A stretch of DNA of 33,429 nt from Deltaproteobacteria bacterium (lineage in GTDB: Bacteria; Desulfobacterota; Syntrophia; Syntrophales; Smithellaceae). Below, one piece after another: positions 1-33,429 of the stretch (its first letter is position 1; each line of letters begins with the position of its first letter). The position numbers were made by a program, and so were the translations under genes. The notes beneath the pieces were generated by a model that saw nothing but the letters and a program-made list of their open reading frames with translations, did no database searches and was not told where the DNA came from. The stretch spans positions 1-33,429 of the forward strand of contig JAPLJP010000146.1 in the NCBI GenBank assembly GCA_026388535.1. Reading direction: 5' to 3'.

Positions 1-330
1 GAACTTTTTGCCGACTACGAACAATGGGAAGAAAGTTTAAAAACAAACAAAAAAGAAAATGCCGGCGATGCCCGCAAAACAGATAAAGACAAAAGACCTA
101 AAAAAGAAAAAACAAAACTTAGCTATAAAGAAAAATTGGAATTGCAAGACGCAGAAAAACAAATTGAAATTTTAGACGATAAAATTAAATCACTGGAAGC
201 ACAGTTGGCCGATCCTAAAAACTTCAGTGACTATATTTTACTCCATAAATTAACAGATGAAATTGCATCAAGCAAAGAAGCCCTTGATAAATACTACCAC
301 CGTTGGGAAAAACTTAGTGAGCCAAGCTGA
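1..330 (+). CDS. ABC-F family ATPase, C-terminal end (partial)
   Basis: Frame 1 is open from the first base to a TGA at 328-330, giving about 109 residues of a protein whose start lies outside the window. It opens with ELFADYEQWEE, passes through a Lys/Asp/Glu-rich linker, and ends in a charged helical hairpin with LADPKNFSDY near residue 70. That is the usual look of the C-terminal coiled-coil arm of Uup/YheS-type ABC-F proteins, which are soluble twin-ATPase factors acting on ribosomes or branched DNA. Both ATPase domains lie upstream and are not visible, so the subfamily is inferred from the tail alone. The last residues, EPS, and the stop are encoded by the 13-mer TGAGCCAAGCTGA at 318-330, the first copy of a repeat found eight times in this window, so the natural C-terminus may have been altered by the repeat. 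Confidence 0.72.
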   Translation, partial: ELFADYEQWEESLKTNKKENAGDARKTDKDKRPKKEKTKLSYKEKLELQDAEKQIEILDDKIKSLEAQLADPKNFSDYILLHKLTDEIASSKEALDKYYHRWEKLSEPS

Positions 331-553
331 GAGCAAACGAAGTGCAGCTCGAAGCGTAAGGCGAACTATCCCCGAAGCGGAGCATAGCGACGTGGGATAG
401 TGAGAACCTCATAACTATCCCCTGAACGCAGTGAATGGGGATAATGAGCACCAGGAGCATAGCGATAGTGACGCTCGAAACGTAAGTGGAACTATCCCCG
501 AAGCAAAACGGGATAGTGAGCACAGAAAGGAAGAAGAGCCGCCCATTGCCGGA
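331..553. repeat. Modular palindromic repeat cluster after the ABC-F gene
   Basis: No gene is seen here. After the TGAGCCAAGCTGA element come three successive hairpins with CTATCCC/GGGATAG-type arms at 366-400, 415-442 and 492-516. They are separated by GTGAG or AATGAG junctions, and the first and third loops carry GAAGC(G)-type sequence. The block fills the gap between the convergent ABC-F gene (+) and the acetyltransferase gene (-). Confidence 0.8.
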
Positions 554-1072
554 TCACAACTGCAATCGTATGTGTACCGTCTCTTCTTCTCCCGGAACAA
601 AGTAGATTTCGAAGCCACGTTTCTGCGCTAATCTGAGCATCTTTTCGTTGCGCGGAAGCACGATGCCCTCCATCGTCTTGAACCCGCATTCGCGTGCAGT
701 CTCTTCCAGGGAAATCATAAGCATCACTGCCACACCGCTGCCATGCCAGGCATCGTCCACCGTTATGCCAAACTCGCAACTACCGGGAATTTCGGTGTGT
801 ACATAACGCGCCACGCCGATTTCCACCTCTTTATGATCACGCATGATGGTGGCGACAAAAGCCATGTGCCGGTTGTAATCGATTTCGGTGAAATACTTGA
901 GCTTCTTCGGCGACAGTTCCCATATCGACGCCATGAACCGGAAATAGCGGGATTCTTTCGACAGGTGCTGTACAAACTCCTGTTCCATGCCGGAGTCCTC
1001 GGCGCGGATCGGCCGGATGGTCACATCCGTATCCTTTAACAATAAGTGTTTGATAAGACCTTTTCTTTTCAT
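554..1072 (-). CDS. Stand-alone GNAT acetyltransferase related to the PatZ/Pat C-terminal domain
   Basis: A 172-residue protein when started at the ATG at 1072 (MKRKGLIKHLLLKD). The frame stays open 41 codons further upstream, but that part reads through a palindromic GC-rich spacer, so the later ATG is preferred; neither start has a clear ribosome-binding site. The opening TIRPIRAEDSGM and the block around YFTEIDYNRHMAFVA match the acetyltransferase domain that ends Pat/PatZ protein-lysine acetyltransferases. A GNAT core follows (CEFGITVDDAWHGSGVA, the acetyl-CoA pyrophosphate loop region, then a C-terminal KRGFEI strand). Family knowledge predicts transfer of acetyl from acetyl-CoA to an amine, possibly a protein lysine such as that of acyl-CoA synthetases. 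The large NDP-forming synthetase half of PatZ is absent, so substrate control by that domain cannot apply. The substrate itself is not shown. Confidence 0.8.
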   Translation of the reverse strand: MKRKGLIKHLLLKDTDVTIRPIRAEDSGMEQEFVQHLSKESRYFRFMASIWELSPKKLKYFTEIDYNRHMAFVATIMRDHKEVEIGVARYVHTEIPGSCEFGITVDDAWHGSGVAVMLMISLEETARECGFKTMEGIVLPRNEKMLRLAQKRGFEIYFVPGEEETVHIRLQL

Positions 1073-1128
1073 GGTTGAACTATAATAATTTCGGCGTTGT
1101 ATATCAATTAAACATTGACCGCACAGTG

Positions 1129-1227
1129 GAGCCCCTCCGGCAGGAGCCGGAGGCTCCTTTCCAAAACGCGACATCCCGCGATTGGCAGAAAGCATTCAAC
1201 CCCTAGCGGGAGCTGGGGGCTTTCTGC
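1129..1227. repeat. Two GC-rich hairpins between lgt and the acetyltransferase gene
   Basis: The first hairpin has perfect arms CCTCCGGC/GCCGGAGG with an AGGA loop, inside flanking GGAG/CTCC. The second has 9-bp arms GCAGAAAGC (1185-1193) and GCTTTCTGC (1219-1227) around a further CCCC...GGGG dyad. Both lie downstream of lgt on the - strand, but neither is followed by a T run in that direction. They are better read as mobile palindromes or processing structures than as a classical terminator. Confidence 0.55.
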
Positions 1228-1257
1228 AGCGGGGTAAATACAAAAAATATTTCTGTT

Positions 1258-2184
1258 TCAAAGGCCCCTCTTCGCCGATGATTTTTTATGCTGCTTAGAT
1301 TTATTTGATATTTCCATGATTTTCTTTTTTTTAGCTGAAGCTTGTTTTGTTTTAGGCTTTTCAGGAATCTCTTTAATAACCATTAATTCTATAGCATCCG
1401 GTTTAAGCTGGAGGGCGTGAATTAAAATGTATATGCCGATTATCACAAACGGAATGCTGAGGCACTGTCCTATTGTCAGCGGAAAGGTATTGTTCGGATC
1501 AATCTGGAACTCTTTGAAATATTCAACAAAGAACCGGAAGGTAAAATAACCGATAAGAAAAACACCGGAAAAAAGCCCTGGCCGCTTTTTTCCTTTGAGG
1601 AAATATTCAACCGCGAACAGCGATAAAAGAACGATCAGGCCTCCGGCCGCCTCGTAAAGCTGTGAAGGATGCCGAAGATACGCGCCGTGATCGCTGTAAC
1701 GCATGAAATGAACACCCCACGGTACGGTAGTAACCCGCCCGACGATCTCGCTATTCATGAAGTTGCCTATCCTGAAAAGTGTGGCGCCCACAGCAGCCGC
1801 GAAAACTATTCCGTCGCCAAGAATCGCAAACGGAATTTTCCGCGACCTTGCAAACCATATAGCCGAAACAAAAAGGCCTACCGTGGCTCCGTGGCTTGAT
1901 ATGCCGCCTTTCCAGACCTTTAATACTTCTACAGGATTATTAATAAAGTATGATGTCTCGTAAAAATAACAGTGAGCGATCCTTGCCCCGATGAACGTGC
2001 CCAAAACCCCCCAGAACAGGTAATCCATTGAAACCTTTTCGGAATACCCGTATTTTTGCATCTGCTTCTGAAAAAAATAATATCCAAGCAGAAGAGTGGC
2101 GCCCAAAAGAATTCCGTAATATCTAAGTTGGATAGGACCGATAACAATAATATTCGGATCAACATTCCAGACAAAACCATGCAT
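1258..2184 (-). CDS. lgt: Prolipoprotein diacylglyceryl transferase
   Basis: 308 residues, a multi-spanning inner-membrane protein. Lgt moves the diacylglyceryl group of phosphatidylglycerol onto the lipobox cysteine of prolipoproteins, the first step of lipoprotein maturation. The diagnostic features are all present: GGISSHG with the essential His at about residue 98, the Lgt signature R-IGNF-N-SEIVGR at residues 138-150, HPSQLYE, and a late FRFFVEYFKE segment. Several hydrophobic helices are visible. GGAG lies 10 nt upstream of the ATG. The C-terminus carries an unusual tail of roughly 35 residues very rich in Lys and Ser (KKKKIMEISNKSKQHKKSS) that would sit at the membrane edge. The gene two positions downstream of the spacer, at 2734-3000, encodes a lipoprotein and so a possible substrate. 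Confidence 0.96.
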   Translation of the reverse strand: MHGFVWNVDPNIIVIGPIQLRYYGILLGATLLLGYYFFQKQMQKYGYSEKVSMDYLFWGVLGTFIGARIAHCYFYETSYFINNPVEVLKVWKGGISSHGATVGLFVSAIWFARSRKIPFAILGDGIVFAAAVGATLFRIGNFMNSEIVGRVTTVPWGVHFMRYSDHGAYLRHPSQLYEAAGGLIVLLSLFAVEYFLKGKKRPGLFSGVFLIGYFTFRFFVEYFKEFQIDPNNTFPLTIGQCLSIPFVIIGIYILIHALQLKPDAIELMVIKEIPEKPKTKQASAKKKKIMEISNKSKQHKKSSAKRGL

Positions 2185-2667
2185 GATTATGATTCTCCGA
2201 AATTAAACAATTAATTAAGTGGGGAAACACAGTTAAACTATAAGAAGTCCCGTCTTGTGTGTCAAGAAAATCTTGATCACACGGGGTCGTGGGTGCAGTC
2301 GGGCGCATTGCCCATGCGTGACCCTTAGGTTGTTTAGGGAAAAAGGGGGTTGAGGTAGGGTGAAATCTTATCAAGCCGTCATACCGGCGTAGGCCGGTAT
2401 CCAGTATTCTTTATTCCTGGATGCCGTTCTTCAACGGCATGACATTTGTAAAATCCTCCCTAACCCTCCTTTACAAAAGGAGGGGATTGAAACCTTCTTC
2501 ATACCGGCGAATGCCGGAGGTATCCAATCCTTATTTATTGTCATGTCCAGTGCAGCCTATAGTCCAGCTATGCTGGGGAGACATCTTGTCTTTCAAGACT
2601 TCTCACCCCGATAAATCGGGATTCGAAGTGACAAAAAAGACAGCATACCCGTTGCAAAGGCAGGCAT
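2185..2667. repeat. Spacer with several unrelated REP-type hairpins
   Basis: No credible gene. The spacer holds the hairpins ATACCGGC-gtag-GCCGGTAT (2381-2400), ATGCCGTT/AACGGCAT (2421-2440) and CCCTCCTTT/AAAGGAGGG (2464-2484), then a further copy of the CATACCGGCG motif near 2500. The last part is a variable block containing CCCCGATAAATCGGG. The CATACCGGCGAAGGCCGGTAT type recurs at 4821-4843. Repeats of this kind are widespread non-coding palindromes in proteobacterial genomes. Confidence 0.7.
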
Positions 2668-2704
2668 AAAAAAAATCGGACATTCACAAAGGGAATGTCC
2701 GATT
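2668..2704 (-). terminator. Rho-independent terminator of the small lipoprotein gene
   Basis: On the - strand, an 11-bp perfect stem (ATCGGACATTC/GAATGTCCGAT, spanning 2675-2703) has a short loop and is followed directly by a run of T residues. It starts about 30 nt after the stop of the gene ending at 2734, in the right orientation to end that transcript. Confidence 0.88.
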
Positions 2705-2733
2705 AATTTGTTCTACTGTTTTATCTAACGCAA

Positions 2734-3000
2734 TTATTTTGTATCTTTTTTTGCAGCATCTTTTACATCAGTGATAGCTTTTTTTGTGGCATCTTTTACA
2801 TCAGTAGCAGCTTCTTTGGCAGCATCTTTCACATCAGTGGCGGCCTCTTTTACAGCATCTTTTACATCAGTTGCAGCTTCTTTTACTGTAGTTGCATTTG
2901 CAGGAGTCGCTGTCTCTTCAGATTTTTTGCAACCTGCGACTGCAAAAGATAAAGAAACAACGAAAAGCATAGAAATGAAAATAGTAAATATTTTTTTCAT
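2734..3000 (-). CDS. Small lipoprotein with four 11-residue amphipathic repeats
   Basis: 88 residues. A type II signal peptide is clear: MKKIF, a hydrophobic core, then the lipobox AVAGC with Cys about residue 24. After a short Thr/Ala linker come four consecutive 11-residue units of the form (K)EAATDVKDA-x, the fourth degenerated to KKAITDVKDA, ending in KKDTK. The periodicity is also present in the DNA as 33-bp tandem units. Eleven-residue repeats of this composition form long amphipathic helices of the LEA/apolipoprotein kind, and in envelope lipoproteins they usually contact membrane or peptidoglycan. AAGGAGG lies 10-12 nt before the ATG, a candidate promoter lies upstream and a good terminator downstream, so the gene looks monocistronic and probably well expressed. 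The exact role is unknown; an envelope spacer or stress protein is an inference. Confidence 0.85.
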   Translation of the reverse strand: MKKIFTIFISMLFVVSLSFAVAGCKKSEETATPANATTVKEAATDVKDAVKEAATDVKDAAKEAATDVKDATKKAITDVKDAAKKDTK

Positions 3001-3069
3001 AAACCGTGAACCTCCTTTTAAAGATTTAAGAACCTGGTTTTATTTTCCAAGCCTTTGTATTGTAGGCAA

Positions 3070-3096
3070 GCTATACGCCATGGGGGGTTTTGTCAA
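3070..3096 (-). promoter_or_regulatory. Candidate promoter of the small lipoprotein gene
   Basis: On the - strand TTGACA (3096-3091) is followed after 15 nt by TATAGC (3075-3070), about 70 nt before the ATG at 3000. The -35 box is perfect but the spacer is two bases short, and a C-run fills it, so this is only a plausible site. Confidence 0.35.
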
Positions 3097-3148
3097 GAGC
3101 CAAAAATAAAAAATCCCCTGAATAATCTTTAGAACCCCTCATTTGATG

Positions 3149-3478
3149 CTATTTCGGCGGCAGGGTTCGCACAAAAGATACGGCCCGTTGTACCCAATCG
3201 TTGAGTTCTTCGTCAGAGTCCAGCGCTGCGGATAAAACCATCACCCAGCCCTTCATCGGCCGGCCGGTGAGGTCAAATTTTCTTGCGTGCGGCATCTTCA
3301 GCATCTCCGCATATTTATCCACACCAACCCGTACAATCAAATCTTCCTTAATAATGCCGCAGACCATGTTGCCGAAAAGTAAAAAGCAAATTCCGCCGAA
3401 CATTTTCTTTTCATCAAATTCCGGTTCTTCCTCTAATATCTCACGGATTCTCTGTGCCAATCCCTTATCGTAGGACAT
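3149..3478 (-). CDS. TfoX N-terminal domain protein
   Basis: 109 residues, the size of stand-alone TfoX-N domain proteins. The family pattern is recognisable: an N-terminal helix (GLAQRIREILEEEPEFDEKKMFGG), the strand CFLLFGNMVCGI, the block LIVRVGVDKYAEML, then a short strand GRPMKGWVMV and a final helix (DEELNDWVQRAVSFVRTLPPK). The domain is shared with the competence regulator Sxy/TfoX but lacks its C-terminal half, so a role in competence should not be assumed; most single-domain members have no known function. The start codon lies 2 nt from a copy of TGAGCCAAGCTGA (3481-3493), and no ribosome-binding site is visible ahead of it, so its promoter and leader would have to lie inside the repeat block. 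Confidence 0.85.
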   Translation of the reverse strand: MSYDKGLAQRIREILEEEPEFDEKKMFGGICFLLFGNMVCGIIKEDLIVRVGVDKYAEMLKMPHARKFDLTGRPMKGWVMVLSAALDSDEELNDWVQRAVSFVRTLPPK

Positions 3479-3480
3479 AA

Positions 3481-3720
3481 TGAGCCAAGCTGAACTATAG
3501 TGAAGCGTAAGGCGTAATGAGACTCAAATTTCAGAAACAAAGTGAACTGAATTTTGTAAGTCGAACTATCCAATGCCAAAGGCTATTGGTAATTATCCCC
3601 GAAGCGCAGCGTAGTGGGATAGTGAACACCTTTAAATATTTTTCCAAGCGTAGCGCACTGAAATTTGCTGGTCGAATTATCCAATAGCCTTTGGCTATTG
3701 GAAACCGTCCCCATTATTTC
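3481..3720. repeat. Modular palindromic repeats upstream of the TfoX-N gene
   Basis: Begins with TGAGCCAAGCTGA (3481-3493) and continues with a stem whose arms contain TTTCAG/CTGAA. Next come an AATGCCAAAGGCTATTGG block, a TTATCCCC/GGGATAG hairpin with GAAGCGCAGCGTAG in the loop (about 3593-3622), a degenerated GCGTAGCGCACTGAAATTT unit and a second CCAATAGCCTTTGGCTATTGG palindrome. It ends against the truncated nucleotidyltransferase remnant. No gene is seen in it. Confidence 0.75.
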
Positions 3721-3934
3721 TCCGGGGAAAATCAGCGTCAAATGTCAAGATTAAAGATTTGACCCCAATAATACGCAGGGCGTACCTGACGCCATACAGT
3801 TCCTGATAGACCAACATGACCCAACTGCCTATCATCACGGAACGGTCGAAAAATCCTGCATGACTTATAGCGCGAAGGAGCCCATGGATACGTGATGGGA
3901 AAAGATTATCGGGCAACAGATTCGTGACGACCAC
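3695..3934 (-). pseudogene. Truncated nucleotidyltransferase-fold protein (GSU2403-like), N-terminal remnant
   Basis: A 79-codon reading frame from a GTG. Its residues about 5-55 (LPDNLFPSRIHGLLRAIS, then HAGFFDRSVMIGSWVM and VYQELYGVRYALR) resemble the opening of the GSU2403-type nucleotidyltransferase-fold proteins, which run to several hundred residues and continue with a 'TxDIDF' acid motif. Here the match stops at YALR. The remaining residues come from non-coding repeat DNA: a GGGGTCAAATC...GTCAAATG-type element at about 3725-3770, then a palindromic block. The catalytic acids are therefore missing and the gene is judged dead. It overlaps the end of the upstream ORF by 29 nt, the translational-coupling arrangement expected of an original two-gene operon. 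The family name is from memory of the motif and is the least certain part. Confidence 0.5.
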
Positions 3935-4271
3935 CTCCCGGATTCGGTTTTTTCAAAAGCTTTTGCAGATAGGCCATGCGTTTCTTGTACGCCTTTATTT
4001 CCTTCCGGCATTTTTCGCGTTCTTCGATTAATTTCTGAAGTTTCGGCAGTTCCTTTTCAGAGATATGCCGGTTGATGACTTTTTTCCCGTCTCGCCGGAC
4101 AAGGTAATGATAGGCGTATTCTTTTTCTTTATTTTGTTTTATGCGGACATTGAGGGCGCCTTTGGGATAGCTTTCCGCCTTGGCGAGAAGGGCCTTGATG
4201 ACCTCCCGGCAACGTGCGTATTCGTCCTCCAGCATTCCTTGGACAACTATATCTTTTTCCGCTACTTTCAT
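3906..4271 (-). CDS. Conserved hypothetical protein with basic coiled-coil C-terminus
   Basis: 121 residues, not assignable to a characterised family. The N-terminal half contains a block that looks conserved (MLEDEYARCREVIKALL, then YPKGALNVRIKQ and YAYHYLVRRDGKKVINRHI), reading like a small substrate- or nucleic-acid-contacting fold. The C-terminal half is a strongly charged helix (LPKLQKLIEEREKCRKEIKAYKKRM) that should form a coiled coil. No signal peptide or membrane segment is seen. It is translationally coupled to the truncated nucleotidyltransferase gene at 3695-3934, so it was probably the partner of that protein and may now have lost its function. No Shine-Dalgarno sequence is evident before the ATG. 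Confidence 0.6.
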   Translation of the reverse strand: MKVAEKDIVVQGMLEDEYARCREVIKALLAKAESYPKGALNVRIKQNKEKEYAYHYLVRRDGKKVINRHISEKELPKLQKLIEEREKCRKEIKAYKKRMAYLQKLLKKPNPGGGRHESVAR

Positions 4272-4586
4272 AATTAATTAGTATCAATGTAGTGGAAATT
4301 TGTCAACTTCTATTTTTAATAACACCCGCTGATAATGAGCCAAGCTGAAAACGAATCCTGACAAGTCAGGATGAAGTTTGAAGCGTAAGGCGAATTATCC
4401 CTGAAGCGCAGCGTAGCGGGATAGTGAACACCTCTTAGTATCCCAGGCACGCAGTGCCGCGGGACACTATTCCTCACTCTTCACTCTTTACTCTTCACTC
4501 TTTAATGACACTCGCTAAGAACTAGCTTTGCGACGTTCGAAGCGCCAGTGGAATTATCCCCGTAGCAAAGCGGAGTGGGACACTAT
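4272..4586. repeat. Modular palindromic repeat cluster
   Basis: No gene. Contains TGAGCCAAGCTGA (4336-4348), an AATCCTGACAAGTCAGGAT palindrome, the GAAGCGTAAGGCGAATTATCCC linker, a TATCCC/GGGATAG hairpin with loop GAAGCGCAGCGTAG (4394-4422), a CACGCAGTGCCG dyad, and several direct CACTCTTCACTCTTTA-type repeats before the end of the next - strand ORF. Confidence 0.75.
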
Positions 4587-4799
4587 TTACTCTTCACTAT
4601 TCACTATTCCCTGTTCTTGAGCTTCTTCCTCTTTTGCTTTTTCTTTACTCAGTTCCCGAATCAGTTCATTGGACTGATGTAATAATCGTGCGGCTTCACT
4701 CTCCAGCTTCCTCATCTTCTTTTCCAGAGCGTCATCTGCCAATTCCGCTTCCAGAATTTCATCATCAATTTCATTAATATCTTTAATGTCATCGCTCAT
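4587..4799 (-). CDS. Short acidic coiled-coil hypothetical protein
   Basis: 70 residues, strongly charged (MSDDIKDINEIDDEILEAEL at the start), with a central heptad-like stretch LEKKMRKLESEAARLLHQSNEL typical of a small coiled coil. No homologous family is recognised. The last residues, GIVNSEE, are encoded by the repeat sequence GGAATAGTGAATAGTGAAGAG, so the present C-terminus seems to be borrowed from the repeat. GAGG lies about 15 nt before the ATG, rather far. The ORF has even codon use and no overlapping competitor, so it is likely to be expressed, but this remains moderate. Confidence 0.5.
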   Translation of the reverse strand: MSDDIKDINEIDDEILEAELADDALEKKMRKLESEAARLLHQSNELIRELSKEKAKEEEAQEQGIVNSEE

Positions 4800-4820
4800 A
4801 GCAATTATTAATCCTCATCT

Positions 4821-4850
4821 GTCATACCGGCGAAGGCCGGTATCCAGGAA
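4821..4850. repeat. REP-type hairpin
   Basis: Perfect 8-bp arms ATACCGGC/GCCGGTAT (4824-4843) with GAAG in the loop, preceded by GTC and followed by CCAGG. It is the same element as at 2378-2404. Confidence 0.75.
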
Positions 4851-4893
4851 CATTAAATTAAATAATACCCTCCCCGATTATTTCTTATCCCCG

Positions 4894-5517
4894 TTACCTA
4901 ATAAAATTTGTCCACACCCTTTCTTCATTTTCCGGCAGAGAAATTCCCGCTTTTTTGCCCGCCGCTACTGACTTTAAAAGCCATGCCATATTCCTGCCCA
5001 GCGTCCGCATTATCTGCATGCCTTCAACATCCTGCAGCACTTCCTCCGGCGTGTTGCCATGCACCATATTCCAATACTGGGATGACACTATCGGCATATT
5101 ATTGATGGAAAAATATTTATTGATCTGTTCAAACGCCGCGGTAGCACCGCCGCGGCGACAGCTTACGATTGCCGCACCCGGCTTGTAAGTGAATACGTCA
5201 CTGCCGGAGAAAAAGCAGCGGTCTAAAAATGATTTTATAAAACCGGAAGGTCCCGCATAATGGACAGGGGAACCAAAAACAAAACCGTCTGATTTATCAG
5301 CTTTATCAAGCGCGACGTTGACGACATCATCATCAAAAACGCATTTCCCCTTCTCCGCGCATTTTCCACATGCCGTACATCCTCTGATAGGTTTTTTGCC
5401 GATATAGAATATTTCCGTTTCAATATCCTGCTTATTCAATTCCCTTTCCACTTCACAAAGGGCTGTGTAGGTGCATCCTTTCTTGTTGGGACTTCCATTA
5501 ACCAATAATACTTTCAT
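4894..5517 (-). CDS. Iron-sulfur flavoprotein / flavodoxin-fold NAD(P)H-dependent oxidoreductase
   Basis: 207 residues from the ATG at 5517, which has GGGGGAG 5-8 nt upstream; the open frame extends 14 codons further but has no ribosome-binding site there. The fold opens with MKVLLVNGSPNKKGCTYTAL, the FMN-phosphate loop of NADPH-dependent FMN reductases. Next comes GCTACGKCAEKGKC, a CX2CX2CX5C spacing that fits the compact [4Fe-4S]-binding motif of archaeal and anaerobic-bacterial iron-sulfur flavoproteins (Isf). FGSPVHYAGPSGFIKSFLDR is the second flavin-contacting region. Family members pass electrons between ferredoxin and acceptors such as oxygen, peroxide or quinones in strict anaerobes. 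Here the gene stands alone between repeats, so the physiological partner is unknown. Confidence 0.85.
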   Translation of the reverse strand: MKVLLVNGSPNKKGCTYTALCEVERELNKQDIETEIFYIGKKPIRGCTACGKCAEKGKCVFDDDVVNVALDKADKSDGFVFGSPVHYAGPSGFIKSFLDRCFFSGSDVFTYKPGAAIVSCRRGGATAAFEQINKYFSINNMPIVSSQYWNMVHGNTPEEVLQDVEGMQIMRTLGRNMAWLLKSVAAGKKAGISLPENEERVWTNFIR

Positions 5518-5557
5518 GATAATCTCCCCCTCGCCTGTTATTCCCAACTGCGCTGTC

Positions 5558-5703
5558 ATTGCGAGCCATCTCTAAGATGGCGTGGCAATCTAATGAGCCT
5601 GTGGCTCTCGCACGGGAGCCCAAAGCGAATTATCCCTGAGCCGTAAGGCAAATGGGATTTGTACCTTTCTTTTGTCATTCCCCGGCGTAACCGGGGAATC
5701 CAG
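5558..5703. repeat. Two REP-type hairpins between the flavoprotein gene and hsdM
   Basis: A TCATTGCGAGCCATC...GATGGCGTGGCAATC palindrome comes first, then a degenerate GAATTATCCCTGAGCCGTAAGGC linker, then ATTCCCCGG/CCGGGGAAT arms at 5677-5699. The remaining part of the spacer up to 5786 shows nothing recognisable. Confidence 0.65.
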
Positions 5704-5786
5704 AAACATTTAAATAGAACCGTCACCAATGATTCACCAAACAATAACTTAATAACTTAAGGGCGTCCTTATCATGCATCCTATTG

Positions 5787-7289
5787 CTATTTCCCGTTTA
5801 TCGTTACCATGATTTCTTTGAAACTTTCTACTGCCGCTTCGAGATTTTCTATGATGTCGTTAGCCAACAAATCAGGATCGGGCAGATTGTCGAGATCGGC
5901 AAGACTCTTATCTTTGAGCCAGGTAATATCCAGACTTGTCTTGTCTCGGCTGACTATTTCATCGTAGGTAAATTTACGCCAGCGACCTTCGGGATTTTTC
6001 TCCGCATTCCAAGTTTCCTTGCGTTTATGCCGATTGTCCGGATTGTAACACTTTATAAAATCCTGAAGGTCTTCAAACTTCAACGGTGATTTTTTCAGAG
6101 TGTGGCGAATGTTGGTGCGGTAATCATAAATCCAGACTTCCTGCGTCCACGGGTCTTTGCTGGCCGGTTTATTATCAAGAAATAACACATTGGCTTTGAC
6201 GCCCTGCGCATAGAATATGCCAGTCGGCAGTCTCAAGATCGTATGCAGATCGGTTGTCTCAAGCAATTTCCTTCGGACAGTCTCACCTGCCCCGCCCTCA
6301 AACAAAACATTATCAGGCAAGACAACCGCCGCTTTGCCGCTGGTTTTCAGCATCGTGCGTATGTGCTGAACAAAATTTAATTGTTTATTGCTTGTCGTCG
6401 CCCAGAAGTCTTGCCGGTTGTAAGTAAGATCTTCTTTCTCCTGTTCGCCTTCTTCATTGGTAAAGGTCATGGAGCTTTTCTTCCCGAAGGGAGGATTGGT
6501 TAAAACGTAATCCACGCGCAAACCCGTATCGGCCACCAGTGAATCAGTGGGCAGGATAAATGTCTCGGCATCAATATCACCGATGTTGTGCAGGAACATA
6601 TTCATCAGCGCCAGTCTGCGCGCACCCGCAACAATTTCATTGCCATAGAAAGTTGAATTTTTCAAAAACGCTTTTTGCTCTTTGGTCAGTGTGAAATTTT
6701 TCGCATCGGAAATAAAATCATAAGCCGCCAGAAAAAAACCACCTGTGCCGCAGGCCGGGTCGGCAATGAATTTCATCGGCTGCGGTTGCACACAGACCAC
6801 CATGGCCTTAATTAACGGTCGCGGTGTGAAGTATTGCCCCGCTCCGCTTTTGGTATCCTCAGCGTTTTTCTCTAACAGACCCTCATAAATCTTGCCTTTG
6901 ACATCTGTACCCATAACAGTCCACTGCTCTTTGTCTATCATATCAATCAGCTTGTAGAGCTTGGCCGGGTCCTGAATCTTGTTTTGGCTCTTAATGAATA
7001 TCTGCCCCAGAATTCCTTTGGAATGCGACAATTCGCGTAGCAAAGTCGTGTAATGTGCCTCCAGCGCCGCGCCGCTTTTTGCAGTCAGGCTTTCCCAATT
7101 ATATTGTTTGGGAATATCAAGTTTCCTGCTGTAAGGGGGCTTGCTGAACTCGTCGGCCATTTTTAGAAATAACAAATAAGTAAGCTGCTCCAGATAATCT
7201 CCATAACTCACACCATCATCGCGAAGTGTATTACAAAAACTCCATATTTTACTGATGATGCTTGATGTATTGTTAGTTTCGTTACTCAT
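5787..7289 (-). CDS. hsdM: Type I restriction-modification system, N6-adenine methyltransferase subunit
   Basis: 500 residues, the normal HsdM length. The N-terminal helical bundle (about 10-140: IWSFCNTLRDDGVSYGDYLEQ, LLFLKMADE) is followed by the methylase domain. GQYFTPRPLI precedes the SAM-binding motif I DPACGTGGFF (residues 177-186), and the catalytic motif IV NPPFG is at 265-269. These are the signatures of a functional N6-adenine methyltransferase. HsdM2HsdS forms the methylase and adding HsdR gives the restriction enzyme. The ATG overlaps the TGA of the upstream helicase remnant (ATGA at 7286-7289), showing that this remnant is part of the operon and that hsdM translation is probably coupled to it. 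It is the last gene of the hsdR-hsdS-helicase-hsdM operon. Confidence 0.97.
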   Translation of the reverse strand: MSNETNNTSSIISKIWSFCNTLRDDGVSYGDYLEQLTYLLFLKMADEFSKPPYSRKLDIPKQYNWESLTAKSGAALEAHYTTLLRELSHSKGILGQIFIKSQNKIQDPAKLYKLIDMIDKEQWTVMGTDVKGKIYEGLLEKNAEDTKSGAGQYFTPRPLIKAMVVCVQPQPMKFIADPACGTGGFFLAAYDFISDAKNFTLTKEQKAFLKNSTFYGNEIVAGARRLALMNMFLHNIGDIDAETFILPTDSLVADTGLRVDYVLTNPPFGKKSSMTFTNEEGEQEKEDLTYNRQDFWATTSNKQLNFVQHIRTMLKTSGKAAVVLPDNVLFEGGAGETVRRKLLETTDLHTILRLPTGIFYAQGVKANVLFLDNKPASKDPWTQEVWIYDYRTNIRHTLKKSPLKFEDLQDFIKCYNPDNRHKRKETWNAEKNPEGRWRKFTYDEIVSRDKTSLDITWLKDKSLADLDNLPDPDLLANDIIENLEAAVESFKEIMVTINGK

Positions 7290-8413
7290 AAATTCAATAT
7301 ATTCTCCAAAACATACTCGATTGATTGCTTTAAGTTCATACCTTCAATAGGGGTTTCAATTAAATTATCCTGATAGCCGTTTTCCTGATACCATCCCCTT
7401 TTTTTCTTTGCTCTTTCGGCATAATCAAAATCATTCATCATGCCATTATGCTCCCAATAGAATTCTCTGCGATTATGCTTGAAAGTGAAGTCAGGCAACT
7501 TAAATGATTTGTTGTCTTTCGCTATTAAAGGCTTTTCATAGAAAAAACCAATTTCATGCTTTGCCAAAGCTTCTGAAATTAATTTTTCACCTTCCGACCG
7601 CACAAATAAATCAGGCAATACTTCATAAATCAGATTTTCCGGTTTATATTTCTCAAAGTCTTTCGAAGGGATGCCTTTTGAAGTATTGAATAAAGATGAG
7701 TTCCTTTTAACGATTTCTGATTTGCCTAACCACAACCGACTTTTAAGAATATTTAAATTATTTTGAATTAAAACTATTTGAATACATGTTGATCTTGTTA
7801 ATGCTGTATATAACATTTCACGGTTTAGAAAATCTGAGTCCTCTTCAGGAACAATCATTATGGTAATATCAAACTGACTGCCCTGTGCTTTGTGGACAGA
7901 TGTAGCATAACCCAACTCTAGCATTTCATTTGCTTGCTTTTTGGTAAGGTAATAGGAATATCGTTCATAGTCCTTTGGAAATTTTATCATAAATTTTTTC
8001 TTACTATTAGGAAGAAAATAACCAAGTGTTCCGTTAGGTATATATGTATCGTCAGAGCTGACAATCTTATTTATAGTATGGTCCCAGGCATGATAAGTAT
8101 AATTTCTTATCTGCAAAACTTTATCGTTGAAAACAAATCCATATTTGTGCCATTTATCAACTACGTCTTTTCCTCTAAGGGCTTTTTGAATTTCAAGGTT
8201 GATATTGTCAACTCCTGTTGGCGTGTGTCTGTAAGGTGCAATTAAATTGATTGCCTCAATTTTTCTGTCCTTGTTAAAAGGAATCCCATGAACATCATTG
8301 TATCTTTCGCCCAATTCTTTTTTACTTTTATTTCTTTCTAATCGTGAAACAGCATAGTCCAAAATTTCAGGAATCTTTTTTTGCAAATCATCTTCATCTT
8401 TCCAATTCATCAA
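7286..8413 (-). pseudogene. Broken RecD-like SF1 helicase-nuclease, C-terminal part
   Basis: 375 codons, openable only from a TTG at 8413, in a different frame from the preceding ORF, with which it overlaps by 20 nt. It carries the second helicase half: APYRHTPTGVDNIN (about 59-72), the VFNDKV segment near 94-99, motif V YATSVHKAQGSQFD (169-182) and motif VI LYTALTRS (201-208). A C-terminal nuclease-like domain of PDDEXK type follows (SEGEKLISEAL near 272, PDFTF at 306-310, FYWEHNGM at 317-324). Motif III (GDPxQLPP) is in neither ORF, so together they cannot make a complete SF1 motor. With the frame change, this points to an out-of-frame internal deletion rather than a simple sequencing slip. 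The nuclease part could still be translated through coupling, which is speculative. Confidence 0.72.
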
Positions 8414-10442
8414 TAATAACGGTAGAAGCCTGGCTTTTTTCGCCGCCAGAAACTTTAAGAGTAAAATTGTTTTTGTTTATCCAACATTTCCGCATCAAAA
8501 AACTATGAATGGTCATTACGTTAACATTCGGGTCATTAATACGATCTCTTAAAATTAAAGTAGCTTTGCCAGTCGGCGCAAGCAACATAAAATCATGTCG
8601 TGGTTCCTTTTCTTTAATGCCTTGCACCAGTGATCGGATTACCGTCGTCTTGCCTGTCCCCGCTGTTCCGGTTAATACACTTAAGCGGCTTGTGTAAAGT
8701 TTTTCTAATGCAGCAATTTGTTCACGATTAGGTTTTGTTTTGTTGGATTCAATAATTTTTTTCCAATTTGTTCCTGCTGATTTAATACCGGCATCTTTAA
8801 TCAGATTTATAAAATCTGTTCTTATTCGTCTTTCTGCATCATTCAAGCGTTTCAGATAAATAGAATGAATACCATCAGCCCTGTCTTCAACAACTTTAGG
8901 CGCAAATACATCTTTGTGTTGATTCCATGCGGTCAAATCACAATTGAAGATGCCCGACTTGTCATTTTGATCGTGCCACTGGTTCACTTTTTCAGCTACA
9001 GTTGTCCATTCCAGAAATGTATGACCTTCGGCCGCTGATTCTTTCAATATGGTATACATTAAACATCTCAATCTTCGTGGGTCATCCAATGCAATTCGGT
9101 CTACCTTTCCCAAATCCTCCGACGGCACCATTCCATGGTCTATCTTTTCAAAATTCACAAAATCGGTAACATCGCTGCCAGTATATTCTTCGGCAATAAT
9201 GTATGGGTTTTCATAAATAGTTTGCAAGGCTGATTGAATGGAATACATACCCCGTTTTTCACTAAGAATATTTTGAATCTGATCTTCATCCAGGTTGAAG
9301 AATGGGAGTTTATCTCGACACAATTTACCTTTGATTTCCTCATTCTCATTTCCGCAATTCATCATCACTTCAAATCTCTTTTTTGATGGGTCAAGTAAAG
9401 CTTCCTCATCTTTGCTCATTTTTTTACGACCTTCAAAGCGATCGAAGAAGTAATCTTTAATGCGCTCAATTGGATGGTTCTTTAGGCGAATACGTATAAA
9501 TTCTTCCGGTTTTTCCATGCCTAGGAATTTCAAAACAGCGCTTAAACCCGGATACAATCCTCTGCTAATCCAGCATTCTTTGCGTACTGCTTGCAACCAT
9601 ACCAAGTGTTTTTCCCACTGAGAAATTTCAGATTTACTGAAATAGTTTTGTTTAATAATTGTTTTAACGGCAACAATGGTTTTATCTATCAAGCTTATAG
9701 CATCATCATCATTTACATGATGCGCAACATACTTAAAACTCCGCGATAAATCACCCTCTGCAAATACGGCAATAGAACGAACATCTTTACCCTTTGCCAG
9801 ATATTCCTGATAAGGCAACCGCATTCTTTCTTTAGGTTCGTTCTCTACAAGACGACTCCAGATATAACCGCCATACATCTCTTTTTGGTCGTTGGGAATA
9901 TCATCCCACATTACAAGGGGATAAACTTTTTTAACCCGTGCAATGCCAGCCAACAAATACTTTTTATCATCACCAGACACAGGATTGTCGTAATTACAGT
10001 AATAAAAAATTAGACCGGCGCTTCCGGCTTCTTTCAATTCATCAAAAAATTCTTCTACGTATTCTTTCCGTTCTTCAGCTTCTCTTCGTTCTCCTGATTC
10101 ATCCCACATATCTTCAAACGGCCAGGTGCCACAGCTATTGGGTAGAATATCAATCGTTTTTTGTGAAGTGTTTTTGATAAATGATTTCGGAACATGCGTG
10201 TGCCTGATAGCAGCCTTGCCGAAAACATTCATGGTTTCAGTACAGGGTGGCTGATAAGACCACTTTGCATCATAAGGTTGCCCTTTTATTTTATCTTCCT
10301 TCTTATCATCTTTGTCTTTACGAATTTTTTCTGCATTCACAGAATGGAATCCTTTACAATAAGAATTCTTTGACGGTACGTTGCAAACACAACCATCCCA
10401 ACCTCTGTCATGCCATGGCAATCTTATTGAAATATGCTTCAT
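8394..10442 (-). pseudogene. Broken RecD-like SF1 helicase-nuclease, N-terminal part
   Basis: 682 codons from the ATG at 10442, one nucleotide after the hsdS stop, with AGAGGAA 7 nt upstream. The N-terminus has a Cys/His/Trp-rich block (LPWHDRGWDGCVCNVP, about 8-23) that I do not recognise as a named domain, followed by a long region of no clear family. The helicase core starts near 570 (QIAALEKLY): Walker A TGTAGTGKTT at 591-600, motif Ia LLAPTGKAT at about 620-628, TIHSFL near 644 and Walker B VIIDE at 675-679. The protein stops three codons later (LER). All further SF1 motifs are missing or lie out of frame in 7286-8413. The gene sits inside a type I restriction operon as cargo, probably an accessory defence helicase-nuclease that has been lost. 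Sequencing error alone would not explain the absent motif III. Confidence 0.75.
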
Positions 10443-10443
10443 T

Positions 10444-11661
10444 TCAATTCCTCTTTCTTGCTGCTTTTATACGTTCAAGTAATTTCGATGCCTGTTCGTC
10501 GTTGGGGTCTTGGGGGACGAGCTTGCCTTCAAAGGCTTTCTTTAAAATGCTTTGCCGCAGGGATTCGGACTGTTTAAGACTTTGCTCAATGCTCTCTTCG
10601 ATTTTGTCGCAGACCGAAAGACGGGATTCGATTTCAGCGACGATGGCTTGTTGTTCACTAATAGTTTTTGGAACAGCTATCTCAATTGGGTATATTTTGC
10701 CTTGCGAAATTACAGGTTGTGCCGTTGAGCTAGAATACTTGTTAAGGTTTAAGCTAATGATTAAATGATACAAATAATTTATGTCGAATACTAATTCATC
10801 AAAAGTAACAACAAATGCATTATCTGTTACCCAGCTATGAGGTTTTGTTATATGAGCATTCCCACACTGCGCACCAACGCGCCCAATAATAAGTTTTTCT
10901 TTTTTAAATAAATATTCGTTATGTTTGCCTGTTATACCATTTCCACCATATACTAAATATTTACCATTCTCATTTCTCCCAGCTTTAGTAAGTCCACTTC
11001 CGCTGCTTATAGAAATTACTTCACCTAATGTTGTTTTGCGCCAATTCTCAAATTTATTTATCAGCTTGCCTTCAAAGGCCCATTTCAGGACGGCTTGACG
11101 ATAGACTTTGAGTTGTTGCTGCGCGGTTTTGAGGCTTTCAATACCTTTATCCAAACTGCTGAACAGCTCTTCTATCTTAGCAACAATGCGCTGCTGCTCG
11201 GAAAGAGGTGGGAGGGCAATTGTTGATTCTTCAAATTTATTTTTGGTTATATGCGCAAGACCTGCTGTGCCATGAGCTTTACTGACAAATTCTTTAACTT
11301 TGTGATTCAGGGCATATAAATAGTACTGTTTTGTGATTTCTTTCTCATCAACTACAATTCGGAAAATATGCTGATTTAATACAGCGCGACCACCCAACCA
11401 AATATGTGCGCCAAATGACGTATCTGGTGTTCCTGACCAAGCAAAAAGTAAATCTCCTTTATTGACATAGTATTTGTCATCTACTGCAAAGTTGCAATAA
11501 TTGAACTCAGATTTTTCACGATTGAGATTCTGAATCCTAATAATCGGCAATCCATCTTTACTCCACTCAGTTGGTTTAAAAGCTTTACCATTAACATAAT
11601 TTGCAATCTCACCCAGCTTAACTGTTTTCCATCCGTATGGGATTCCCTTATTTTCACTCAT
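10444..11661 (-). CDS. hsdS: Type I restriction-modification system, specificity subunit
   Basis: 405 residues with the classic duplicated layout. Target-recognition domain 1 (about 8-165, beginning IPYGWKTVKLGEIANYVNGKA) and central helix LSEQQRIVAKIEELFSSLDKGI are followed by WAFEGKL. Domain 2 (about 205-345, beginning WRKTTLGEVISISSG) and the second helix SEQQAIVAEIESRLSVCDKIEE end at KKAFEGKLVPQDPNDE. HsdS sets the bipartite DNA target: each domain reads one half-site and the helices fix the spacing. The AFEGKL-containing helix ends are repeated, as usual. The start is one nucleotide after the hsdR stop (TAGGATG), and its TGA is one nucleotide before the helicase ATG, so the operon is tightly coupled. 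Recognition sequence cannot be read from this. Confidence 0.96.
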   Translation of the reverse strand: MSENKGIPYGWKTVKLGEIANYVNGKAFKPTEWSKDGLPIIRIQNLNREKSEFNYCNFAVDDKYYVNKGDLLFAWSGTPDTSFGAHIWLGGRAVLNQHIFRIVVDEKEITKQYYLYALNHKVKEFVSKAHGTAGLAHITKNKFEESTIALPPLSEQQRIVAKIEELFSSLDKGIESLKTAQQQLKVYRQAVLKWAFEGKLINKFENWRKTTLGEVISISSGSGLTKAGRNENGKYLVYGGNGITGKHNEYLFKKEKLIIGRVGAQCGNAHITKPHSWVTDNAFVVTFDELVFDINYLYHLIISLNLNKYSSSTAQPVISQGKIYPIEIAVPKTISEQQAIVAEIESRLSVCDKIEESIEQSLKQSESLRQSILKKAFEGKLVPQDPNDEQASKLLERIKAARKRN

Positions 11662-11662
11662 C

Positions 11663-14434
11663 CTATGCCGCCAGTGCTTCGTTTAGTTCGTTGATGATGT
11701 TTTCTGTCTCATTGCCGAAGAGCTGCCACATTTTGCCTTTGCCGCCCTGCGCGTCAAATGGCGTGTAGTCCAGATCATCTAGACTCAGCGAAACGGATGC
11801 AGCGATATGGTCTTTGAGCATTCTGAGCCACTGCATTTGCTCTTCGGTGAATTTCAGAGTGCCTGCTTGTTTTTTAAAGACCCAATTCTGAAAGTTTTTA
11901 TCAACTGTCTTGTCGTAAGAAGTTAGCGAGGCGTCAATGCCCGCCACTTTGCGAATCAGTGAAACCAGCGCCACAAGTTCATTCTTAGGCTGGCCGCTGA
12001 CGCTTTCCAAAAGTTCATAGGCGCGCCAGACATTCAACGGTGCAAGAGTGGGCTTATCAGCCACAATCGTATCCACCAGCTCGCGAATCATCGCATAAGT
12101 CAATTCGCGCCTACGGTAGGGCTGGCTGTAAAATATTTGCAGGGCAGTGATTTCGTCCTTGTGTTTGGCAATCCACTCGGCAAATGTCTTGACCAGTTCT
12201 TCTGCTTTGTCTTTGTTGTCTTTATCCCAGCCAGCCGCTACAAGCTTATCGGGATTGAGAATATCAATAATCTGTTCGTGCGCCTTGCGGACATTTTCAA
12301 TGTAGTCGTTTAGGTCGCCGTTGAAGGTGCCGGCTGCCACATTTTGCAAGTCTTCGGTGAGTTTCTTGACTTTCTCTTCTTTTTCCACAGGCGCAATATC
12401 GGGATTTTCCTTCTCAACTTTGAGGCGAATATCTTCGATTGTGTCGGGATTGTATGCATTTAGCAGTTCCCTGACGACCTGCGGAATAGTCTTTTTTGCT
12501 TTTCCGGCAAAGGTTGTTTTTTCTTTTTCGGTGAGTTGCTTATCGAGCCTGACCAGACGATTGGCAATGCTGGTAAACAATTCTTCGTCTCTTGCGCCCA
12601 CAGTAATTGCCGCCAGCAAATCTTTCAATGGTACGCCCGGCTTTTTCTCCAGAGGGCGGCTGTCTGTTTTCAGGCTTTTGGTGACGCCGATGGCATCGAC
12701 AATCACGTAATGGTCTTTGGTGTATCTGGCGGTGGGTGTTACTTTTTTGAGATCATCCAGATTAATGGTGCGTGTGCCCCGGCCTTTCATCTGCTCAAAG
12801 TAGTTGCGGCTTTTAACATCCCGCATAAACAGCAGACACTCTAAAGGTTTGACATCCGTACCGGTGGCGATCATATCCACGGTAACAGCAATGCGCGGAT
12901 GGTAGTCGTTGCGAAACTGCGCCAGCGTGCTTTTGGGGTCTTCGCTGTTGTAGGTAATCTTTTTGCAAAATTTGTTTTCTTCGCTGAATTCTTCCCGCAC
13001 GATTTGAATAATGTCGTCGGCGTGGCTGTCGGTTTTAGCAAAGATCAGCGTTTTAGGCACTTCAAATTCGCCTTTATCGTTGAATCGTTCAGGAAACATT
13101 TCCGGCAAATGATCTTTAAATGTGCGGATGACGGTGCGAAGCTGGTTGGGGTTAACGACTTTATCGTCCAGTTCCGTATTTGAATAAACAACATCCTCAT
13201 CCAACTGTTCCCAGCGTTTTTTGCGGGTGAGTTTTTCCCGATGATCAACATATTGGCCTTTCCATATCTTGCCGCCTTTTTTGGTAATCTGTGTTTCAAT
13301 CAAATAAACGTCACTGCCGACATTGACGCCGTCGGTAACAGCTTCTTCGTGGGTGTATTCGCTGACGATGTTCTGATTGAAGAAACCAAACGTGCGGTTG
13401 TCGGGCGTGGCTGTAAGGCCGATTAAAAAAGCGTCAAAATAGTCCAGCACCTGTTTCCAGAGGTTGTAAATGCTGCGGTGACATTCGTCGATGACGATGA
13501 AGTCGAAAAACTCAACGGGCAGTTTGGCATTGTAGACCACCGGCACCGGTTGGCGTCCTTCCCATTTGATTTCACCGGGATTTGTTTCTTCTTCTTTTTC
13601 ATCCAGCTCTTTTTCCTTCAGAATCGAATATAACCGCTGAATGGTGCTGATGTAGACTTGATTATCGCTTGGCACAAAGCTGGATTTCAGACGATGCACG
13701 CCATAGAGTTCGGAAAACTTGCGGTTATCGTCATTGGGCATATAGGCCATGAATTCCTGCTCGGCCTGCTCACCAAGATTTTTGGTATCCACCAGAAACA
13801 AGACGCGCCCGGCTTTGGCATAAGTGAGCAGGCGGTAAATGGCCGTAATGGCGGTAAAGGTTTTGCCGGAACCTGTGGCCATCTGAATGAGTGCCTTGGG
13901 ATGATTGCCGCGAAAGGAAGTTTCAAGATTATTGATTGCGGCAATTTGGCAATCGCGCAGACCTGCTGTTGGCAAAGACGGAAGATCCTGTATTCTGCAC
14001 CGCAGAGTTTTGTCTTTCTTTAACAATTTCTGAAATGTTTCCGGCCGGTGAAAAGCAAAGACAGGGCGCGATCGTGGCTTGGGATCACGATAATCGGTAA
14101 AACGGGTTACCGTGCCGGTGCTTTCATAAACAAAGGACAGCGGATCGTTATCGAGATATTTGAGTTTGCTGTCGGCATAATCTTTGGATTGATCTTCATG
14201 AACAGTTAAATGAACGCCCTCTTCTTCTTTTTTGGCTTCAATTACGCCGACCGGCTTTCCATCAACAAACAAAACGTAATCAGCGGGACCAATGGCGGTT
14301 TGATATTCAGTGACAGCCACACCAAGCCCGGCAGATAGATTAATCTGTTTCTTATTTTGAATAATCCAGCCGCATTCAGTTAACTGCTTGTCGATATTGT
14401 CGCGTGCTATCTGTTCTGGGTTTTGATTAGTCAT
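11663..14434 (-). CDS. hsdR: Type I restriction-modification system, endonuclease/translocase subunit
   Basis: 923 residues from the ATG at 14434 (MTNQNPEQIARDNID). An ATG seven codons earlier is also in frame; neither has a good ribosome-binding site and the later one fits the family. Nuclease motif: D52 in GPADYVLF and E66-x-K68 in GVIEAKKE. SF2 motor: Walker A GSGKT at 188-192, DECH at 316-319, TATP at 341-344, and late motifs IATGTDVKPLECLLFM and QMKGRGTR. A helical C-terminal region binds the HsdM2HsdS core. The protein translocates DNA with ATP and cuts far from the unmethylated site. All motifs appear intact, as do those of hsdS and hsdM, so the system looks functional even though the embedded helicase gene is broken. 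Confidence 0.96.
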   Translation of the reverse strand: MTNQNPEQIARDNIDKQLTECGWIIQNKKQINLSAGLGVAVTEYQTAIGPADYVLFVDGKPVGVIEAKKEEEGVHLTVHEDQSKDYADSKLKYLDNDPLSFVYESTGTVTRFTDYRDPKPRSRPVFAFHRPETFQKLLKKDKTLRCRIQDLPSLPTAGLRDCQIAAINNLETSFRGNHPKALIQMATGSGKTFTAITAIYRLLTYAKAGRVLFLVDTKNLGEQAEQEFMAYMPNDDNRKFSELYGVHRLKSSFVPSDNQVYISTIQRLYSILKEKELDEKEEETNPGEIKWEGRQPVPVVYNAKLPVEFFDFIVIDECHRSIYNLWKQVLDYFDAFLIGLTATPDNRTFGFFNQNIVSEYTHEEAVTDGVNVGSDVYLIETQITKKGGKIWKGQYVDHREKLTRKKRWEQLDEDVVYSNTELDDKVVNPNQLRTVIRTFKDHLPEMFPERFNDKGEFEVPKTLIFAKTDSHADDIIQIVREEFSEENKFCKKITYNSEDPKSTLAQFRNDYHPRIAVTVDMIATGTDVKPLECLLFMRDVKSRNYFEQMKGRGTRTINLDDLKKVTPTARYTKDHYVIVDAIGVTKSLKTDSRPLEKKPGVPLKDLLAAITVGARDEELFTSIANRLVRLDKQLTEKEKTTFAGKAKKTIPQVVRELLNAYNPDTIEDIRLKVEKENPDIAPVEKEEKVKKLTEDLQNVAAGTFNGDLNDYIENVRKAHEQIIDILNPDKLVAAGWDKDNKDKAEELVKTFAEWIAKHKDEITALQIFYSQPYRRRELTYAMIRELVDTIVADKPTLAPLNVWRAYELLESVSGQPKNELVALVSLIRKVAGIDASLTSYDKTVDKNFQNWVFKKQAGTLKFTEEQMQWLRMLKDHIAASVSLSLDDLDYTPFDAQGGKGKMWQLFGNETENIINELNEALAA

Positions 14435-14548
14435 AGTAAGTACATTATCGCGCATCCGTAAAACTATGAAATAAGTGGCAACGCAATTTTTTATCGTAGT
14501 ATATTTTTATTGTAAATTGTTGATCATCTTACAACTTCTTGAATATAT

Positions 14549-14567
14549 TGCAAGAATAAATCTTGCA
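14549..14567 (-). promoter_or_regulatory. Possible operator dyad upstream of hsdR
   Basis: TGCAAG-aataaat-CTTGCA is a perfect 6-bp inverted repeat with a 7-nt centre, about 115 nt before the hsdR start in a very A+T-rich segment (14461-14570). That segment also offers the weak promoter-like pair TTTACA and TAAAAA 17 nt apart. It lies outside the palindromic repeat family. A regulatory role is only a suggestion. Confidence 0.22.
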
Positions 14568-14570
14568 TTA

Positions 14571-15172
14571 AATCCCACGACGCTACGCTCCTGGGATACC
14601 ACGGATATCTCTTCGATATCCTCCGCCTGTGGCGGGATAATTCAACTAACAAATATTACTGCACTATGCTTGTAATATTTGAGTTTCATTAGTTCCCAAT
14701 CCCGATAAATCGTGGATTGGATAGTTCGACTAACTCTTCAAACTTCGCTATACTCGTTTTCAGAGAGTCTCTCTACGACTTACGTTTCGAGCTTCATCCC
14801 GACTTGTCAGGATTCGTTCTTAACGAGTCTCACTAAAGTTTTAGGTTTTAAGTGTTAAGGAATTAAGGACGAAGAGTGAAGAACTGGATTCCCGCCTGCG
14901 TAACCTAAATACCCTGAAGGGCACTATAGGGTCATCTGCGACGGGAATGACAAAAAATGAAAGATTGCCACGTCGCGCGAGGTGCTCCTCGCAATGACAA
15001 TTTTGAGATGTCCTCACTATCCCACGGCACTGCGTGCCTGGGATAGCTCCACTAACGTTTCGAGTCCCCATTCACTCCGTTCAGGGGATAGTTCGTCTAA
15101 TGCTTCAATCTTCGCTACGCTCGATTTTAGCAAGTCTCACTACTGCACTTCGTTTGCTCTCAGCTTGGCTCA
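14571..15172. repeat. Large modular palindromic repeat block between hsdR and the flavoenzyme gene
   Basis: No gene. In order: a GGATATC/GATATCC palindrome (about 14603-14620), CAAATATTAC/GTAATATTTG arms (14650-14681), CCAATCCCGATAAATCGTGGATTGG, an ACTCTTCAAACTTCG...TTTTCAGAGAGT unit, ATCCCGACTTGTCAGGAT, and a TTCCCGCCTGCG...CTGCGACGGGAA hairpin interrupted by a CCCTGAAGGGCACTATAGGGT insert (about 14888-14946). Then come a CTATCCC...GGGATAG hairpin (15018-15045) and a CCCCATTCACTCCGTTCAGGGG hairpin. It closes with TGAGCCAAGCTGA in reverse orientation (15160-15172). Confidence 0.78.
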
Positions 15173-17242
15173 TTATATCTTCCAGGCGGTGTCGAAGCCA
15201 TCACGCACGGCTTGCGCGATGCGGCCGACTTTACGGGCATCACCGATGGTGTAAATTCTTTCAAAGTGCGTCTGGAGTTCTTTGGCGAGTTTGTCGTTGC
15301 TTTTCACGCCCACAGAAAGAACAACATGATCTATCTTTTCTTCTCTTTTCTGCCTGCTTGATGTGTTTTCCATGATAATGCTGGTGGCGGTAATCTTAAT
15401 CAGTTTGTGGCCGGCGATGAAATCAACTTTGTATGCGTTGAGCCGCGGAAGGATATCGTCCAAATGCTGTCCAAACGCGTCCGGCCCGATCTGGTTGAGC
15501 ATTTCCACAACAAGGATCTGATTGCCGTCCTCGGCCAGTTTTTCCGCGGTTTCCAGACCGGTCAGGCCGGAACCGATAACGGCCACCCGCTTGCCCTTAA
15601 GTTTTACGGTACCGTTTAAGATCTCTGTAACTGTGCAGATGTGCGGCTGCTGAGCACCCTCAATTGGCGGGATAACGGAGGTGCCGCCCGCGGCCACGAT
15701 GACGGCATAAGGATTAAGAGCCTTGATGGATTCTTGTGTTGCTTCGGTGTTGAATCTGACCTCGGCCCCGTTTTTCACGGCGGCATTGTGCAGGTCGGTA
15801 AAGCACCAATTGATTTTTTCTTTTTTAGGCGGCTTGTTGGCTAATTGCAATTGGCCGCCGACAAAAGCGTTCTTTTCTAAAACGATTGGTTTGAATCCGC
15901 GTAATCCGGAAACTTCCGCGGCGGAAAGTCCTGCCGGCCCTGCCCCGATAATTGCGATCACTCTACCGGCACCATTTTTTAGAGGGTTGGCTGTTTCTCT
16001 TTCACGGCCGAGACGCGGGTTAACGGCGCATTCGAGCGGCTTGCCGACAAGAGCATTAACAAGCAGGGATTCAAAGCACCAAAGACAACTGATGCAGCGT
16101 TTGATTTCCTGTTCACAGCCCTGACTGACTTTTCGCGACCAGGCCGCGTCGGCCAGATGCGGCCTTCCCAGGCACACAAAATCCTGGTACCCTTCCCTAA
16201 GCTGGGTTTCAGCCTGTTCGGCGCTGCGGATCAAGTTGGCGGCCAAAACCGGAATCTTGACTTTTTCTTTGACTGCCTTGGCCAGATTGTTGCGCCACCC
16301 CGGTTCGTAAGAAATCGGTTCCAGCCAGTAGTTCATGGTCTCATAATTCGCGGAGGATACATCAATGGCGTCGATACCGGCCTGTTCCAGGCGCATCGCC
16401 ATCTCTATGCCTTCGGCCAGTTCTATACCCTGGCCGGGCTTATCGATACAGCGGTAGTATTCATCAACGGACAGACGCACTGCTATCGGGAAATTTTTCC
16501 CGCACTGAATGCGGATACCCTGGATTATCTCCAGAAGGAAACGCATGCGGTTTTCCAGCGAACCGCCGTATTCGTCCGTGCGCCGGTTGGTATGAGGGCT
16601 CAAGAACTGCTGGATGAGGTAGCCGTGCGCGGCGTGCAGTTCGACACCGTCGGCGCCGGTTTGTTGTACACGATGCGCGGCTTTGATAAAATCTTTAATC
16701 AGGCTTTTGATTTCCCATTTCATCAGCGCTCTGGTTCTCTGCTTGGAATGTTCGCAGGCCACGGCTGACGGCGCAACGACCGGAGGCACCAGACCGGTCT
16801 TGGCAAATTTTTCCATTGCCGGCACTATCTTGAAGAAGTATTTCCAATAGCCGGGCCAGACGCGACCAATAAATTCTATCATGGGCAAGAATTCAATCAT
16901 AAGTGAATTGCTCTGACGGCCGGGATGATGGAGCTGGCAGAAAATTTTTGTTCCGTGCGCATGCACACGCTCGACCATGCGGGCAAAGGGTTCGATATGT
17001 CGGTCGCTGGTCATGGCCAATTGACGCGGCAAAGCGGCGCCATGTCGTCCATTGACGCGCGTGATGCCGGTAATCAACAGCCCTAAACCGTTGCGCGCTC
17101 TTTCTTCATAATAAGCAATCAGCTGCTCCGAAGGCGTGCCGTCGGGATTGGCCATGCCTACTTCCATGGGAGGCATAACAACGCAGTTTTTTAAAGTCAC
17201 TGAACCAATACGACCTTCCGAAAATAATTTTTCGTACTGCAT
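15173..17242 (-). CDS. NADH:flavin oxidoreductase, 2,4-dienoyl-CoA reductase (FadH)-like
   Basis: 689 residues with the three-domain FadH/BaiCD plan: an Old Yellow Enzyme FMN barrel, a [4Fe-4S] cluster region, then FAD- and NAD(P)-binding folds. In the barrel are QLHHPGRQ (103-110), and GADGVELHAAHGYLIQQFLSP followed by NRRTDEYGGSLENR (196-232). Cluster cysteines are C383, C386, C389 and C405 (CISCLWC...CAVNP). GAGPAGLSAA at 433-442 and VIGSGLTGLETAE later are the dinucleotide motifs. Residues about 113-150 form an unusual hydrophobic/aromatic insertion after the FMN motif. The family reduces unsaturated acyl-CoA or related enoates with NAD(P)H. AAAGGTGG sits close before the ATG. The TAA stop at 15173-15175 directly abuts the TGAGCCAAGCTGA element. 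Substrate is unknown, but the acyl-CoA ligase two transcription units away fits fatty or aromatic acid metabolism. Confidence 0.9.
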   Translation of the reverse strand: MQYEKLFSEGRIGSVTLKNCVVMPPMEVGMANPDGTPSEQLIAYYEERARNGLGLLITGITRVNGRHGAALPRQLAMTSDRHIEPFARMVERVHAHGTKIFCQLHHPGRQSNSLMIEFLPMIEFIGRVWPGYWKYFFKIVPAMEKFAKTGLVPPVVAPSAVACEHSKQRTRALMKWEIKSLIKDFIKAAHRVQQTGADGVELHAAHGYLIQQFLSPHTNRRTDEYGGSLENRMRFLLEIIQGIRIQCGKNFPIAVRLSVDEYYRCIDKPGQGIELAEGIEMAMRLEQAGIDAIDVSSANYETMNYWLEPISYEPGWRNNLAKAVKEKVKIPVLAANLIRSAEQAETQLREGYQDFVCLGRPHLADAAWSRKVSQGCEQEIKRCISCLWCFESLLVNALVGKPLECAVNPRLGRERETANPLKNGAGRVIAIIGAGPAGLSAAEVSGLRGFKPIVLEKNAFVGGQLQLANKPPKKEKINWCFTDLHNAAVKNGAEVRFNTEATQESIKALNPYAVIVAAGGTSVIPPIEGAQQPHICTVTEILNGTVKLKGKRVAVIGSGLTGLETAEKLAEDGNQILVVEMLNQIGPDAFGQHLDDILPRLNAYKVDFIAGHKLIKITATSIIMENTSSRQKREEKIDHVVLSVGVKSNDKLAKELQTHFERIYTIGDARKVGRIAQAVRDGFDTAWKI

Positions 17243-17410
17243 GTATCCACCTTTACCTTATTCTAAGGCGCTTAGATTATATGATGTAAGATGTGTTAAC
17301 TATCCCGCTCCGTCCCTGGGATAATTCCCAATCCCGATTTATCGGGATTGGATAGTTCGACTTACTCTTCAACCTTCGCCATGCTCGGTTTCAGAGAGTC
17401 TCACTACGCC
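17243..17410. repeat. Modular palindromic repeats upstream of the flavoenzyme gene
   Basis: No gene. Contains CCAATCCCGATTTATCGGGATTGG, a palindrome at about 17327-17350, and an ACTCTTCAACCTTCGCC...GGTTTCAGAGAGT unit (about 17361-17400). It then runs directly into the long direct repeat at 17411. A promoter for the flavoenzyme gene was not identified. Confidence 0.65.
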
Positions 17411-17551
17411 TTACGCTTCCTATTAGTCAGCTTGGCTCACTACTGCGCTTCGGGACCACGGACATCTTCGATATCCTCCGTCTGCGAATGTTCAATGTCC
17501 TATTTGTAAGGTGCTTGTTTCTTCAACTTCAGAAAAAAACTGGAACAGCGC
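17411..17551. repeat. Long direct repeat, copy 1 (left border of the AbiE cassette)
   Basis: 141 nt that match 19217-19356 with only a few substitutions and a one-base indel (TATTAGTC versus TATAGTC). It contains TCAGCTTGGCTCA (17427-17439), GGACATCTTCGATATCCTCC, a TTCAATGTCCTATTTGTAAGG segment, an A7 run, and CTGGAACAGCGC. The match stops a few bases before the AbiEii stop codon. The last 12 nt are one arm of a terminator hairpin whose other arm is missing here but present in copy 2. Confidence 0.92.
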
Positions 17552-17557
17552 CTTTTT

Positions 17558-18265
17558 TTAACGCGCACTTTCTAAAGCCAGCTTCAGCAAAAAGATCGTA
17601 TCCGTCCGCAGTTTCGTCTTTGCCCATTTTTTACGCTCCTCAGTTAGCAGATCCCCCAAGCCGCTCAGAATGGTGCGATCGCTCATTTTTTCCAGCCGCG
17701 CAATACACTTCCGCAATAGTTGCCCATAAGCCATGCCGGCACGCTTCTCGACGATTTCTTTATTAATCGGCCAGCGGTTGTTGGCGAAAAACCAGACATC
17801 GTAAATGTCACGGTTGGTTTTGCCGATTCTTTCGTACATGGCCATCAGTTTATGCGCGTACATATCCTCTCGCACCATTACCTGCATGGATACGCCCAGG
17901 TATGTTTGAATTTCGTATTTTGAACCGAAAGCGCGGCGGTTGATCTCTATTTTGATGTTTGTCGCTTTTTCATCATAAGAAAGTACCACCAGAAGGCTGA
18001 ACTTTTTTTTGTGCGCGTCTCTGACCGTTCCATAATTCTTTGCAATCATGACAATTTTTTCAAATACATCATTCTCCTTGGACGCATCGAGTAAATCAAA
18101 ATCCAGATCAACGGAAAACCGGTTGAGTCCATAAAACATGAAGGCCGCGGTACCGCCTTTAAATCCCAGAAGCGGCGCAAGGGTTGTATCGGTATAAACA
18201 TCCTTGAGCATCTGAAATAATATATTTTTATGAACCGGCGCGTTTATTTTCTCGTTTATTGTCAT
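17558..18265 (-). CDS. AbiEii-type nucleotidyltransferase toxin
   Basis: 235 residues. The nucleotidyltransferase core is clear: LLGFKGGTAAFMFYGLNRFS followed by VDLDFDLL (about 33-59), with the GG-T motif and the catalytic DxD (D53, D55). KIEINRR is the third acidic strand, and MVREDMYAHKLMAMYER...NRDIYDVWFF is the family's conserved helical block. AbiEii/AbiGii proteins are toxins of type IV toxin-antitoxin and phage-abortive-infection systems; related MenT toxins add nucleotides to tRNA ends. The partner antitoxin lies directly upstream (18393-18980). The stop codon is seven bases from the direct repeat copy 1, so the gene's native terminator appears to have been lost at the junction. Catalytic residues look intact. 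Confidence 0.9.
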   Translation of the reverse strand: MTINEKINAPVHKNILFQMLKDVYTDTTLAPLLGFKGGTAAFMFYGLNRFSVDLDFDLLDASKENDVFEKIVMIAKNYGTVRDAHKKKFSLLVVLSYDEKATNIKIEINRRAFGSKYEIQTYLGVSMQVMVREDMYAHKLMAMYERIGKTNRDIYDVWFFANNRWPINKEIVEKRAGMAYGQLLRKCIARLEKMSDRTILSGLGDLLTEERKKWAKTKLRTDTIFLLKLALESAR

Positions 18266-18358
18266 AAATTTTATTCGTCAGTTTAACTTTTATATCACCC
18301 TGAATGTGTCTGACAAAGAACTGAAGAATGAAAACGGTAAATTTCACCCTCCCTCAAT

Positions 18359-18377
18359 CCCTCCCCTCAAGGGAGGG
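18359..18377. repeat. CCCTCCC/GGGAGGG hairpin between antitoxin and toxin genes
   Basis: 7-bp arms in the 127-nt gap between abiEi-like and abiEii-like genes. A related CCCTCC...GGAGGG hairpin is at 2464-2484. It could affect the ratio of the two products through RNA structure, but it may simply be a REP-type element. Confidence 0.5.
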
Positions 18378-18392
18378 AAGAAATATTAACAT

Positions 18393-18980
18393 TTATTGCC
18401 CGGACTTGAAACCCTTGAAATACTCATGTGCTTTTTTGGTCATCCTTTTGTTATCATACAAGGGCAGCATCTCAAATACCTTGTCCCAATTAAGCAAGGC
18501 AAGATTGTCAAAATGATAATCCGTGTTGAGATAAAGCGTATCTAAAAATGCCCGTTCCATCGTTGCAATGGCAATACCGTCTTTATTCAAAACGCCGGCA
18601 GAATCGGTCAACAGAGTATTTTTTATCTTTCGGTATTGATACACCTGACCATCGACAACTATTTCGCGCGCCAGATACGACGCGATAAATATCTGCCCGT
18701 AATACTGAAAGTTGATACCCGCGCGCGTCAGCACGGTTTCAAAACTGACGTATGCCGGTGTGTAGATTCTGCAGGCCAGTTCTGTTTTGTCATAATTCTT
18801 ATCTTTGGCATAGATGCCGCGCCGTATTCTGTGTAGCTGGCCAGTGCTTACATAGTAATTAATTCCGGCGATAACAGCTTTTTGATCAGTATTACGCCAC
18901 ATCAGAGAAATGTCTTTGAACGTAAAGACGGTTCTACCGGATCGCAGTATTGCGGATATGGGCTTTTTAACGTATTCCAT
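18393..18980 (-). CDS. AbiEi-type antitoxin/transcriptional regulator
   Basis: 195 residues. The N-terminal part (about 1-65) is a winged-helix-like region: VFTFKDISLMWRNTDQKAVIAGINYYVSTGQLHRIRRGIYA contains the wing motif 'L-RI-RGIY' typical of AbiEi antitoxins. The C-terminal part (SFETVLTRAGI, then TMERAFLDTLYLNTDYHFDNL) is the antitoxin domain. AbiEi proteins neutralise the AbiEii toxin and repress their own operon by binding inverted repeats upstream. The gene order, antitoxin first and same strand, is canonical, though the usual short overlap with the toxin gene is replaced by a 127-nt gap. No strong ribosome-binding site is seen before the ATG. Confidence 0.88.
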   Translation of the reverse strand: MEYVKKPISAILRSGRTVFTFKDISLMWRNTDQKAVIAGINYYVSTGQLHRIRRGIYAKDKNYDKTELACRIYTPAYVSFETVLTRAGINFQYYGQIFIASYLAREIVVDGQVYQYRKIKNTLLTDSAGVLNKDGIAIATMERAFLDTLYLNTDYHFDNLALLNWDKVFEMLPLYDNKRMTKKAHEYFKGFKSGQ

Positions 18981-19216
18981 GATCTAAAGAATCCAATAAT
19001 TGTAATCTTTGGTTCCTATTATACATTTGCAAATTTTGTAAAGCAAGAGGTTTTTTAAGTTTTAAAGTGAAAAGTGAAATGTGTCCCTCTCCGTCCCTGC
19101 CAATCCCGACAAGTCGTAGATTGGCGGGATATCCCTATGTGCTTCGCACAAGGGATAATTCCATTTGCGTCTCAAATTTCGTTACACTCATTTTCGACGA
19201 ATGTAATTAGTTCGTT
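18981..19216. repeat. Repeat-rich spacer upstream of the AbiE pair
   Basis: No gene. An A+T-rich stretch (18981-19060) that probably holds the antitoxin promoter is followed by CCAATCCCGACAAGTCGTAGATTGG (about 19101-19125), an ATCCCTATGTGCTTCGCACAAGGGAT hairpin, and a degenerate unit leading into the long direct repeat. Confidence 0.55.
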
Positions 19217-19356
19217 TTACGCTTCCTATAGTCAGCTTGGCTCACTACTGCGCTCCGTGACCACGGACATCTTCGATATCCTCCGCCTGCGAATGTTCAA
19301 TGCCCTATTTGTAAGGTGCTTGTTTCTTCAACTTCAGAAAAAAACCGGAACAGCGC
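19217..19356. repeat. Long direct repeat, copy 2 (right border of the AbiE cassette)
   Basis: 140 nt matching 17411-17551 in the same orientation, including the TCAGCTTGGCTCA element at 19232-19244. Its end, CCGGAACAGCGC, is the left arm of a complete terminator hairpin that continues to 19381. The two copies are 1.8 kb apart and bracket exactly the AbiEi/AbiEii pair, so recombination between them would delete the cassette. Confidence 0.92.
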
Positions 19357-19381
19357 TTTATCTCATACTGCGCTGTTCCGG
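19338..19381 (-). terminator. Rho-independent terminator of the acyl-CoA ligase transcript
   Basis: Perfect 12-bp arms CCGGAACAGCGC (19345-19356) and GCGCTGTTCCGG (19370-19381) enclose a 13-nt loop; on the - strand the hairpin is followed by seven T residues. It lies about 140 nt downstream of the ligase stop, with a palindromic repeat in between. Confidence 0.9.
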
Positions 19382-19522
19382 CAATAAATCAATCACCAGA
19401 TATCAAGCTTCGGTGCACTCTCATTATCCCGCTACGTCGCAGATGCCCTTCAGGGTACTTCGCTTCGGGGATAGTTCATCCAACAAATTTCAGTGCGCTA
19501 CGCTTCTGAAACTTGGGATTCA
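19382..19522. repeat. Palindromic repeat unit at the 3' end of the ligase gene
   Basis: An ATTATCCCGC...CGGGGATAG hairpin (about 19424-19473) with an embedded CCCTTCAGGGT dyad, and a TTTCAGTGCGCTACGCTTCTGAAA unit (19492-19515). It ends at the ligase TAG stop, which is directly followed, in the gene's direction, by TGAATCCC. Confidence 0.65.
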
Positions 19523-21385
19523 CTACTTCCTGGCGGCCTCGGCTTCGGCCATCTGGCGCAGCAGCTTCTTATCTATCTTCTGCACTTCTGTAAGAGGTAT
19601 AGCATCAACTATCCGAACAGTCTTCGGCACTGCGTATTTTGCCACTTTGGATTTCAAAAATTCAATAACCTTTTCTTCGGTAATTTCCTTTTCTTGTCCC
19701 TTCTGCGGCTCAATAAATACAATAACCCTCTCACTCCCCTGTCTCTCAGGATCTGCAACACCTACTGTCGCGGCTCTTTCCACACCGGGATAATACTGCA
19801 GGATATCATCAATCTCTCTGGAATATACCTTGAAGCCGGAAACAATAATCATATCCTTGGTTCTGTCAACGATATAGAAATAACCTTTATCATCAACCTT
19901 GACGACGTCGCCTGTGCGAACGTATCCTTCATCGTCCAAACCGCTTCCGACTTTAGGCCAGTAACCCAACATCCTCTGCGGACCGCGCAGACACATTTCA
20001 CCCGTTTTACCAGCAATGAGTTCATCCCATGAGAGAACCTTTCCTGAATCAACATCAACAATCTTTATTTCCGTATCAGGCATGGGAACGCCCACCGTTC
20101 CTCGCTTTTCAATTTCTGACCCCGATGCTTTCGATGCTTTCTTTTTTGTTAACTTGGACAAAATACCCATCCCCTTGCTCATGAAATAACCAACAGTTTT
20201 GCTTCCTACAGCCCTCAGGAAGCCATTTCCAATTTTGGCGACTCCGGGTAGTGTAAGTAATTTGCTGTTGAATTTGACCGCTGATCTGCCTCCTAAGATA
20301 CGAATAAGGAATGAGGCATTCAGGTGCGTATTCGGTGACATTTCAGAAAGACCGTAACCTTCCGCTATACCGCCGCCGCCGCCCTTCTTTTCATATTCTT
20401 CCTGGACATTTTTTGGCAGTGGCGCCGAACCCGATATACCCAAAATACTGACACCCTTTAATTCTTCCTGCGTTAATTTAAGGTATTGAGTCGGAACGCC
20501 CATCTGTAAGAATGGACGATATTTCTTTATCATTCTTACCATTGAAGCGGTGTCTCTGGCGTCGGGAATCAGTATCTGATTATAACCTTCATAGGTCATG
20601 CAATGCATGACGCAGTGACCGTATGAATGAAAGAAGGGCACTCCCATCAATACGGTAAGAACGCCCTTTAACAATAAGCTTGAACATCCCAGAGCGTTCG
20701 CGCTTTGCATGGCATTCGCGTAAACATTGCGGTGCGTCAGCATGCAGCCCTTGGCAAGTCCTGTTGTACCGCCGGTAAAAAGAATTAATTCCAGATCTTT
20801 TTCGACATCAAAGGTAATATCAGGAGGAGTGGGAGGCGTTTTAGCCATCAATTCTTCCCACCACACAGCGTTTTTTATTTTTAGCGGTTCATAGCTTTTC
20901 GGCTTATCAAGCGAATAATCGGCTAATTTCATGACAATGATATTTTTAAAATCAAAATCCTTGAGTATGCCTTCGACAACGTCCAAATATTCATCCAGAC
21001 AGATCAGAGCATCTGGTAAGCTTTCTTTAAATTTATGCTGAAGATGATCAGCCGGTTCCAGTGAACTGCTGGGAATATGCACCAGACCGGCTCTGGAAAT
21101 TCCATAATCAGCGACAATAAACTGGATTGACGTCGGCAAAAGAGTCGCGACTCTATCGCCTTTCTTTAATCCCATTTTATTCAGCGCCGTAGCGAGACGA
21201 TCAGCATGATCCTTAACTTGTGGATACGTCATCATGTAATCCATCTGAATAAGGCCCTGCCTCGGATAATTCTTGGCCGTATTGTAAAGAATTTCGTAAG
21301 CAGGTTGATCAGGATAGGGTTTTAATGTTTCAGGTATTCCTAGGACTTTATACTCTTCTAACCACGGTAAATCAGTTTTAGCCAT
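19523..21385 (-). CDS. AMP-forming acyl-CoA synthetase (long-chain fatty acid-CoA ligase type)
   Basis: 620 residues of the ANL superfamily. The enzyme makes acyl-CoA from a carboxylic acid, ATP and CoA through an acyl-adenylate. The ATP-binding loop LFTGGTTGLAKGCMLTHRN is at about 202-220, GISGSAPLP at 316-324, the A5 motif EGYGLSEMSPNTH at 342-354. YVRTGDVVKVDDKGYFYIVDR (A7) is at 488-508, the hinge and A8 region DMIIVSGFKVYSREID at 511-526, and the C-terminal catalytic Lys region VQKIDKKLLR. Residues about 360-425 form an insertion between A5 and A6, with hydrophobic stretches and a Lys-rich end. AAGGGGGAA 8 nt before the ATG is a strong ribosome-binding site. The gene stands alone between a candidate promoter and a clear terminator. 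Chain-length preference cannot be told from sequence alone. Confidence 0.93.
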   Translation of the reverse strand: MAKTDLPWLEEYKVLGIPETLKPYPDQPAYEILYNTAKNYPRQGLIQMDYMMTYPQVKDHADRLATALNKMGLKKGDRVATLLPTSIQFIVADYGISRAGLVHIPSSSLEPADHLQHKFKESLPDALICLDEYLDVVEGILKDFDFKNIIVMKLADYSLDKPKSYEPLKIKNAVWWEELMAKTPPTPPDITFDVEKDLELILFTGGTTGLAKGCMLTHRNVYANAMQSANALGCSSLLLKGVLTVLMGVPFFHSYGHCVMHCMTYEGYNQILIPDARDTASMVRMIKKYRPFLQMGVPTQYLKLTQEELKGVSILGISGSAPLPKNVQEEYEKKGGGGGIAEGYGLSEMSPNTHLNASFLIRILGGRSAVKFNSKLLTLPGVAKIGNGFLRAVGSKTVGYFMSKGMGILSKLTKKKASKASGSEIEKRGTVGVPMPDTEIKIVDVDSGKVLSWDELIAGKTGEMCLRGPQRMLGYWPKVGSGLDDEGYVRTGDVVKVDDKGYFYIVDRTKDMIIVSGFKVYSREIDDILQYYPGVERAATVGVADPERQGSERVIVFIEPQKGQEKEITEEKVIEFLKSKVAKYAVPKTVRIVDAIPLTEVQKIDKKLLRQMAEAEAARK

Positions 21386-22150
21386 GCAATTTTCCCCCTT
21401 GAATTATTTATTCTAGCAAAAGCTTAATTCTTACTATGATAATTTCTTTAGAATGCTACCCCACGGCGCTTCGCGCCTGGGACAATTTAACTTACGCTTC
21501 AAACTTCGCAAAGCTCGTTTTCAGCGAGTTTCATTGGGAAACAATAAACTGGGCACAGAATCCGGTTATTTTCGCTTGCGTTCCTTTTTCGTTTGTTTTC
21601 TTGCCCTTCGCCCGCAAAACTAAAACTAATGTTATCGAATTTGTCAATGATTTTTTACCAATTGGTTAAATATTTTTTTCGCAACTGAGGGACTGGATTC
21701 CCGCCTGCGAGACTGTGTCGTAATTCCTTTTCATGTCATTTCGAAGCGAAGCGAGAAATCTTGTTTTCAATAAATTCAGCTCTTTAAGATTCCTCACCCC
21801 GACACATCGGGATTCGGAATGACATTTTTTCTATTGTGACACAGTCTCTGCGCGGGAATGACACAGTGAAGTATCCCACTTCGCTTCGGGGATAGCTTAA
21901 ATGTGTTCACTATCCTACGTCACTTCGTTCCTAGGATACCACGGATATCTACGATATCCTCCGCCTGCGGCGGGATAATTCAACTTACAAATATTACTGC
22001 GCGAAGTTTGTAATATTTGAGTTTCATTAGTTCGTCCAACAAGTTTCAGTGCGCTTTCACTATCCCGCTTCGCTTCGCTTCGGGGATAGTTCGACTAACT
22101 CTTCAAACTTCGTCCCGACTCGTCGGGACTCGTTTTCAGAGAGTCTCACT
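21386..22150. repeat. Repeat-rich spacer between the ligase gene and the divergent glycosyltransferase operon
   Basis: No gene. From left: a CTACCCC...CTGGGAC hairpin and TTCAAACTTCG...CGTTTTCAGCGAGT unit (about 21459-21535), a unique stretch with a candidate ligase promoter, and a nested palindrome (about 21692-21864). Then come ATCCCACTTCGCTTCGGGGAT, GATATC-type dyads (about 21945-21960), CAAATATTAC/GTAATATTTG arms (21988-22019), and a TTTCAGTGCGC unit. It ends in a CTATCCCGC...CGGGGATAG hairpin and an ACTCTTCAAACTTCG...TTTTCAGAGAGT unit ending near 22147. Confidence 0.72.
21619..21647 (-). promoter_or_regulatory. Candidate promoter of the acyl-CoA ligase gene
   Basis: On the - strand TTGACA (21647-21642), a 17-nt spacer and TTTAGT (21624-21619, 4 of 6 consensus bases). 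The resulting leader of about 225 nt would include a palindromic repeat unit. Moderate at best. Confidence 0.35.
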
Positions 22151-22156
22151 ATTTCA

Positions 22157-22185
22157 TTGACACACATAATCACTCTTCCTATACT
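22157..22185 (+). promoter_or_regulatory. Near-consensus sigma-70 promoter of the PqqD/glycosyltransferase operon
   Basis: TTGACA (22157-22162), exactly 17 nt, then TATACT (22180-22185): 11 of 12 consensus bases with ideal spacing. It sits between the last palindromic repeat (ending about 22147) and the first gene (ATG at 22247), with a predicted start of transcription near 22192 and a leader of about 55 nt. This is the strongest promoter seen in the window and faces the + strand operon. Confidence 0.75.
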
Positions 22186-22246
22186 CTTATCCAATATAAT
22201 TATAATCCGACACAATTATGAAGCCGAATGTCGAGAGATTAAATCT

Positions 22247-22924
22247 ATGGAAAATAATATTAGCGTCATTCTGGTGGTAAAAAATGGAGAATCTTACCTG
22301 GCCCAGGCTATTGAGTCGGTACTTGCCCAGGCTATCTCGCCCCTTGAAATCCTGCTCATCGATGGTAACTCACAGGATGCAACGCCGGAAATTGCAAGCC
22401 GATATCCAAATGTCACATATATTCTTCAGTCTGGATGTGGCCTTGCCAATGCGCGCAACTGTGGTCTTTCCCTGGCACGTGGTGAATGGGTGTTTTTTTT
22501 AGACTGCGATGATTACTGGTCACCGGATAAATTGTCTCTCCAGGTGGAGTTTCACCGTTCCAACCCCCTTTATGAATTTTCGGTGGGCCGGGTAAAGTTT
22601 TTTCTGGAATCCGGTACTATGCTGAGGCCCGGATTTCGCGCAAATTTCTTTGAAATCGGGGCAGTTGGATACACGCCCGGTACTTTGTTCGCCCGCCGAA
22701 GTGCTTTTGAGCGTGTTGGATTTTTTGATGAATCTTTAGCTATAGCCTGCGATGCCGACTGGTTTGCCCGCCTGAAAGACAGTGATGAAAAAGTTGGAAT
22801 TCTTGAACAGGTTCTTTTACATAAACGTATTCACTCAAATAATTTATCAGGGAAAGTGCAACAGAACCGGCATGAGTTGATGATTGTATTAAATCGTTCA
22901 CTGAAGCGTAAACGCCAAAAATAG
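22247..22924 (+). CDS. Family 2 glycosyltransferase (first of operon)
   Basis: 225 residues from the ATG at 22247. The open frame extends 66 codons upstream, but that stretch passes through the promoter and palindromic repeat, so the shorter form is chosen; GAGAG precedes it weakly. GT-A fold features: ISVILVVKNGESYLAQAIESVL (4-26), LLIDGNSQDAT (37-46), the acceptor block GLANARNCGLSLARGEWVFF and the metal/UDP-binding DCDD (86-89) in place of the common DADD. A late ACDADWFARL and HKRIHSNNLSG also fit the family. It should transfer a sugar from a nucleotide donor in the cytoplasm. It resembles the second GT2 of the operon (26541-27251) in size and motif order, so the two may have arisen by duplication. 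Donor and acceptor are unknown. Confidence 0.9.
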   Translation: MENNISVILVVKNGESYLAQAIESVLAQAISPLEILLIDGNSQDATPEIASRYPNVTYILQSGCGLANARNCGLSLARGEWVFFLDCDDYWSPDKLSLQVEFHRSNPLYEFSVGRVKFFLESGTMLRPGFRANFFEIGAVGYTPGTLFARRSAFERVGFFDESLAIACDADWFARLKDSDEKVGILEQVLLHKRIHSNNLSGKVQQNRHELMIVLNRSLKRKRQK

Positions 22925-23021
22925 CAGAGACATAACGTTTTGCGGCCAAATACCCCTTGACAGGCAAAACCGCATTTCTTATAGTCCAGTCTCGAAAAAG
23001 CAATATCTTCGGGAGTGCAGT

Positions 23022-23462
23022 ATGTTTGAAATATCACCACAAGTAATTCATGAAGTAATAGATGGCGAAACCATGCTTGTCAGGCTGGACAGCGGTAACT
23101 ATTACAATATGAATGCGACAGGCGGCCAGATATGGTCATTTATAGAAAAAGGTGCTTCAGAAAGTCAGATAGTTTCCGATTTTACCGCACTTTACGGGCT
23201 TGATAAAAATATTGTTGGAGAACAAATAAGTATATTCATTAAGCAACTGATAGCAGAAGAGCTTATTTCCCCCAATGGCAATTCGCCGGACGCGAAGATT
23301 GCTTTTAAGTCTGAGAGCCTTCAACAACTGACAAATTTATTTGAACCGCCGCTTATCAATAAATATTCCGATATGCAGGAACTGCTTATTCTCGACCCGA
23401 TACATGATGTAAGTGATGCGGGCTGGCCTAATCCCAAATCAGAGAACGATAATAATGGATAG
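23022..23462 (+). CDS. PqqD-domain protein with a conserved-looking C-terminal tail
   Basis: 146 residues; GGGAG lies 7 nt before the ATG. Residues 1-85 have the PqqD pattern: ISPQVIHEVIDGETMLVRLDSGNYYNMNATGGQIWSFIEKG, then ASESQIVSDFTALYG and a C-terminal helix IFIKQLIAEELI. The 'Y-x-MN-x-T-G-x-IW' core is diagnostic. PqqD proteins are winged-helix RiPP-recognition elements that hold a leader peptide for a radical SAM or other modifying enzyme. After a linker, residues 113-138 carry KYSDMQELLILDPIHDV and GWPNPK, an ordered-looking motif rather than a random tail. It could bind a partner or be a substrate itself, which is inference. The kinase start overlaps the end of this gene by 8 nt, so the two are coupled. 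Confidence 0.88.
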   Translation: MFEISPQVIHEVIDGETMLVRLDSGNYYNMNATGGQIWSFIEKGASESQIVSDFTALYGLDKNIVGEQISIFIKQLIAEELISPNGNSPDAKIAFKSESLQQLTNLFEPPLINKYSDMQELLILDPIHDVSDAGWPNPKSENDNNG

Positions 23463-24591
23463 CACAAAAACCGGACGCGCACTGCCCCAACCGGATGTTA
23501 CAATCCAAAGCGCTGTGCTTCTCGACAATTATTTCAATTCCGTCCGGAAAATCTTTGCGCACGCGCTCGAATCGGGCGGCAAACCAGTCAAAAAGTACTT
23601 CACCCTGTGCGACAGCACTATAGAACTGATATTTCCCGATGACAAACTGCTTCCATACATCACTCCGGCACTGGAACATCTCTCTATAACCTCTGCTGAA
23701 AGCCCTGCGCTTACAATACGCATATGGGACGATGTCACAACCAATACAATGATGCCTACGCCACCCTGGTTAGGATATGCTGTGCAGGCAAAGGGCGGTA
23801 ATATTGAAGGTGTCTATACCAATCGCGGTGACATAAGGGGATTCGGTAACAGCAGAATCAAGACCGCCTTTAATTGGTCGGCCAACGCGCTGAGCATGTA
23901 TGACTCTAAGGAAAAGATTGGGTATTACTGGACAAAGGACGCGCGGGAGTTACCCGCCTACGAAACCAGCGCTCCCGTAAGAACGATACTCAACTGGTGG
24001 GTTCAGGAACGTAATTTTCATTTCGCGCATGGGGCAGCGGTGGGAACAAAGCGCGGCGGTGTTCTTATTGCGGGCAAGGGAGGATCAGGCAAATCAACGG
24101 CAGCGCTGGCATCTCTTAACTCCGGGCTGCTTTATGTAAGCGACGATTATTGTGTTGTGTCCGCCCAACCCGTGCCTGCGGCATACAGCGTATTCAGTTC
24201 CGCAAAGGTGGATCCCGGCAACATATTCAGAGTTGAACATATCGCGCCCACGCGAGTTAAAACCGGAAACAAGCACGATGACAAGGAAGTTTTTTTTCTG
24301 TATCCGCGATTTTCAGAACAAATAACTTCATGGTTTCCGCTTCGCGCCATATTATTGCCTCGAATAACCGGCAAGCCTGATTCAGCATTAATCCCCGCAA
24401 CACCTGCGGACTGCATAAAGGCTCTCACATTAAGCACTATGTGCCAGTTTCCCGGCGCCGGCAAAAAAGCGGTGGATATATTTGTGCGACTAGCCAAAAC
24501 ACTGCCAGGTTATTATCTTGATTTCGGAACTGATGTGGCGCAGGTGCCAAAGCTGATAAGCGATCTGCTGGAAAAAAGAGATATGGTGTAA
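23455..24591 (+). CDS. HprK-like P-loop serine kinase homologue
   Basis: 378 residues from the ATG at 23455, which overlaps the PqqD stop (ATGGATAG); an in-frame ATG at 23413 would overlap 50 nt and is less likely. The N-terminal 180 residues have no firm family. FHFAHGAAVGTKRGG (188-202) leads into Walker A AGKGGSGKSTAAL (206-218), then LLYVSDDYCVV (225-235), which matches the strand-plus-DDY pattern of HPr kinase-like proteins. The arrangement with PqqD and a nucleotidyltransferase is that of HprK-related kinases found in exopolysaccharide and RiPP (lasso-peptide-like) clusters. The true substrate is unknown: phosphorylation of a small carrier peptide or of a PqqD-bound peptide is inferred from relatives. 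It directly precedes the GT4 gene (3-nt gap). Confidence 0.87.
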   Translation: MDSTKTGRALPQPDVTIQSAVLLDNYFNSVRKIFAHALESGGKPVKKYFTLCDSTIELIFPDDKLLPYITPALEHLSITSAESPALTIRIWDDVTTNTMMPTPPWLGYAVQAKGGNIEGVYTNRGDIRGFGNSRIKTAFNWSANALSMYDSKEKIGYYWTKDARELPAYETSAPVRTILNWWVQERNFHFAHGAAVGTKRGGVLIAGKGGSGKSTAALASLNSGLLYVSDDYCVVSAQPVPAAYSVFSSAKVDPGNIFRVEHIAPTRVKTGNKHDDKEVFFLYPRFSEQITSWFPLRAILLPRITGKPDSALIPATPADCIKALTLSTMCQFPGAGKKAVDIFVRLAKTLPGYYLDFGTDVAQVPKLISDLLEKRDMV

Positions 24592-24594
24592 GCC

Positions 24595-25779
24595 ATGAAA
24601 ATAATCATAATCAGCCCCTTCCCTCCTTATCCGCCTGACTCGGGTGGACGTATCCGTCAGTGGGAGCTGATAAAATGTTTAAGCAGAAAGCACGATCTGA
24701 CTCTCGCCTTTTTTATCAACAAAGGGGATGAAAAAATACTGGACGGCGCGTTTGAAGGTATCTGCTCGCGTGTGGCTATGATTACACACACCGGAGACAC
24801 AACGCCGACAGGCCCGCACGCTTTGCCCTGGCCGATGCGCGCCTACGGAGTGGAACCAATGCGGAATCTGCTCACAGAACTTTCTTCCAATAAATACGAT
24901 CTGCTGATTACGGAATTTATATTTATGGCTCAGCACCGCGCCATATTTAATATTCCGGCGGTTCTTCACGAGCACAACATAGAATCTTCCATATTCAAAC
25001 AATATTCGGAGATTCCTGATGTACACAGGACCGAAATCTTCGGAATTACAAAAGATGCTCATTTCTGGAAGGCGTCTTGTATGCTTATGCGTCAATATGA
25101 AAACAAGACATGGCCCGCGTTCGATCTGCGTATAACGGTGAGCAAGCTCGATCAGGAAGAAATGAACTCACGCTGTCCTGACGGTAAGACAATTGTGGCG
25201 GAAAACGGCGTGGACACAAACGAATTTAAACTACTGCCTGTCAACAGGTCAAAAAAGATTCTGTTTGTCGGGACCATGAATTATTTTCCCAATATTGACG
25301 GAGCATTATTTATGGCACAATCAATCATGCCTCATGTCTGGCGCATCGATCCCGATATCAGGCTCTGTATCGTCGGTAGAAATATGCCAAAACACATCCG
25401 CGATCTCGGCAATGATCAACGGATAGAAATAATAATGGACGCCCCGGATATTAAGGTTGTTGCGGCCCAGTGTTGCGTTTCGGTTGTGCCTCTGAGACTC
25501 GGCGGCGGCACGCGGATAAAAATACTCGAAGCATTCGGGTTGGGACTGCCGGTGGTTTCTACCGCAAAGGGCTGCGAGGGATTGGCGGTTGAAGACGGCA
25601 GGCATCTTCTGATCAGGGACAATCCTAAAGAATTTGCTGCTGCCGTGGCAATGGCTGTGAATGATAATGAGCTTCCCGAAACACTTCGTAAAAACGGACG
25701 TAAGCTTGTCGAGGAGAGATATGATTGGCAGAATATATTCGGATCTGCTGAAGAAAAAATAATGAAACTGGTAAAATAG
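24595..25779 (+). CDS. Family 4 glycosyltransferase (GT-B fold)
   Basis: 394 residues. The N-terminal Rossmann domain opens with IIISPFPPYPPDSGGRIRQWEL, the sugar-transferase start with the Gly-rich acceptor loop. The C-terminal donor domain has KKILFVGTMNYFPNIDG (220-235), VVPLRLGGGTRIKILEAFGLGLPVVSTAKGCEGL (298-330) and LVEERYDW near the end. The G-G-x-R/K...E-x-G...GLP pattern is that of GT4 retaining transferases, related to the PEP-CTERM/EPS-associated sugar transferases. It should add a sugar from a nucleotide donor to a lipid- or glycan-linked acceptor in the cytoplasm. It starts 3 nt after the kinase stop, so it is translated from the same mRNA. Confidence 0.93.
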   Translation: MKIIIISPFPPYPPDSGGRIRQWELIKCLSRKHDLTLAFFINKGDEKILDGAFEGICSRVAMITHTGDTTPTGPHALPWPMRAYGVEPMRNLLTELSSNKYDLLITEFIFMAQHRAIFNIPAVLHEHNIESSIFKQYSEIPDVHRTEIFGITKDAHFWKASCMLMRQYENKTWPAFDLRITVSKLDQEEMNSRCPDGKTIVAENGVDTNEFKLLPVNRSKKILFVGTMNYFPNIDGALFMAQSIMPHVWRIDPDIRLCIVGRNMPKHIRDLGNDQRIEIIMDAPDIKVVAAQCCVSVVPLRLGGGTRIKILEAFGLGLPVVSTAKGCEGLAVEDGRHLLIRDNPKEFAAAVAMAVNDNELPETLRKNGRKLVEERYDWQNIFGSAEEKIMKLVK

Positions 25780-25823
25780 ATGATAAAATTTAATAATAAT
25801 TTATCCGTTTCGGGTTATTTATT

Positions 25824-26507
25824 ATGATAAGCGACTATTTTGACAAGATATATATAATCAACATGCGGCGATCATTAAAACGCAGGATGGCGGCTCTCTT
25901 CCATATACAGAAGTTGAAGCTGAATAATGCTTCACTGGTTGAGGCTGTTGATGGACGTTCTCTTGATCTCGAAGAAATGAAGGTTGAGGGAAGTCTCCAA
26001 TGGGACGATTGGAAACAAAGAGACCTGACGCAGGGAGAAGTAGGTTGTTATATTAGTCACGTAAAAGCATGGAATATGATGGTTGATCAGCGTTTAGGGA
26101 ACGTTCTGATCTGCGAAGACGATATAGTGTGGCGGCCTGACGCCAACGAAATTGCGGATAGATTCATGTCTGAAGTTCCTGATGACTGGGACATTATTCA
26201 TTTCCACAGTTATGTCGGAATTGGTTCCGGCAGGCATAACGACTCAGACAGAAAGAGAATCAGCGAGCATGTATGGAGGGGCTTCGATGAAGGAGGAGGG
26301 ACGCTCTGCTACGCCATAAATATTCGAGCCGCCCGCTTTCTCCTCGGAAAGGCCTTTCCGATATGCTATGCCGTTGATGGCTTAACCAATAAACTGACCA
26401 GTCCGGAAAGAAACACGGAATACCACGGTTATGTCTGCCATCCGTTTCTTTGCGGATTTTCGAAGATAGAGTCGGAAATAGATAAGATATTCAAAAGAGT
26501 GAATTGA
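25824..26507 (+). CDS. Family 25 glycosyltransferase
   Basis: 227 residues, typical of LPS/capsule GT25 enzymes. IYIINMRRSLKRRMAAL (9-25) is the opening strand and helix, LVEAVDGRSL (38-47) the conserved loop, LTQGEVGCYISHVKAWNMMV (68-87) the signature, and LICEDDIVW (95-103) the DxD-like metal site. GGGTLCYAINIRAARFLL follows. The family commonly transfers galactose onto lipooligosaccharide acceptors and also onto collagen lysines in animals, so a protein or peptide acceptor is possible. The 44-nt gap to the previous gene and the same strand keep it in the operon. No clear ribosome-binding site is seen before the ATG. Confidence 0.9.
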   Translation: MISDYFDKIYIINMRRSLKRRMAALFHIQKLKLNNASLVEAVDGRSLDLEEMKVEGSLQWDDWKQRDLTQGEVGCYISHVKAWNMMVDQRLGNVLICEDDIVWRPDANEIADRFMSEVPDDWDIIHFHSYVGIGSGRHNDSDRKRISEHVWRGFDEGGGTLCYAINIRAARFLLGKAFPICYAVDGLTNKLTSPERNTEYHGYVCHPFLCGFSKIESEIDKIFKRVN

Positions 26508-26540
26508 TAGTTCTGTAATTATAACGAAGGACAATAACCA

Positions 26541-27251
26541 GTGACTGAAAACGCATTAATCAGTGTCATCATACCGGTATATAATGGAGAGCGTTATATA
26601 GCCAAAGCTATTAAAAGCGTGCTTGCGCAAGAATACAAAAATATCGAAATAATAGCGGTTAATGACGGCTCGACGGACGGTACTGAAGAGGTTCTGCGTT
26701 CTTATGCGAATGTGCAGTATTTATATCAACCCAGAAAAGGGGCTTCAGCGGCGCGAAACAGCGGGATCAAATGTTCTTCCGGTGATTTTATCGCGTTTCT
26801 TGATGCTGATGATTTATGGACAAAAGACAAGCTTAAGATACAGAATTCATTGTTCATGGATGACCATGATCTGGACATGGTTTTTGGTCATGTAGAACAA
26901 TTCTATAGTCCGGAACTCGAGGATTCTCTGAAAGGCAGGATACATCTGGTTGCAGGCAGCATGCCCGGATACATTCCGGGGGCAATGCTTATAAAGAGAA
27001 TCTCCTTTTTAAAAGTAGGATTCTTTGATGAAGGATTCAGGATCGGCGAATTCATCGACTGGTATATGAGGGCTGTGGATCACGGACTTAAAAGTTTTAT
27101 TGCCAGGGAAGTGGTATTAAAGAGACGAATCCACGATGCGAATGCCGGCATAAAGGAAAGGGATTATCGCAAGGATTATCTGCGTGTTCTGAAGGCATCT
27201 CTTGACAGACGAAGAAAGACAAAAAAGAAAGTAGAGGCTGTGATTGAATGA
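26541..27251 (+). CDS. Family 2 glycosyltransferase (second of operon)
   Basis: 236 residues from a GTG; GAAGGA 10 nt upstream supports it. Motifs of GT2: ISVIIPVYNGERYIAKAIKSVL (7-28), IIAVNDGSTDGTEEVLR (37-53), GASAARNSGI, and FLDADDLW (86-93) with the DADD metal site. Later GFFDEGF and WYMRAVDHGLKS match the acceptor half. It runs in parallel with the first GT2 (22247-22924), with the same length class and closing HDANAGIK/HSNNLSGK-type loop. This indicates a paralogous pair using related acceptors. The final TGA overlaps the ATG of the next gene (ATGA), giving translational coupling to the nucleotidyltransferase. Confidence 0.92.
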   Translation: MTENALISVIIPVYNGERYIAKAIKSVLAQEYKNIEIIAVNDGSTDGTEEVLRSYANVQYLYQPRKGASAARNSGIKCSSGDFIAFLDADDLWTKDKLKIQNSLFMDDHDLDMVFGHVEQFYSPELEDSLKGRIHLVAGSMPGYIPGAMLIKRISFLKVGFFDEGFRIGEFIDWYMRAVDHGLKSFIAREVVLKRRIHDANAGIKERDYRKDYLRVLKASLDRRRKTKKKVEAVIE

Positions 27252-28402
27252 GGTCCAAGGAAGAAGGATTTTTCTGGCCGACACGGGAACAGGAATTACT
27301 GCTTAAGGCGACATTGCTCAAAGGAGAGCAAGCAATCGTCGCCTGGAAGAGCTGGGCGGCTGCGATTAATTTCGATCAACTGGATACAGGGTCCCAGCGT
27401 CTTTTGCCCCTGCTTTACCGTAACCTCGTAAATAATAATGTTCAGCATCCGGCAATAAATGTCTACAAAGGTTTTTGCCGCATGACCTGGTATAAGAACA
27501 GTCTTATCCGCCATCGCATAACCAGTGTCCTGCGTCTCCTTGATGCTCACAACATACCAGCGTTACTGCTCAAAGGCGCGGCTCTTGTTCCACTGTACTA
27601 CAAGGATTGGGCTCTTCGTCCCATGAACGACTTTGACCTGTATGTATCGAAGAAAGACGCGTTTAAAGCATTTAATCTTTTATGTCAGTCCGGCTGGAAA
27701 CCAGTCGAATCAATGATTGATGAATTGGATTTGCTTAACAGACATTCCGGCACGCTGATTGACGCTTCCGGTATTGAATTCGACCTGCACTGGCAAGTTA
27801 TGCACCAATCCGGCCAGGATAATGACATCAGTTTTATAAAAAGCACGGAAAAGATGGATTTCGGCGGCACCAGTGTTTCGGTTTTATCTCATACCGATCA
27901 GCTCTTTCACGTGCTTATCCATGGAGCAAGATGGAATGAAGTCGCGCCACTGCGCTGGGTTCCGGATTCAATGATGATTTTAAAAGCGGCGGGCCCGCTT
28001 ATCGACTGGAAAAGACTGGTAAACAATGGCCGCGCAATGTGCCTGATAGTTCCTTTGATAAAAACCCTCTTATATCTTCACGAAGTATTCGCGGCACCTA
28101 TTCCGGAGACGGTTATATATAACCTGAAACATTTAAAACCTTCATTTACCGAGCGGCTGGAATTTCTTACAAACAGCAAACCCCGGAGTATTCTTCGCGA
28201 TACTTCTTATCTCTGGTTCACGCATGTCAGATCATCCGGTGCTCAAAGCAGGGTCGCGCTTGTGCTTGGTATTCCGTCTTTCCTGAGGAGATTCTGGAAA
28301 GTTCCTTCTGAAAATAATTTGGCGGTTTTTTTGATACGCAGGCTCGCTAAAAGAATTCAACAGGCAAAAGAAAAACGTTTAATTACGCAAAATAATCTGT
28401 AG
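27248..28402 (+). CDS. PF14907-type nucleotidyltransferase family protein
   Basis: 384 residues, starting inside the stop of the preceding GT2 gene (ATGA). The core is IPALLLKGAALVPLYYKD (103-120) followed by RPMNDFDLYVSKKDAFKAFNLL (124-145), which has the Lys-Gly motif and the catalytic DxD (D128, D130) of the uncharacterised nucleotidyltransferase family. Then come IEFDLHWQVMHQS (the third acidic strand), DQLFHVLIHGARWNE and a helical C-terminus ending in a basic stretch. Members of this family appear with PqqD- and HprK-like proteins in HPr-rel-A, lasso-peptide and exopolysaccharide loci; nucleotidyl transfer to a peptide or glycan precursor is the general expectation, but no activity is known here. 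All catalytic residues seem kept. Confidence 0.88.
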   Translation: MRSKEEGFFWPTREQELLLKATLLKGEQAIVAWKSWAAAINFDQLDTGSQRLLPLLYRNLVNNNVQHPAINVYKGFCRMTWYKNSLIRHRITSVLRLLDAHNIPALLLKGAALVPLYYKDWALRPMNDFDLYVSKKDAFKAFNLLCQSGWKPVESMIDELDLLNRHSGTLIDASGIEFDLHWQVMHQSGQDNDISFIKSTEKMDFGGTSVSVLSHTDQLFHVLIHGARWNEVAPLRWVPDSMMILKAAGPLIDWKRLVNNGRAMCLIVPLIKTLLYLHEVFAAPIPETVIYNLKHLKPSFTERLEFLTNSKPRSILRDTSYLWFTHVRSSGAQSRVALVLGIPSFLRRFWKVPSENNLAVFLIRRLAKRIQQAKEKRLITQNNL

Positions 28403-28424
28403 ACAAAGTCGAAATCATAGACAT

Positions 28425-28430
28425 GGGAGG
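28425..28430 (+). promoter_or_regulatory. Ribosome-binding site that points to a non-AUG start of the radical SAM gene
   Basis: GGGAGG lies 9 nt before an in-frame ATA (28440) and 15 nt before a CTG (28446). Both are in the radical SAM frame, while the first in-frame ATG comes only at 28512. An overlapping six-codon ORF (ATG at 28423, MGGLLP, stop 28441-28443) also uses this region. Confidence 0.45.
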
Positions 28431-28511
28431 ATTATTACCATAAACCTGTCAAAAATAATTTCGGGAAACTGGTATAATGAAAATATCTATTTTAAATTTC
28501 GTTTCCATAAG

Positions 28512-30245
28512 ATGCCCTTCTGGAAACGCAATCTTGCCCGATTATTTTTCCTGCCGGTCGCTTTATGGCTAAGAATTAACAAATCCATCAGAAACAGGAT
28601 GGAAATTCCGAATGTCGAAATGTTCATCATGAACCCCTGCAATCCGCAATGTATTGACTGCAAAGATTTGAATTCTTTGTACCCAAATAATGTTGATCTT
28701 GATGCAGAGCGGCTTATTCGGGATGCTGATGATTTCCTGGGCAATGTGAATCGCGTCCATCGCTTTATCATCACCGGCGGAGAGACTTTGCTTTATCGCG
28801 AATTACATAAATTATTAAGCTATCTGATCAGACAAGAAAAGATTGATCTGATAAATATTTTAACAACCGGCGCCATAATTCCTGAATCAGATATCCTGGA
28901 GTTGCTGAAGCATCGCAAAGTGCTGGTGACAATCAGCAGTTTTCCTGAGAAAGCGTCACCCAACAAACCTCACTTTATTGCCATTCTGGAAGATAATCAT
29001 ATTAATTACATAGTGAAAGATACCTGGCGGGATTTAGGCAGTTTCAATCCTGTCGCCAACAGCAGTGCGGAAGATCTAAAAAATCGTTTTGCCCAATGTA
29101 TATATAAAAACCACCATAATCTGAATAATGGTGAGTATCATCTTTGTCCACGTTCAGTTCATGGCAAACAATTGGGGCAGTTTTCACCGGATGATTCGGA
29201 CAGCGTTACATTTAGAGACAGGAAAGATTCTCGTTTATTTAAAAAGGAACTTCGAAATCTACTCCGGAAAGAATATCTTACGGCCTGCAGCAAATGCAGA
29301 GGCAGCCATCGGGAAACGATTTTAGACGATCTCTTAAATAAACTATTGGGAAGCTGGTATAGTGAAAACATCTACTTTAAATACCGCATCCATAATATGT
29401 CCTCGAGAAAGCGCGATTTAGCGCGGCTATTTTTCCTGCCTATTGCTTTATGGATAAAACTTATCAACTCCATACAACATAGATTAGAATTGCCGCATGT
29501 GGAAATGCCCATTACCACCCGCTGTAATCTACATTGTAGAGACTGCGGAAACTTGATTCCTTTTTATAAGCATCCTGTTGATTTTGACGTAGAGCAGCTT
29601 ATCCAGGATATTGATGACTTCCTGTATAATGTGGATCGAGTCCATCGCTTTTTTATCATGGGCGGCGAGACATTCCTTTATCGAGAATTGCATAAATTAG
29701 TAAGTTACCTGATTAGGCAAGACAAAATTGATCTGATAAATCTTTTTACAAATGGTTCCATAATTCCGGAATCAGATATCATGCAATTGCTTAAGCATCG
29801 TAAAATCCTGGTGTCGATCAGCAGTTTTCCAGAGGAGGTGTCACCCAACAAACCCTGCTTCATTGCGACCATGGAAGCAAATCATATTAATTACAGGGTA
29901 GAAGATAATTTGTGGCTGGATCTGGGCGGTTTCAATCCTGCCGTGGATAGCAGTGCGGAAGCTGTTAAACAGCGTTATACCAACTGCTGCATTAAAAGCA
30001 GTCATAATATAAGCAATGGTGAGTATCATTTGTGTCCACGGTCAGTTCATGGCGAGCAGTTGGGGCAGTTTTCGCCGGATGACTCGGATAGGGTTATATT
30101 TCGGGGCAGGAAAAATCCTCAGGCATTTAGAAAGGAGTTGCGGACACTTTTCCATAAAGAGTATATTACTGCGTGCAGCAAATGCACAGGCACTACAGAA
30201 GCAAATGTTATTCCGGGTATTCAGCCTGATAGAGGTAATTTATAA
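28512..30245 (+). CDS. Tandem-duplicated radical SAM protein
   Basis: 577 residues from the ATG at 28512, made of two copies of one module with a period of 885 nt (295 codons). Copy 1 has the radical SAM motif CX3CX2C at C43, C47 and C50 (CNPQCIDC), GGET at 89-92 and extra cysteines 196, 212, 259 and 262. Copy 2 has C338, C342 and C345 (CNLHCRDC), GGET at 384-387 and C492/493, 508, 555 and 558. Both copies contain CPRSVHG and a TACSKC end, suggesting one auxiliary iron-sulfur cluster each. Each radical SAM half would cleave SAM to a 5'-deoxyadenosyl radical. Copy 2 begins with GSWYSENIYFK, and the matching GNWYNENIYFK of copy 1 lies in frame upstream of the ATG (from 28464). True translation therefore probably starts near 28440 from a non-AUG codon. 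It is coupled to PqqD in the operon, so peptide modification is the best guess. The substrate is unknown. Confidence 0.83.
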   Translation: MPFWKRNLARLFFLPVALWLRINKSIRNRMEIPNVEMFIMNPCNPQCIDCKDLNSLYPNNVDLDAERLIRDADDFLGNVNRVHRFIITGGETLLYRELHKLLSYLIRQEKIDLINILTTGAIIPESDILELLKHRKVLVTISSFPEKASPNKPHFIAILEDNHINYIVKDTWRDLGSFNPVANSSAEDLKNRFAQCIYKNHHNLNNGEYHLCPRSVHGKQLGQFSPDDSDSVTFRDRKDSRLFKKELRNLLRKEYLTACSKCRGSHRETILDDLLNKLLGSWYSENIYFKYRIHNMSSRKRDLARLFFLPIALWIKLINSIQHRLELPHVEMPITTRCNLHCRDCGNLIPFYKHPVDFDVEQLIQDIDDFLYNVDRVHRFFIMGGETFLYRELHKLVSYLIRQDKIDLINLFTNGSIIPESDIMQLLKHRKILVSISSFPEEVSPNKPCFIATMEANHINYRVEDNLWLDLGGFNPAVDSSAEAVKQRYTNCCIKSSHNISNGEYHLCPRSVHGEQLGQFSPDDSDRVIFRGRKNPQAFRKELRTLFHKEYITACSKCTGTTEANVIPGIQPDRGNL

Positions 30246-30269
30246 AACATCATAAATAAGGAAATACTT

Positions 30270-31094
30270 ATGCATAATTTAGTAATATTCACAGCATCTT
30301 ACATTGTAGATTTGGACCGCTTGGAAATATTGAAATCATCCGTTGACAAGTTCAACGCCGATAAAATTCCTTTTTATATTGTTGTTCCGCAAAAAGATTT
30401 GGAAATTATCAAAAATAAAATTACGACAGGTAATGAGTCTTATGAACTAAAGTTTATAACCGATGAAGAAGTGTTGCATTCTCAAGGCGAACAACCAGAT
30501 GGATGGAAAAAGCAACAAGTAAAAAAATTAGCTTTTGCGGAATTGGGAATATGTAATTTTTATACAATCATAGATTCCGATGTCTATTTTATACAAGATT
30601 TTCATGTATCGGATTTTATGAGAGATGAAAACACCCCATATTTGTCAATTAATGAGGTACAACAATCGCAGGATAAATCTTTTGCGAAAAACTATTTTAA
30701 CAGAACAGGTAAAAATTATAATTTTGTATATCATGGACAAGTATTCTCTAAATTTGTTCTTGAAGATATGAAAAAGAATGTATTGGAAAAAAACGGCATG
30801 TGCTGGAATGACTTGATTAACCTCTCCCCTTGGGAATTTCTGTGGTATGGTGAATATTATTTAAAATGTAAAATTCATGAATTGTTACCGACAACTCAAC
30901 TGGTTAAATCTTTTTGGATACAATTACATTACATATTGGAAAGAAACCGTGGTTACACGGAAGAAGATTTTATCAATCAAGGTTATATCGCGATTTTAAT
31001 GCAAAACAGATGGGTTAAAGATAAAGTATATAAACCGGTTAAGTGGGCATTTCTGATAAAACTTATTCGAAAAGCCGTGCGTCGTTTTTTATGA
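30270..31094 (+). CDS. DUF6492-like glycosyltransferase, last gene of the operon
   Basis: 274 residues; AAGGAA 8 nt before the ATG, 24 nt after the radical SAM stop. NLVIFTASYIVDLDRLEILKSS and FYIVVPQKDLEII give a GT-A-like start. GWKKQQVKKLAFAEL and FYTIIDSDVYFIQDF (97-111, DSD at 102-104) match the metal-binding part of DUF6492-type proteins. NLSPWEFLWYGEYYLKCK follows, and the end is basic (LIRKAVRRFL). The family is poorly characterised and glycosyl transfer is deduced from its fold. The gene is visibly richer in A+T than the upstream genes (many AAA/TTT/ATT codons), which suggests separate acquisition. No terminator was found after it. Confidence 0.72.
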   Translation: MHNLVIFTASYIVDLDRLEILKSSVDKFNADKIPFYIVVPQKDLEIIKNKITTGNESYELKFITDEEVLHSQGEQPDGWKKQQVKKLAFAELGICNFYTIIDSDVYFIQDFHVSDFMRDENTPYLSINEVQQSQDKSFAKNYFNRTGKNYNFVYHGQVFSKFVLEDMKKNVLEKNGMCWNDLINLSPWEFLWYGEYYLKCKIHELLPTTQLVKSFWIQLHYILERNRGYTEEDFINQGYIAILMQNRWVKDKVYKPVKWAFLIKLIRKAVRRFL

Positions 31095-31554
31095 TCAGTT
31101 ACGATTGGACGTCCTTTTTATTTTCTCAATTCACTTAACATTTATTTTCTATATCCTCCACCTGCGACTACAATGACAAAGTTACAAATCCCTCGTCGTC
31201 CCTGCCAATCACGACAAGTCGTGAATTGGCGGGATAATTCAACTAACAAATATTACTGCACTACGTTTGTAATATTTGAGTTTCATTACTACGCGCCTGG
31301 TATAATTCGTCCAGCAAGCTTCAGTGCACTCTGTTTCTGAAGCTTGGGTCTCATTATCAGCTTGGCTCATCATCCCGCTCCGCTGCGCTTCGGGGATAGA
31401 TTTAAGGTGGTCACTATCCTACGTCGGGGATATAAAATGTGCTCATTATCCCACTCCGCTACGCTTCGGGGATAGATTTAAGGTGGTCACTATCCTACGT
31501 CGCTTCGCTCCTAGGATAATTCGCCTTACGCTTCGAGCTGTACTTCGTTTGCTC
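31095..31554. repeat. Repeat-rich spacer between the operon and the oxidase gene
   Basis: No gene. Holds CCAATCACGACAAGTCGTGAATTGG, CAAATATTAC/GTAATATTTG arms (31247-31278), an AAGCTTCAGTGCACT...CTGAAGCTT unit (about 31316-31346), and TGAGCCAAGCTGA in reverse (31357-31369). Two CATCCCGCTCCGC...CGGGGATAG hairpins, each followed by the same ATTTAAGGTGGTCACTATCC segment, come next. It ends where a second reverse TGAGCCAAGCTGA (31555-31567) begins inside the end of the oxidase gene. Confidence 0.75.
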
Positions 31555-32412
31555 TCAGCTTGGCTCATTAAAGTTAACTACCCGCTCCAGGGGCACCGGC
31601 GGATAAATCCGGCCGTGATTGGGCGGCATAGAGTTATAGACCCAGTCAATATCCAGAGTGCCCAGCGTAATACCACGATAGCGCGAATAGCCGTTGAATA
31701 TACCCCGCACCAGGACATCCTCCATCTGCATTGTCAGACAAAAAACAGCTACCATCATGCCCGGTTTGAGCGTGTTCAGTTCGTCGCCAAAAGCGCCGGG
31801 ATGAAACGCCAGGCGACTGCTGTCGGCGGCCTGACACTGAATAACAGGAATGATTACCGGAAAGCCATCATCGCCGATGAAGGATAAAAATTTTATGGAA
31901 TCAAGCGCGTTGAATAATTTTTCTCCAAAATACGAAAGAACCCTTTCCTGATTTCCTTTTGCCGTGCCGGCTTTGGCCATCTTTGTCAGAAGCGCTGATT
32001 TAACAACGGAGGCGAGCGGCAGCATATTTCCTTCGGTGGTCTCCGTCAGATCGAAATAATGCACGGTGTTAATGCCAAAATATGTATTGTACCGGAACAT
32101 GGGCTGGTTGTTGTATATCTCATATTCCGGACCTTCTTTCTTTAAATGCGTCCAGAGGGCCTTCCCGCGCCAAAGTTTTTTATCCAGTGTCAGGATGGCA
32201 AAGCCTATTTTCGGGTTTTGCTGCATGTACTCTTTACTTTTGCCCTGACAAAATTCGCCAACGGTAAGCTGATTGGGTTTTGCCGCCATAACGGATGTCA
32301 GAAGCGACATATGGGGAAGACCTTCGGGCGTTACCGTCGCGATAATTCCAACTTTCTCGGCAGGCGCAAAAGCCATCATGTCCGCTTCAGTAAAATTATT
32401 TTTTCTGGTCAT
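31555..32412 (-). CDS. Pyridoxamine 5'-phosphate oxidase-fold flavoprotein
   Basis: 285 residues. The N-terminal part is an FMN-binding split barrel: VGIIATVTPEGLPHMSLLTSVMAAKPNQLTVGEFCQGKSKEYMQQNPKIGFAIL is the classic PNPOx-like arrangement of substrate strand, flavin loop and the catalytic region. The C-terminal half (FNALDSIKFLSFIGDDGFPVIIPV, then VFCLTMQMEDVLVRGIFNGY) adds a second half-barrel. AAAGG before the ATG supports the start. Such proteins reduce flavins, heme or F420-linked substrates, or oxidise pyridoxamine; the exact substrate cannot be told. The final residues NFNEPS and the TGA come from the TGAGCCAAGCTGA element at 31555-31567, so here too the stop is inside the repeat. 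Confidence 0.8.
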   Translation of the reverse strand: MTRKNNFTEADMMAFAPAEKVGIIATVTPEGLPHMSLLTSVMAAKPNQLTVGEFCQGKSKEYMQQNPKIGFAILTLDKKLWRGKALWTHLKKEGPEYEIYNNQPMFRYNTYFGINTVHYFDLTETTEGNMLPLASVVKSALLTKMAKAGTAKGNQERVLSYFGEKLFNALDSIKFLSFIGDDGFPVIIPVIQCQAADSSRLAFHPGAFGDELNTLKPGMMVAVFCLTMQMEDVLVRGIFNGYSRYRGITLGTLDIDWVYNSMPPNHGRIYPPVPLERVVNFNEPS

Positions 32413-32670
32413 GGCCTTTATCCTTTTGGTAATTTTTATAAAGACGCTGAATCATGCTCCGCGAGAAAGACTATGTCACTTCGACCGACGGGGAGAAGTC
32501 TTAATTATAATCAATTTAAGATTCCTCACATGCGTTCGGAATGACAATTTACCCTATTACGACATAGCCCCTTCGCGGGTATGACCATCCCTGGACTCCA
32601 GCTTTGTCCCTGCCAATCCCGACAAGTCGTGGATTGGCGGGATTGTTCCTCCTGCGCTTCGAGTTTCACT
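32413..32670. repeat. Repeat-rich spacer between the oxidase and activase genes
   Basis: No gene. CTATGTC (32471-32477) and GACATAG (32561-32567) are the ends of an element of about 97 nt with CTTCGACCGACG and AAGATTCCTCACA inside. A related element with GACTGTGTC/GACACAGTC ends is at 21711-21846. Then comes CCAATCCCGACAAGTCGTGGATTGG (about 32612-32636), and a unit reading back into the end of the activase gene. Confidence 0.62.
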
Positions 32671-33429
32671 TCATTCACTCTCAGCGGGAGTCACGATTGA
32701 TCCGCTCCAGCAGACAACCGATGGAGTGACTCTGCCGCGGGCGTTTCGGGCCAGCTCTTCCATCAGCGATCTTTCCGGAAGTTCCTTATCCGCAAACGGC
32801 CAGTCTATTCCCAATCTCTTATATTTATCGCGGCACAGATTGTTAAAAGCGCACAGTTCCCATCTGGCTACTGTCCCGTGCAGGTTGGCGCTGATAAAAT
32901 CGCCGATGCCCCGAATATTTTCGGCAGTGTCTGTAGCGCCCGGAATCACCGGCGTGCGTATCCAGAATGTTTTGGGAGTAAGATGAGTTTTTTTATAGTT
33001 CGCCGCAAAAATGGCATTGGCCAGTATCTTTTCGTTGCCCGTACCGGTAAATTTTTTGTGCCTCTCCGCATCAATCTCTTTTATATCATACAGCAGAATA
33101 TCAACGTAAGGCAAAAGGCTTGCAAGCACTGATTGAGACACTTGCCCGCAGGTATCGAGCGCTGTCTGAATCCCCCTTCCTTTGAGTTCTTTTAAAAGGG
33201 AAAGACAGACATCATTTTGCAGGGCGGCCTCTCCGCCGGAAAGGGTGACGCCGCCGCCGGATGGTTCAAAATACGCGCGGTCTTTGACCAGTTCATCGGC
33301 AAGCTCATGAACATTCCTTTTTTTACCCAAAAGTTCCATGGCTGTTGTGGGACATTCCTCCGTGCACAAACCACAGCCATTGCACAAAGACCTGTTGATG
33401 ATAATGCCTTTATCAGTTTTCGTAAGCGC
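32671..33429 (-). CDS. Glycyl-radical-enzyme activase (radical SAM), partial
   Basis: The frame is open to the right edge, so the N-terminus, including the CX3CX2C radical SAM cysteines, is outside the window; at least 252 residues are present. Visible parts: a ferredoxin-like insert CNGCGLCTEECP (CX2CX2CX3C) typical of GRE activases, GGGVTLSGGEAALQ near the middle, LDTCGQV, LLYDIKEIDAERHKKFTG and the RTPVIPGATDT strand. These match the YjjW/pyruvate formate-lyase-activating type. The enzyme abstracts a Cα-H from the glycine of its partner glycyl-radical enzyme using SAM and is cytoplasmic and oxygen-sensitive, fitting an anaerobe. The partner is not in the window and probably lies upstream. 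The last residues (PAESE) derive from the repeat CCGCTGAGAGTGAATGAAG, so the C-terminus has been remodelled by a repeat unit. Confidence 0.88.
   Translation of the reverse strand, partial: ALTKTDKGIIINRSLCNGCGLCTEECPTTAMELLGKKRNVHELADELVKDRAYFEPSGGGVTLSGGEAALQNDVCLSLLKELKGRGIQTALDTCGQVSQSVLASLLPYVDILLYDIKEIDAERHKKFTGTGNEKILANAIFAANYKKTHLTPKTFWIRTPVIPGATDTAENIRGIGDFISANLHGTVARWELCAFNNLCRDKYKRLGIDWPFADKELPERSLMEELARNARGRVTPSVVCWSGSIVTPAESE

Follow-up and report, generated by a model that had tools for sequence, protein, structure and literature searches.

A PqqD-type protein is described here in which an RRE and a leader are almost certainly combined in a single chain, and which is encoded beside an HprK-like kinase, a GT2 glycosyltransferase and an NTP_transf_5 nucleotidyltransferase-like protein in a core cassette that recurs in many bacterial phyla. 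The window, meaning the whole stretch of DNA that was analyzed, is the 33,429 nt contig JAPLJP010000146.1 (assembly GCA_026388535.1, a Smithella-like genome of the Syntrophales), and its operon part extends from 22157 to 31094. At the level of sequence it is established that the leader-like tail exists, keeps the register of true leaders and is linked to PqqD, that its neighbours are conserved, and that no separate precursor is encoded close to it. The cassette probably decorates a peptide, a protein or a surface sugar with phosphate and sugars.

A PqqD protein with a leader-like tail

The PqqD/RRE protein (23022..23462, + strand; PF05402, E 1e-11) is made up of an RRE at approximately residues 1-84, a linker, and a tail at residues 107-146. 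The tail, FEPPLINKYSDMQELLILDPIHDVSDAGWPNPKSENDNNG (23340..23459, + strand), joins an FxxPxI leader-like motif to a DPIHDVxxxGWP end, and its consensus across loci reads [FYW]xxPxLxxYxDMQxLLLLDP(I/V)H(D/E)VxxxGWP, which is in register with YxxPxL, the leader motif of lasso peptides and LPPs. The preliminary description of this DNA had stated that no precursor ORF is evident in the gaps; this is correct for a separate ORF, but the PqqD gene's own tail was overlooked, and it is this leader-like tail that explains the missing precursor. None of the libraries searched gives a family name to the cassette, and no description of the tail was found in our literature search.

Scanning public genomes at the DNA level for the end of the tail yielded at least 116 loci. 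The tail reading was confirmed in all 116 loci listed by the pattern scan, and a PqqD domain was found in 112 of the 116 tail ORFs, the other four being cut short; the HMM behind that count had been built from the majority of these very proteins, and PF05402 gives an independent value, 111 of the 112 in the alignment. The invariance of D, P, H, G, W and P in the listed loci is partly built into the pattern, whereas the upstream leader positions lie outside it and are likewise conserved (aromatic in 108, Pro in 101, Asp in 113 and Met in 97 of 116). Alignment A2 left out nine of the 116 tail ORFs (truncated ones and L115) as well as L119, a second copy of L031. The end of the tail is near-fixed across phyla, whereas the core of a product would normally vary. 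No Ser or Thr position is conserved in the tail: some Ser or Thr occurs from DPxH onward in 89 of 115 tails, and 26 of the 115 have none between the D of DPxH and the stop. If residues are numbered from the aromatic, the place of the known phospho-Ser3 is taken by the P of DP in the Bsf register (Y at -17) and by the D in the LPP register (Y at -16), and the Thr(-2) of the leader corresponds to Leu/Ile in the tail.

Judged by its lasso-clade PqqD domain, in which most groove residues are kept, the N-terminal part is a discrete RRE of the lasso/LPP type. NF033536 (lasso_PqqD_Bac) is a family matched by most members, 106 of 112 PqqD proteins at E<=0.01, with the window's protein reaching 59 bits against a cut-off of 80, and the closest solved folds are TbiB1-leader complexes (Foldseek, TM 0.87-0.92 by target length). 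Groove residues were mapped by eye from the structural alignment with TbiB1-leader; positions 28, 30, 37, 54, 72, 76 and 81 are hydrophobic in 104-112 of 111-112 sequences and position 58 in 89 of 105, but this does not hold for position 33 (hydrophobic in 54 of 111) or position 60 (55 of 102). AF2 predicts a strand at residues 112-115, directly after FxxP, with a pLDDT of about 80. In PbaB1-PbaA, the residues after WxxPxL are described as extending the RRE sheet (PMC13381572).

True separate precursors exist close by in taxonomy. In the same genus and family, the four loci L040, L043, L045 and L050 share PqqD, kinase and NTP_transf_5 with the tail loci but differ in that their PqqD is short and tail-less; they hold 16 separate precursors of the YEKPELxxYEDLSDVT type with short, Ser-containing cores, against 0 in the window. 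At eight positions the tail and these separate leaders have the same residue or one of the same class. Leader-like ORFs numbered 0 in the window, 1 (by its residues not a leader) against 1 reversed motif in the ten tail loci of the genus and family, and 2 against 1 reversed motif in the 116 listed tail loci, and small ORFs with a looser leader motif showed no excess (91 same-strand versus 124 reversed). Clusters of conserved small ORFs in the 116 listed loci were considered and set aside, the largest lying on the opposite strand; these probably match one another only through lying antisense to conserved genes.

The PF13471 leader peptidase was present in L040 and L043, the two of the four loci that were checked, and gave no match at any tail locus in 18 tail genomes (a G440 match was checked). 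The search for the PF00733 macrolactam cyclase covered 12 genomes, of which 10 have tail loci, and gave no match at a tail locus; one weak match lies on a tail contig of G009, 17 kb away. Both families match solely on other contigs in the window's genome. No peptidase occurs among the nine window genes, nor among the 25 listed of the 43 families found in the 44 neighbour ORFs scanned.

Core and accessory genes of the operon

Gene calls and Pfam agree with the nine + strand genes in one operon of the preliminary description. The intergenic gaps measure 97, 3, 44, 33, 109 and 24 nt, within the roughly 110 nt it had allowed, and overlaps do occur, although its "several" is generous for two (8 and 4 nt). 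Its single strong promoter is not established: two equal 11/12 matches are present on the + strand, one before the first GT2 gene (22157..22185) and one just before PqqD (22957..22985), and promoter-like matches as a set are not above chance (25 found versus 24.9 +/- 5.0 in shuffles). Rfam returned nothing at gathering score. The possibility that the operon is an island between its own repeats was rejected: the 66-nt repeat concerned, seen at 21969 and at 31228, occurs at least 30 times in the genome and is therefore uninformative about the operon.

The gene names given earlier stand, with Pfam above gathering score for all but the kinase, which is named from its H-K-D-D residues and predicted fold. 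The HprK-like kinase (23455..24591, + strand), whose gene overlaps that of PqqD by 8 nt, scores 23 bits against the Pfam HPr kinase C-terminal domain (cut-off 33.3, E 6e-5). In alignment A3 (55 sequences, being 53 of 78 possible kinase stretches, the window and L031), H192, K213 and D231 are invariant and D230 is kept in at least 90%. The AF2 model, with a mean pLDDT of 92, has a PEPCK-type fold, and the best 50 Foldseek matches are all PEPCK chains, not HprK; HprK and PEPCK form one superfamily. The second GT2 (26541..27251, + strand; PF00535, E 5e-37) is followed, with the 4-nt overlap, by the NTP_transf_5 nucleotidyltransferase-like gene (27248..28402, + strand; PF14907, E 4e-37), which carries an LKG...NDFD motif. 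The first GT2 (22247..22924, + strand; PF00535, E 4e-31) has an 83% identical orthologue in the same place in L031 of G009.

All nine genes had been proposed to form a joint unit. PqqD, kinase, nucleotidyltransferase and GT2 are indeed conserved together, but a place in this unit is not supported for the radical SAM protein and several of the glycosyltransferases. Among the listed loci with 5 kb downstream (n=36), the kinase shares the strand of the tail gene in 35, GT2 does so in 33, and all three core enzymes do so in 20; NTP_transf_5 is not same-strand in 16 of the 36, at least four of which have an opposite-strand copy. A six-frame HMM search finds the kinase in 92 of the 116 listed loci, and a relative of the second GT2 is present in all ten tail loci of the genus and family. 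Farther afield, the cassette is carried by Novosphingobium sediminis (L121) and, as the set PqqD-NTP_transf_5-HPr kinase-GT, by a Crinalium plasmid. The co-occurrence check suggested in the preliminary description thus favours the core: PqqD, HprK-like kinase, GT2 and NTP_transf_5 form a grouping that is not coincidental.

In a kinase-side sample, not selected by tail, a GWP tail lies near 14 of 19 kinases and a variant tail near 2, with no PqqD in reach of 3; the count left out the four centre genomes' own matches and two weak ones (E ~1e-21), and 2 of the 19 kinases come from G003, whose loci were already known. The two variant tails retain the leader part and lack the DPIH..GWP end, and among the 14 GWP tails H is missing in one and the spacing is wider in some. 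Both weak kinase matches left out of the count adjoin a tail-less PqqD.

The genes for GT4, GT25, DUF6492 and the tandem radical SAM protein appear to be accessory. GT4 (24595..25779, + strand; PF13692, E 6e-21) is present in 24 of the 116 listed loci, and homologues of GT25 (25824..26507, + strand; PF01755, E 1e-24) and of the DUF6492 protein (30270..31094, + strand; PF20102, E 5e-17; DSD at 102) in 0 of 80 tested; GT25 is also absent from the G009 operon, L031. The DUF6492 protein is a possible GT-A-like transferase. The radical SAM gene (28512..30245, + strand; PF04055 in two stretches) is duplicated as had been noted, its two copies being 64.6% identical over 268 aa and each having a CxxxCxxC motif, but its place in the unit is not borne out, relatives of it being found in 3 of the 116 listed loci. 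Across 149 genomes a full-length tandem match occurs only in the window's genome and G009, with a single copy in G021 and distant matches in two more. In favour of the earlier view, some radical SAM gene lies near the cassette in at least five of the ten tail loci of the genus and family, related to the window's in L031 and L044 and of other kinds in L032, L038 and L042; PF04055 occurs in 2 of 44 further neighbour ORFs. Accessory genes vary between relatives. An ABC transporter, absent from the window, is found in some tail loci (L034, L036; 9 of 44 neighbour ORFs).

Proposed mechanism and competing explanations

It is quite probable that the tail binds the RRE groove. The FxxPxL segment would occupy the groove of an RRE domain, either that of the same chain or that of a partner copy, and with the segment docked there, the DPIHDVxxxGWP end would be permanently held out to the HprK-like kinase, NTP_transf_5 and GT2. 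Going by PsmK/PsmN, LppK and BsfK, these enzymes may add phosphate first and sugar afterwards, the accessory glycosyltransferases (here GT4, GT25 and DUF6492) would lengthen the glycan, and the tandem radical SAM protein would be an optional addition. The tail is likely to stay uncleaved, since PF13471 is lacking at the tested tail loci and Thr(-2) is replaced by Leu/Ile, and the modified tail would then remain on the protein as carrier or primer. The lost Thr alone is not proof of this, because Ile/Val(-2) leaders are reported to be cleaved in Bsf-type lasso peptides (PMC10368454). That the tail itself is covalently modified falls slightly short of an even chance, and the whole reading, a one-piece cassette for RRE-guided phosphorylation and glycosylation, we regard as evenly balanced. 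A bolder form of it is unlikely, namely a class of self-presenting proteins in many phyla whose uncleaved end is phosphorylated and glycosylated at residues other than Ser and acts as primer or carrier for a surface glycan; His, Asp or Trp would be its best-conserved candidate acceptors.

A real but smaller chance is given to the tail being an adaptor or pseudosubstrate that is never modified, its Ser-less core docking or activating the kinase, GT2 and NTP_transf_5, whose acceptor would be some other molecule, for example a lipid-linked or surface glycan. Such a role would fit the lack of a conserved Ser/Thr, a tail end near-fixed across phyla, kinase-side sample included, and the GT-rich operons, and LPP and paeninodin clusters are reported from capsule loci (PMC13381572). 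Yet the kinase of the relatives is described as acting on an RRE-presented peptide (PMC9266682, PMC10368454, PMC13381572), and docking leaves the retention of the leader motif unexplained. The true two-piece loci of the genus and family, with their separate precursors, lend something to the idea that the system is an ordinary two-piece RiPP, its precursor being encoded at some distant place in the genome and the tail being a relic; this is improbable, as leader-like ORFs at tail loci are hardly commoner than the reversed motif and a relic would not be expected to stay conserved across phyla.

An exopolysaccharide or glycosyltransferase island with PqqD and kinase there by chance, to which the five transferase-like genes and the differing accessory genes of relatives might point, has hardly any probability left: it is refuted for the core by the same-strand kinase and GT2 (35 and 33 of the 36 well-covered loci), although the genes for GT4, GT25, DUF6492 and the radical SAM protein may have come together in this way. 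Very improbable, too, is a pathway to a radical SAM RiPP or to a cofactor, on the lines of HPr-rel-A or SynChlorMet. PqqD, kinase and radical SAM do stand together in the window, at least five of the ten genus and family tail loci have a radical SAM gene near, and weak matches to TIGR04248 and TIGR04249 appear in 54 of 112 PqqD proteins and 10 of 55 kinases; but the window-type radical SAM is present in 3 of 116 listed loci (other kinds could be missed), PF04055 is as rare among the neighbour ORFs as given above, most PqqD proteins match lasso_PqqD_Bac, and the window scores far under the HPr-rel-A cut-off.

Relation to known systems

The core is akin to the gene set that tailors phosphorylated lasso peptides and LPPs and is a variant of these systems, in agreement with the kinship to lasso peptide tailoring first proposed. 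Membership in HPr-rel-A (TIGR04352/TIGR04353), suggested at the same time, is not sustained: PqqD and an HprK-like kinase are common to both, but the kinase reaches 22.5 bits, far below the curated TIGR04352 cut-off of 200. TIGR04353 matches 15 of the 112 PqqD proteins, with no match reported for the window's own.

LPPs are linear polyphosphorylated peptide RiPPs of Bacillota, such as lpp of Paenibacillus alginolyticus (PMC13381572). They resemble the present cassette in their lasso-type RRE, HprK-like kinase, NTP transferase and YxxP leader, in having no macrolactam cyclase at the locus, in their glycan-rich surroundings and, for some tail loci but not the window, in an ABC transporter. They differ in possessing separate precursors and an SpI leader peptidase, whereas in the present cassette a single protein comprises both leader and RRE, and the nine window genes include no peptidase; moreover, LPPs are called restricted to Bacillota in PMC13381572, whereas the tail cassette spans many phyla. 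The phosphorylated or glycosylated lasso peptides pseudomycoidin (PsmK, PsmN), paeninodin (PadeK) and Bsf (BsfK, BsfB1, BsfN) share the His-Lys-Asp-Asp kinase, a nucleotidyltransferase-like partner and a PqqD-type RRE with YxxPxL or WxxPxL recognition; unlike these, the tail loci are without cyclase, B2 peptidase, separate precursor and conserved Ser acceptor, and GT2 genes belong to their core.

RREs are usually seen either as stand-alone proteins or within enzymes, and the precursor has a gene of its own, so that genome mining hunts for a small precursor ORF; a family with an RRE-borne leader would be scored as having no precursor, as happened in the preliminary description. The one-piece protein would offer a ready-made RRE-leader complex in a single chain, a clean system for the role of PF14907 enzymes, a question that studies of LPPs and pseudomycoidin have left, and perhaps a bridge from RiPP logic to the glycans of the cell surface. 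In borosins the precursor is fused to its modifying enzyme, a methyltransferase, so that substrate peptide and handling protein share one chain as they do here, but the partner in the present case is an RRE.

The conserved tail and its spread

The PqqD protein of the window operon is 146 aa long; its RRE (a peptide-recognition domain of the PqqD fold) ends at about residue 84, and none of its Pfam and NCBIfam matches (E ≤ 0.01) extends beyond residue 85. Relatives share a conserved C-terminal stretch of 40 residues with it, FEPPLINKYSDMQELLILDPIHDVSDAGWPNPKSENDNNG, and this tail consists of a leader-like motif followed by a DPIHDVxxxGWP end. Searching a public genome collection with a DNA pattern that encodes DP(I/V/M)H(D/E)xxxxGWP returned at least 116 loci, and all 116 matches listed read as tail. 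A PqqD-domain HMM matches 112 of the 116 tail ORFs listed, the remaining four being short (45–99 aa), and PF05402 matches 111 of the 112 members of an alignment to which the pattern loci contributed 106. Conservation also reaches positions outside the search pattern, with an aromatic residue at −18 (108/116), Pro at −15 (101/116), Asp at −8 (113/116) and Met at −7 (97/116) in the loci listed. In a Terriglobia MAG (L115, 7069–8000), a single ORF comprises PqqD and tail, then an apparent second PqqD domain.

The 80 tail-locus titles listed name Alpha-, Beta-, Gamma- and Deltaproteobacteria, Cyanobacteria, Bacteroidota, Chloroflexi, Acidobacteria, Verrucomicrobia, Planctomycetes, Gemmatimonadota, Actinobacteria, Chlamydiae, Clostridia and others, many of the records being MAGs, for which single taxon titles may be wrong. 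A test that does not select for the tail started from the kinase, in four groups of 297, 242, 246 and 158 genomes built around four central genomes, and gave 19 kinases besides those of the centres and two weak ones, with PqqD sought in wider flanks. A tail ending in GWP lies near 14 of the 19 (once without the H), and two more have a variant tail (L227, 4130–4828; L228, 4190–4630) that keeps the leader part, YxxPxLNxYRDMAxxLALDPP, with another end (LDPPxP). PqqD was not found within the wider flanks of three, of which two start 0.4 kb and 1.5 kb from the contig start and the third is a weak match (E 6e-32); the two weak kinases excluded from the 19 adjoin a tail-less PqqD. At the thresholds used, and with the centres included, the cassette is patchy (6/297, 7/242, 4/246 and 4/158 genomes). 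One copy resides on a mobilizable plasmid of the cyanobacterium Crinalium (L236, NC_019735.1, 5896–10295), together with genes for an FkbM methyltransferase and a GT, and that record labels the tail protein merely "PqqD family protein."

Tails and separate leaders

According to part of the text of PMC13381572, [Y/W]xxPx[L/V/I/F/A] is the RRE-binding motif of the leaders of lasso peptides and linear polyphosphorylated peptides (LPP), and leader residues past the motif extend the RRE sheet in crystal structures. The tail has this motif in common with them, its first place being mostly F (64/116 loci listed; Y in 38/116). By our own residue mapping, the groove residues named in that part of the paper are mostly kept in the tail family, two positions excepted. 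AF2, run with 112 sequences, predicts the RRE confidently and the linker weakly, and places a strand at residues 112–115, directly after FxxP (pLDDT about 80). The best Foldseek matches of the PqqD-tail protein are TbiB1-leader complexes.

A natural control is provided by four loci of the window's genus or family (L040, G003:C15; L043, G001:C173; L045, G007:C9; L050, G029:C59), in which a tail-less PqqD accompanies separate precursor ORFs. All four carry a short PqqD (about 90 aa), an HprK-like kinase and NTP_transf_5, and they are two-piece, LPP-like loci that stand outside Bacillota. Their 16 small ORFs read YEKPELxxYEDLSD(V/I)T plus 7–11 residues, each with a Ser, and amount to one to seven leader peptides per locus with tiny, Ser-containing cores. 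PF13471 peptidases occur in L040 and L043, the two loci checked, and PF00733 has no match on the contigs of the four. Of 16 positions, 1, 4, 6, 9, 11, 12, 14 and 15 have the same residue or the same class of residue in tails and separate leaders, whereas position 16 is Thr in 16/16 leaders and Leu or Ile in 107/116 tails listed.

The window contains no YEKPEL-type separate ORF. A separate-leader search found one match in the 10 tail loci of the genus or family, by sequence no leader (reversed motif, one), and two in the 116 loci listed, against one for the reversed motif. PF13471 has no match at tail loci in 18 genomes, seven of which have none anywhere at E ≤ 0.001, and no PF00733 cyclase was matched at tail loci in the 10 tail genomes searched. 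The one strong PF13471 match, in the Chloroploca genome of L106 (G440), was rejected as a tail-locus peptidase, its contig differing in length from that of L106 and no PqqD-domain match lying in the 17 kb around it. A second tail-type sequence of the same genome (L210, G440:C72) lies near its kinase and has a longer spacer (DPIHEVDAETGWP).

Proposed role: carrier or adaptor

In pseudomycoidin, a phosphorylated lasso peptide, the C-terminal Ser is phosphorylated by PsmK, and hexoses on that Ser require PsmN (PMC9266682, part of the text). In LPP, Ser3 is modified by the kinase, and deleting LppN had no visible effect in the test host (PMC13381572, part of the text); Ser3 phosphorylation of Bsf, also a phosphorylated lasso peptide, requires the RRE (PMC10368454, part of the text). 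The kinase, NTP_transf_5 and GT2 would, by analogy, act on whatever the RRE presents, and at tail loci the RRE would present its own tail, which we prefer to read as a putative modified, uncleaved carrier. Ser and Thr are missing from DPxH onward in 26 of 115 tails and none is conserved, a point in favor of a tail that serves as an adaptor or pseudosubstrate, organising the enzymes for another acceptor; the two readings are therefore kept close, with the carrier preferred.

The components of the cassette are of known kinds. The PqqD-tail arrangement was not found in print: no paper with the tail motif strings appeared in the literature searched, and among the papers listed for RRE fusions and related terms none was found to describe it, with subscription papers mostly and all supplements outside the search. 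Fusions of RREs to glycosyltransferases and to other enzymes are described in RRE-Finder and its 2025 update, and an RRE-leader fusion was not found in the portions of their text covered.

The cassette and the window operon

PqqD, HprK-like kinase, GT2 and NTP_transf_5 form a constant set in 10 loci of the window's genus or family (in L042 the PqqD is incomplete). Only G009 has a near-complete window operon among them, GT25 and DUF6492 being missing there. At least five of the 10 have a radical SAM gene near the cassette, which is akin to the window's in L031 and L044 and of other kinds in L032, L038 and L042. In the wider set, HMMs on six-frame translations detected the kinase in 92/116 loci listed, GT2 in 90/116, NTP_transf_5 in 55/116 and GT4 in 24/116, many loci stopping at the end of the DNA stretch taken; among the 36 whose downstream stretch measures 5 kb or more, the kinase is found on the same strand in 35, GT2 in 33 and all three enzymes in 20. 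The preliminary description had grouped a PqqD, kinase and nucleotidyltransferase core with a tandem radical SAM enzyme; the core recurs, but relatives of the window's radical SAM accompany it in only 3/116 loci listed. A frequent order at tail loci is tail-PqqD, kinase, GT2, (GT2), NTP_transf_5, and natural kinase-GT2 fusions occur in five loci of the genus and as six proteins among the 116 loci listed. Among 44 other neighbour ORFs at tail loci, nine match the ABC transporter ATPase PF00005. A protein of about 450 aa with the motif YNGYPLxxPDTxxYI recurs next to the cassette (L032, 5975–7306; L034, 6129–7444; L038, 2593–3987; L042, 14739–16121), and the L042 copy, the sole one scanned, is without a Pfam match.

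The operon of nine + strand genes described previously is borne out (22247–31094, gaps of at most 109 nt, two overlaps). Pfam backs its GT2, PqqD, GT4, GT25, GT2, NTP_transf_5, radical SAM and DUF6492 genes, the radical SAM protein being a tandem duplication with halves 64.6% identical. Pfam support for the kinase is weak (23 bits vs a cut-off of 33.3), but the protein carries the catalytic residues. Its model has a confidently predicted PEPCK-type fold (pLDDT 92), and Foldseek returned PEPCK chains in 50/50 matches listed; HprK and PEPCK are kin. Elsewhere in the window, 5787–14455 resembles a type I restriction-modification operon in which helicase-like ORFs separate two of the genes, and the gene pair at 17558–18980 resembles an AbiE-type toxin-antitoxin system. 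At least 30 copies of a 66-nt interspersed repeat are spread over the genome, among them those at 14631–14695, 21969–22034 and 31228–31293, the latter two copies flanking the operon.
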